Assembly (NCBI GenBank): GCA_013180625.2
Contig: SNVD02001284.1
Coordinates: forward strand, 1 to 64,000
Length of the DNA: 64,000 nucleotides
Reading direction: 5' to 3'
Origin: Boswellia sacra
Taxonomy: Eukaryota > Streptophyta > Magnoliopsida > Sapindales > Burseraceae
A model generated the notes under the pieces. That model did not search any database and had not been told where the DNA came from. It saw nothing but the letters and a program-made list of their open reading frames with translations. Positions 1 through 64,000 of the stretch are shown here, in pieces. Every line of letters begins with the position of its first letter. Position 1 is the first letter of the stretch. The translations under genes were made by a program, and so were the position numbers.

Positions 1-131
1 GAGTCCACTATGCCATTGCCTTTAGCTCCAAAACTTAACCCACTATAGTTCATTAATGTTGCAGATGATGCATGCAAGTATATAAAGAGAGTCAAGAAAA
101 ATATGTAACCAAGACCTAAAATCATCGCCAT
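1..131 (-). CDS. Polygalacturonase, 5' end of first exon (partial, runs off window)
   Basis: Read on the minus strand from the ATG at 131, this encodes a hydrophobic N-terminal signal peptide of about 25 residues (MAMILGLGYIFFLTLFIYL is its core), followed by a segment containing LSFGAKGNGIVDS. That matches the start of the mature domain in the complete polygalacturonase at 3307-4836 (LSFGAKGNGVTDS). Glycoside hydrolase family 28 enzymes of this kind are secreted and hydrolyse pectic homogalacturonan in the cell wall. Only 43 codons are in the window, so intactness of the rest is unknown. Its leader is interrupted by a solo LTR 49 bp upstream of the ATG. Confidence 0.8.
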   Translation of the reverse strand, partial: MAMILGLGYIFFLTLFIYLHASSATLMNYSGLSFGAKGNGIVD

Positions 132-179
132 TTGCAATATGCTGAATATTAATGGGAGAGAGGAAGTGGTGGAAGAAAT

Positions 180-1116
180 TGTTGGGTTTTGCAGCGTATG
201 GAAGTTACGAATAATATAACAGTAAACCGTAATGTAAATCGAAACAAGATTTTTACGTGGTTCGGTTATAACCAATCTACATCCACGGCTAACAAGAGTT
301 ACAATCCACTATGTTGTATGTGTTTACACTCGACTTAGGACTCTTTATAATGGTAGACACCCGCTCACTCACTAACCTAATCTATGTAAACTTGATCAAC
401 CCCGATCATAACCATAGTCCTTCACACACTCTTCTGATGCTGCTCTTTTTCTATTACGATTATCTTAACAACACGCTATTAAGAATAACATAACACCCGT
501 AACTGCTACAGACCCGTAACTAGTGTAGACACATGTGATTACTCAACTCCCTTAAGCTCACACGATCTATAACAATTAACCAAAGCCTAAAGTTTTATAC
601 AAGACATAAGTAACAAATAAAAACGCACTCAAACTTGCTCTTGATTGCTCTCTCTCAATCTGCGTTGAATGCCTCGAATGCCTTGAATTCCTTGGATTCG
701 TTCCACCAAAAGCTATGAAGATAGCTTTATATAATATTTGATATCAATTGTAATCCTTATCAAAATCCTGTAGAATCTCAATAAAACTCATAAGAAAAGT
801 TTGGATAACAATCAAACATTATAGGAAGTAATAATATACTCTCCTAAGTAAACTAGAATACTTAAATAATATCCTAATCTAATAAGAGATAATTAATGCA
901 AATATAGAACTTCCTATTCAACTAGGATTCCAAATCCAAACTTATTTCTATTCAACTAGGATATCATATCAAAATTTATCCTATTTTAATAAAATTTTCC
1001 TAATACAAAACCTCTATATAAAATAAATAAGAATAGGTAAATATACATATTTAATGTTTTTATCATATGATAATAAATTATTCATGTGTAATGCACATGC
1101 ACATCTAGAACCAACA
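180..1116 (-). mobile_element. Solo LTR, Copia-like, inserted in polygalacturonase leader
   Basis: The 937 bp segment starts TGTTGG and ends CCAACA, a 6 bp terminal inverted repeat with the TG...CA ends of an LTR. A perfect 5 bp target duplication GAAAT flanks it (175-179 and 1117-1121). Near its left end is an ACGTGGTTCGG...ATCCACGG block that resembles the antisense of the Copia LTR at 41148-42886, hence the minus orientation. There is no internal gag-pol, so it is a solo LTR left by LTR-LTR recombination. Short open frames inside it are not genes. Confidence 0.75.
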
Positions 1117-1250
1117 GAAATTAATTAAGATGACAGTAGCATCAGAGAGTGAGAACTTGAAGATGTTTAATTAACGATGAGTTCACAAGATCAGGTTGAA
1201 AAGGCTTAGCTATATGTACAAAACATACGGGAAGAGATACAGATGTACTT
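1117..1250 (-). promoter_or_regulatory. Displaced upstream leader/promoter of first polygalacturonase
   Basis: Together with 132-179 this stretch resembles the 5' flank of the second polygalacturonase (4837-4990); for example GAACTTGAAGATGTT here corresponds to GAATTTGAAGACGTT there. The position equivalent to the TATAAATA box of the second gene reads TACATATA on the minus strand here, so the TATA box may be weakened. The solo LTR separates this region from its ATG. Confidence 0.45.
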
Positions 1251-3306
1251 ATGGGGCAGATGAGTGATTAAGAATATTGTGGAATTTAAGAAAGTAAATT
1301 AACCTGTACGAAGCCCAATTGAAGGAAGCGGCTAGAGCCTGATGGCCCTGAACTAAAGCCGAACTTTCTTCCATTGCATGAATCATATTAATTATTACAT
1401 AAACCCCAAAGAAAGGCGCGCAGATTATATAGTTGGCATGCACGGCCAGCTTTTCACTTGTTGATAGTAAGATCATTTCCTCATGGAAGATTCTACACCA
1501 CGTGTTGCTTTGAAACCATCACTGTATAATATATATGGATAATTTTAATATCATCAAATTAATCTTAATTATATCACACCAAAAAGCTTAATATCAGAAT
1601 TTCTATTAATTTTTTTTCTCAACTTTAGATTGTTTAGGACTAATGGTGAATTATCAAACAATTTGCTGTTGATTCATGGTGATCGGTCAAATATATATGG
1701 TTCCTGCTTAGCCAAACTAATTAACGCCGTCGACGCGGGGATTAATCAATTCAAGGCCTCTCTCTTAGTATGTATTATATTAATATTCAGTTTTCCTATG
1801 AGTGTTGACCAATTGCCTTCATCATCAAGGTTTCTTTCCGTTGTCAATCGTCACAGAGCGAACGGGTTGGTTACAACTGTAAAGCCACCAATTAATGTGC
1901 AAAATTATGACACTGAAAATTTAATAAATCTCATGTGCTTGGTTTTTAAATATTTCTTAGGAGTGCATATTATGACCTAAAAATTGTGTACTTTTATTAC
2001 ATAAAAATTATCGTACCATCTTAAAAGTTTGTGTTCTTGTCATAAAATTTGTTGAATAGATAATAAAACAATTAATTTTACATAAGTTTTAAAATAATTT
2101 AGTGATTATCATAACAAATGAATTCATATATAGCTTTTTAGATTTTCATGCGTATCCTCTATTGGACATTCATTAAACCAAACCATCGATGTTGATTATA
2201 TATATAACTTTGATAGAAAATTCGAGTCAGCTCATACATGATTAATGTGATTTGGAGGAGGTCTAAGGTCTCCTACATGCATGATCGATAAAAAAAAAAA
2301 AAAAGTCCAAGGCTTCTTGCATATTTTGATTGTTTTCATCAAGTCCGGGCTTTGGTCACATGTGTATAATTGCATCGTCTGATCTCAGTCTTTATATTCT
2401 TAATTAACCATCAAAATATGTACTCTTTTACGTTAACTTGGTAAGAGGCCCTATTGTAAGAATATGCATAATTGTTTCAGCATATTAATTAATTATTAGT
2501 AATTTACTAGTCCGGATGTTCCGTATATACTGCGTACTGGAATGTCCACTTAATTAAATTATTAACTTGTAGGTTGACGCCCGTACTTTATTTATTGGAT
2601 TGCATTAATTATTAATTAATTAATTAGTTAAATAATATCTCCTCCCATGTATTACTCCATATTGTGTTGCAAGTTAACTATCAGGGTCTTCAGAAAACTT
2701 AAGTGAGCGTCAATGTACACCTAGCCAGCTAAATTCAATATAACAAAACCACTTATATGACGGCTTATCAACTTATTGTTTCACAATTGTTTCCATATAT
2801 TGGTAGGTTACGCTTACACGAGTTAATTAACCTGTTAATCCAACCATACGCACCTAAATTGAGAAGTTACAGTAATTAATTAGGTACCAGAAAACGAAAA
2901 AACCAAAGATCTCAAATATTAAGTATTGCTTCAATTATAGTCTCAATGGTTGTGGCAATTGGCATGGTTTGCTTTTGATACCGAACATGACCCGCACAAC
3001 CTCAAGAATTGGGATTTTTTTCTTTTAATGTGTTCCCCTTACAGTTCATGCTTCTTTTTTCTGACGTAAAGGGCACATTAACAGGATACTTCTTAAAATT
3101 AATGACAAGCTAACACTTTTGTAATTAACAAAATTAATAAATTATAGTAACATGTATATATTAATTTAAAATATCACTATTGCTCCACCATAGCATCATC
3201 TTCGGATATTCAAATACAATTAATAAAAGAATATATATTCACTAAAAGATAGCATTTGTACATTGCGTTATATACAAATGTTTTTTTTTTCTCTTTAATT
3301 GTTTAA
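1251..3306. other. AT-rich intergenic DNA, no gene recognised
   Basis: This lies between the two polygalacturonases. The open frames at 1249-1476 and 1630-1980 show no recognisable domain, no splice context and no conserved motif. There is a poly-A run near 2289-2304. I see no transposon ends. Confidence 0.5.
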
Positions 3307-4836
3307 TTACAAACAACTATTGGGTTGAACGAAACCAAATGCTTTCCCGATTACATTTTTACAAGATGATCGAGAGACTTTTTTCAAGTATTTTAAATTC
3401 ACATTTTGCAATCGAACCCCTTTACACGGATTTTTGGTACTGCAATCAAACTTTATAGCAACTGGTGTGGTAGATGTTCCTTTAATATTTTGATATGTTA
3501 TATCACTAATTTTTACACCTGATACCTGAAATCAATTAAAAAAAAAGTAAAATTCGTTATATATATAAAACAGGGCAGATAGTTTTACTTAAAAAGAAAT
3601 TAACATCAATTTCGGAGATTATAATCATGCTACCTGACCAGGGCAATTTATGTTGTGAGGGCAGTAGTTTTGGTCAATGATAATGGGATTTTGGACATTT
3701 TGCATGACAGCACCCAAGAAACGAACGCCTTGGACAAATCCATTGCTGGGCCTGGCCCATGATTTTATCCTAAGCCCATTTTGAGTGCCAGTGAAAACGG
3801 TGTTTTTAACCGTTACATTTTGAACTCCTTCCTCATCCAAATCCTTAGCCAGGCTCCCAATGCTGCAAACCAACACAAAGATGACCCTTCCCTCATGTTA
3901 ATATATCATATTGACAAAAAGTTAACTCTGATTTCTTTTAATAAGCTATTTGATAAATTTATATAGTCTAGGACTAGAACATTACCTAATGCCATGACCA
4001 GGGCCGCATGTGACGCGTTCAATCCACAAGTTCTTGGTGCCAGGGCCGATGGAAATGCAATCGTCCCCAGTTTTAATGGAGGAGCTCATTATGTTGACAT
4101 TTCGAGACAATTGGACATGGATGCCATCTGTATTGGGACTTTTGCCCGCGGCTATGATCTTGACTCCTTCGACATGCACGTTTTGACACCGGTTGATTAC
4201 GATGTGAAACATCTGACTGTTTAATGACAAGAGGCCATTCACTCTAATGTTCTTCGAGTTGGTAAAGCTTAGTGTCTGCATAATATTTGTAATACACAAC
4301 AAATTTTCTAATTAGTTTGCGAAATGGAATCCTGGAAAAAGATATTGAAAAATTATCAAAGTTTATGCAAGATTATTGGATACCGTGGCTCCGCTGGGAC
4401 AATTAGCGTCTGCTGCCTTGCAAGCCCACAAGGCAGATCCCTTGGCGTCGAGTGCACCACCGATTATGGAAACTCCGCTGACCCCTTCAAAGCTAAGCCA
4501 ATTGTCAGCTTGACCAAGTACACGGTAATCTGCGGGAGCCACTAGAGTTCCATCAATGCGCAAAGTGATATCAGAGCTCTTGCAGTCACCTTTGAAGGCC
4601 ACTGAACCAAGCAAATACCTTCCTTTTGGCACATAAATTGCGGACGACTCCGTGGAGGCACAGGCTGCAACCCAAGCTTTGATGAATGCTTGGGTAGAGT
4701 CTGTTACACCATTGCCTTTGGCTCCGAAACTTAATACGTTATAGTTTGTTGTCGCAACTGATGGGTCTATGTAGATAGATATAGTGAGAAGAAATACGTG
4801 GACTGCAAGAGTAATAGTAATGAAGAACTTCACCAT
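3307..4836 (-). CDS. Polygalacturonase (pectinase, GH28), complete, four exons
   Basis: Exons on the minus strand are 4836-4384, 4275-3986, 3862-3634 and 3525-3307, joining to 1191 bp (396 residues). All three introns are short and have GT...AG ends that keep frame. The protein starts with a hydrophobic signal peptide (MVKFFITITLAVHVFLLTIS) and then shows the four GH28 hallmarks in order: SPNTDG, TGDDCISIG, GPGHGI followed by S across the intron, and GLRIKSW. The aspartates and histidine expected for hydrolysis of alpha-1,4-galacturonan are therefore present. Length matches secreted plant polygalacturonases. It is probably active in cell-wall loosening, for example in pollen, abscission or fruit; which one cannot be told. 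It belongs to a local cluster with the gene at 1-131 and the remnant at 12099-12139. Confidence 0.92.
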
Positions 4837-4972
4837 TTTGCTGAATACAAGAGATAGATATTGAAAGAGAGAATATCGATGAAATGACGCTGGCTAGCCA
4901 GAAAGAATTTGAAGACGTTGAATAAGGATGAGTTGATATATTTGTTGATGGAAGATCTTGGAAAGGTTCAGG

Positions 4973-4980
4973 TATTTATA
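4973..4980 (-). promoter_or_regulatory. TATA box of the complete polygalacturonase
   Basis: TATAAATA on the minus strand lies about 137 bp upstream of the ATG at 4836. That is a normal spacing for a plant gene with a leader of roughly 100 bp. The assignment rests on position and motif only. Confidence 0.5.
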
Positions 4981-6082
4981 CAAAAATATAAAAGTAAAGA
5001 TACAGAGGACTTAGATTAGATAGCAAGGGATAGTGTTGAGTTGAAGAAACCCGAATAAATGAAACAAAAAGAAAGCAGCGCCGGAACTGATCCTCGGTCT
5101 CTTACATGTATCATATAACGTAACTCCTAATGCATGGCGTAAGCCGTCTCCTTTATATGTTTCAATATTAATGCAAGGCTTTCTACGGAATAGCTAGATA
5201 CGTAAACACCGGTACATTTGTATACGGAAGATTTTACTCCCTGCTGTGTTACTCGCGCGTAAAAGCCTCGGCCAAAATACATAATTATTAAAAACACTGT
5301 AGCCTTTGTCGTTTGTGCGTAAAAAGTTAAGGTTGAGCCAGTGCAACGTATGAATAGGAATGATGTATTAAAAAATAAAGTTGGTGAGACTCTATCCTTT
5401 GGAAGATGAAATATTTCGTGTCAAAATGATCATTCTCAAACATCTATAAAACCGTAAAAATTTGCTTGCAAAAGAATTGATATTTAATCCCAAGAGGTTT
5501 AGAAAAATTTTGGTAGATCGTCAAATTAACAAAAAAGCAGGCACTATACAGGATTAAAAATTTTCGGATATGTTATGGCTTTGGTTTAATTTTAATTTAA
5601 AAAAATATGTATAATTAATTCACTAATCATGATACCAATTATTTGTCCCTTGTTCTTTCTATTACTGACAACATATTCTTCGCTGTCGTTCCTCGACGAT
5701 ATGTCGTGGCTGGACAGATTGCGACCCAATTGCTGCGTGGTGATCATTGAGTGGCTAAAGTTCGACGGGACAAGACATCGGTTGTAAGTGATATATTACG
5801 TACACTGCTTTTGCAAATTTGCATGATGAGGCCATCGACAAGAAGACAAAGCGCCTTTTCTTATGTTGTATTCGTTGTTACAATTAATAATTTGTCAAGA
5901 TCGCTCGAGATTTCCTTCAGATTTGTGGCCTGATTGAGGCTACTTCACTCAGATCTGTTGGCTTGTTTGCCTTAGAGATTATATTAATGTTGCGAGTCAA
6001 AGAGATCGCCAATCATGCTGTAATTAATGCGACTTCTTATGGTATAGTAAAATACACGTATTACTAAAAAAGAAAAAAAGCT
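4981..6082. other. Intergenic, no gene recognised
   Basis: This is the upstream flank of the polygalacturonase. The 5751-5933 open frame has no recognisable features. I see no element ends or RNA gene. Confidence 0.45.
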
Positions 6083-6090
6083 CTCATAAG

Positions 6091-6602
6091 TAAGGGTAGC
6101 AATTCGTGTCGTGTCGTGTCACCTATTTAATTATTCGTGTCAAGACATAAAATACGGATCTGACACGGTTATTAAACGTGTTACCCACGTGTTATAATCG
6201 TGTCATATTTAATTCACATAATTTACTTAGTTATTTAACCTAGCTATGCATAATATATTATATTATATATATTTATATCGATTAAAATTATTTTTATAAT
6301 ATAAACCATTGTTAGTATAAAATATTATTAAAATGATTATAATTTATTATTTTGTAAATCGATTTTTTATAATATAAAATTTTCAGTTTTGTAATATATA
6401 TGTTGTAAGTAGATAATAATTTATATCATTAAATAAGCTTATATATTAAGGATAGACAAAATATGTTTAACTATTCGTGTCATTAAACGGGTTAGCGTGT
6501 TGAACTCCCTCAACACGAATCCGACCCATTTATTAATCGTGTATCGTGTTCGTGTCGCATTCATGTCGTATTCGCGTGTCGTGACCCAAATTGCCACCCC
6601 TA
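6091..6602. mobile_element. hAT-type MITE (512 bp) with 8 bp target duplication
   Basis: The left end TAAGGGTAGCAATT and the inverted right end TAGGGGTGGCAATT form a 14 bp terminal inverted repeat with two mismatches. A perfect 8 bp duplication CTCATAAG flanks it (6083-6090 and 6603-6610), the size made by hAT transposases. Subterminal regions are rich in CGTGTC repeats and the middle is AT-rich. There is no coding capacity, so it is a non-autonomous element. Confidence 0.85.
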
Positions 6603-6610
6603 CTCATAAG

Positions 6611-7325
6611 GGGCTTCAACTAATATACAACTTGTGACGTAAGGACAACAATTACAAGCGCATTTTGAATATAAGCATCCTGATAAAGCTTCCTCGATTT
6701 GGGATTTGTGAACACTAACTAGTGCCGCCTAAAGAGTTTTTGAGGCTAAGGCAAAAATTATAAAAGAAGCTTTTCGGTATCTAATGTAAAAAATTAGATA
6801 AGTTTTACTAATATTTTAATATTTTTCTTTAACACTTTTATCATAACTTTGTTTGCATTGTTTATTCAATAATTAAATTTTTGTTAATTTATTTTTTTAT
6901 TTTTTTGCATGTTTGTCAATACGCTTTGTTTTAGGGTTCGACTTATTTTCAAGTGGACATGCCTAAAATTAAAAATTAAATAAATAAAATAATATTGATA
7001 AAAATAAAAAATGAAATAGATAGTTATAAAACTCAGATTATAGCTTGAAAATAAACTATCTTTTTTAGTAATTTTGGGAGAATATGAGAGAGTTTGATAT
7101 TAAATATAGAGTTGAAAGATAAGTTTATAATATTAAAAGATATATATAATGTTAAGAGTTTAATTTATATATTAATATTTATTTTCTTTAATGCTATAGA
7201 TGTACATCAATTATAATCCGAGTATCTTTTAAATTTAGAAAGTAGTTTTATATAAATTTAGAGATAAACCCGTAACGAATCACTACAAGCCTTTGTTCTT
7301 CTAGGAGAGAGTACGATTCCATTAA
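6611..7325. other. AT-rich intergenic DNA
   Basis: This is strongly AT-rich with no open frame of note. It lies downstream of the truncated F-box gene. Nothing recognisable is seen. Confidence 0.45.
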
Positions 7326-7715
7326 TCATGTGGACTCTCCAGGACTTGGATTCTGCAGTAATAAAATATGCTCCTTGTAACATTCCTTTATGCAAAGACA
7401 AACCAACCCATTGCATGTGCCGATTATTTTAAACCTGCAGTAAGATCCATTCAGTGGATTGTCATGATCGACAGAGTAACCGAATGGCTTATGATATATA
7501 GAATGTAATGAGCAAGTTTTGATGCTGTGAAACAGGTATCGTAGCATGATTCCCTTCATCTCTAAACTCTCCTCAGTTTCCAACACTCCAATGTGCTTCT
7601 GGATAAACCGAGGATCGGATATGAGGGAGAACCATGATTTGTTAACAGATTCGATGCGATAAAAAGATTTTGCAAGTAACCTTGACATGATTTCCATGAT
7701 TATGGCTTTTGGCAT
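7326..7715 (-). pseudogene. Truncated F-box protein gene
   Basis: The 129-residue frame opens with an F-box that begins almost at the first residue (PKAIIMEIMSRL, then SVNKSWFSLISDPRFIQKH), the SKP1-binding motif of SCF ubiquitin ligase receptors. It continues with GTCNGLVCLC, the usual start of the associated beta-propeller region, and stops soon after NPSPGEST where plant proteins read NPSTRE. Typical family members are about 350-400 residues, so the substrate-binding part is missing. A short, expressed F-box-only protein cannot be excluded, but a decayed fragment is more likely. Confidence 0.7.
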
Positions 7716-7938
7716 TGCTTTTCCCTACTGGTCATTTAAGAGAATAATTTGGGTGTTTAGGGCTTCTAAGAGTGGTAACTTTGTTGAAAAGATTGGAGAG
7801 ACAATTGAATGAATGGATGTGTGAAGGCTAGATACCAGTTTGGTGTGTCTTTATAGTCACACTGATGACTGAGATGCTTGCAAGTGGAGGGTCTAGCTGA
7901 ATGACCAATCAAATTTTTGAAGAATAGGTGCCTATTGT

Positions 7939-8340
7939 AAGGCCCACTTATTTGTAGAGTTATCCATCATTGTTTGATAAATAATATCCATAAAAGGAAA
8001 ATGAAACTCATGAGTATCGAATGAGTGTCAAACGTCACATGTCGAATGAGCTTTTTCATATTCTCCTATTAAATAAAAAATATGAGTGTCTTGTGGGGTC
8101 TATCGGCTGTTGATCAATAAAGAATATCTATATAAGAAAAATAAAACGCATCTAGTGTGAGCCTCTTTAAATTCTCCTACGTATTGAACAACAAATCTTA
8201 TTACTATCTAGTAAGGCTCACATATTTGTGGTGTGCTTCAGCTGTTGATTACTAAATAGTATCTATAATAGGCAATTGAAATGCATAAGTATCAAATGAG
8301 TTTCAAATGTAACATATCGAGTAAGCTGGTTCAGATTCTT
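7939..8340. repeat. Degenerate direct repeat, about three units of roughly 130-140 bp
   Basis: Units beginning near 7939 (GTAAGGCCCACTTATTTG), 8080 and 8210 (GTAAGGCTCACATATTTG) share phrases such as TGTTGATCAATAAAGAATATC / TGTTGATTACTAAATAGTATC and ATGAGTGTCAAACGTCACAT / ATGAGTTTCAAATGTAACAT. The units are strongly diverged. Confidence 0.5.
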
Positions 8341-8647
8341 TGACAAAATGACAAATTCACAAGGGTAGGTCTGACTTATCAAGCATGCATGGTCTTATTC
8401 TACTAAAAAAAACTGAAGAAGAATTAAACTCATTGTTGACAACGTTGCCATGTGCAATGATCCTATTTTACAATGGATTTTCCTTTTATCCCTAACCTCT
8501 AATCTTCACAAAGTGTTACTAGTTCTCCAAAATTTAACATGAGTATGATTGCATCTCAGCATCATTTAAGAGGACTCACTTATTAATTTAGTTTGTATTC
8601 ATCTAAAACTATATTTTCAACTTATATTTCATAGCATATTTGTTTAA

Positions 8648-8828
8648 GAGTAATGCTACTCTTACAAACTTTGTATACAAACTTTTGTATATAAGTTGAT
8701 ATGACATTTCTTATTTATATTGACATATTTTCACCCTGTATTAAAGGAGTTAACTTTAATATATTCATTTGTTAATTAACTTATGACATATCAATTTGTA
8801 TATAAAGTTTATACATCTAATATTGTTC
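8648..8828. mobile_element. Small MITE (181 bp) with long terminal inverted repeats
   Basis: The left end (GAGTAATGCTACTCTTAC, then AAACTTTGTATACAAA) pairs with the inverted right end (GAACAATATTAGATGTAT, then AAACTTTATATACAAA). This makes an imperfect inverted repeat of about 34 bp. No coding capacity. A target duplication was not clear, so the superfamily is unassigned. Confidence 0.6.
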
Positions 8829-9129
8829 ATTTGGTAGATTAAATACTATGGTTGGTATTCTCTGATATGGAGACCATCTAGAGTGTGATTCCTATTATAA
8901 TGTATTGGTTATTATAATTAATTGGGAAGTATCAACAAGTACATATATACATATAATGGTTTGATTTTAATTATCGATTATGTTGCTATGTTAGGCTTTT
9001 AATTGGGTTTTGAAGTTTTTAATGCTTTTCATGAACGAATATATAAAATGAACTGTATATAATTGTGTAAAATAGTTCATATTAAAATGTTAATGTCCAT
9101 CTGAATCTTTTGGAGGGAAGGAGTTTCAT

Positions 9130-11989
9130 TGTGACACTCTAAACTTGTAAGTGAGCTCAACCTACAATTACACTATAATATGTGTATGATTAGCATTATG
9201 AGTTATGTGCATACATAGGAGTGATATGTAATAAAATGAGTGAGGAAGGATCTTGTAGGAAAGCTTATAAAACTTGAGAGACTATACTTAATTTTTGCAT
9301 GCTTGGATAAGTATATAAAGAGAGAATTATAGAGAATTTGCTCATTTTTGATCCTATCCCTACACCCCAACTCTCATCTCTTTCCCCTCAATTTTGCCAA
9401 CAAATTAAGCAAGAAGAAGGAAGCAAAGAAGCAAGCTAAAGGTAGGAATTAACTCCTCTCCTTCAATTTCTTGCATTGTTGCATTGATTTTTGCAAGAAA
9501 TTAATGTGACATATCATGAGTTATGGACTAGTTGTGTTATGCATGTTCTAAAACCATTTGAAAACATGATTTTATATGTGTTATGAAATATTTAAAGAGA
9601 TTGGATGATGATAGGAAGCTAAAAACCATGTTTGAGTATAGATCTTATAGAATTTCTTTACTAAGTAGTGACCAGTCTGAAAAATCTTATAAATTATAAG
9701 GTCACCTTTTAGTTTGGAAATTTTTATAGGTGAAACTAGACATGTCTAGGAGTGTTTATAATTTTGAATCACCTAAAAACTCAAAGTATATGATTTTTGG
9801 TGAATTGCTGAAGTTCTGGCTTGAAATTTTGACTTTCCCTATTTTAAAATAGAGCAAGGTGAATGAACTAGATTTGAGGGGCCAAATATTCATATAAATT
9901 TCTGGTTTTTGGTATGTAAGTCATTGAACACGTTTTCTATTAGATTGTAGATTTTCATTGATTTTGAAGCTCTGTATGAATTCATGTGAATTTTCAAAAT
10001 TGGGCATGCTGAATTGAAAATTCTTACTTCCAAAATAGATTAAGTGATATAAAATGCTTTTAATTGACTTAAGCCTAGCATAATGTTGTGATTTTTGGTG
10101 GAAACATCTTTACAATGTACTTTATCAGTCTACAAATTTCTGTAAGGATTTGATATGTATAGAGGGTTATATAAATTTTTAAATCTAGACTGCTCAGTGT
10201 AGAGGTCAGTGGATATGAACTATAAGTGTGCTAAATGAAGTGACTTTAAAGGGTATACACTCCCATTTCATTCTGATATTGTGTATGGAATATGTTTTAT
10301 GTGTGAAAATGTGATCTACAAATTTATGTAGATTTTGGATAAGGCATCGACTTCGTAAAAATCATCCAATTGAACGTATGTAAAGCTGAATTATTAAGAA
10401 TAATTATGGTCCACTATTGATTTATGATCCTTAAAAGAACCTTGTTATGGTTTTTAGGTGAAATTAAGGATCCTACGGTGGAGATTCAATCAAGAGTAAA
10501 CTAAATCTTCTGAGGATACAATCATTCGTGTTTAAGCCATATGGGATATTTGTGTAATGAAAATTGTTGAATGTAATACTATGGTAATTACATTATTGGG
10601 ATGCATTGTGATGGATATGAAACTTAACTCAAAGCTTCACTCATGAGCTTGAGTGTGAGTGTGGATAAGGAAGGCATGAATTGTGATATGAAATGTTGTG
10701 AATGTGAATGGCATGCCGAAATCTTGAGTACTCATTATTGCATGGGGGTCACCTTTTGAAGGTTATAAACCCCAAAGTATCACATGCTTGTGAATGAATG
10801 ATGAGGGGACGTCCAAACCGTGTGCTTCCTTATAGGATTCGGTAGCACATGAGTAATATCACCCGGATTGTTGGACTAGCCTCAAGTTTGTGAATATGTA
10901 TGTCATATGTATCGTCGAGGTCACATTGAATTGTATTTTGATTCAAACCTTGTGATTGAATGAATGAAAGAGGTCCGAACCATGTGTTTTCCTACGAAGA
11001 ATTCGGTAGCATGGGTCTGGTATCACTCGGTTTATCGGACTAGCCTCAATATAATGACAAAACGTATGATATATGTGCACCTTTAAGGCTATGTGAAGTT
11101 TAAAAGGGGCATATGTGTATGTATAGAATTGCCCAAAGGGCATGTGTGAAATGATATGTGTATATGTGTATACACATACATGATGAAATGGCCTGAAAAA
11201 GTGCAAATGTGTACTGGAACAAGTGCATGTGTGTGTAAATGAGGATAATAGCCTGAGAAAGGCATATATGAGTTGACAGTAGCATGTGTATGATTGGATT
11301 AAAGGGTGAAAAATAAGTTAGAAAAAGATAGACTAAATTGTGAGTTTGCAAAGGCGCGCAAGCTTAGTGGCGCTAGAGTGCATATTTAACCGACCTAAAA
11401 TTTTTCAAGACTGAAAGTTGGCACAATAGCGCAAATCAAGTGGCGCAGGAGCGTCGTTTTGGCATGTGAAATTGATTGTCAATCCGAGACTAGGTGTAAG
11501 CACGCCAACTCCATCGCGCGGGAGTGCAAACTATGAATAGTCAACACTATTTTGATAACTTCTGATTCAAGAAATTGTTAATTTTTAAGCAAGTTATGAA
11601 CAATGTTTACCCTTTTACTTGATTTTTCATAGGTTTGATTATACTACAGCTTTTCAATAGCTTACTTAATAAGTAAAAATACTTATTAAATTTATCATGT
11701 GCCTTAAGTGATCGATAGTGTAGTGATGCATGAAGGATTTTGGCTTGTTAAAGACTAAGTTCCCTTGGCAACTACAACGACGCTGCACTTTTCTTGCATT
11801 GTTATAATGATTTTGATGTTGTTTTGTATTACTTAGTATGTGTATGATACAATGCAATAGTTTAGAAGTTGTATGGGGAACTCTAGTTGATATAAAATAG
11901 ACATGTTTGATGCTTGAGTCTTAATTGATTTCCATGGGAATAAGCGTTCATAATCACTTATAAATCTGTTAAGGTTGTAGGGTGTGACA
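9130..11989. mobile_element. Large solo LTR (2.86 kb), probably Ty3/gypsy
   Basis: It begins TGTGACACTC and ends GGGTGTGACA, with TG...CA ends. It is flanked by TTCAT (9125-9129) and TTCAC (11990-11994), a 5 bp target duplication with one mismatch. No gag-pol or priming site follows, so it appears to be a solo LTR. The length and TGTGACA ends resemble Del/Tekay-type elements, but lineage is inferred only. The open frames at 10943-11351 and 11666-11857 have no recognisable features. Confidence 0.6.
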
Positions 11990-12098
11990 TTCACGATATC
12001 AACAATTGAGATGACTAATAAAATAATATTGTATATACATCGTATTTGTATTAAAAATGTATAAAAGATGTTTGCATATAATTAATCAAGTTGTATAA

Positions 12099-12139
12099 TT
12101 ACAAATCGTTGTTGGGTTGAACAATTCCAAAAACCTTCA
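12099..12139 (-). pseudogene. Polygalacturonase remnant, last 13 codons and stop
   Basis: The minus strand reads VKVFGIVQPNNDL then TAA. This matches the C-terminus GKAFGFVQPNSCL of the complete gene at 3307. The match ends exactly where the Tat-like LTR begins at 12140, so a third polygalacturonase copy was cut by this element. Its upstream exons are not found elsewhere in the window. Confidence 0.7.
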
Positions 12140-14349
12140 CGTAGACATTGAATTTTTTAGGCTTAATGAAGGAATGAAGATAAATGTCAAGCAATAAAAA
12201 TGACCAAAATGCCCTTGGAGATCAAGAAGAGAAGGGAGAGAAGAAGTTGGTGAAGAGTCTAGAAAACTGACATGTGACTTTGAAAAATCATATAAACCAA
12301 TCCAGAAGGAATCTGATGATGAGTCACTTACTGTTACGAACCTACGGATAAGGGTGTGCAAAAATCTCCGACCTGATCCGACCCGACCCGACCCGATCGG
12401 GTTGGTCGGGTTTTTATCGGGTCGGCACTAAATAGTAACCCGAATCGGGTTGAAATAGTCGGGTTTGAACAGTGTCAGGTCGTGAACAAGTTTGGATAAT
12501 GTGACTTAATAAAATTAAACCCGATCTAACCCGACCCGACCCGATCGGGTTTGCATCGGGTCGGCATTGAATAGTAACCCGAATCGGATTAAAATAATCG
12601 GGTTTGCACAGTATCGGGTTGTGATCGGGTTTGGAAAAACCCGACCCGACCCGACCTGTGTGCACCCCTACCTACGGATGTCTAGTTTTCATAGAAATTT
12701 ACCGATTGCGAATCAGAGTTGAATTTCGAAAGCTGTATGTGATTGAAGGAATGACGGTTCAAAGGGATTACATCAAAGGATGATAAAAAAGGAAGGGGCC
12801 GAAAGGAAATTAGCCAGTCGACCATCTAACAGCCGCCCGACCCTCTTTGGTTTATTTTCGAAAATTGGCTTGGAAAATTTCTTTTTTTTTTTTATCTTCA
12901 CCCCTCTCCTACATAAACCCTCCTTCTCTCACTTTGCAATTCACATCGATTGTCGAATACAATCATCTCTTTCTCCCTTTTGAAGACACACTCAAGAATT
13001 TGAGAAGTCATTTTCAATATAATTTTTTTAGGCTTTCTATTGCTTTAAACCTGGAAAGGGTCCATCTTGATAGCAGAATTCTCTCCTCCTTCCTATTCTC
13101 TTTTATTTTTTGCCTAGACGAAGCATGTTTATGATTTTATTTTTTGCTTAGGAGCATGTTTGGGGTTATTATGAATTGTTCTAACTCAATTTGTTTTGCA
13201 AGATGAAAATGCTTGTCAAAGTAAGTCATCTTTCTTTTCCTTATTTAGAAACATGCTTAGGAATTTAATTTCTTCGCGAATGCTTAGAATTATGACTAGG
13301 AGAACATGTTTAGAATCATGCTTAAGAGCATATGATTAGAATCATACTAGAAAAATTTATTTACTTTAATGAATGCTAGGAAATAGCATTGAATAGGTAA
13401 GAATTACTGTTTTATCCTTGAATGTCTTATTTGAACTATAATAGCTATGATTGATTTCAATTGTTTGAATTAGCCTAGAATATGCCATGAATGACATGTT
13501 AGGCTAGAAATGCCATGATAATTGATATGAATTATGCTGGAATAGCAATAGGTAGAATCCATGATAGAATTTATCAAATTTATGCTAGAATATCGTGATA
13601 TTAGATTATGACTTTGTTTGATTTATAATTTATTCATTTATGAATATATGAATATACCATGATTAGAAATATAATTGAATGATTGTATAATGCCATGAAA
13701 GAGGCTTGATAAGCATTGAATAAACTCATGTGATGGTGGGAAATTCACTATTTATTTAGTCTCGAATTGAATGTCTTGATATGCATGAATATGCTTTATA
13801 TTATTGAATGTTTGAATCATATGAATAAATGAATGTTATATTGGAAGTGTTAAAGTAGAATTTACTTTATTGTTAAATAACAACTATTGTAATCCTCTTC
13901 CCATTCCCCTATGTTTGAAAAGAATTGTAACTCTATTCTCCTGCCTCTTTCTTTGGATGAATATGCAATTGCCATTGATTGAATAATCACCTCATATGCT
14001 TAAAAAAGATAAAAATGGAATGTATGTATAAAATCAACCACTTAAGCGAACTAAGTAACAATGCAAGCTATTCTAATTTGGTATTTCCAAGTGGAGGTCA
14101 GATTTACATCGGAGCGGGTCGAAAGACTTGTACCTAACTTCCTAAACCCATCTCTGAAGGGATAATGGTAGTTTAGGTCTCGAAGCGAGAGATCAAATTA
14201 CTTCTAGTCATTCTCAATTGAATAATTGGGTGGTGACTACTTTATCCAAATGTGTCCATGGCTTGTTTGTGTTCCCTTAAGTCTCAAAAGAGGTTTTAAC
14301 TTAGTGTCGTAAACGCAAATGCTCTGACAGGATGAAAGCCCCATTCACA
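12140..14349 (+). mobile_element. LTR of a Tat/Ogre-like Ty3/gypsy element, with nested MITE
   Basis: This stretch matches, in opposite orientation and with scattered changes, the LTR at 36659-38488. The start GTAGACATTGAATTTTTTAGG corresponds to TGTAAACAC..TTTTTTTAGG there, and the end GAAAGCCCCATTCACA to GAAAGCCCTGTTCACA. The first base of the expected TG is mutated to C. A primer-binding-site-like sequence follows directly. Without the nested 320 bp MITE, its length is close to that of the partner LTR. Confidence 0.7.
12350..12669. mobile_element. hAT-type MITE rich in CCCGAC motifs, nested in the LTR
   Basis: The ends AAGGGTGTGCA and (inverted) AGGGGTGCACA form an imperfect inverted repeat. 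ACCTACGGAT occurs on both sides (12340-12349 and 12670-12679), containing the 8 bp duplication expected for hAT. The related LTR at 36659-38488 has the uninterrupted site (around 38280-38290), which confirms the insertion. Inside are two direct copies of a roughly 115-150 bp block of GACCCGACCCGATCGGGTT type. Confidence 0.8.
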
Positions 14350-14350
14350 G

Positions 14351-14368
14351 TGGCGACTCCACTAGGGA
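14351..14368 (+). other. Primer binding site of the Tat/Ogre-like element
   Basis: TGGCGACTCCACTAGGGA lies two bases after the LTR end. Sequences of this form are the primer site in many plant Ty3/gypsy elements of the Tat/Ogre group, where tRNA-Arg is the usual primer. The tRNA was not verified here. Confidence 0.55.
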
Positions 14369-15109
14369 TAAGAGAAGTTGATTTTGATGGAAATACCAAA
14401 TTCTAATACCTCGTGTTAGTACAATGAGTCCTTGCATCACTACACATTTGCACACAATAAGTATGAACTGCCTAAACTAGTCGTGTGGTATTGGCATGAG
14501 AAGTCGTTGGCTCCATTTGACCCCTAGATGACTCATGTTGGTGTCACCACCTTTGACTATGTACCATTGAATTTGTATAAAAAGGGACAAGCCTAAGGAG
14601 GCATCTCTTACTCGAAAGAGCACAGACCATTAGATTTTTTAGACTTAAGCCCGCGTAGATGACTCTAGAAATTTCTAATAGGATAAATATCCAAAATCCA
14701 TGTTGAATTGCATGTCTGTGGACGTAAATTCTCCATGATTAGAATAACATCAACTCGAATCCATGAAACCATAACAAATGTCATATGTCAAGTCACCCAT
14801 AAGAACAAACATGGGAACATGTGCCATGAGTTAAGGTTATCAGGACGTTTTGAAAACCATGTTATGATAATCATGAAGAATCGAACATCATCAATAATGT
14901 TAGAATTAGGAGAGAGAATCTCGTATTTCTATATCCCATGTTCATGTCTTAGGAATAAAGCCTAAAATCCTAAGAAAAGAGACTCGACCTCACGTGTGTG
15001 TGAGAAATAAGGTTGGAAGGCTGAAAGCGTGTCTACACGCTTGTATGAACATGCATCATGTCATGCATACATGCATACTTGCATGGCATTAACACCTTTG
15101 TTTTGTAGC
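14369..15109 (+). other. Untranslated leader of the Tat/Ogre-like element
   Basis: No recognisable coding sequence lies between the primer site and the gag remnant. The 14708-14965 open frame has no recognisable domain. Confidence 0.4.
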
Positions 15110-15742
15110 TATTATAGCTTTGCTTAGACGAGGTGGTCGTTTGACAAGGCTAGAAGAATCAATTGATGAGATGGTTACACCCAATAACAACAATGATGAA
15201 ATGGCTCAAGTGAGGGCTGACATCATCGCACTTTAATAGTAAGTGGCCCAACTCATTGAAGCTTTACGGAATGGGCCCAATCGCATGAACCAATCTCTAC
15301 CCGAGGGTAATGGTGATGATGATGGTCAAACTAGTCAAGGTAGAAATAGGGGGAGGAGCCCAATCAGCCATAAAAACCTGAATTGGTCAAGCGATTGGCC
15401 AATGATATAGAAAAGGTCCAAACCTTTTTGAAGAAGAAGGGACTAAAAGGGGTCAAAGACCTAGACGACATTTTAACGTAGTATGCAGCCATCATGGCTA
15501 CTACTCCTTTGACGAAGGAGCATATACTAAAATAATTCAGGCTATCTTCAGAAGATGATGCGGTAGCATGGTATCATGATCTCCCAAAGAGAGTTTGAGA
15601 AGATTGGGAGGAGCTTTCTCAACAGTTTGTGGAATAGTACCACCACAATACCCAACTGGGGATAACGTTGAGGGATGTGGAGACGATGAGACAAAAGCCC
15701 AGCGAGACTTTTTCAGAGTACCTAGTTCCTTAGAGGGCTAAC
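15110..15742 (+). pseudogene. gag remnant of the Tat/Ogre-like element
   Basis: Interrupted frames encode a plant Ty3/gypsy gag core. WYHDLPKRV, then EDWEELSQQFVE, NTQLGITLRDVETMRQ and KPSETFSEYL can be read across several stop codons. The sequence ends abruptly at 15742, where the Athila-type LTR begins. Gag would form the virus-like particle; this copy is not functional. Confidence 0.65.
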
Positions 15743-17269
15743 TGATGAACACTTAAATATGCATGTTTAATAAGAGTTTAGTTCATCATATTGCATTAAT
15801 AGTGTCATTAAATTCCTCAACTTAAGCATATTTGTAGCATTTGCATCTTTGGAATTAATTTCTCTTAATTTTGGTTTTGTTACAGGTTCGGTAAAATGGG
15901 CATAACTCTCTATTTATAGATCAGAATGGTGCAATTCTTAATGTTTTGGAAAGCTGATTTAATTGTCTACAAGATTGCATTTCACAAGCATCATCAAATT
16001 CGGGCTCTTAGTGGACCAAAATTGGGCTTGAAGTGAACCCATCTACAGTCTCGGCCCAGTCTGACCAGGCCTCAGTATTTGGACCGTATCTCTCAAAATA
16101 CTTATCCAAATTGTGCAAATCAATATGTTCTAGAAAGCTGAGATAAATATCTACAACTTTCATGAAGACATGTGATTAAAATTCACGACATTTTGATGTG
16201 AAAATTGATGGTCAAAGTCGGTGCCTAATGATCCCAATTGTCAAAGATATTTACAACTAATATTTGACAATTATGCCCTTGTAATTTGACAAGTTTGCCC
16301 CTGGATGTATCTATAAATAGAGGTGCCTTGTGACCCATTAGGGCATCTTGGCCTTGGCTGGAACATTTTGGCTTTGGCTAGGATCTTGTATTGTGTTTTG
16401 TGTGTTTATGTTATTAATGAATTTCCTTTTTCTTGCATTTTATTTTCTTTCTATTATAATGTTCTTCTAATTTCTCTTTTGCTAAGGTGAAAGGGTGAAA
16501 CCCTTGATATGAGAATAAGGATTCTCTAACCCTTAATATGTGCTTAATAATCTTAATCTTATAATGTTTATTCAATATGATTTATATTTAATTTCTTAAT
16601 CAATCTTGACACCACTCGTAAAGTGGAGGTCTTGATCCATTGTCGACAATCCTTGGCACATCAAATGCTTGGATCCTTTCTAGATGATGTATGGTTCTTC
16701 CTTACCGACACGAATCTAGTTAGGAACCTTGATTTGTTGTAGACATATGGTGATTGGCACATTGGATGCTTGAACCCATTTACAAGAAGTGGTATAAATA
16801 TTGGTAACGAAATAAATATAATTCATATAACTAAAATGGGTTAATTATCCTTATTTAAAATATCAAGGGCGGATCCCCTAACCTTAGCCTTCATTATTAT
16901 TGTGTTAATTCCTCTTGTACTTTAATTATTCTATTGTTTATGAACTTTTATTTTATTTACTATGGTAGGTTCTACCACCTTATGAAATTGTTCTTTAATT
17001 TACTATGGTTGGTTATACCACCTATTTCCATGGATGGTTTTACCTCCTCTTGCTTTTTGTTTTATATTTGAATGGTCGGTAATACCGCCTACCATCTTAC
17101 ATATTTATTGATATTATCTTGTCATTTATTTGAATTATTCACACCATATTTGCTTATCTTATAATTTGTAACGCTAAAATTCCCTTCCTCGTGGATCGAC
17201 CTCGGACTCACCGGGTTTATTACTTCGACACTCCTATACTTGGGAGACAATCCTTTTTCGGATGTGTCA
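15743..17269 (+). repeat. 5' LTR of copy A
   Basis: It starts TGATGAACAC and ends GGATGTGTCA, 1527 bp. It is almost identical to 25728-27252 and more distantly related to 34781-36298 and to the inverted 50516-51838. Confidence 0.9.
16312..16319 (+). promoter_or_regulatory. TATA box in the Athila LTR
   Basis: TATAAATA followed by GAGGTGCC is kept in every LTR of this family: 16312, 26296, 35342 and, inverted, 51401-51408. This is the likely promoter of the genomic transcript. Confidence 0.55.
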
Positions 17270-17275
17270 AGTTTT

Positions 17276-17293
17276 TGGCGCCGTTGCCGGGGA
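17276..17293 (+). other. Primer binding site, tRNA-Asp type
   Basis: TGGCGCCGTTGCCGGGGA lies six bases after the LTR end. It is complementary to the 3' end of plant tRNA-Asp, the usual primer of Athila elements. Confidence 0.8.
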
Positions 17294-17403
17294 AGGTAAA
17301 AATTGGCGTGCAAAATTGTAAGTGTTCTCTTTTCTCATCTTAGATCTAAATTTTTTATTTTTGTGTTTTCATCTTTTGCTCTCTTTTCTTCTCCCTTTCT
17401 TGC

Positions 17404-20223
17404 ATGAAAATTTGGTCACGAACATCTAGTGGTAGACTTGTTAGAAAAACATCATCTTCCTTAGAAAACATGGCCAACAATCATGAAGAAATATTCACGG
17501 ATGAAGGGGACAACCGTTCGCAACAAAATGATCAAAACCAACGAAGAACCCTCAGAGACTACATGAATCCGGTAAGGACTAGTGCACCATCTTGTGTAGT
17601 TTCTCCTCCAGATTCAATCCATTTCAATTTCAAACCAAGTTTTGTTCGACTTCTACCCACTTTTCATGGCCTTGACATGGAGAACCCATATTCGCACTTG
17701 AAACTCTTTGAAGAGGTATGTAGCTCCTACACTGACCCAAATTGTAGCATAAACACCATTAGATTAAAGCTTTTTCCTTTTTCTTTAAAAGATAAAGCTA
17801 GAACATGGCTACAAAATTTGAGGTCGAATTCCATCAGTTCATGGGATGAGATGAAACAACAATTTTTGAAAAAATTTTTTCCTACCCATAGAACAAATTC
17901 TCTTAAAAGACAAATTTCTGATTTCTCTCAAAAACAAGGAGAAACCCTTTACCAATGTTGGGATAGGTATAAGGAACTACTTAATACCTGTCCTCACCAT
18001 GGGTTTGAAACTTGGAGAATAGTTGCACATTTCTATGAAGGGTTAACACCTCAAGATAGGCAACTAGTGGAATTAATGTGTAATGGAGAATTTAAAGAAA
18101 AAGACCCTGAGGAAGCACTTGACTTCCTAGATTCCTTGGCAGAAAAGGCACAAAATTGGGACACTGCTGGCACCTATGAGGTACCAAGCAAGGCCCAAAC
18201 CTCGACATCCAATAGAGGTATTTACAACCTTAGGGAAGACCATGACCTTCAAGCCAAATTCGCATCCCTAGCTAGAAAAGTCGAGGCTTTAGAGATGAAA
18301 AAGAGTGGTCAATTGAAATCTATTCAAGAAAATGTCTGTAACATTTGTGATGACAATGACCATTCTACTGATGATTGCCCAACTTTGCCTGCCTTTAGGG
18401 AATGTCTCCATGAAGAAGCCAATGCCTTGAACACTTTCAAAAGGCCAAATCACAATCCATATTCACAAACCTACAATCCTGGTTGGAGAAATCATCCAAA
18501 TTTTAGCTGGAAAAATGACAATCATGCACAATCTTCACAAGTCCCTTTTCAAACACGACAAAATTTTCAAAATTCTCATGATCATGCATATGCTCCTCCT
18601 CCTAGGAATGACTTTGAAGAGACATTGCATTCATTCATTACAAAGCAAGAGACTTTCAATAGTCAAACTGCTCAAACATTAGCAAATTTGTCAGAAACTC
18701 TTGCAAAATTTGCATCTACATTTAGCATCCAAGAGAAGGGAAAATTTCCTTCTCAAACATTGCAAAACCCCAAAGATCAATCTAACTCAAATGCAGGAAG
18801 TTCAAGTAACCATTACTTTGACCAAGCCAAGTCAATCATGACCCTTCGCAATGGTAAGATTGTTGAAAAACACATTCCTGACCCTTGTGAGAAAGAAGAA
18901 GAATCGATCTCTAAAGGGCAGGAAGAGGCTGCTAAACCAACACCTAGCGAAGAGGAAACCATATCCTCATCTGTGCCTCCATTTCCTCAAGCATTAGCCA
19001 CACAAAAGAAGCAAACTCACAGTTCTGAAATCTTTGAAATTTTCAAACAGGTAAAGGTCAACATTCCCTTGCTTGATGTGATCAAACAGGTACCTTCTTA
19101 TGCAAAATTTTTGAAGGACTTGTGCACTGTAAAAAGAAAACTAAATGTGAAAAAGAAGGCCTTTCTAGCCGAGCAAGTAAGTGCTATTCTTCAAAATAAT
19201 AATACAGTGAAATATAAGGATCCAGGTTGTCCTACAATTTCATGTGTTATTGGAGACCATAAAATTGAACAAGCTTTACTTGATCTTGGTGCTAGTGTGA
19301 ATTTGCTTCCATATTCGGTTTTTCAGAAACTCAATTTAGGTGAGTTAAAACCGACTTCTGTGACTCTTTTGCTTGCTGATAGATCAATTAAAGTACCAAG
19401 AGGAGTAGTAGAAGATGTGTTAGTTCAAGTCGATAAATTCATTTACCCAGTGGATTTTATTGTCTTGGACACACAACCAGTGGAAGTATGTAATTCAATT
19501 CCTGTCATTTTAGGGCGTCCATTTCTAGCTACCTCTAATGCTTTGATTAATTGCAGGAATGGAGTCATGAAGCTATCTTTTGGGAACATGACATTGGAAC
19601 TAAATGTTTTCAATATGTGCAAACAACCACATGAAGAAGAAGATGAAATTGAGGAGGCTAATATGATCGAATCTATTGTGGAAGATCACATCCAAAAAGG
19701 GAGTTCTTCTGACCCTTTGGAAACTTGTTTAGTAAATTCGTTAGAATCAAGTATGGAACTAGAACATGATCTTTCTAATATGTGTTCTTTACTGGATTGT
19801 GCACAGGTGTTGGAAAAAGGCTCAAAATCAAGATTTGAAGAATTGGGGCAGATGAATGAAAGCAAGGAAGATGAAGCTCCCAAGCTAGAATTGAAGCCCT
19901 TACCTGAAGGACTGAAATATGCATATCTTGGGGAGAATCAGACATATCCGGTGGTAATTTCTTCATCCCTCACATGCGAGCAACAAGGTAAGTTGATAGA
20001 AGTGCTTAAAAGGCATAAAAATGCAATTGGGTGGACTTTAAAAGATATAAAAGGCATTAACCCTTTAATTTGCACACATAGAATACATTTAGAGGAAAAT
20101 GCCAAAACATCTCAACAACCTCAAAGGAGATTAAATCCACACATGAAGAGGTCATTAGGGCTGAAGTTCTCAAACTACTTGATGTGGGAATTATCTATCC
20201 TATTTCTGATAGTAAGTGGGTAA
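17404..20223 (+). CDS. gag: Athila gag-protease polyprotein (copy A), open 939 codons
   Basis: The N-terminal gag has the plant retrotransposon gag core around residues 105-220 (KARTWLQNL, SSWDEMKQQFLKKFFPTHRT, RIVAHFYEGL). A CCHC zinc knuckle (CNICDDNDHSTDDC, C-x2-C-x4-H-x4-C) follows near residue 316. The aspartic protease at about 610-720 has LLDLGASVNLLP as its active-site loop, with DLG where many proteases have DTG or DSG; DLGAS is common in Athila-type elements. The last codons are out of frame: compared with 29190-29200, one A is missing near 20147, which cuts the polyprotein before reverse transcriptase. Translation may start at the ATG at 17404 or at the next one near 17470. Confidence 0.85.
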   Translation: MKIWSRTSSGRLVRKTSSSLENMANNHEEIFTDEGDNRSQQNDQNQRRTLRDYMNPVRTSAPSCVVSPPDSIHFNFKPSFVRLLPTFHGLDMENPYSHLKLFEEVCSSYTDPNCSINTIRLKLFPFSLKDKARTWLQNLRSNSISSWDEMKQQFLKKFFPTHRTNSLKRQISDFSQKQGETLYQCWDRYKELLNTCPHHGFETWRIVAHFYEGLTPQDRQLVELMCNGEFKEKDPEEALDFLDSLAEKAQNWDTAGTYEVPSKAQTSTSNRGIYNLREDHDLQAKFASLARKVEALEMKKSGQLKSIQENVCNICDDNDHSTDDCPTLPAFRECLHEEANALNTFKRPNHNPYSQTYNPGWRNHPNFSWKNDNHAQSSQVPFQTRQNFQNSHDHAYAPPPRNDFEETLHSFITKQETFNSQTAQTLANLSETLAKFASTFSIQEKGKFPSQTLQNPKDQSNSNAGSSSNHYFDQAKSIMTLRNGKIVEKHIPDPCEKEEESISKGQEEAAKPTPSEEETISSSVPPFPQALATQKKQTHSSEIFEIFKQVKVNIPLLDVIKQVPSYAKFLKDLCTVKRKLNVKKKAFLAEQVSAILQNNNTVKYKDPGCPTISCVIGDHKIEQALLDLGASVNLLPYSVFQKLNLGELKPTSVTLLLADRSIKVPRGVVEDVLVQVDKFIYPVDFIVLDTQPVEVCNSIPVILGRPFLATSNALINCRNGVMKLSFGNMTLELNVFNMCKQPHEEEDEIEEANMIESIVEDHIQKGSSSDPLETCLVNSLESSMELEHDLSNMCSLLDCAQVLEKGSKSRFEELGQMNESKEDEAPKLELKPLPEGLKYAYLGENQTYPVVISSSLTCEQQGKLIEVLKRHKNAIGWTLKDIKGINPLICTHRIHLEENAKTSQQPQRRLNPHMKRSLGLKFSNYLMWELSILFLIVSG

Positions 20224-21738
20224 GCCCTACACAAGTAGTACCGAAGAAATCTGGCATTACAGTAGTTAAAAATGAAAAGGGTGAATTATTGCCAACTCGT
20301 GTCTCATCTAGTTGGAGGATGTGCATTGATTATAGAAAATTAAATGCTGTCACTAGAAAAGACCATTTTCCCTTACCCTTCCTTGACCAAATTCTTGAAA
20401 GAGTAGCAGGAAACCCCTACTATTGCTTTCTTGATGGATACTCAGGCTACTATCAAATTCCCATTGCACTTGAAGACCAAGAAAAGACCACATTCACGTG
20501 CCCCTTTGGCACTTTTGCATTTAGGAGAATGCCTTTTGGACTTTGTAATGCCCCAGCCACTTTTCAAAGATGCATGTTAAGCATTTTCAGTGACATGGTT
20601 GAGCATTGTTTAGAAGTTTTCATGGATGATTTAACTGTCTTTGGAAACTCTTTTGATAATTGTCTTGAAAATTTAGAAAAAAGTCCTAAAAAGGTGTGTA
20701 GAAAAAGGTCTTATTTTGAATTGGGAAAAATGTCATTATATGGTCACTTCAGGAATTGTTTTAGGTCATGTGGTGTCTTCTAAAGGAATTGAAGTGGATA
20801 AAGCAAAAGTGGAATTAATTTCCCATTTGCCTCCACCAAAAACAGTTAAAGAGGTTCGTTCATTCTTAGGGCATGCTGGATTTTATAGGAGGTTCATAAG
20901 AAATTTCAGTGCTATATCTAAACCTCTTTGTAACCTCTTAATAAAAGATACTTCCTTTGAATGGACTCAAGAATGTCAAAATGCCTTTGATACACTAATT
21001 GGACTTTTAACAACTGCTCCAATTATGCAATTTCCTGATTGGTCCTTGCCTTTTGAATTGATGTGTGATGCAAGCGACTATGCAGTTGGTGCTGTCTTAG
21101 GACAAAGAAAAGAAGGTAAGCCTTATGTGATATACTATGCAAGTAGGACTTTAAATGATGCACAAATGAATTACACAACAACTGAGAAAGAACTACTTGC
21201 AGTAGTATTTGCATTGGACAAATTTCGATCTTATTTAATTGGCTCTCCAACAATTGTTTACACTGACCACGCAGCTGTGAGATATTTAATGTCTAAACAG
21301 GATGCAAAACCTAGATTGATACGGTGGATCTTATTGCTCCAAGAATTCAACATCACAATAAAGGATAAGAAAGGAGCCGAAAATGTCGTTGCTGATCATC
21401 TTTCAAGACTAACGACAGAGACATTAATTGAAACTTCACCTATCAATGATTCTTTTCCTGATGAATTTTTATTTTCTGTTGCTACTGTACCTTGGTTTGC
21501 TAATATTGTAAATTTTCTTGCGACAGGGAAAATGCCACCTCATTGGAAAGCTCAAGACAAAAGAAAGTTTTTGACCGAGGTGAAAAATTTTTACTGGGAT
21601 GATCCGTATCTTTTCAAATATTGTCCGGATCAAATAATAAGAAGATGCATACCCGACAATGAGGTAAGTAGTGTCATTAACTTTTGTCATTCTGAAGCAT
21701 GTGGAGGACATTTTTCATCTAGAAAAAACAGCTGCTAA
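20184..21738 (+). pseudogene. pol: Athila reverse transcriptase and RNase H (copy A, frameshifted)
   Basis: The first open segment (20184-20783) covers the RT fingers and palm: WRMCIDYRKLNAVTRKDHFP, FLDGYSGYYQIPIALEDQEK, FRRMPFGLCNAPATFQRCM and the catalytic FMDD in EVFMDDLTVFG. One extra A near 20680 shifts frame relative to copy B. The second segment (20716-21738) has the RT thumb ([19 protein letters not shown]) and RNase H ([41 protein letters not shown]). It runs into the integrase zinc domain before another shift near 21725. Confidence 0.85.
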
Positions 21739-22776
21739 AATCTTGCAATGTGGATTTTATTGGCCCACCTTATTTAAAGATGCACATGCATTTTGCAAAA
21801 CGTGTGAAAATTGTCAAAAATTGGGATCCATTTCAAAAAGAAACATGATGCCTTTGAATCCCATTCTTGTTGTTGAAATCTTTGATTGTTGGGGTATTGA
21901 TTTTATGGGACCCTTTCCACCGTCATTTGGTTTTGTGTATATCCTTGTTGCAGTAGACTATGTTTCAAAATGGGTCGAGGCAACTCCATGTCGAAACAAT
22001 GACCACAAAACAGTTGTCAAATTCTTGAAAGAGAATATCTTGAGTAGATTTGGAATTCCTCGAGCCATTATTAGTGATGGGGGTACGCATTTTTGTAATA
22101 AATCATTTGAAACCTTAATGAAGAAATATGGAATAACCCATAAAATTTCTACACCTTATCACCCACAAACAAGTGGACAAGTTGAATTAGCTAATAGGGA
22201 GATAAAACAGATCCTAGAAAAAACGGTTACCCAAATCGTAAAGATTGGTCTTTAAGACTTAGTGATGCACTTTGGGCTTACCGAACTGCTTTTAAAACAT
22301 CATTGGGAATGTCTCCTTATAGACTAGTTTATGGAAAACCTTGTCACTTACCTGTGGAAATTGAGCATAAAGCTTATTGGGCCATTAAAACATTCAACAC
22401 AAATTTGAATGATGCTTGCAAGTTACGTAAACTCCAACTGAGTGAACTTGAAGAAATCAGGAATGAGGCTTATGAAAATTCTAAAATCTACAAAGAAAAA
22501 ATGAAGGTTTTTCATGACAAATCCATTGTTAGAAAATCTTTTGAACCTTCACAAAAAGTTCTTTTGTATGATTCAAGATTGCATTTGTTTCCTGGTAAAC
22601 TTCGGTCTCGTTGGACTGGGCCTTTTATTGTTAAAAATGTTTTCCCTCATGGAGCAGTTGAAATTGAGAACCCAAAGAATGGTAATGTGTTTAAAGTTAA
22701 TGGACAACGGTTAAAACCATTCTTTGAAAATTTTGACCAAAACGAAGAGTCCATTGCTTTAATCGATCCTTTTTAA
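21671..22776 (+). pseudogene. pol: Athila integrase (copy A, frameshifted)
   Basis: The HHCC zinc-binding domain reads through [21 protein letters not shown]. The catalytic core shows its acidic residues at [19 protein letters not shown] and [11 protein letters not shown], the D,D-35-E triad. A one-base loss near 22228 separates this from the C-terminal part (22303-22776; [25 protein letters not shown]). The polyprotein would end at 22776. Integrase inserts the cDNA copy into host chromosomes; this copy is inactive as read. Confidence 0.85.
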
Positions 22777-22903
22777 GGATTGATTTTTCCCGGTCAAGTG
22801 GCGGATACGGTACTCCGTGACATTTAAAGTCGGTTTTTCAGTTCCCTAAAAACTGTTGCTCACCTTGCATCCATTTTCTTTTCTTCTCTCTCATTTTCTT
22901 CAC

Positions 22904-23452
22904 ATGGATACCATTCTCTCAAAATTGCACAAACATTTTCCCTCTCTTCCTCAAAATGATTTGCTTAAAATTTATAAAGCTCGTGCAGAAAGACTAAGGT
23001 TGTTGATGCGTAAAGGTATTCCTGCTGATTTAAGATGGTTAATTGAAGCCAAGGTTCGATTTTCCTATGAATTTTCAGATAATCTTGTGTCTCACATGCC
23101 AGGTATGGGAAAAAGCTCTTACGCCAAAAAGCGAAGAGCAAAAAGGTTACAAGTTTGTACTAGATGTGCAAGATGGACTTGTAACCAGCGTTGCCGCTCC
23201 TTGGGGTATTTGTCTAACAATCGAGAGGATAAACTACAGTTCATCAAGAATGGACTGAGTAAGGAGTCTTTGGATGATATCCGAACGACTCTTGAGACGC
23301 ATTCTTGTGGACTTGTGCAGCGTGAAATTTTTAATTTGTGGACACAATTCCGAGATGAGCAGGAACGCTATAGTCTTGGGAATCTGACTCAAAACGACCC
23401 TGTTTGCCAGTTTATAAGAAAACTGGATGGGAAGCATATCCCCAACTCATAG
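22904..23452 (+). CDS. Extra ORF of the Athila family, unrecognised basic Cys protein (copy A)
   Basis: This intact 182-codon frame starts MDTILSKLHKHFPSLPQNDL, 127 bp after the pol stop. I do not recognise the family. Visible features are a leading alpha-helical region, a strongly basic stretch KKRRAKR at about 70-77 that could act in nuclear import or RNA binding, and right after it a cysteine cluster CTRCARWTCNQRC (C-x2-C-x4-C-x3-C) that could bind zinc. The C-terminal half is polar and helical, with no membrane segment, so it is not a typical envelope-like protein although it occupies that position in Athila elements. Copies lie at 31945-32516 and, split by a solo LTR, at 53598-59287. The Cys cluster is kept in all, including an HRCARWTC form. 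Confidence 0.7.
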   Translation: MDTILSKLHKHFPSLPQNDLLKIYKARAERLRLLMRKGIPADLRWLIEAKVRFSYEFSDNLVSHMPGMGKSSYAKKRRAKRLQVCTRCARWTCNQRCRSLGYLSNNREDKLQFIKNGLSKESLDDIRTTLETHSCGLVQREIFNLWTQFRDEQERYSLGNLTQNDPVCQFIRKLDGKHIPNS

Positions 23453-23711
23453 AAGGTGTTTAAGCCGTTTCTGGACGTAAAACCAGAGGAAGATGTGAGC
23501 CACAGTCACAACTACCTGTACATATGCATGCGTCCCATCATTTTTGAATTTTAATGCCTTATAGCTGTCATTTTTGAATTTGTATCTTTTGCTTGACTTA
23601 TGGTGTCTTATTTCATCATCTTTTTTTGAATTTCTATGCATTATTGTCATATTTTTCAAAAAGCAACCGAGCTACCTATTTAGATGTCATCATTAGCATA
23701 CCTTTTTGCAC

Positions 23712-23722
23712 TCCATATATAC
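23712..23722 (+). promoter_or_regulatory. TATA-like site upstream of the LOG ORF
   Basis: CCATATATACC lies about 50-60 bp upstream of the LOG start codon. The other two copies have CCATAAATAT at the equivalent place (near 32742 and, inverted, 53329). It may be a relic of the donor gene's promoter or leader, or an internal promoter. Motif and position only. Confidence 0.3.
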
Positions 23723-23770
23723 CACATCTCTTATTCTCTTCCTCACACATAGTTAGAGAGTTGCATAGAC

Positions 23771-24406
23771 ATGGAGGGAACTTCAGAACGTCGAATCCAA
23801 AGGATATGTGTATTCTGCGGATCTCGACCAGGTAAAAGTGAGGAGTTTGTAGAAGTAGCAAACTATCTTGGTAGGCTACTGGCTGAAAGAAAGATTCATG
23901 TGGTTTATGGGGGAGGTAGCCTCGGGTTAATGGGTTGTGTGTCAACAGCTGCACATGTAGGAGGTACTCAAGTTTTAGGAGTTATTCCTAAAGCTTTGGC
24001 TGTAGAAAGTATTGTTGGAAAAACGGTTGGGAAGGAGTTACAGGTCTCCTCTATGCATGAACGCATGGCACATATGCTCATCAATTCAGATGCCTTTATT
24101 GCTTTACCAGGTGGCTTTGGCACTCTTGAAGAAATTTTTCAAATTGCCTCTTGGGCCCAACTGAATCTCCATCAAAAACCCATAGGTTTGTTGAATGTCA
24201 AAAATTTCTTTGATCCTTTGATAAGTTTTGTTGATGCAGCTGTGGAACAGAATTTTATCCCTCATTCAGCGAGAAAGATCCTTGTTTCTGCCACTTTGCT
24301 GGTGAGTTACTTGACAAATTACAAGAAGTTGAGTATGAACCTGACCCAGCTAGTACTCAAATTAATTGGGCAGGAGGGCAAAACAAAAAGTGCAAATTGG
24401 ATTTGA
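23771..24406 (+). CDS. LOG-like: LOG-like cytokinin riboside 5'-monophosphate phosphoribohydrolase carried by Athila (copy A)
   Basis: The 211-codon frame encodes most of a LONELY GUY enzyme, which releases active cytokinin bases from their nucleotides in the cytosol. Family landmarks are in order: RICVFCGSRPGK near residue 10, VVYGGGSLGLMG near 45, VLGVIPKAL, SMHERMAHM with the catalytic-site arginine, and the signature PGGFGTLEE near 118-126 (PGGxGTxxE). IGLLNVKNFFDPLISFVD follows. Plant LOG genes have several introns; this one has none, which suggests capture from a spliced transcript. Near 24295 a single-base loss shifts frame. The other frame continues ELLDKLQ and stops at 24418-24420, and the other copies share that end, so about 40 C-terminal residues differ from the ancestral form. 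It lies between pol and the 3' LTR, in sense with the element. Confidence 0.88.
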   Translation: MEGTSERRIQRICVFCGSRPGKSEEFVEVANYLGRLLAERKIHVVYGGGSLGLMGCVSTAAHVGGTQVLGVIPKALAVESIVGKTVGKELQVSSMHERMAHMLINSDAFIALPGGFGTLEEIFQIASWAQLNLHQKPIGLLNVKNFFDPLISFVDAAVEQNFIPHSARKILVSATLLVSYLTNYKKLSMNLTQLVLKLIGQEGKTKSANWI

Positions 24407-25097
24407 ATCTCCGTTTGTAATTTTTTTGTCTTTTATTTTATTCTATTTTTAGCATGTTATTTTATGAGTCTTTCAGGTCATCTCTCTTGAATAACAGAAG
24501 CTTCAGGTAATGTCTCCTATACTTTATCTCTCTACATTTAAACAATGCGGACAATGTTTCATTTGGTTGGGGGGGAAGGATAGTAGACATAAGTGTGTCT
24601 TGAAATTTTATTTTTTGCAAAAAAAAAAAAAGCGAGTTAGTAATTAGATTCAGAGTGCGGTGTAAGGAGTTCAAATCCTCTTGAGACGCATTCTGGGTAA
24701 GGAATGGCAGAGTAAGGAGGACCAGTTTGAACTCTTGAAACCCATTCTAACCAATTTGTCATTTTATTTTGATTTTGTGAACTTATTTTAGCTTGATTCA
24801 TTTCACTTTGAATTATTCAAATCTATGAACTCTCACAACCTTATCATTTAAAAAAAAAAAAAAATTTGTGTGCTTATGTACTCATTAAGCAAGTATTCAT
24901 GAACCTTTCTTCACACACACACACATACCTTGATGCATGATTGTGGGTGGCAAAATGAGATGTTGTAATATTTGAGTTCTTTTATTTTGTTTAGGATAAC
25001 AACACAAAGGAAGGGGAAAGTTAAAAAAAAAAAGTGAAAAAAAAAGTGAAAAAAAAAGGAAGAGAAAGCAATTGTGGATAAGTTTGGTCTCGTAGCC

Positions 25098-25370
25098 TCC
25101 TTAATTCGAGCAATTAAGCCCGAGGGGTGCCTCAACACCTAATACCCTAAGACCAACTGGTTTGGGAGCTATTGGCCCAAAGCTCGCTACATGGATTAAG
25201 GAGAAAGCTTAATGGGATTGAACATTGCACTATCCACAAGTTTCTAAGCAAAAATAAAGCATTGGCAACCCGAGTCGTTAAGCTCGAAGGGGTGTCTTAA
25301 CACCTAATGCCCTAAGGCCAACTGGTCTGGGAGTCATTAGCCTAAGGCTCGCTATATGGGTTAAAGATGT
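25098..25370 (+). repeat. Imperfect direct repeat in the Athila 3' untranslated region
   Basis: Two units start near 25098 and 25268. Each reads TTAAGC(C/T)CGA, then GGGGTG, then CAACACCTAAT or TAACACCTAAT, then CCCTAAGACCAACTGGT or CCCTAAGGCCAACTGGT, ending in GCTCGCTA. Both units recur in copy B (34180-34440) and one is still visible in the inverted copy near 51840-51930. Confidence 0.65.
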
Positions 25371-25717
25371 ATTCCTACAAAAAAAAAAAGAGAAAAAAAA
25401 ATATATATTTATATATAATGAATAAATGCTCCTTACCTAAGGTTGTTAGCCTTAACAAATATTAGAACCGATATGGCTTCTTTCTAATAAGCCCCATAAT
25501 CATGTGTCGACTGAGCACAAAAAGAAGGTTTATTGATATCTTGACTGAAGGGTACGTGAGTCATAAAAAAAAAAATAATAATCAATAATAATTGTTGAGA
25601 GTTTGTTTATTTGGATAAAATCAAGGAGAGTGCAATAATGACCACCTTGGATGTAAAATTCTATAAATCACTTCTAAATAATAACGCTTTAATTGCTAGG
25701 GACTAGCAATAAGCTAG

Positions 25718-25727
25718 TTGGGGGGTG
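25718..25727 (+). other. Polypurine tract of copy A
   Basis: TTGGGGGGTG directly precedes the 3' LTR start and would prime second-strand synthesis. The copy B equivalent is GGTTGAGGGGTG before 34781. Confidence 0.6.
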
Positions 25728-27252
25728 TGATGAACACTTAAATATGCATGTTTAATAAGAGTTTAGTTCATCATATTGCATTAATAGTGTCATTAAATTC
25801 CTCAACTTAAGCATATTTGTAGCATTTGCATCTTTGGAATTAATTCCTCTTAATTTTGGTTTTGTTACAGGTTCGGTAAAATGGGCATAACTCTCTATTT
25901 ATAGATCAGAATGGTGCAATTCTTAATGTTTTGGAAAGCTGATTCAATTGTCTACAAGATTGCATTTCACAAGAATCATCAAATTCGGGCTATTAGTGGA
26001 CCAAAATGGGCTTGAAGTGAACCCATCTACAGTCTCGGCCCAGTCTGACCAGGCCTCAGTATTTGGACCGTATCTCTCAAAATACGTATCCAAATTGTGC
26101 AAATCAATATGTTCTAGAAAGCTGAGAGAAATATCTACAACTTTCATGAAGACATATGATTAAAATTCACAACATTTCGATGTCAAAATTGATGGTCAAA
26201 GTCGGTGCCTAATGATCCCAATTGTCAAAGATATTTACAACTAATATTTGACAATTATGCCCTTGTAATTTGACAAGTTTGCCCCTGGATGTATCTATAA
26301 ATAGAGGTGCCTTGTGACCCATTAGGGCATCTTGGCCTTGCTGGAACATTTTGGCTTTGGCTAGGATCTTGTATTGTGTTTTGTGTGTTTATGTTATTAA
26401 TGAATTTCCTTTTTCTTGCATTTTATTTTCTTTCTATTATAATGTTCTTCTAATTTCTCTTTTGCTAAGGTGAAAGGTGAAACCCTTGATATGAGAATAA
26501 GGATTCTCTAACCCTTAATATGTGCTTAATAATCTTAATCTTATAATATTTATTCAATATGATTTATATTTAATTTCTTAATCAATCTTGACACCACTCG
26601 TAAAGTGGAGGTCTTGATCCATTGTCGACAATCCTTGGCACATCAAATGCTTGGATCCTTTCTAGATGATGTATGTTCTTCCTTACCGACACGAATCTAG
26701 TTAGGAACCTTGATTTGTTGTAGACATATGGTGATTGGCACATTGGATGCTTGAACCCATTTACAAGAAGTGGTATAAATATTGGTAATGAAACAAATAT
26801 AATTCATATAACTAAAATGGGTTAATTATCCTTATTTGAAATATCAAGGGCGGATCCCCTAACCTTAGCCTTCATTGTTATTGTGTTAATTCCTCTTGTA
26901 TTTTAATTATTCTATTGTTTATGAACTTTTTATTTTATTTACTATGGTAGGTTCTACCACCTTATGAAATTGTTCTTTAATTTACTATGGTTGGTTATAC
27001 CACCTATTTCCATGGATGGTTTTACCTCCTCTTGCTTTTTGTTTTATATTTGAATGGTCGGTAATACCGCCTACCATCTTACATACTTGTTGATATTATC
27101 ATGTCACCTCTTTGAATCATCCATATCACATTTGTTTAGCTTATAATTTGTAACGCTTAAATTCCCTTCCTCGTGGATCGACCCCGGTCTCACCGGGTTT
27201 TATTACTTCGACACTCCTATACTTGGGAGACAATCCTTTTTCGGATGTGTCA
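25728..27252 (+). repeat. 3' LTR of copy A, abutting copy B internal DNA
   Basis: It is 1525 bp and nearly identical to 15743-17269. At 27253 it joins directly to gag sequence equivalent to position 18185 of copy A, with no primer site between. Confidence 0.88.
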
Positions 27253-27253
27253 G

Positions 27254-30200
27254 CAAGCAAGGCCTCAACCTCGACATCTAATAGAGGCATTTACAACCTT
27301 AAGGAAGACCATGAGCTTTAAGCTAAATATGCATCCCTAGCTAGAAAAGTTGAGGCTCTAGAAATGAAAAAGAATGGTCAATTGAATTCTATTCAATAAA
27401 TTGTCTATCACATTTGTAATCAGAATGACCATCCTACTGATGAGTGCCCAACTTTGCCTGCCTTCAGGGAATGTCTCCATGAACAAGCAAATGCTTTGAA
27501 CACTTTCAAAAGGCCAAATCATAATCCACACTCACAAACTTACAATCTTGGTTGGAGAAATCATCCAAATTTTAGTTGGAAAAATGACAATCATACACAA
27601 TCTTCCCAAGGTCCCTTTTCAAACACGACAAAATTTTCAAAATTCTTATGATCATGCATATGCTCCTCCTCCTAGGAATGACTTTGAAGAGATATTGCAT
27701 TCATTCATTACAAAGCAAGAGACTTCAATAATCAAACTGCTCAAACATTAGCAAATTTGTCAGACACTCTTGAAAAATTTGCATCTACATTTAGCATCCA
27801 AAAAAAGGAAAATTTCCTTCTCAAACATTACAAAACCCCAAAGATCAATCTTACTCAAATGCAAGGAGTTTAAGTAACCAGTATTTGGACCAAGCCAAAT
27901 CAGTCATGACCCTTTGCAATGGTAAGGTTGTTGACAAACACATTCCTAAATCTTATGAGAAAGAAGAAGAATCGATCTCTACAGGTCAGGAAAAGGTTAC
28001 CAAACCAACACCTAGCTAAGAAGAAACCAAATCCCCATCTGTGCCTCCATTTCCTCAAGCATTAACCACACAAAAGAAGCCAACTCACAATTCTGAAATC
28101 TTTAAAATTTTCAAATAGGTAAAGGTAGATGTGATCAAACAAGTACCTTCTTATGCAAAATTTTTTAAAGATTTGTGCATTGTGAAAGGAAAATTGAATG
28201 TGAAAAAGAAGGCCTTTCTAGTCGAGCAAGTAAGTGCTATTCTTCAAAACAATAATACAGTGAAATATAAGGATCTGGGTTGTCCTACAATTTCATGTGT
28301 ATTGGAGACCATAAAATCGAACAAGCCTTACTTGATCTTGGTGCTAGTGTAAATTTGCTTCCATACTCGGTTTTCCAGAAACTCAATCTAGGTGAGTTAA
28401 ATTTGACTTCTGTGACTCTTTTGCTTGCTGATAGATCAATTAAAGTGCCAAGAGGAGTAGTAGAAGATGTGTTAGCTCAAGTCGATAAATTCATTTACCC
28501 AGTGGATTTTATCATCTTGGATACACAACCAGTGGAAGTATGTAATTCAATTCCTGTCATTTTAAGGCATCCATTTCCAGCTACCTCTAATGCTTTGATT
28601 AATTGCAGGAATGGAGTTATGAAGCTATCATTCAAAAACATGACATTAGAACTTAATGTTTTTAATATCTGCAAACAACCAAATGAAGAAGATGATGAAA
28701 TTGAGGAAGCCAATACGATTCAAACTATTGTGGAAGACCACATCCAAAAAGGGAGTTCTTCTGACCCTTAGGAAACCTGTTTGGTCCATTCATTAGAATC
28801 AAGTATGAAACTAGAGCCTGATCTTTCTGATACATGTTCTTTATTGGATCGTGCACAAGTGATGGAAAAAGACTCGAAATCACGATTTGAAGAATTGGGA
28901 CAAATAAATCAAAGCAGGGAAGAGGAAGCTCCCAAGTTAGAACCGAAGCCTTTACCTAAAGGACTAAAATACACATACCTTGGGGAGAATTAGACATATC
29001 CAGTGCTAATTTCTTCATCCCTCACAAGCGAGCAATAAGGTAAGGTGATACACGTACTTAAAAGGCATAAAAATGCAATCAGATGGACTTTGAAAGACAT
29101 AAAAGGCATTAACCCTTTGATTTGTACACATAGAACACATTTAGAAGAAAATGCCAAAACATCCCAACAACCTCAAAGGAGATTAAATCCGTACATGAAA
29201 GAAGTCATTAGGGTTGAAGTTCTCAAATTACTTGATGTGAGAGTTATCTACCCTAATTCTGATAGTAAGTAGGCAAGCCCTACACAAGTAGTACCTAAGA
29301 AATCTGACATTATAGTAGTCAAAAATGAAAAGGGTGAATCATTGCCAACTCAAGTTTCATCTAGTTGGAGGATGTGCATCGATTATAGAAAATTAAATGC
29401 TGTCACCAGAAAAGACCATTTTCCCGTACCATTCCTTGACCAAATTATAGAAAGAGTATTAGGGCACTCCTACTACTGCTTTCTCGATGGATACTCAGGC
29501 TACTATCAAATTCCCATTGCACTTGAAGACCAAGAAAAGACCATATTCACGTGCCCCTTCAGCACTTTTGTATTTAGGAGAATGCCTTTTGGACTTTGTA
29601 ATGCCCCAGCCGCTTTTCAAAGATGCATGTTAAGCATTTTCAGTGACATGATTGACCATTGTTTAGAAGTTTTCATGGATGATTTAACTGTCTTTAAAAT
29701 TCTTTTGAGAATTGTCTTGAAAACTTAGAAAAAGTCCTAAAAAGGTGTGTAGAAAAAGGTCTTATTTTGAATTGGGAAAAATGTTATTATATGGTCACTT
29801 CGGGAATTATCTTAGGTCATATGGTGTCTTCTAAGGGAATTGAAGTGGACAAAACAAAAGTGGAATTAATTTCTCATTTGCCTCCACCAAAAATAGTTAA
29901 AGAGGTCCATTATTCTTAAGGCATGCTGGATTTTATAGGAGATTCATAAGAAATTTCAATACTATATCTAAACCTCTTTATAACCTCTTAATAAAAGACA
30001 CTTCTTTTGAATGGACTCAAGAATGTCAAAATACCTTTGATAAGTTAATTAGACTTTTAACAACTGCTCTAATTATGCAATCTCCTGATTGGTCATTGCC
30101 TTTTGAATTGATGTGTGATGCGAGTGACTGTGTTGTTGGTGCTGTCTGAGGCCAGATAAAAGAAGATAGGGCTTATGTGATAAACTATACAAGTAGGACT

Positions 30201-31787
30201 TTAAATGATGCATAAATGAATTACACAACAAAAAAAGAATTACTTGTAGTAGTATTTGCATTGGACAAATTTCGATCTTATTTAATTGGTTCTGAAACGA
30301 TTGTTTACACTGACCATGCAGCTATGAGATATTTAATGTCTAAACAGGATGCAAAACCTAGATTGATGTGGTGGATCTTATTGCTCCAAGAATTCAACAT
30401 CACAATAAAGAATAAGAAAGGTGCCAAAAATGTCGTTGTAAACCATCTGTCAAGATTAATGACAGAGACTTTAACTAAAACTTCATCTATCAATGACTCT
30501 TTTCCTGATGAATTTTTATTCTCTGTTGCTACTGTACCTTGATTTGCTAACATTGTAAATTTTCTTGCAACATGAGAAATGCCACCTCATTGGAATGCTC
30601 AAGACAAAAGAAAGTTTTTGACCGAGGCGAAAATTTTTTATTGGGATGACCCATATCTGTTCAAATATTGTCTGAATCAAATAATTAGAAGATGCATACC
30701 CGACAATGAGGTAAGTAGTGTCATTAATTTTGGTCATTTCAAGGCATTTGGAGGACATTTTTCATCTAAAAAACAGCTACTAAAATCTTGCAATGTGGAT
30801 TTTTTGGCCCACCTTATTTAAAGATGCACATGCATTTTTCAAAACGTGTGAAAATTGTTAAAAATTGGGATCCATTTCAAACAAAACATGATGCCTTTGA
30901 ATCCTATTCTTGCTGTTGAAATCTTTGACTGTTGAGCTATTGATTTTATGGGACCTTTTCCACCATCATTTGGTTTTGTGTACGTTATTGTTGCAGTAGA
31001 CTATATTTCAAAATGGGTCTACGCAATTCCATGCTGAAAATGATCACAAAATAGTTATCAAATTCTTGAAAGATAATATCTTGTGTAGATTTGGAATTCC
31101 TCGAGCCATTATTAGTGTGGGGGTACACATTTTTGTAACAAACCATTTGAAACTCTAATGAAGAAATATGGAATAACCCATAAAGTTTCTACAACTTATC
31201 ACCCGCAAACAAGTGGACAAGTTGAATTAGCTAATAGGGAGATAAAACAGATCTTAGAAAAAATAGTTAGCCTAAATCGTAAAGATTGTTCTTTAAGACT
31301 TAATGATGCAGTTTGGGCTTGCTGAACTGCTTTCAAAACATCATCAGGAATGTCTCTTTATAGATTAGTTCATGGAAAACCTTGTCACTTGCCTATGGAA
31401 ATTGAGCATAAAGCTTATTGGGCCATTAAAACCTTTAACACAAATTTGGATGATGCTTGCAAGTTACGTAAACTCAAACTGAGTGAACTTGAAGAAATCA
31501 GGAATGAGGCTTATGAAAATTCTAAAATCTACAAAGAAAAAATGAAGGTTTTTCCTGACAAATTCATTGTTCGAAAATCTTTTGAACCTTCACAAAAAGT
31601 TCTTTTGGATGATTCAAGATTACACTTGTTTCCTAGTAAGCTTCGGTCTCGTTGGACTGGACCTTTCATTGTTAAAAATGTTTTCTCTCATGGAGTAGTC
31701 GAAATTGAAAACCCAAAGAATGATAATGTTTTTAAAGTTAATGGACAACAGTTAAAATCATTCTTTGAAAATTTTGATCAAAATTAA
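27254..31787 (+). pseudogene. Athila gag-pol remnant (copy B)
   Basis: It is collinear with 18185-22776 of copy A and carries many stops and frameshifts. Readable parts are the gag zinc-knuckle region (27410-27460), protease (28280-28771, LLDLGASVNLLP), reverse transcriptase (29342-29728, with FMDD), RNase H (30216-30542) and the integrase core and C-terminus (30680-31787, ending LRSRWTGPF and onward). The first about 915 bp of the internal region, including primer site and early gag, are missing. It is older and more decayed than copy A. Confidence 0.85.
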
Positions 31788-31944
31788 GAGTCCATTACTT
31801 TAGTCGATCCTTTTGAAGGATTGATTTATCCCGGTCAAGTGGCGAATACAGTACTCTGTGGCTTTTAAAGTCAGTTTTTCAGTTCCCTAAAAATTGTTGC
31901 TCATCCTACATTTATTTTCTTTTCTTCTCTCTCATTTTCTACAT

Positions 31945-32516
31945 ATGGATACCATTCTCTCGAATCTGCACAAATATTTTCCCTCTCTTCCTCAAAATGA
32001 TCTGCTTAAAATTTACAAAGCTCACGCAGACTAAGGATGTTGATGCGCAAGGATATTCCTGCTGATTTAAGATGGTTAATTGAAGCCAAGGTTCGATTTT
32101 CTTGTGAGTTTTCAGATAATCTTGTTTCTCACATGCCAAGTTTGGGAGAAAGCTCTTACGCTAAAAAGCGAAGAGCAAAAAGGTTACAAGTTTGTCACAA
32201 ATGTGCAAGATGGACTTGTAACCTGCGTTGCCCCTCCTTGGGATATTTGTCTAACAATCGAGAGGATAAGCTACAATTCATCAAGAATGGCCTGAGTAGG
32301 GAGTCTTTGGATGACATCCGATTGACTATTGAGACATATTATTGTGGACTTGTGCAGCGTGAAATTTTAAAATTGTGGACACAATTCCAAGATGAGCAAG
32401 AACGTTATAGTCTTGGGAATCTGACTCAAAATAACCCTGTTTGCTGGTTTATAAGAAAACTGGATAGGGAGCATATCCCAACTCATAGAAGGTGTTTAAG
32501 CCATTTTTGGACGTAA
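31945..32516 (+). pseudogene. Extra Cys-cluster ORF, copy B
   Basis: It starts MDTILSNLHKYFPSLPQNDL like the copy A protein. A small deletion near 32028 shifts frame, after which 32037-32516 is open and keeps KKRRAKR and CHKCARWTCNLRC. The stop of the copy A frame is missed because one C is lost near 32480. Confidence 0.75.
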
Positions 32517-32799
32517 AACTAGAGAAAGATCTGAGCCACAATCACAATTACCTGTACATATGCATGTGTGCGCCGTCATTTTTTAATTTATATCTTTTGT
32601 TTGGCTCATGCATTTATGGCATCTTTTTTCTGTCATTGTTTTTTTTTTTTTGAATTTCTATGCATTATTGTCAAATTTTTTTTCAATAAACAACCAAGCT
32701 ACCTATATAGATGTCATCATTAGAATACCTTTTTACACTCCATAAATATGACTTAGCCTGTTCTCCTCTTCACACATATAGTTAGAGAGTTGCATACAT

Positions 32800-33306
32800 A
32801 TGAAGGGAACCTCAAAATGTTGAATCCAAAAGATATGTGTATTTTGTGGATCTCGAACTGGAAAAAGTGAAGAGTTTGTAACAGTAGCAAATTATCTTGG
32901 TAGGCTATTAGCTGAAAGAAAGATTCTTGTGGTTTATGGAGGAGGTAGCCTCAGGTTAATGGGTTGTGTGTCAACAGCTACACTCGTAGGAGGCAGTCAA
33001 GTTTTAGGAGTTATTCCTAAAGCTTTGGTTGTACAAAGCATCGTTGGAAAAATGGTTGGGAAGGAGTTACAAGTCTCCTCTATGCATAAACGCATGGCAT
33101 ATATGCTTATCAATTCGGATGCCTTTATTGCTTTACCAGGTGGCTTTGGTACTTTTGAAGGAATTTTTCAAATTGCCTCTTGGGCCCAACTAAATCTCCA
33201 TAAAAAACCCATAGGTTTGTTGAATGTTAAAAATTTCTTTGATCCTTTGATAAGTTTTGTTGATGCAACTGTAGAACAGAATTTTATCCCTTATTCGGTG
33301 CAATAG
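32800..33306 (+). pseudogene. LOG-like: LOG-like gene, copy B (decayed)
   Basis: It starts at an ATG equivalent to copy A. Codon 8 is TGA (32821-32823), where copy A has CGA. The frame then stays open from GSRTGKSEEF to the stop TAG at 33304-33306. The catalytic signature reads PGGFGTFEG, so the final glutamate of PGGxGTxxE is changed to glycine; GGGSLRLMG also differs. Sequence beyond 33306 still resembles the family C-terminus (ELLDKLQ). Not expected to be active. Confidence 0.82.
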
Positions 33307-33419
33307 AACCTTGTTTCTACTACTTCTGCTAGTGAGTTACTTGATAAATTACAAGCAGTGAAGTATGAACCTGACCCAGCTATTACTCAAATTAATTGGT
33401 TAGGGGGACACAAAAATTA

Positions 33420-34453
33420 CAAATTGTATCTGAATCTCTGTTTGCAATTTTTCTTGTCTTTTATTTTATTTGTAGCATTTTATTTTATAAGTCTTTCAAG
33501 TCGTCTCTCTTGAATAACAGAAGCTTCAGCCAATGTCTCCTATACTTTATCTCTCTACATTTAAACATTGAGGACAATGCTTCATTTGGTTTGGGGGAAA
33601 GGATAGTAGACATAAGTGTGTCTTAAATTTTCTTTTTCTTGCAAAAAAAGCAAGTTAGTACTTAGATTTAGAGTGCGGTGTAAGGAGTTCAAATCCTCTT
33701 GAGACGCATTATGGGTCAAGAATGGCCAAGTAAGGAGGGCCAGTTGAACTCTTGGAACACACTCTGACCAATTTGTCATTTTGATTTTGCATTTTTGAAG
33801 ACTCATTTTAGCTAACTTGACATTATTTAGTTTTGATTTTTGAATTTTATAACAATGAGGTCTTATTCACTTCACTTTAAATTATTCAAATCTATGAACT
33901 CTCACAACCATATCATTTAATAAACTGTGTGCTCATGTACTCATTAGGCAAGTATTCATGAACCTTTCTTCACACACACACATACTTTGATGCATTATTG
34001 TGGGTTGGAAAATGAAATGTTGCAATATTAGATTGTTTTGTTTTGTTTAGGATAACAACAAAAGGAAGGGAAAACTGAAAAAAAAAGTGAAAGCAAAAAA
34101 AAAAAAAAGAAAAAGAAGTGAAAGAAAAAAAAACAAAAAGAAAGGCAATCGTGGATAAGTTTGGTCTTGTTGCCTCCTTAATTCGAGCAATTAAGCCCAA
34201 GGGGTGCTTCAACACCTAATACCCTAAGACCAACCAGTTTGGGAGCTATTGGCCCAAATCTCGTTACATGGATTAAGGAGAAAGCTTAATGGGATTGAAC
34301 ATTGCACTATCCATAATTTTCTAAGCAAAAATAAAGCATCGACAACCCGAGTCGTTAAGCTCGTAGGGGTGTCTTAACATCTAATGCCCTAACGCCAACT
34401 GGTCTGAAAGTCATTAGCCTAAGGCTTGCTACATGGTTAAAGCTGTATTTTTT

Positions 34454-34488
<35 letters not shown>

Positions 34489-34780
34489 GAATGAATGCCC
34501 CCTGCCTAAGGTTGTTAGCCTTAACAAATATTAGAACTGATATGGCTTCTTTCTAATAAGCCCTATAGTCATGCGTCGACTGAGCACAAAAAGAAGGTTT
34601 GTTAATATCTTGACTAAAGGGTACATGAGTCATTTAGAGAAAATCGGTTGAGAGTTTGTTTATTTGGATAAAATTAAGGAAAGTGCAATAATGACCACCT
34701 TAGATGTAAAATTCTATAAATCACTTCCAAATAATAACGCTTTAATTGTCAGGGACTAACAATAAGCTGGTTGAGGGGTG
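33420..34780 (+). other. 3' untranslated region of copy B
   Basis: It is collinear with 24421-25727: A-rich runs near 34080-34140, the direct-repeat units at about 34180-34440, an AT dinucleotide run and a polypurine tract. No gene seen. Confidence 0.6.
34456..34486. repeat. AT microsatellite
   Basis: About 15 uninterrupted AT dinucleotides. The equivalent place in copy A (25400-25418) has only a short ATATAT stretch, so the run expanded in this copy or shrank in the other. Confidence 0.85.
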
Positions 34781-36298
34781 TGATGAACACTTAAATATGT
34801 ATGCTTAACAAGAGCCTAATTCATCATATTACATTTATAGTGTCATTAAATTCCTCAACTTAAGCATATTTGTAGTCTTTGCATCTTTAAAATTAACTTT
34901 CTCTTAATTTTGGTTTTGTTGTAGGTTTGGTAAAATAGGCATAACTTTCTATTTATAGATTAAAATGGTGAAAATCTTTATTTTTTGGAAATCTGATTAA
35001 ATTGTCTACAAGATTGTGTTTCACAAGCATCACCAAATTCGGGCTCTTAGTGGACCAAAAATGGGCTTGAAGTGAACCCATCTGTAGTTTCAACCCAGCC
35101 TAACGATGCCTCAGTATTTTGACCATATCTCTTGATATACGCGTCCAAGTCATATAAATTAAGATGTTCTAAAAAGATGAGAGAAATATCTAAAACTTTC
35201 ATGAAGATATGTGATTAAAATTCTAAGTAATTCAGTACCGAAATCAGTGGTCAAAGTCGATGCACATGATGATCCCAGTTGTCAGCAACACATTTGACTT
35301 TTGTCCTTTTATAATTTGGTAAGTTTGCCCCTGAATGTAACTATAAATAGAGGTGCCTTGTGACCCATGAGAGCATCTCAGCCTTGACTGGGATCTCTTG
35401 TTATTGTGTTTGTCTCTCTTGTGTTTTAATGTAATTAATGAATTTTCTTTTTCTTGCAATTTGTTTTCTTTCTTTATAATGTTTTGCTAAATTCTCTTCT
35501 GCTAAGGTGAAAGGGTGAAACTCTTGATATGAGAATAAAGATTTTCTAACCGTTGACATGTGCTTTATAATCATAATCTTTTGTCGTTTATTTTATACGT
35601 TTTATATTTATTTTCTTAATCAATCTTGACACCACTCACAAAGTAGAGGTCTTGATCCATTCTAGACAATCCCTGACACATTAAATGCTTGGATCATTTC
35701 TAGATGTCGTATGGTTCTTCCTTACCGACACAAATCTAGTTACGAACCTTGATTTGTTGTCGACATATGGTGATTGGCATATTGGATGCTTGAACCCATT
35801 TACAAGAAGTGGTATAAATATTGGTAATGAAACAAATATAATTCATATAACTAAAATGGGCTTAAATGACATACCTTCCAATTAGAATCTCCTTGATGTG
35901 TAGATTCTAATTGAGTTATAATTGGATTATTTATCTTTATTTGATATATCAATGGCAGATCCCCTAGCCTTAGCTTTCATTATTATTTTGTCAATTTCTC
36001 TTATTTGTGTATTTTAAGTATTATTGTTTATTACTTATTAAATTGTTCCTTTATTTCCATAGATGGTTTAATCACCTCTTATTCTTGATTGCATTTGAAA
36101 GATCGGTTTTATCACTTATCATCTTGCTTTTATTTGTTAATATCATCTTGTTATTCATTTAAATTATTCATATCATACATGCTTACCTTATAGTTTGTAG
36201 CAATAAAACCCCTTCCTCGTGGATCGTCCTCGGTCTCACCAGGTTTATTGCTTCAACACTCCTATACTTGGGAGGTAATCCTATTTTTTGATGTGTCA
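34781..36298 (+). repeat. Athila LTR ending copy B (older)
   Basis: It starts TGATGAACAC and ends GATGTGTCA, 1518 bp. It is clearly more diverged than the pair bounding copy A and has a short extra stretch near 35865-35920. Its right flank TCACC does not match any left flank in the array. Confidence 0.85.
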
Positions 36299-36658
36299 TC
36301 ACCATCTGTTGGTAAGTTACCCTTACGTTCTTCAACCTGAAGGGCATCATCCTGTAATAATAGATTCCCCACTCTGCGATTAAGGTTGTCTGAATCTTGT
36401 CTTTGTTGGCTATCATTATCTGGTTGTGTCCAAAAAGCCTTTCTATAAGGGAGAATATGACGCTAGTTGTAGCACTATCTACCAACGTATCTATATAACA
36501 TAAGGGAAAGTCATATTTTGGCTAAGCCTTATTGAAGTCTCAATAGTTGACTCACATTCAAAACCTTCCATCCTTCTTTGGCATAGGCATGATACCGGCT
36601 AACCATCTCGAATAGTTCACCACATCTAGGAACTTTGCTTGAATCTACTTAGACAGTT
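36299..36658 (-). pseudogene. Reverse transcriptase fragment, Tat/Ogre-like element
   Basis: The minus strand reads FLDVV, then WLAGIMPMPKKDG, then LVDSAT, GHNQIMIANKDKIQTTLIAEWG and MPFRLKNVRVTYQQMV, with frame breaks. This is the finger and palm region of plant Ty3/gypsy RT (compare MPFGLKNAGATYQ in intact members). It ends abruptly at the Athila LTR end (36298). Protease and gag are absent between it and the adjacent LTR. Confidence 0.75.
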
Positions 36659-38488
36659 TGTGAACAGGGCTTTCATCCCGCCAGAGCGTTTGCGACCACG
36701 ACATTGTGCTATAACTTTTTTGGACTTAAGGGAACACAAACGAGCCATTGGCACATCTGGAGAAAGGAGTCACTACCCAGTTATTCAATTGGGAATGAAC
36801 TGAGGCAATTCGATCCCTCACTTCGGGACCTAAACTAACCTCATCCCTTCAGAGATGGGTTTGAGAACTTAGGCACGAGCCTTTTGACTCGCTCGGATAT
36901 GAATCCGCCCTCCACTTAGGAAATACCAAGTAGGAATAGCTCGTGTTGTTACTTAGTCCGCTTAAGTAGTTCATTTTGGGCACACATTCTCATTTTATCT
37001 TCATTAGGCATGTCAGGTGATTATTCAAGTAAAACAATTGTATATTCATACGAAGAAAGATAGAGGAGAATAGATTACATTTCCTTTCATACACGGGGGA
37101 AGGAGACCGGATTACAACATTTGTTTTTCATCAATAATAAAATATTCCATACATTGAGTATTCATTCTAAGTAATAGTCTCTCACCATCTAATATCACTT
37201 CATGGCATCACACAATTACACTTCTTAATATTCAAACATTCATCCATTCATAAATCATACAAAACCATAATATAATATCATGGCATTCTAGCATATATTT
37301 TGATAAATTCTATCATGGTAATTCTACCTATTGCTTATTCTAGCATACTTCATATCAATTATCATGGCATTTCTAGCCTAACATGTCTATCATGGCATAT
37401 TCTAACCTAAGTATGGTATCCATGGCATATTCTAGCCTAATTCAAGCAATCATCATCAAACAAGCAATTCAAGGGCAAAACGATAATTCTTACCTATTCT
37501 ATGCTATTTCCTAGTATTCATCAAAGCAAGTAAATTTTTCTAGTATGATTCTAAGCATGCACTTTTAGTCATGATTCTAAGCATTCGTAAAGAGAGTAAA
37601 TTCCTAAGCATGATTTTAAAAAAGGAAGGATTGCGGACTTACCTCGATACTCTTATCCATCTTGCAAAACAAATTAGGTTAGCACAATTCATAATAACCC
37701 TAAACATACTCCTAAGCATAAAATTAAACCCTAAACATGCTTCTTCTAAGCAAGAAGAATAAAAGAGAAAATGGGAGTGAGGAGAGAATTCTACTCTCAA
37801 GACATACCCTTTCTGGGTTTAGAGTAATAAGACGCCTAAAAAGTTATTTATTTTGGAAAAGACTTCTCGAATCTCGAGCGTGCCTTCAAGAGGTAGAAAG
37901 ATGATCGTAATCAACAATCTATGTGTCTTGCAAAGTAAGAGGAGGGGGTTTGTATAGGAGAGGGGTGAAGATGAAAAAGGAAGGTTTTAAGGCTAACTTC
38001 TGAAAATAAGCCACAAAGGGCCGAGCGGCCATCTCTAAATGGTCAGGTGGCTATCTAATAGTCGGTCGGCCATTAGCCAATTTCTAGGCAACTGTCAGAT
38101 GGTCGAGCAGCTGTTATATGGTCGGGTAGCTGTTTGATGTCCGGCCAATAAATGTCCCTTCGACCCCTTCCTTTTTTGTCATTCTTCCATGTAGTCCTTT
38201 CAGACCTTTGTTCCTTCGACTGAGCATAACTTCTCGAAATCAACTCCGATTTGTGATCCATAAATTTCTATAAAAACTAGACATTCATAGCTTCACAACA
38301 ATATATGATTCATCATCATTTTCATCCTGGATTAATTTTTGTGATTTTTCAAATCCACATATAAATTTTCAAAATCCTTCACCAACTTCTTCTCACCCTT
38401 CTCTTCTTGGCCCTTAAGGGCATCTTGGTCATTTTTTTGCTCAACATTCTTCATGTCATCATCGAGCCTAAAAAAATTAGTGTTTACA
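36659..38488 (-). mobile_element. Tat/Ogre-like LTR, minus orientation
   Basis: On the minus strand it starts TGTAAACACTAA and ends CTGTTCACA. It matches 12140-14349 over its length but lacks the nested MITE. The purine-containing CCAAAGTAGGGCGTAAGT just upstream on the minus strand (38489-38506) could be a polypurine tract, which would make this a 3' LTR. Confidence 0.7.
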
Positions 38489-38639
38489 ACTTACGCCCTA
38501 CTTTGGAGAAGTTTGTGAGGCACAAAAGTCGACAAGGTAACCTCACTTCGTCTTTCTTTCTTCCATCTCAACATCTTTGACTTCGTTCACCTTCTTTTAG
38601 ACTTTCTCGTTACTTCCTTCTATTCGTACAAAAAGTGTG

Positions 38640-38858
38640 TGTCCATTCGAGGATTGATGTGCCCATCCAAGAGATGAGGTGCCCATTAAAGATGGATGTG
38701 CGAACGTGGCTATCTAAGGCGAGTGTGCTCATTCAAGGGCTGAGGTACCCATTTAAGGGCAAACATGCCTATCTAAGGTGAGTGTGCCCATTCAAGGGTT
38801 GAGGTGCCCATCTAAGGGTGAACGTGCCTATCTAAGGCAATAATATGTCCATCTAAGG
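38640..38858. repeat. About 60 bp tandem repeat (CCCATCTAAGG type)
   Basis: Three to four diverged units built from phrases such as GAGTGTGCCCATTCAAGGG, TTGAGGTGCCCATCTAAGGG and TGAACGTGCCTATCTAAGG. Unit length is about 59-60 bp in the best-preserved pair. Confidence 0.65.
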
Positions 38859-38887
38859 TAAGAAAGCATCCTTATGATTCTATGATA

Positions 38888-39306
38888 AAACACTCTTCAG
38901 TGCACCTACTTCTTAGGGTTTCTAACACTTTTTAGTGCACCTACTTCTTAGGGTTTCTAACACTCTTCAATACACCTACTTCTTAAGGTTGTCAATACTC
39001 TTCAGTGTACCTATTTCTTAAGGTTTCCAACACTCTTTAGTGCACCTACGTCTTGGGGTTTGGTAACACTATTCAGTGTGCCTATTCTAAGGATTCAAAC
39101 ACTCTTAAGTGCACCTACTAGTTAGGGTTTCAAACACTCTTCAATGTGCCTCTTCTTAGGGCTTATGCCTATTCTAAGGGCTTACAATACTCTTAAATGC
39201 ACCTACCTCTTAGGGTTTTCAACACTCTTTAGTGTACCTCTTCTTAGGGCTTGTACCTATTCTATGGGCTTAAAACACTCTTAAGTGCACTTATTTCTTA
39301 GGGTTT
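38888..39306. repeat. 35 bp minisatellite, about 11 units
   Basis: The unit is AACACTCTTCAGTGCACC followed by TACTTCTTAGGGTTTCT, repeated head to tail with substitutions. Two units are lengthened to about 52 bp by an extra GCCTATTCTAAGGGCTTA-like segment. Confidence 0.8.
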
Positions 39307-39884
39307 CCTTCTAATGCATGCCTATTGGGAAAGCTTCTTTCATGCACTACTTTGTGGCCTTTAGACCTTCTGATTCTTTGAGCCTCTAGCTTAGTATTCT
39401 TCATTCTTCTTTGATCTCTTCATATTTGCATTCGTTAGGCTTCATGGCCCTCTTCTGAGTATTCTTCATGCTTTTTCTAGTTTTTGTACTCATTAGGTTT
39501 CATGCCCTTCTTTCAAGTATGCTTGTTTCTATTCTTGATTTCTTCTGGTCCACTTAGGAAAATCTTTTGGGTTCTTCATCATCGTACTCTTGTTGTTCAT
39601 CATCGAACTTATTGGGGATCTATCCCTTGTCTTTGCAAATTTCTGCAAGATTCAAACATTTCTCAATGATGTAAAATCAATTTAAATTTTACCTTGTTAA
39701 TTGTGTTCTTCAACAAATTGCTTCCTAGTATCTGGAGGAATTCTTTCAGGTGATTCTAGTCGAATGTTTTATCGACTAATGCTGCTCTTCTTTCCTTATG
39801 AGTTGCTCAACCATTGTCATGGTTGAGTGCTTGTCGCTGGTTCGTTTGAAAATTCTTTTCATGTCTTAAGGTCGATGTAGAGTT

Positions 39885-40140
39885 TTTCTTATATTCTCTT
39901 TTTTCTCTTTCTCCTTCTTCTCTCTTCTCTCTCTTTTTCCCTTTTCCTCTCTTTCTCTCTCTTTTCTTCTTTCTTTTCTCTTTTCTTTTTCTTTTTTCTT
40001 CTTTCTTTTCTCTCTTCTTTTTCTTTTCTCTTCCTCTTTCTCTTCTTTTTTCTTCTTTCTTTTCTCTCTTCTTTTTCTTTTCTCTTCCTCTTCCTCTTCC
40101 TCTTCCTCTTCTTTTTCCTTCTTTCTTTTCTCTCTTTCAA
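39885..40140. repeat. Polypyrimidine/polypurine tract
   Basis: Almost pure C and T on the plus strand for about 250 bases, in TCTTTTTC/TTCCTC units. Overlapping minus-strand frames rich in Lys, Arg and Glu are products of this composition, not proteins. Confidence 0.85.
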
Positions 40141-40338
40141 TTTTACCCTTCATTAGAGGGATGGCCGACCGGCTATCTAAGCATCTCCCAATGGATGGTC
40201 ACCAGCCACCCGATTGTCTAACTGTCGACCGGTAATTAAGGGCTTCTATAAAGCCCATTTATCCCTTCACATCTTCATTCGTGCATAACTTCTTCATTTT
40301 TCATCCGATTCGCTCTTGATTTTTCCTACATGTCTGCC

Positions 40339-41140
40339 TCAACTTTTTCTTTCTAATGGCTAGTCATCTAGTCCACCTTGACTTGAACGAGACTGATCTA
40401 GTCTAGAAATTGACATTGAGGGGTCTTTCAAAAACTAAGAGGTGCCAGTTGTCTATGACGTGGCTTCTCATATAATCAATCTGGTACGCAATTTCTTCAT
40501 TCTTTACTTTTCTATTTTCTTCTTATTTGTTTCGGCTCGTATTCATGTAGGGACTTCAATTTCTTGCTTTAGGACTATCATGAGAACATGATGTGTGGGG
40601 CATTTTCTAGAGCCTATAGTTGGTTCTTAGAGATAGAGAACGATGCAGTTAGGAGTAGGATTGCGGATACTGGCTTCTATGAGTTCATCACTTGTCTCTT
40701 GCATGCTCAGTGATATACTAATCGTTGGTCATTATCCGCTTTATGCGAGGGATCGATGATAAGACCCACACATTCCCATCTCTGATCAGTGCGATGACGT
40801 TATTCCCTTATGGCGATCGTTTGCCTGGCCGCCTTCCCTGCGACGGTGCCATTCCTATTAATACCTGTTATTATGGATTCGAGGGATCACAAAACTATGG
40901 TACGACATCTTTTTAAGTTGAGGTACATGTTAAGAGCAAGGCTTGCCATTCGATATGGCTCCCTTGCACGAATTTGAAACGGAGGTCCATTCTGACCTCC
41001 AGTTGAAGTGGACCAATAGCCTCGCACTTCATGTGTCGATCCTGTTGGGTAAAATGACACTCTTTGCTTATTATATACGTCGAGCCACCTTCGCTTTGAA
41101 TTTACTTTCTAACCCTCTAGGATGTCGATCAAGTTGTAGG
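40339..41140 (+). pseudogene. Possible plant mobile domain ORF remnant, antisense to the element
   Basis: Broken plus-strand frames read MASHLVHLDLNETDL, then FYEFITCLLHAQ, LSALCE, DDKTHTFPSLISAMTLFPYG and LPCDGAIPI. The order of an entry such as LVERWxxxTHTF followed by a threonine/leucine-rich stretch resembles plant mobile domain proteins. Tat/Ogre elements are known to carry extra antisense ORFs near the 3' LTR, and this lies antisense in that position. Similarity is weak and the reading frame is broken. Confidence 0.35.
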
Positions 41141-41147
41141 GATTTTT

Positions 41148-42886
41148 TGTTAGCCCTAAGGCTACTGATAATTTTGATGATAACAATACACATTGATTAA
41201 TTGAGATTTACTAACATGTTTATTTATGTGCAAGAGTAAGATCATTGAAATAATTTTAAATCAAGAAGAGGCTTATTAAAATGAAGTGTTGAAGCTAAGG
41301 AGAAGACTACATGTTAAAGGCACCAAAGTTTAAGAACAAGGATTGACTCAAGGAATGTGACACATGAGCGAATATTCATCATTGAGTCATATATATCTCT
41401 ACAAATATCCGAAATGATGTGATTCTTGGCCTTTGAATCTTACGCATTTACACATTTCATATGTTTGAATGAAATTCAAATTTTCAGTGCAAGGTTGTCC
41501 AAATCATCCATGCACTTTGAAAGACAAATGGAAGCAGCTGACATGAGCAACCGAATCCTCCCTTTGGACATATCTTGAGCTAGAAAAATCAAAATGACTT
41601 GATTCTTACGGCATTGGAAAGATTACTTAATGAAGAACATTTCATATGTTTTGAAAAAATTCAAATTTCAAACAGACGGCTGGCATAATTGACATGCAAT
41701 TCGGTGGACTGACACAGAGAAGAAAAATCAACTCACATGAGCACCGAATGGTGTTTTGGCCATATCTTAAGATAGAGATATCTAATTGCTTTGATTCTTA
41801 ATGTTTTGGAAAGCTTATTAAAATATGAAGATCTTTTATGTTTTGAAGAAATTCAAATTTCAAATGGAATGCTGACAGAATTATCATTCAAGTCAGTGGA
41901 CAGACACATGGAAGAAAAATCAAGTCACTTGAGCACCGAATGGTGTTTTGGCCATATCTTGAGCTACAGATATCCAAATGACTTGGTTCTTGATGCGTTG
42001 GAAAGTTTATTCAAATTTGCAGATCTTTTATGTTTTACAGATTTTCAAATTTCAAACGTAACATTGACAAAAATGGCAGACAAGATTACGGTTTTTTATG
42101 GTGGGCAGAAAATTTGGAGATGGTGTCTTCACTTGATTAAGTTCATCTCATTTGCCTATAAAAGGAGCCATTATCCCATGCATTCAACCAGAGCAAGAGA
42201 AGTATTTTATCAAGCAAAAAGCAATAGAAATATCAAGTCTAGAGAGCTTTTATATTATTTATCTACTCTTTGAAGAGAGTTATACTTTTGTTGTAAAAAT
42301 TATCTTTGTTCTTGTATTGTGGTGAGAGTGAGATATTAGTGTAAAGGATAATAGTTATCCTTGAGAGAACTCTTGTTGTGTGTTAGCAAGAGTTGAAGGA
42401 AGTTGCCTTGGTGAGGTTGTTCATCAAGAAAAACTCTTGGTGTGGTGTTATCAAGGGTTGAAGGAAGTTGCTTTGGTGAGGTTGTTCATCAAGAAGAACT
42501 CTTGGTGTGGTGTTATCAAGAGTTGGAAGAAAAAGTCTTGGTGAGGTTGTTCATCAAGCAAGTTGTAAAGATTTCTACAACTTAGTTGAAAGCTTAGCTC
42601 GTGAAGCTAGGAGCCCGTGGACGTAGGCAAGGTTTGCCGAACCACGTAAATTGAATTTGCACTCTCTCTATCCCTTTCCTCTTTACATTTACTTGCACTT
42701 GTGATTGTTCATCATTATTATTCTTTTGATTGCATCTTTGATAAATTCTAATTTCATCTTCTTCACCTTTATTTTCAAAGAAAGAGTGAACTAATTTTGA
42801 TCTTTCAAGAAAAGTTTTATAAATCCGTTTTGATAAATAAAAACCCAATTCACCCCCCCTCTTCGGTTGCCATACCTGGGTCAACA
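41148..42886 (+). repeat. 5' LTR of the Copia element
   Basis: 1739 bp, with a TATAAAAG promoter motif at 42157-42164. It contains a head-to-tail repeat of about 65 bp (42395-42555) with fewer units than the 3' LTR. Confidence 0.88.
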
Positions 42887-42942
42887 AGTGGTATCAGAGC
42901 AAGGTTGCTCAATTTTTTTAAATCTTAATCGATTTTTGAGCT

Positions 42943-43658
42943 ATGGCAACTTTTAATTCAACTTCATATGTTGAGGGACTTTCTATCTCTAGACCTCCAT
43001 TTTTAATGGAAGTGATTACTCTTATTGGAAAACTAGAATGAGTATTTTCTTGAAATCTTTTGATTATGATTTGTGGTCTATTGTTTTGGAAGGACCTTTT
43101 GTTCCTACCAAAATTGAAAATGGGAAATGCATGCTTAAAGAACCTCAAGAGTTTAGTGAAGATGATAAAAAGAAATTGAGTTTGAATGCTAAAGCTATGA
43201 ATGTGTTGTATTGTGCTCTAGATAGAAATGAGTTTAATAGACTATCTACTTGTTCTACGGCACAAGAAATATGGCACACACTTGAAGTAACTCATGAAGG
43301 AACTAGTCAAGTTAAAGAATCCAAAATTAGTATGCTAGTTCATAGTTATGAGCTTTTTAAGATGACATCGGATGAATCAATTTCTGAAATGTTTACTAGA
43401 TTTACGGATATTATTAATAGTTTGAAATCTCTTGGTAAATCTTATTCTAATGTTGAAATGGTGAGAAAGATTCTTAGGTGTCTACCAAAATCTTGGGAGC
43501 CAAAGGTGACGGCAATTCAAGAATCAAAGGACCTCACCAAACTACCATTAGAAGAACTTATGGGTTCTCTCATAACTCATGAAATCACCTTGAAGGGGAA
43601 TGAAGAAGATTTCAGAAAAGAAAAACATTGCATTCAAATCTTCACACAAGAAGGATGA
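42943..43658 (+). pseudogene. Copia gag
   Basis: The start ATG at 42943 (MATFNSTSYVEG) is followed near 42997 by a frame change into 43038-43658. That segment encodes the Copia gag core (SFDYDLWSIVLEG, AKAMNVLYCALDRNEFNRL, AQEIWHTLEVTHEGT, ILRCLPKSWEPKVTAIQE). A downstream frame at about 43815-43860 holds the CCHC knuckle CYECKKPGHVKIDC. Confidence 0.82.
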
Positions 43659-45370
43659 TGAGTCGATGATGAAGGAGATGATGAATTCTTGCATTTTAAT
43701 TACAAGAAAGCTAAAAAGGATTGATTAGAAGAACCAATATTCAAAGAAGAAATTCTAGAAGGGAGTACAAACGGGCAAAGCTCAAAGCAAGATAAGAAAA
43801 ATGATCAAGTTATTTGCTATGAATGCAAGAAACCGGGACATGTAAAGATAGATTGTCCTTACTTCAAGAGTCAAAACAAGAAATCCAAAGCAATGAAAGC
43901 CACAAATTGGGATGATAGTGAAGCTAGCTCCACCGAAGAAGAAGATTGCGAGTGGCAAACATGTGCTTCATGACTTTAAGTGAAGATGAGAGACAAAGGA
44001 GTGGCAAACACAAGTGGTACTTAGATAGTGGATGCTCAAGGCACATGACCGGAGATGCCTCCTAATTTTTCCAAGATTATCATGACGAAAGAGGTATGTG
44101 ACCTTCGGTGATAATGCCAAAGGAAGGGCAATCGGACTGGTGATATTGGTACACCCGTCTTCCCCTATTATTAAAGATTTTTTTGTTTGTTCATGGTTTG
44201 AAACAGTAATTTGATTGCTTGTCAATTGTGTGACTAAGGGAGATTTTTGTTTGCTTTTGTAGCCTAATCGATGTTGATTAAGGATGTTAGTAATAATAAG
44301 ACATTATTTGTTGGTAATAGATGTGGTAATATTTATACATGTGATATTGATGTTAATGATCATGTAGAAAATTGTTTCATTGTTAATCATGATGCTTGGT
44401 TATGGCATAGAAGGTTAGGTCATGCTAGCATGGACCCAATTTCAAAAATTTCTAAAAATGATTTAGTTGATGGTCTTCCAAAAATAAAATTTGAAAAGGA
44501 TAAGATTTGTGATGCTTGTCCATTTGGAAAACAAGTGAGAACTTTTTTTAAACAAAAGAAATTTATTTCAACAAATAAACCTCTACAATTACTTCATTTG
44601 GATTTATTTGGACCATCAAGAACTCAAATCTTTGGTGGACAGTATTATGTTTTTGTTATTATAGATGATTATTCAAGATTCACTGGGTGTTTTTCTTGAA
44701 ACTAAAAATGATGCATACCGCTTTTTTCAAAATTACAATAGAGTTCCAAAATCACAGGGCATTCTATTGTATCCATTAGAGTGATCCATGGTGTTGAAGT
44801 AGACATGTTTGCGTTTGAAATCTTTGTGATGAAAGGGTTTTGAACATTAATTTTTCCGCCCTAGCAACGTCCACAACAAAATGTTTTTGTTTGAGAGGAA
44901 AAATAGGACTATCCAAGAAATGGCTAGGACCATGTTACTAGAAAATAATTTGCCAAAATATTTCTGGGCCGAAGCCGTTAATACCGCATGCTTTATAATC
45001 AATAGAGTCCATGTTAGAGCTTTAATAAAGAAAACTCCTTATGAACTTTGGAAAGGAAGAAAACCCAACATTGGATTTGTTAAAGTTTTTGGATGTAAAT
45101 GTTTTATTTTAAACACTAAGGATAACCTTGGAAAATTTGATGCAAAAGCCGATGTTGGAATTTTTGTGGGCTACTCCAACCATAGTAAAAGCATATAGAG
45201 TTTTTAATAAAAAGACTCTTACTATTGAAGAATCTATGCATGTTGAATTTGATGAAACTCATGTTATTTCTTCAAAGAATTTAGATGATGATATTGTTGA
45301 GGTAGAAAGGCAAATCAGGAATCAAGGCTTGATGAAAGATCAAGATAATTACCCTTCAACAGAAAGCTTG
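43659..45370 (+). pseudogene. Copia protease and integrase, frameshifted
   Basis: Near 44020 the protease active-site region reads WYLDSGCSRHMTG. From 44271 a GAG-pre-integrase segment reads WLWHRRLGHASM and CDACPFGKQ. It is followed by the integrase start LLHLDLFGPSRTQIFGGQYYV and, after breaks, NRTIQEMARTMLLENNLPKYFWAEAV (quoted in part). The middle of the integrase core around 44700-44880 is degraded. Confidence 0.78.
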
Positions 45371-45408
45371 AGAAAGTAAATGATTCTTCCCAAGAATTAC
45401 CAAAGTAA

Positions 45409-47047
45409 TTGAGGTATGCAAAAGCTCACCCTAAAGATCTTATTATTGGTGAACCATCACAAGGTATGAGAACTAGATCTTCTTTTCGAAACTTTTGTAA
45501 TCATTTTGCATTTGTCTCTCAATTTGAACCAAAAACTTTTAAAGACCGAAATGATAGAAGTTGGATTTTGGCTATGCAAGATAGAATTAAACCCATTTTG
45601 AAAGAGAAATCAGTTTTGGAATTAGTCCCTAGCACCCAAAAATCATTCTATTTATATGGCACTAAATGATTATTTAGAATAAAGTAATGAAAAAATGGCA
45701 CATTTTAAAACAAAGCTAGACTTGTTGCTCCAAGGATACAATCAGAGAAGGTAGTTGATTATGAGGAAACCTTTGACAACCGGTTGCTAGATTTAATCCC
45801 TTAGAATGTTGTGTGCATTTGCTGTTAAAAAATTTTCATATCCAAATGGATGGTCAAAAGTCATTTTTTAAATGTTTACATTATGAGGAAGTATATGTAG
45901 AGCAACCTCTTGGTTTTCAAAATCATGATTTTCCAAACCATGTTTTCAAACTCAAAAGGCACTTTATGGCTTGAAACAAGCACCAAGAGCATGGTATGAT
46001 AGATTGAGCAAATTTCTCATTGATAATGGTTTCGAAATGAAAAAGTTGATACTACTTTTTTTGTTAAAACAAAAAATGATGATTTATTAATTGTTCAAAT
46101 CTATGTTGATGATATTATATTTGGTGCTACTAATGTATCTATGTGTGAGGAATTTTCCAAGTGCATGCAACAAGAATTTGAAATGAGCTTAATGGGAGAA
46201 TTAAATTTCTTCCTTGGACTTCAAATCAAGCCATCAATAGATGGGATCTTCATTAATCAAGCTAAATACACAAGAGATCTTCTCAAGAAGTTTGGCATGG
46301 ATAATTTAAGGACATATAACACACCTATGGGTACATTAACCAAGCTTGACAAAGATGAGAAAGGAAAAGATGTTGAGGTAACAAAATATCGAGGTATGAT
46401 TGGCTCTCTTTTGTATTTAACTGCTAGTAGACTTGATATTATGTTTAGTGTGTGTATGTGTGCTAGATTTCAATCTTGTCCAAAGGAATCTCACCTTAAG
46501 GCTGTCAAAAGGATATTTAGATATCTTCTTGGAACCATCAATCTAGGTCTTTGGTATCCTAAGTGTGATAATTTTGATCTAATTAGTTATTCGGATGCGG
46601 ACTTTGCTGAAAGTCTTCTTGATAGAAGAGCCACTAGTGCTCTTGCCATTTTCTAGGACTGCATTAGTCTTCATGGTTTAGTAGAAAACAAAATTCTGAT
46701 GCCTTATCACCGCGAATGGAAGCCGAGTATATTGCAGTAGGAGTTGTTGTGCACAAGCTCTTTGGATGAAACAAATTTTTAAAGATTATGGTGTGGTATT
46801 TGATCACATTCCCATCAAATGTGATAATACAAGTGCCATTAACATTTCAAAAAATCCCATCCAACACTCTAGGACTAAGCATATAGAGATTAGACATCAT
46901 TTTATTAGAGATCATGTGCACAAAGGTAATATTTCTTTAGAATTTGTTCCCACCGATAAACAATTAGCCGATATATTTACTAAACCCCATAGTCAAGATA
47001 GATTTAGTATAATTAGAAGAGAATTAGGCATGTTGGATATGTCTTAA
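45409..47047 (+). pseudogene. Copia reverse transcriptase and RNase H, frameshifted
   Basis: RT motifs are visible across several frames: LYGLKQAPRAWY near 45965-46000, and IVQIYVDDIIFGATN near 46095 with the YVDD catalytic site. Then comes MGELNFFLGLQIKPS in 46141-46656, and RNase H with HSRTKHIEIRHHFIRDHV and QLADIFTKP up to the stop at 47045-47047. Confidence 0.82.
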
Positions 47048-47269
47048 TTTTGCTTATATTAGCATATGTTAAGGGGAGAATATATTTAGGGGGAGTAGTT
47101 AATTTGATTACATCTTTTTGATGATAACAAAAGGGGGAGAAATAGTTGGATTGCTTATATTCATAACAAGTGCCATTCTTTTTGCTTAATGTTGATTTTA
47201 TTTTCATTCTTGATTTTAGATTATATTTTAAAGCAATCAATGGTTTGTCATCATCAAAAAGGGGGAGAT

Positions 47270-49061
47270 TGTTAGCCCTAAGGCTACTTGATAATTTTGA
47301 TGATAACATACACATTGATTCTTGAGATTTACTAACATGTCTCGTTTATGTGCAAGAGTAAGATCATTGAATAATTTTCAAATCAAGAAGAGGCTTATTA
47401 AAATGAAGTGTTGAAGCTGAAGGAGAAGACTACCTTTTAAAGGCAACCAAAGTTTAAGAACAGATTTGACGTAAGGAATGTTACACATGAACTGTTTACA
47501 ATTGGTCATATAATCTCTAACAAATATCCAATGACATTATCCTTGAGCCTTTGGAGCGTACTCAATTTATACTTTCATATGTTTTTACTGAAATTTCAAA
47601 TTTCCAGTGCAGGTTGTCCAAATCATCATGCAAGTTGAAAGACAAATGGAAGTAGCTGAATGAGCACCGAATACTCCTTTGGATGACATATCTTGAGCTA
47701 GAAAAATCAAAATGACTTGATTCTATGGCATTGAAATAATGACTTTAATGAGAACCATTTCATATGTTTTGAAAAAATTCAAATTTCAAACAGAAGGGCG
47801 ACATAATTGACATGCAATTCGGTGGACTGACACAAAGAAGAAAAATCAACTCACATGAGCACCGAATGATTTTTTGGCCATATTTTAAGATAGAGATATC
47901 CATGCCTTTGATTATTCATGTTTTGGAAAGCTTATTCAATATCGATCTTTTATGTTTTGAAGAAATTCTATTCTCAAACAGAGACTGACAAAATTTATCA
48001 TTCATTTGGTAGACTGACACAAGAAAGAAAAATCAAGTCACATGAGCACCGAATGGTTTTTTGGCCATATCTTGAGCTAAAAATATCCAAATGACTTGAT
48101 TCTGGATGCGTTGGAAAGCTTATTCAAATGTGCAGATCTTTTATGTTTTGAATATTTTCAAATTTCAAACGGAACATTGACAAAAATGGCAGACAAGATT
48201 ACGGTTTTTATGGTGGGCAGAAAATTTGGAGATGGTGTCTTCACTTGATTAAGTTCATCTTATTTGCCTATAAAAGGAGCCATTCTCCCATGCATTCAAG
48301 AGGTGCAAGAGAAGAATTTTATCAAGCAAAAAGTAAGAGAAATATCAAGTCTAGAGAGCTTTTATATTATTTATCTACTCTTTGAAGAAAGTTATACTTT
48401 TGTTGTAAAAATTATCTTTGTTCTTGTATTGTGGTGAGAGTGAGATATTATTGTAAAGGATAATAGTTATCCTTGAGACAACTCTTGTTGTGTGTTATCA
48501 AGAGTTGAGGAAAGTTGCCTTGGTGAGGTTGTTCATCAAGAAGAACTCTTGGTGTGGTGTTATCAAGGTTGAAGGAAGTTGCCTTGGTGAGGTTGTTCAT
48601 CAAGAAGAACTCTTGGTGTGGTGTTATCAAGGGTTGAAGGAAGTTGCCTTGGTGAGGTTGTTCATCAAGAAGAACTCTTGGTGTGGTGTTATCAAGAGTT
48701 GGAAGAAAAGTCTTGGTGAGGTTGTTCATCAAGCAAGTTGTAAAGATTTCTACAACTTAGTGGAAAGCTTAGCTCGTGGAGCTAGGAGCCCATGGACGTA
48801 GGCAAGGTTTGCCGAACCACGTAAATTGAGTTTGCACTCTCTCTATCCCTTTCCTCTTTACATTTACTTGCACTTGTGATTGTTCATCATTATTATTCCT
48901 TTGATTGCATCTTTGATAAATTCTAATTTCATCTTCTTCACCTTTATTTTCAAAGAAAGAGTGAACTAATTTTGATCTTTCAAGAAAAGTTTTCTAAATC
49001 CGTTTTGATAAATAAAAACCCAATTCACCCCCCCTCTTGGGTTGCCATACCTGGGTCAACA
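47270..49061 (+). repeat. 3' LTR of the Copia element
   Basis: 1792 bp; TATAAAAG at 48269-48276. It is longer than the 5' LTR, largely through one more unit of the about 65 bp repeat at 48505-48735. Confidence 0.88.
48505..48735 (+). repeat. About 65 bp tandem repeat inside the Copia LTR
   Basis: Units read TTGCCTTGGTGAGGTTGTTC, then ATCAAGAAGAACTCTTGGTG, then TGGTGTTATCAAGGGTTGAA. Three to four copies here. The plus- and minus-strand frames over this stretch are repeat artefacts. Confidence 0.75.
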
Positions 49062-50515
49062 AATATTATGTAATCGATATTAAAACAGAAGAAGCATAGC
49101 CAAGTACTTGTTTATGTATAACACCACATAATCATTTCATCAAACATGTAATATGCATTGTATGAGTTTCCAATGAAAATAACGAAAAAAATTATCCAGA
49201 AAATTTTTCAATTTGAGACAACAACAAATAAAAGAAAAACCTAGTTCTTTCACAAACTGTTGCTGCACTTATCAATAACAAAAACAACAAAACAATTTGC
49301 TTTCATAATCATAAAAAAAAAATTACAATATTATACTAATTATCTTACTTGCCCTCTCTCCGAACACTCTTATAAGTTTTGAATGGATTCAAACTGCACT
49401 GACTCAAATAGATGAAACCTTTCATGGGGCTATGCAAAATTTTAAATCTCAGTAACGGGTGTTGAAATGCAGGACCAAGGATAGGCTATTCTATTCCTCT
49501 TTGTCGAGCTCTACAACAAGGTACATTGAGAAAAAGCAGACAGATATGTTTAAAATATTATCTTTAATTGAAGGTCATGAACCTTTAAACTACTATTCTC
49601 CACTATAAAGATAATGCAGATAGTGACCCACTAGGACTTCTAACTTTCTCGCTGTCCTCTTCATTTGACAGATATGTATATAAAGAAAAGCATTTGTTGA
49701 CAAATATGTCATGATACATAATTCATAATAATCTCTATTCGAGCTTTTGAAAATTATTATGCAATTTTTGTTCAAATAATCAGATACCTCATTTACAAGT
49801 GTATAAACGATCACCCATATAATTTTGTCAACATCCAGATTGCAACATTATGAATAAATAAATTAAAGCTTAAGAAATCCTCACATTGAACATAATTTCA
49901 TAGCCAAGGGAATTCTACACCATAAATAGAATAAGAAAAGATACTTATAGAATGCAAAAGTGACCTAAGTGGTTATCAAATTACATTGCCATGACAATAA
50001 AAAGACATCCTATTGAACTAGTTACAGCTCGAATGCCCTAAAGTTGAATTTAACATATCAGTCAGGCAATAAAAGAATGAAAAAATTGATAGGACACTAG
50101 CTAAGCCAAAAAAAGATTAAAAGAATAAGACGCAAATAAAGCATACAGCTACTATTGAATCAACTAGGGGAGAAGCAAAAATATCTCCACAGATTGCATC
50201 TGTCAGCATCCCCTCTCCCATGAATCTAGAATGTGCAGGCTCATGTCCGTTGCCATCTCCTATACATAAATATCATTAGCAGAACAAAATCTCCACATTG
50301 TCTAATTTGATAGTAAGATCAAGTTTGTACTCGTAATCACAGGAGAGCATGGCCTAACAATCTAGCATTCAAGTGATTTTCTATTTGATTTGAAAAGTGT
50401 CCACGTGTGTATATATATTCAGATTTGAAAAGCTATGTACATAGACCATACAAAGAACAACTATTACCTAGAGCATGAGAAAAGTATTTTAAAAGGGTAA
50501 AAATAGAGCATTTGC
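49062..50515. other. Non-repetitive island between retroelements
   Basis: I see no transposon features in these 1.45 kb. The composition is AT-rich with one candidate exon on the minus strand (listed separately). It may be a surviving piece of a host gene, mostly intron. Confidence 0.4.
50147..50259 (-). other. Candidate host exon, function not recognised
   Basis: Bounded by TATAG before it and GTATGC after it, this 113 bp stretch is open and encodes [20 protein letters not shown] followed by [18 protein letters not shown]. The composition looks like real coding sequence rather than the AT-rich surroundings. No family is recognised, and no neighbouring exon could be assigned. Confidence 0.3.
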
Positions 50516-51838
50516 TGACACATCTGAAAAATAGGATTGTCTCCCAAGTATAGGAGTGTCGAAGTAATAAACCCGGTGAGACCAGGTTGATCCACGAGGA
50601 AGGGGATTTACTGGTACAAATTAAAAGGTAAGCAACTATGATATGAATAAATCAAATGAAGAACAAGGTGATATTAACAAATAAAAGCAAGACGGTAGAC
50701 GATATAACCGATAATTCAAATGTAAATCAAGAACAAGAGGTGGTTAAGCCATCCATGGAAATAAAGGAACAATTTAACAATGAACAAGAATACTTAAAAT
50801 ACACTAATAAGAGAAATTGACACAATAATAATGAAAGCTAAGGTTAGGGGATCCACCCTTGATATATCGAATAAAGATAAGTAGCCCATTTTAGTTATAT
50901 GAATTATATTTGTTTCATTACCAATATTTATAACACTTCTTGTAAATAGGTTGAAGCATCTAATGTGCCAATCACCATATGTCTATAACAAATCAAGATT
51001 CCTAACTAGACTTGTGTCGGTAAGAAAGAACCATACGACATCTAGAAAGGATCCAAGCATTTGATGTGCCAAGAATTATCTATAATGGATCAAGACCTCC
51101 ACTTTACAAGTGGTGTTAAGATTGATTAGAAAAATAAATATAAATCATATAAAATAAATAACAAAATATTATAATTATTAAACACACATCAAACGGTTAG
51201 AAAATCCTTATTCTCATATCATGGGTTTCACTCTTTCACTTTAGCAAGAGAGAATTTAGCAAAACATTATAAAAGAAAGAAAAAAATTGCAAAAAAAAAA
51301 AAGAAAATTTATTAATAACATTAAAACACAAGAGACAAAAACACAATAACAAGAGATCCCAGCCAAGGCCAAGATGCCCTAATGGGTCACAAGGCACCTC
51401 TATTTATAGATACATTTAGGGGAAAACTTATCGAATTACAAAGGAACAATTGTCAAATATTAGGTGTACCAACTTTGACAATTGGGATCATTAGGTGAAT
51501 CAACTTTGACCAACGATTTTGATATTGAATTATTTCGAATTTTGATCATATGTCTGCATGAAAGTTGTAGATATTTTGCTCAGAATTTAAAACATCTTGA
51601 TTCATGTGATTTGGATACGTATTTTGAGAGATATGGTCAAAATAATGAGACATGGTCAGGCTGAGCTGAAACTGTAGATGGGCTCACTTCAAGCCTATTT
51701 TTGGTCCACTAAAAGCACGAATTTGATGATGCTTGTGAAATACAATCTTGTAGATAATTTAATTAGCTTTTTAAAACATTAATATTAGCACCATTCTGAT
51801 CTATAAATAGAAAGTTATACCCAATTACCCAAGTAACA
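50516..51838 (-). repeat. Truncated 3' LTR of copy D
   Basis: The LTR end TGTCA is at 50516-50520 (shown as TGACA). About 200 bp of the LTR start, the polypurine tract and about 500 bp of untranslated region are deleted. The LTR sequence joins the GCTTTGGGCCAATAGCTC part of the untranslated region near 51838. TATAAATA lies inverted at 51401-51408. Confidence 0.8.
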
Positions 51839-52631
51839 AGCTTTGGGCCAATAGCTCTCAAATCAGTTGGTCTTAGGGTATTAAGTGTTGAGGCACCCAT
51901 CGGGCTTAATTGCTCGAATTAAGTCGAATTAAGGAGGCTACGAGACCAAACTTATCCACGATTGCCTTTCTTTTTGCTTCTTTTTTTCACTTTTTTTTTA
52001 ACTTTCCCCTTCCTTTTGTTGTTATCCTAAACAAAATAAAAGAATTCAAATATTGTAGCATTTCATTTTGCAACCTGCAATCATGCATCAAGGTATGTGT
52101 GTGTGTGAAGAAAGGTTCATGAATACTTGCTTAATGAGTACATGAGCACACAATTTATTAAATGATAAGGTCGTGAGAGTTCATAGATTTGAATAATTCA
52201 AAGTGAAATGGATAAGACTTCCTTGTAATAAAATTCAAAAATTAAAACTAAATAATATCAAGTTAGCTAAAATAAGACTTCAAAAATATAAAATCAAAAC
52301 AAAATGACAAATTGGTTCGAGTGTGTTTCAAGAGTTCAAACTGACCCTCTTTACTTTGCCATTCCTGACCCAAAATTCATCTCAAGAGGATTTGAAATCC
52401 TTACACCGCACTCTGAATCTAATTACTAAATTGCTTTTTTTTTTTGCTAGAAAAAAAATTCAAGACACACTTATGTCTACTATCCTTCCCCCAAACCAAA
52501 TGAAACATTGTCCTCAATGTTTAAATGTAGAGAGATAAAGTATAGGAGATATTACCTGAAACTTCAGTTATTCAAAAGAGACGACTTGAAAGACACATAA
52601 AATAAAATGCTAAAATAAAAGACAAGAAAAA

Positions 52632-53278
52632 TTACAAACGGAGATTCAGATCCAATTTGCACTTTTTGTTTTGTTTCCCTGACCAATTAATTTGAGTTAT
52701 AGCTGGGTCAGGTTCATACTCGACTGCTTGTAATTTGTCAAGTAACTCACAGAAGTGGCAGAAATAATGATCTGTCGCACCGAATGAGGGATAAAATTCT
52801 ATTCTACAGCTGCATAAATAAAACTTATAAAAAGATCAAAGAAATTTTTAACATTCAACAAACCTATGGGTTTTTTATGGAGATTTAGTTGGGCCCAAGA
52901 GGCCATTTGAAAAATTTCTTTAAGAGTACCAAAGCCACCTGGTAAAGCAATAAAGGCATTTGAATTGATAAGCATATGTGCCATGCGTTCATGCATAAAG
53001 GAGACCTATAACTCTTTCCCAACCATTTTTTCAACGATGCTTTCTATAGCCAAAGCTTTAGGAATAATACCTAAAACTTGACTACCTCTTACATGTGTAG
53101 TTGTTGACACCTAACCCATTAACCCGAGGCTACCTCCCTCATAAACCACATGAATCTTTCTTTCGGCTAATAGCCTACCAAGATAATTTGCTACAGCTAT
53201 AAACTCTTCACTTTTACCCGGTCGAGATCCACATAATACACATATCCTTTGGATTCGACGTTTTGAAGTTCCCGCCAT
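52632..53278 (-). pseudogene. LOG-like: LOG-like gene, copy D (decayed)
   Basis: The start ATG at 53278 (MAGTSKRRIQRICVLCGSRP) corresponds to copy A. In-frame stops lie at 53113-53111 and 53008-53006. Between and after them the family motifs persist: GSLGLMG, VLGIIPKALA, MHERMAHM, PGGFGTLKE with the final glutamate kept, and IGLLNVKNFF. A small deletion near 52755 shifts the C-terminus. The stop shared with the copy A alternative frame is at 52632-52634. Not functional. Confidence 0.82.
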
Positions 53279-54894
53279 GTCTATGCAACTCTCTAACTAT
53301 GTGTGAAGAAGAGAACAAGAGATGTGATATTTATGGAGTGCAAAAAGGTATTATAATGATGACATCTAAATAGGTAGCTTGGTTGCTTGTTGAAAAATTT
53401 GACAATAATGCATAGAAATTAAAAAAAAGATAATGAAATAAGACATCATAAGTCAAACGAAATATGCAAATTCAAAAATGACAGCTATAAGGCATTAAAA
53501 TTTAAAAAATGATGGCACACATGCATATGTACAAGTAGTTGTGACTGTGGCTCACATCTTCCTCTGGTTTTACGTCCAGAAACGGCTTAAACACCTTTTA
53601 TGAGTTGGGGATATGCTTCCTATCTAGTTTTCTTATGAATTGGTAAACAGGGCCTTTGAGTCAGATTCTCAAGACTATAACGTTCCGGTTCATCTCAGAA
53701 TTGTGTCCACAATTTAAAATTTTCATGCTGCACAAGTCCACAAAAATGCATCTCAAGAGTCACTTAGATGTCATCCAAAGACTTCCTACTCAGTCTATTC
53801 TTGATGAACTGTAGTTTAACCTCTCGATTATCAGACAAATATCCCAAGGAGCGGCTACGCTGGTTACAAGTCTTGTTGACCCAGGTATGGCAACCCGGAC
53901 GGGTGAATTGGGTTTTTATTTATAAAAACAGATTTAGAAAACTTTTCTTTAAAGATTAAAATTAGTTCACTCTTTCTTTGAGAATGAAGGTGAAGAAGAT
54001 GAAGATAGAAGTTATCTAAGATGCAATCAAGAGCATAACAATAATGAACAATCACAAGTTTCAGTAAATATAAAGAGGATAGGGATAGAGAGAGTGTAAA
54101 CTTAATTTACGTGGTTTGGCAAACCTTGCCTACGTCCACGGGCTCCTGGCTCCTCCACAAGCTAGGCTTTCCACTAAGTTATAGAATTAACCTCACCAAG
54201 GCTTCTTCCTTCAACCCTTGGTAACACCACACCAAGAGTTCACTGCAAGAATTTTTTGTATATTTGTCATTTTGCAATTTTTTTATTTGACGATTTTTTT
54301 AAAAAAAAGTGAGAAATATAATATGGGTATGGAAATCAAACCTGTCTATTCATCTTATTTGTCACTTTTTATCTTTATTTAATCATATATTTATAAAAGT
54401 GTGACAAGTATATGAACATGTAATCTTTCCCTTTTCCCTCTCGCATTTCCCTCTATTTTTTCATTTCCCCCCTTCTTCTCATTTTTTCTTTTCAAGTATG
54501 TGAATATAATATTTTTAATTTTTAATAAAATAAAGAAGCTATAAATGTCAAAATATTGATTAAATAATATAATTTGATGTTTCAATTAAAATTAAAAGTT
54601 TTAAAATCCTTAAATAAAAGATAATATTATTGTATATATGAAAAAAAATTTAGATATTAAATTATAGAAAAGTAAAATTTTTAACATGGAAATTGTATGA
54701 AATTAATAAGATTATTTTATAATTTCAAAGTGATCAAAATCACATTATTTAATTTTTTTGGATAAAAAATAAGGAATGAAGAATATCAAATAAATTTTAT
54801 TTTGAAATAATATAATATTTGTGCTTAAGTAAAAATTATTATAATTTATTTTAAAAATTAATTCCAACCAAATAGTGCTTCAAAAAACCAATAA

Positions 54895-55220
54895 TGCCAA
54901 AACGATGTCGTTTAGGTTGAAATGAGCAACAAAACCTACATGCCCACTCCTTGATCTACGCTCTTCAGCATTTTCCCTCTTACCCTAGCCGCTCAAACTC
55001 ATGCTCTCATCCTTCTCATTATCCTCATTGTTCTCATCCCTCTCATCGTCATCATCAACTGATCTCTCCATCTCCATCATCATTTCATTATCCTTCTCAT
55101 CTCCATCTTCACGTTCCCCAATCTTTGACTCTAACCGTGCTCTAACGATTTCAAAAGTGAAATCTGTAAATGTTCGGCTTTCAAGAAGTCTCAATCTATG
55201 CCCATAGAGCTCTTCGGTCA
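54895..55220 (+). promoter_or_regulatory. Possible captured promoter and leader inside the CACTA element
   Basis: AAAACGATGTCGTTT near 54899 is a palindrome-like motif common in plant promoters. It is followed by a pyrimidine-rich leader-like stretch with CTTACCCTAGCCGC. This lies upstream of the captured exons and may be the donor gene's 5' end. The serine-rich frames over it are composition artefacts. Exon 1 was not found. Confidence 0.3.
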
Positions 55221-56830
55221 GTCATTTTTTTTGCAATCTAAATCACAATTTTCTTTTTTATTTTAGATCCATTGTTGTTGAGCATGTGAACTGAATAATT
55301 TTTTAATTTGTTTTAGTAAAACAATTTCTAGGATTTTATTTTTCATTTCTAATTTGCTTATGCCCTGGTTGTTAGCCAAATAATTTGGGAACGTTATGGT
55401 GTTTTAACTTTGGTTGTGCTTAATTTGTACAAATTTTTGCGTCTCGTCAACGGAGGTTCTCAGGTTAACCAAATGTTTGCAGATCATTTTTCCTCTCTCT
55501 ACAAGTAAAGTTTGATTTCAACTGTAATTACGTAATATATTTTAATTCCATCCTATAATCTTCTTTAATTCCTCAACACTAGACTTGGGTTTTTATTTTT
55601 TGGGATTAATTTCTCATGTATTCGGGAAATTCAGGAAAAGATAGAAAATTAGAGAGCTTGATAGTTTCGTTTTTTGTTTGGTTTGATTTCTAAAGAAATC
55701 AAATTGAACTCAACTTGCTGTATATTATGTGTTAGGTTAAATTTGTTTCAAATGGGAATTCTTTCCTCTAGCTAAAATGTTTGTCTGTAAATTTTGGAAA
55801 GTTAAGACGTGAAATTTCTACATTTTTCTATTGAAGCTTTATGAAAGAATGATTAAAATATAATAAAATAACATAAAAGTTCTATTTATTGGTTTTTTCA
55901 ATCTAATATTGCTTCAGCAATTCAACTTGTCAATTTCAAAATTATATGTTAGCTATTGGATGAAATCGATTAATTGATTTAGTTTTAATATAGTATATAA
56001 CGATTTATTTTCCATTTACGACAAGTTCTTTTTTTGCCTTTGTGTTGATGTAAATCTAAATTCTATGGTTGTTGATTAGATTATTGAGCTCACAAAGTAA
56101 TGAAGCTATGTCTTCAATGGTCTTTTGCCACTTTTTATTGTTAAATAAAATACATGAAAATATTATTGATAAGTTCCCTTTCATGAAAATTGAATTAAGG
56201 TCTTTCAGATTTATACAAAGGCTTCAGTCATGAGTTGTGTCTATAGCTAATAATCTGACGCCAAGTTAATGCACATATGTCTTGAGGATAAGTTCATAAT
56301 GTCCATGTGTCGCATTGGTGGAATTCACCTTTCATAACAAGTTTAATAATAATAAACTCTCATTTATTTAATATTTTATTCCTTGCCAAGGTCATTTCAC
56401 GTTCTCTATCATTATTGTCATTTGCAAGTATAGATATTATTTCTAAATTTGCAAATTTATTGCATAGTCTTGATGGTTGTTTGGAAAAAAAAAATTAATT
56501 CTTCTATTAATTGGGAGATTGTGACATGTAGAGGTGATAATGGATGTGTTGTCAAATGAGTCTTCTCTTGCATTGGGAATTAGGAAAAGCTTGCTTTCTA
56601 TGTCCTTTTATCACGTATGAAACTGGCTATTCTAAGATTTTGCTTGCATCTATGCCTGCCCAGTTGTTAATCTAGGTTGTTTTCCGCTCCTGTTTGTTTA
56701 TACGTATAGCTGTTATTCTATCATATCTTTTTAGCATGTTTGTGGGTTAGTTCATGTAAATGAATAGGTATACTTTTGTTGTTAAGAATTTTAACTTGTT
56801 ATATACCTTGTCCACTTCACTAACTTGTAG

Positions 56831-57308
56831 GTTTTCCTCCAAAGAAGTGTCCTCATAAAACCAAGTCAAAGCTTTTATCCAGCGAAAAATTCGGCATAGC
56901 ATTGCAGAAGAGGTTTAGATTCTGGCTGTTTTATTTTTCTGATTCGAATGGTTTTATTGGTCAGATTCTAAATATCACTTAATATACTTGTAGAATTAAA
57001 GAATTTCACATCTAGTGCAGTACCCAGGACTTGAGCCAGTGTTGGATGATTTGCTTCCCAAGAAGTCACCTCTATTTTTTTGTAAATGGTTTGTAACTAT
57101 GCTGCTTCTGTTTTTGTAATTAATTGTCAATCCAACTTTTCTTTTCATTATTTTAGTCTCCCGGCCATCTAAAACATTGTTTCTAACAATTGCCCTCATT
57201 TCTTTGACAGTCAAAATCACCTGAATCTGGTTCTCATGAATAATGTTCCATTGTTTTTCAATATCTGCGATGGACCATACATGCCTACTTTTCGACTCCT
57301 TCGTCAAT
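56831..57308 (+). pseudogene. MCTS1-like: Captured MCTS1/TMA20-like gene fragment, three exons with introns
   Basis: Exons at 56831-56912, 57021-57088 and 57211-57308 join in one frame with GT...AG introns. They read FSSKEVSS, stop, NQVKAFIQRKIRHSIAEE; then YPGLEPVLDDLLPKKSPL; then CQNHLNLVLMNNVPLFFNIC followed by DGPYMPTFRLLRQ. This matches the N-terminal half of plant MCTS1 (MCT-1/TMA20), a ribosome-binding PUA-domain protein acting in translation initiation and recycling. The TAA at 56856-56858, where a CAA glutamine codon is expected, and the missing PUA half show it is not a functional gene. Retention of introns means capture was from DNA. Confidence 0.82.
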
Positions 57309-59416
57309 GTAAACTGTTACTTTATAAGTTGACGCTTTGCTTTATTTCAGTAATGGTTCTTATTCTCATTTGTTTGGATGAAATTACTGGAAGAAACATG
57401 TGTGTTTCTACTTTTTGCTCTCTCCATATGTATACCACATTTGATTAATGTATATAATGATCAGTTTAGTGGTTCTTAGGTAGTATATTTGTCTACCATT
57501 TACTTTGTGAAGTCGATGTTTTTGATGATGGACCTTTTTTTATTTTTAAAACTATTATACTTGGCGGCCAAAAAACCGCTAAGTATAGTCAGGTGCATAT
57601 TTGGTAGGTTGACTAACTGCCAAATATACAAATTGACTATATTTGACGGTACCATTGGTGGCGCTTTTAAGACTGCCAAATATATAATTATTTGATGGTC
57701 AAAAACTGTCAAATATGAGCATTTTTCTTGCAGTGGTTCTTCTTGATGAACAACCTCACCAAGGCTTCTTTCTTCAACCCTTGATAACACCAGACTAAGA
57801 GTTCTCTCAACAATAACTATTATCCTTTACAAAAAGATCTCACTCTCACCACAATACAAGAACAAAGATAATTGTTCACAATAAAATACAACTCTTCTCA
57901 AAGAGTACATAAAGAATATAAAAACTCTCTAAATTTGATATTTCTATTATTTGTGGGTTGATGGATGCTTGTTGAATGTGTGGGAGAAGGGCTCCTTTTA
58001 TAGGCAAATGAGATGAACTTAATCAAGTGAAGACACCAACTCCAAATTTTCTGCCTACCATAAAAGCCATAATCTTGTTTGCCATTTTTGTCAATGTTTT
58101 GCTTGAAATTTGAAAATTTGCAAATCATAAAAGATCTGCATAATTGAATAATTTTTTTGACACATCAAGAATCAAGTCATTTGAATATCTCTATCTTAGG
58201 ATATGGACAAAAGACCATTTGGTGCTCATGTGAGTTGATTTTTCTTCCTTCTGTTAGTCCATCAAATTGCATGTCAATTATGTCGGCCTTCCATTTGAAA
58301 TTTGAATTTCTTCAAAACATAAAAGATCTGTATACTTGAATAAGCTATCCAAAACATCAAAAATCAAGTTATTTGGATATCTCTAGCTCAAGATATGGAC
58401 AACAGATCATTTGGTGCTAATGTTAGTTGATTTTTCTTTCTTGTGTTAGTCCATCGAATTGCATGTCAATTATGTCAGCCTTCATTTGAAATTTGAATTT
58501 CTTCAAAAAATATGAAATGTGCTTCATTAAATCATCTTTCTAATGTCGTAAAAATCAAGTCATTTGAATATCTCTAGCTCAAGATATGTCCAAAATAGTA
58601 TTTGGTGCTCATGTCAGCTGCTTCTATTTGTCTTTTAACTTGCATGATGATTTGGACAACCTTGCACTTGAAACTTGAATTTCTTTAATATATAAAATGC
58701 TATAAATTGAGTAAGCTTTCCAAAGGCTTAAGAATCACATCATTTAGACATTTATAGAGAAATATATGATCAATTGATTGAACATTGCTCATGTGTCACA
58801 TTCCTTGAGTTAAACCTTATTCTTAAACTTTGATGCTCTTAACATGTAGTCTTCTCCTTAGCTTCAACACTTTATTTTAACAAGTCTCTTCTTGATTTTA
58901 TAATTATTTCAATGATCTTATTTTTTCACATAAATAAACATATTAGTAATACCTCAATGAATCAATGTGTATTGTTATAATCAAAATTATGATGTAGCCT
59001 TAGGGCTAACAAGTCCATCTTGCACATCTGTGACAAATTTGTAACCTTTTCGCTCTTCTCTTTTTAGCGTAAGAGCTTTTTCCCAAACTTGGCATGTGGG
59101 AAACAAGATTATCTAAAAACTTACAAGAAAATCGAACCTTGACTTCAATTAACCATCTTAAATTAGCAGGAATACCCTTGCGCATCAACATCTTTAGTCT
59201 TTTTGCGCGAGCTTTGTAAATTTTAAACAAATCATTTTGAGGAAGAGAGGAAAAATGTTTGTGCAGATTTGAGAGAAGGGTATCCATGTGAAAAAAAAAT
59301 GAGAGAGAAGAAAAGAAAATGAATGCAAGGTGAGTGACAGTTTTTAGGGAACTGAAAAACCGACTTTAAAAGCTACGGAGTATCGTATCTACTACTTGAC
59401 CAAGAAAAATCAATTC

Positions 59417-62400
59417 TTAAAAAGGATCGATTAAAGCAATGGACTCTTCATTTTGGTCAAAATTTTCGAAGAATGGTTTTAACCATTGTCCATTAACTTT
59501 AAACACATTACCATTCTTTAGGTTCTCAATTTCAACTGCTCCATGAGGGAAAACATTTTTAACAATGAAAAGCCCAGTCCAACGAGAACGAAGTTTACCA
59601 AGAAACAAGTGCAATCTTGAATCATACAAAAGAACTTTTTGTAAAGGTTCAAAAGATTTTCTAATAATGAATTTGTCATGAAAAACATTCATTTTTTCTT
59701 TGTAGATTTTAGAATTTTCATAAGCCTCATTCTTGATTTCTTCAATCAGTTGCAGTTTACATAACTTGCAGTATCATTCAAATTTGTGTTAAATGTTTTA
59801 ATGGCCCAATAAGCTTTATGCTCAATTTTCACAAGCAAGTGATAAGGTTTTCCATAAACTAATATATAAGGGGACATTCCCAATGATGTTTTCAAAGCAG
59901 TTTGGTAAGCCCAAAGTGCATCATTAAGTCTTTAAGAGCAATCTTTACGATTTAGGTTAACCGTTTTTCCTAAGATCTGTTTTATCTCCCTATCAGCCAA
60001 TTCAACTTGTCCACTTGTTTGCGGGTGATAAGGTGTAGAAATTGAATAGGTTATTCCATATTTCTTTGTTAAAGTTTCAAATGGTTTGTTACAAAAATGA
60101 GTACCCCCATCACTAATAATGGCCCGAGGTATTCCAAATCTTCACAAGATATTCTCTTTCAAGAATTTGATAACTGTTTTGTAATCATTGTTTCGACATG
60201 GAATTGCCTCGGCCCATTTTGAAACATATTCTACTGCAACAAGAATGTACACAAAATCAAATGACAATGGAAAAGGTCTCATAAAATCAATATCCCAATA
60301 GTGAAAGATTTCAACAAGAAGAATAGGATGCAAAGACATCATGTTTCGTTTTGAAATGGATCCCAATTTTTGACAATTTTCACAAGTTTTACAAAATGCA
60401 TGTGCATCTTTAAATAATGTGGGCCAATAAAATCCACATTGCAAGATTTTAGCAGCTATTTTTTTAGATGAAAAATGTCCTTCACATGCTTTGAAATGAC
60501 AAAAATTAATGACACTAGTTACCCTATTGTCGAGTATGTATCTTCTAATTATTTGGTCCTAACAATATTTGAACAGATATGGGTCATCCCAATAAAAATT
60601 TTTCACCTCGATCAAAAACTTCCTTTTGTCTTGAGCATTCCAATGAGGTGGCATTTCTCCTGTTGCAAGAAAATTTACAATGTTAGCAAAACAAGGTACT
60701 GCAGCAACGGAGAATAAAAATTTATCAAAAAAAGAGTCATTGATAGATGACGTTTCAAATAATGTCTCTGTCGTTAGTCTTGAAAGATGATCTGCAATGA
60801 CATTTTCGGCTTCTTTCTTTTCCTTTATTGTAATGTTGAATTCTTTGAGCAATAAGATCCACCGTATCAATCTAGGTTTTGCATCCTGTTTGGACATTAA
60901 ATATCTCACAACTGCATAGTCAGTGTAAACAATCGTGGGAGAACCAATTAAATAAGATCAAAATTTGTCCAATGTAAATACTACTGCAAGTAATTCTTTT
61001 TCAGTTATTGTGTAATATATTTATGCATCATTTAAAGTCTTACTTGCATAGTATATCACATAAGGCTTAACTTCTTTTCTTTGTCCTAAGACAGCACCAA
61101 CGACATAATCACTTGCATCACACATCAATTCAAAGGGCAAGGACCAATCAGGAGATTGCATAATTGGAGCAGTTATTAAAATTCCAATTAACTTATCAAA
61201 GGCATTTTGACACTTTTGATTCCATTCAAAAGAAGTTTTTTTTATTAAGAGTTTACAAAGATGTTTAGATATAGCACTGAAATTTCTTATGAACCTCCTA
61301 TAAAATTCAGCATGTCCTAAGAATTAACGGACCTCTTTGACTGTTTTTGGTAGATGCAAATGGGAAATTAATTCCACTTTTGCTTTGTCTACTTCAATTT
61401 CCTTAGAAGACACCACATGACCCAAGCCTATTCCCAAAGTGATTATATAATGACATTTTTTCCAGTTCAAAATAAGACCTTTTTCTTCACACCTTTTTAG
61501 GACTTTTTCTAAGTTTTCAAGACAATTATCAAGCAAGTTTCCAAAGACAGTTAAATCATCCATGAAAACTTCTAAACAATGCTTAACCACGTCACTAAAA
61601 ATGCTTAACATACATCTTTGAAAAGTAGCTGGAGCATTACGAAGTCCAAAAGGCATTCTCCTAAATGCAAAAGTGCCGTAGGGGCACGTGAATGTGGTCT
61701 TTTCTTGGTCTTCGAGTGCAATGGGAATTTGATAATAGCCTGAGTATCCATCAAGAAAGCAGTAGTAAGGGTGCCATGCTACTCTTTCTAGAATTTGGTC
61801 AAGGAATGGTAAGGAAAAGTGGTCTTTTCTGGTGATAGCATTTAATTTTCTATAATCAATGCACACCCTCCAACTAGATGAGACTCGAATTGGCAATGAT
61901 TCCCCCTTTTCATTTTTAATTACTTTAATGTCAAATTTCTTAGGTACTACTTGTGTAGGGCTTGCCCACTTACTATCAGAAATAGGATAGATAATTCCCA
62001 CATCAAGTAGTTTGAGAACTTCAGCCCTAATCACCTCTTTCATGTGGGGATTTAATCTTCTTTGAGGTTGTTGGGATGTTTTGGCATTTTCTTTTAAATG
62101 TATTCTATGTGTACAAATCAAAGGGTCAATGCCTTTTATGTCTTTTAAGGTCCACCCTATTGCATTTTTATGCCTTTTAAGTACGTGTATCAACTTACCT
62201 TGTTGCTTGCTTGTGAAGGATGAGGAAATTACCACCGGATATGTCTGATTCTCCACAAGATATGCGTATTTTAGTCCTTCAGATAAGGGCTTCAGTTTTA
62301 ACTTGGGAGCTTCCTCTTCCTTGCTTTCATTCATTTGCCCCAATTCTTTGAATCTTAGTTTTAAGCCTTTTTCCATCACCAGTGCACAATCCAGTAAAGA

Positions 62401-64000
62401 ACATATATCAGAAAGATCAGGCTCTAGTTCCATACTTGATTTCAATGAATTCACTAAACAAATTTCCAAAGGGTCAGAAGAACTTTCTTTTTGGATGCGG
62501 TCTTCCATAATAGTTTCAATCATATTAGCCTACACAATTTCATCATCTTCTTCATGTGTTTGTTTGCACATATTAAAAACATTAAGTTCCAATGTCATTT
62601 TCCCAAATGATAGCTTCATGACTCCATTCCTGCAATTAATCAAAGCATTAGAGGTATCTAGAAATGGTCGCCCTAAAATAACAAGAATTGAATTGCATAC
62701 TTCCACTAATTGTGTGTCCAAGATGATAAAATCCACTGAATAAATGAATTTATCAACTTGAACTAACACATCTTCTACTACTCCTCCTGGTACTTTAATT
62801 GATCTATCAGCAAGCAAAAGAGTCACAGAAGTCGATTTTAACTCACCTAGATTGAGTTTCTGAAAAACCGAGCATGAAAGCAAATTCACACTAGCACCAA
62901 GATAAAGTAAAGCTTGTTCAATTTTACGGTCTCCAATAATACATGAAATTGTAGGACAACTTGGATCTTTATATTTCATTGTATTTTTGTTTTGAAGAGT
63001 AGCACTTACTTGCTCGGTTAGAAATGCCTTCTTTTTCACATTCAATTTTCTTTTCACAGTGCACAAGTCTTTCAAACATTTTGCATAAGAAGGTTCTTGT
63101 TTGATCATATCTAACAAGGGAATGTTGACCTTTTCCCGTTTGAAAATTTCAAAGATTTTAGAATTGTGAGTTAGCTTCTTTTGTATGACTAATGCTTTTG
63201 GAAATGGAGGCACAGATGAGGATTTGGTTTCTTCTTTGCTAGGTGTTGGTTTGGCAACCTCTTCCTGCCCTTTAGAGATCAATTCTTTTTCCTTCTCATA
63301 AGGGTTAGGAATGTGTTTTTCAACAACCTTACCATTGCGAAGGGTCATGACTGATTTGGTTTCGTCAAAATAATGGTTACTTGAACTCCCTACATTTGAG
63401 TTAGATTGATCTTTGGGGTTTTGCAATGTTTGAGAAGGAAATTTTCCTTTTTCTTGGATGCTAAATGTAGATGCAAATTTTGCAAGAGTGTCTGACAAAT
63501 TTGCTAATGTTTGAGCAGTTTGACTATTGAAAGTCTCTCGCTTTGTAATGAATGAATGCAATATCTCTTCAAAGTCAATCCTAGAGGGATGAGCATATGC
63601 ATGATCATGAGAATTTTGTAAATTTTGTCGTGTTGGAAAAGGGACTTGTGAAGATTGTACATGATTGTCATTTTTTCAACTAAAATTTGGATGATTTCTC
63701 CAACCAGGATTGTAGGTTTGTGAGTATGGATTGTGATTTGACCTTTTGAAAGCGTTCAAGACATTGGCTTGTTTATAGAGACATTCACTAAAGGCAGGCA
63801 AAGTTGGTACAGTGGTCATTATCATTACAAACGTGACAGACAATTTCTTGAATAGAATTCAATTGACCACTCTTTTTCATTTCTAAAGCCTTGACTTTCC
63901 TAGCTAGGAATGCATATTTGGCTTGAAGGTCATGGTCTTCCCTAAGGTTGTGAATGCCTCTATTGATGTCGAGGTTAGGGCCTTACTTGCTACCTCATAG
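59417..64000 (-). pseudogene. Athila gag-pol, copy D (partial, interrupted frames)
   Basis: Minus-strand frames cover gag C-terminus and protease (63561-62530; LLYLGASVNLL, where the catalytic D of DLGAS reads Y), then reverse transcriptase (62523-61324; WRVCIDYRKLNAITRKDHF, FRRMPFGLRNAPATFQRCM, FMDD). RNase H follows (61323-60559; MCDASDYVVGAVLGQ), then integrase (60444-59755) and the integrase C-terminus ending at 59417. Several stops and shifts separate these. The protease active-site change and breaks make it inactive. It is collinear with copy A. Confidence 0.85.

Follow-up and report, generated by a model that had tools for sequence, protein, structure and literature searches.

Organization of the retrotransposon copies

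The window, the entire 64,000-nucleotide stretch of Boswellia sacra DNA analysed here, holds three copies of an LTR retrotransposon family in which two accessory ORFs lie between pol and the 3′ LTR. Self-BLAST recovers the same order in all three: integrase, a cysteine-rich ORF (ORF A), a LOG-like ORF, and the 3′ LTR. Element 1 comprises the following features:

15743–17269, + strand: 5′ LTR (TG...CA), 97.5% identical to 25728–27252 by self-BLAST
17276–17293, + strand: primer-binding-site-like sequence TGGCGCCGTTGCCGGGGA directly 3′ of the 5′ LTR, read from the sequence
17404–20223, + strand: gag-protease ORF (PF03732, E 6.5e-23; PF13650, E 2.8e-5)
20082–22776, + strand: RT, RNase H, and integrase in overlapping, frameshifted ORFs (PF00078, PF17917, PF17919, PF17921, PF00665)
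22904–23452, + strand: cargo ORF A (PF05515, E 3.7e-7; PF01623, E 1.7e-6)
23526–24540, + strand: LOG-bearing segment that the related L001 element lacks (bounds approximate, from the break in homology with L001)
23771–24406, + strand: cargo ORF B, LOG-like, with a frameshifted C-terminal tail (PF03641, E 1.6e-37)
25712–25727, + strand: polypurine-tract-like G run preceding the 3′ LTR, read from the sequence
25728–27252, + strand: 3′ LTR (self-BLAST; ends read)

Athila primer-binding sites are complementary to tRNA-Asp, and the sequence next to the 5′ LTR of element 1 may be such a site. The 5-base sequences on either side of element 1, CTAAC and GCAAG, differ and give no target-site duplication, and the pol of element 1 is split into overlapping ORFs by frameshifts. 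An Rfam match to snoR71 lies antisense within the gag region (17897–18005, − strand; 41.7 bits against a cut-off of 40). The other two copies comprise:

27254–34780, + strand: element 2 interior, lacking the 5′ end (88% vs element 1)
31941–32488, + strand: ORF A of element 2 (approximate bounds, by alignment)
32800–33306, + strand: decayed LOG of element 2, with a stop at codon 8 (translation)
34781–36301, + strand: 3′ LTR of element 2 (79% vs the element 1 LTR)
50512–51839, − strand: partial 3′ LTR of element 3 (∼80% vs the element 1 LTRs)
52632–53278, − strand: decayed LOG of element 3, with several stops (translation)
59009–64000, − strand: element 3 pol and the 5′ portion of its ORF A, extending past the window end (91% vs 18174–23182)

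Element 2 lacks a separate 5′ LTR and begins right after the 3′ LTR of element 1. Element 3 runs on the − strand from 50512 to beyond the window end and is interrupted within ORF A by a nested insertion (53872–59009). In the self-BLAST, 18185–26825 matches 27254–35865 (88%), 18174–23182 matches 64000–59009 (91%), and 23176–25194 matches 53872–51829 (87%). The initial annotation had placed LOG-like ORFs at 23771–24406, 32800–33306, and (inverted) 52632–53278, with the same neighbours each time; all three are found there, flanked by the shared integrase, ORF A, and 3′ LTR. The interval that it singled out, 22904–24420, does contain LOG, but it opens with a second cargo ORF (22904–23452) that went unnamed.

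A single local segmental duplication is ruled out as the source of the three copies, as the two LTRs of element 1 differ by 2.5% and elements 1 and 2 by ∼12%, and relatives of the element LOGs occur in other genera from four rosid orders. A nested LOG retrocopy confined to one copy is ruled out too, since LOG sits at the same place in all three.

The order of Pfam domains in pol (protease, RT, RNase H, integrase) is that of gypsy elements. Pfam finds neither a chromodomain nor a second (archaeal-type) RNase H in the pol ORFs scanned. According to excerpts of a published account, Athila elements lack the second RNase H, which marks Tat, and additional 3′ ORFs are frequent in the superclade containing Athila and Tat (PMC6317226). 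By domain content, we classify these elements as Athila-type LTR retrotransposons (Ty3/gypsy, non-chromovirus OTA). The window also contains a Ty1/copia element at 41147–49062 (gag_2, RVT_2), whose LTRs also match the insertion interrupting element 3 within ORF A (at 53872–54241 and 57736–59012), and a piece of a polygalacturonase-type gene at 4363–4833 (− strand; PF00295, PF12708).

The cysteine-rich ORF A protein

ORF A encodes a 182-aa cysteine-rich protein with a basic patch (KKRRAKR) followed by a C-x2-C-x4-C-x3-C cluster. It scores above the curated cut-offs of two viral Pfam families, PF05515 (Viral_NABP; 30.8 bits vs 23) and PF01623 (Carla_C4; 28.3 vs 20.9). In an alignment of 18 ORF A members, 14 match PF05515 and 13 match PF01623 at E ≤ 0.001. 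A protein search returned 367 candidates, 339 of which are relatives at E ≤ 0.01; PF01623 is precomputed for every one of the best 120 of these 339. Populus, Xanthoceras, Rhamnella, Acer, and Orobanche are named as sources among the matches listed, and the cysteine cluster after the basic patch is kept in 103 of 121 aligned rows. On this profile evidence, we assign ORF A to the nucleic-acid-binding protein type of carlaviruses and vitiviruses.

Structure prediction gave a first model of pLDDT 54 and a second of pLDDT 71 (pTM 0.34). None of 35 BFVD matches to the second model reaches E ≤ 0.001. Ranks 1–8 are small flexivirus proteins, several of them labelled ‘RNA silencing suppressor’ (E 0.12–1.6, TM ≤0.31), and this model-based ranking would be weak support for the family beside the Pfam matches. 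A PDB sequence search with ORF A gave nothing useful (best E 0.42), and scans of viral contigs did not find a relative. Viral relatives of the family suppress RNA silencing, and the chrysanthemum virus B p12 protein is a transcription factor that induces hyperplasia, both as stated in excerpts of one paper (PMC12172455). We found no report of a carlavirus-type protein in a retrotransposon in the open-licence literature, and ORF A looks new as retrotransposon cargo.

The 66 bases 3′ of the ORF A stop (23453–23518) are also conserved: 58 of 66 agree with L001, equal to the best parts of the ORF itself. In the relatives P0075 and P0255, this stretch continues in frame; the codon differences are three silent and five non-silent. 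A leaky stop and an RNA element are both possible readings of this pattern.

The LOG-like ORF and its relatives

The 211-codon ORF at 23771–24406 (+ strand) matches PF03641 with 129 bits (cut-off 27). Its closest solved structures are the Arabidopsis proteins At2g37210 (2a33, E 2.8e-58) and At5g11950 (1ydh, E 1.4e-51). YGGGSLGLMG, MHERM, and PGGFGTLEE are all kept. The ORF has the PF03641 domain together with PGGxGTxEE and the arginine of MHER, the sequence features expected of LOG. Among 121 aligned LOG rows, the strict PGGxGTxEE is present in 96 and missing in 25. The reading of this ORF as LOG stands for domain and motifs, but its C-terminal tail is out of frame relative to its relatives (see next section). 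By sequence, we consider the product LOG-like, a putative cytokinin riboside 5′-monophosphate phosphoribohydrolase. A TATA-like stretch ∼57 bases 5′ of the LOG start (within 23526–23770) is kept in all three copies, and it is possible that LOG has its own promoter there.

Phylogenetic analysis separates element LOGs from host LOGs, as the initial annotation had proposed to examine. A 96-row tree, which omitted 96 of the best 120 hits to the window LOG and 19 of 90 further hits, divides 51 element-type from 45 host-type LOGs at 100/100. In a 52-row tree rooted on two bacterial LOGs, the 29 element rows form a single clade (99/100) that is recovered in 98% of 200 bootstrap trees, a bootstrap that had not settled. 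The host LOGs in these trees are mainly LOG7- and LOG1-type. The element clade has a long stem (0.88) and lies among plant LOGs whose internal order is unsettled. Element-clade LOG maps as one change on the 52-row tree, consistent with a single capture of LOG by the element lineage.

The clade is widespread. Reevesia pubescens supplies 53 of the best 120 hits to the window LOG, on 18 chromosome labels, and Diplodiscus supplies nine; further sources among the matches listed are Populus, Parasponia, Melia, Xanthoceras, and Acer. These genera represent four rosid orders: Malvales, Malpighiales, Sapindales, and Rosales. A taxonomy look-up gave the orders for Reevesia, Rhamnella, Xanthoceras, and Orobanche; the other genera named (Diplodiscus, Populus, Parasponia, Melia, and Acer) are placed in their customary orders. 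Moreover, six of 23 long gene models (at least 225 residues; from Acer, Xanthoceras, and Rhamnella) join element pieces, as judged from the protein sequences alone of third-party gene models. ORF A is joined to LOG in P0088 (Rhamnella) and P0255 (Acer yangbiense), gag to LOG in P0289 (Acer saccharum), and integrase to ORF A in P0078 (Rhamnella); P0123 and P0244 (Xanthoceras) combine LOG with a gag piece and LOG. The single clade and these joined models in other genera bear out the initial annotation in treating LOG as an established constituent of an Athila-type family.

The C-terminal tail of element LOGs

Most full-length element LOGs end in LxLxL. We defined full length as 212–222 residues, selecting by clade and length alone, which retains 109 of the 147 rows outside the host clade; LxLxL is the C-terminal end of 94 of these 109, following a basic patch. 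Among the other 15, eight are off by about a residue and seven are Xanthoceras/Acer-type or aberrant. After thinning to ≤75% identity, a step blind to the tail, 19 of 22 rows still end in LxLxL, where ∼0.001 per protein is expected by chance at a leucine share of 0.107. The motif is found in none of 45 host-clade LOG rows, whether the last 20 residues or the whole sequence is considered, and it is missing from the 13 Xanthoceras/Acer-type rows of the 96-row tree. In an excerpted account, EAR motifs follow either of two consensuses, LxLxL and DLNxxP (PMC8126959). The tails of the relatives satisfy this consensus; that of the window copy is out of frame. Specifically, P0141 and P0156 have tails that match 24298–24402 in a different frame from the 23771 ORF, and the conserved C-terminus of the window LOG lies in the other frame from ∼24298, reading ...NKKCKLDLNLRL and then a stop. 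By this comparison, the window's best LOG has lost its LxLxL tail by frameshift. With this tail lost and pol broken, element 1 as it stands probably does not work as a complete element. Neither ORF A nor the tail was noticed in the initial annotation, and both look new.

Such a tail raises the possibility that element LOG acts as a nuclear regulator, with the tail decisive and the enzyme fold a scaffold that binds a ligand or co-repressor. The long stem of the element clade and the conservation of a tail that fits an EAR consensus (as excerpted from PMC8126959) are in line with this idea. We nonetheless consider it very unlikely, as the catalytic motif persists in most of the LOG rows counted above and the tail is missing from Xanthoceras/Acer-type rows.

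A related element that lacks LOG

Scanning bacterial and archaeal genomes with the ORF A alignment found a single locus, L001, a 3330-base contig filed under a ‘Candidatus Nomurabacteria’ MAG. We regard L001 as probably a plant retroelement present as contamination in the bacterial MAG. L001 matches the window across integrase and ORF A at 76% of bases (over 3–1542), and the ORF A proteins share 73% of residues. Homology ends at window position 23525 and restarts ∼1 kb downstream, and tblastn does not find LOG in the 3330 bases of L001. Either LOG joined an ORF A-bearing element later, or L001 lost it.

L001 bears on a hormone-only reading that follows the initial annotation: LOG would simply raise cytokinin in meristem cells and thereby help the element into the germ line, and ORF A would be incidental. 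The kept LOG motifs agree with this reading. We think it unlikely all the same: ORF A is conserved at least as well and is present without LOG in L001, and enzyme activity alone does not explain a conserved LxLxL that the 45 host-clade LOGs lack.

Selection on the cargo genes

Pairwise NG86 estimates of dN/dS, made without a significance test, are below one for both cargo genes when element 1 is compared with other copies. For ORF A, the ratio is 0.25 between element 1 and L001 and 0.30 between elements 1 and 2; for LOG, it is 0.31 between elements 1 and 2 and 0.42 between elements 1 and 3. The integrase of element 1 and L001 gives 0.09. Between elements 2 and 3, the LOG ratio is 0.86 by NG86 (range 0.86–0.95), as expected of two copies that would be decaying neutrally. 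YN00 gave estimates for four of the six pairs.

These ratios help to weigh whether LOG and ORF A are passengers, picked up by template switching and persisting without use to the element. The decay of the window copies, with a LOG dN/dS near 1 between elements 2 and 3, the absence of the strict catalytic motif from about a fifth of LOG rows, and the ability of L001 to manage without LOG would all fit passengers. Conversely, diverged copies retain both the catalytic motif and the tail (as in the rows thinned to ≤75% identity), ORF A is conserved from rosids through Orobanche, and the ratios for element 1 against element 2, element 3, and L001 are well below 1. On balance, we find a passenger origin improbable.

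A proposed silencing and proliferation cassette

The reading that we favour, and to which we give an even chance, is that an Athila-type lineage carries, downstream of pol and ahead of its 3′ LTR, a gene for a cysteine-rich, flexivirus-type zinc-finger protein and a captured LOG gene that work as a silencing and proliferation cassette. Beyond the observed anatomy, protein families, single LOG clade, spread, and motif conservation, we infer whatever influence the cassette has on silencing, cytokinin, TOPLESS, or the germ line. The joined gene models, the pairwise codon ratios below 1, and the silencing suppression and hyperplasia ascribed to viral relatives (PMC12172455) speak for it. We conjecture that the cysteine-rich ORF A protein, by analogy with its viral relatives, may dampen RNA silencing, act as a nuclear regulator, or both. 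A plant LOG would have been captured once; it keeps its enzyme motifs, and most full-length relatives have gained or kept a C-terminal basic patch and an EAR-like LxLxL tail. The element LOG protein could then raise the level of active cytokinin, with TOPLESS-type co-repressors perhaps recruited by its tail. Acting together, ORF A and LOG might help the element to be expressed and copied in dividing cells. The shortness of the LxLxL motif and its absence from the Xanthoceras/Acer-type rows count against this cassette, as do the near-neutral LOG ratio of elements 2 and 3, the lost tail and broken pol of element 1, the 25 LOG rows without the strict catalytic motif, the ORF A model that has no viral match at E ≤ 0.001, and a host LOG sample that is mainly LOG7- and LOG1-type.

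A bolder version, which we hold to be doubtful, is that the retroelement has built a virus-like module for host manipulation, in which a silencing-suppressor-type protein of a kind that RNA viruses also have and a cytokinin-activating LOG with a tail for recruiting co-repressors would make host cells divide with their guard lowered while the element is copied in the meristem. If the cassette reading is true, a plant retrotransposon would possess genes dedicated to acting against its host that come from two sources, RNA viruses sharing the first and hormone metabolism supplying the second, and the route of plant elements to the germ line could be tested through two small proteins.

Comparison with known systems

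The initial annotation knew of no described retrotransposon lineage with LOG as cargo; excerpts of a published paper contradict this, describing a LOG-type YgdH domain in consensus sequences of LTR elements from two Citrus species and Populus trichocarpa and citing Steinbauerova et al. (2011) for it (PMC9289625). Those elements resemble the ones described here in carrying a LOG-type domain within gypsy-type elements of eudicots, but the excerpted account mentions no cysteine-rich ORF, LxLxL tail, or single clade spanning four orders (PMC9289625). The same excerpts describe orchid gypsy elements with an m6A demethylase domain, which likewise hold an enzyme domain of host type as a fixed component; they differ in enzyme and in plant group, and no viral-type partner ORF is mentioned there (PMC9289625).

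ORF A shares with the PF01623/PF05515 proteins of carlaviruses, vitiviruses, allexiviruses, and their kin a Pfam score above the curated cut-off and a basic patch followed by four cysteines. Unlike these viral proteins, it is retrotransposon-borne and is 182 aa long with long additional N- and C-terminal parts. Similarly, the element LOGs share the PF03641 fold family, MHER, and PGGxGTxEE with host LOGs (At2g37210 and At5g11950; LOG7- and LOG1-type), but they form a separate long-stem clade, are uninterrupted in the window, occur in multiple copies, and mostly end in LxLxL. The Populus LOGs of the element clade are publicly recorded as ‘probable ... LOGL10’, and counts of plant LOG genes may therefore include element copies.
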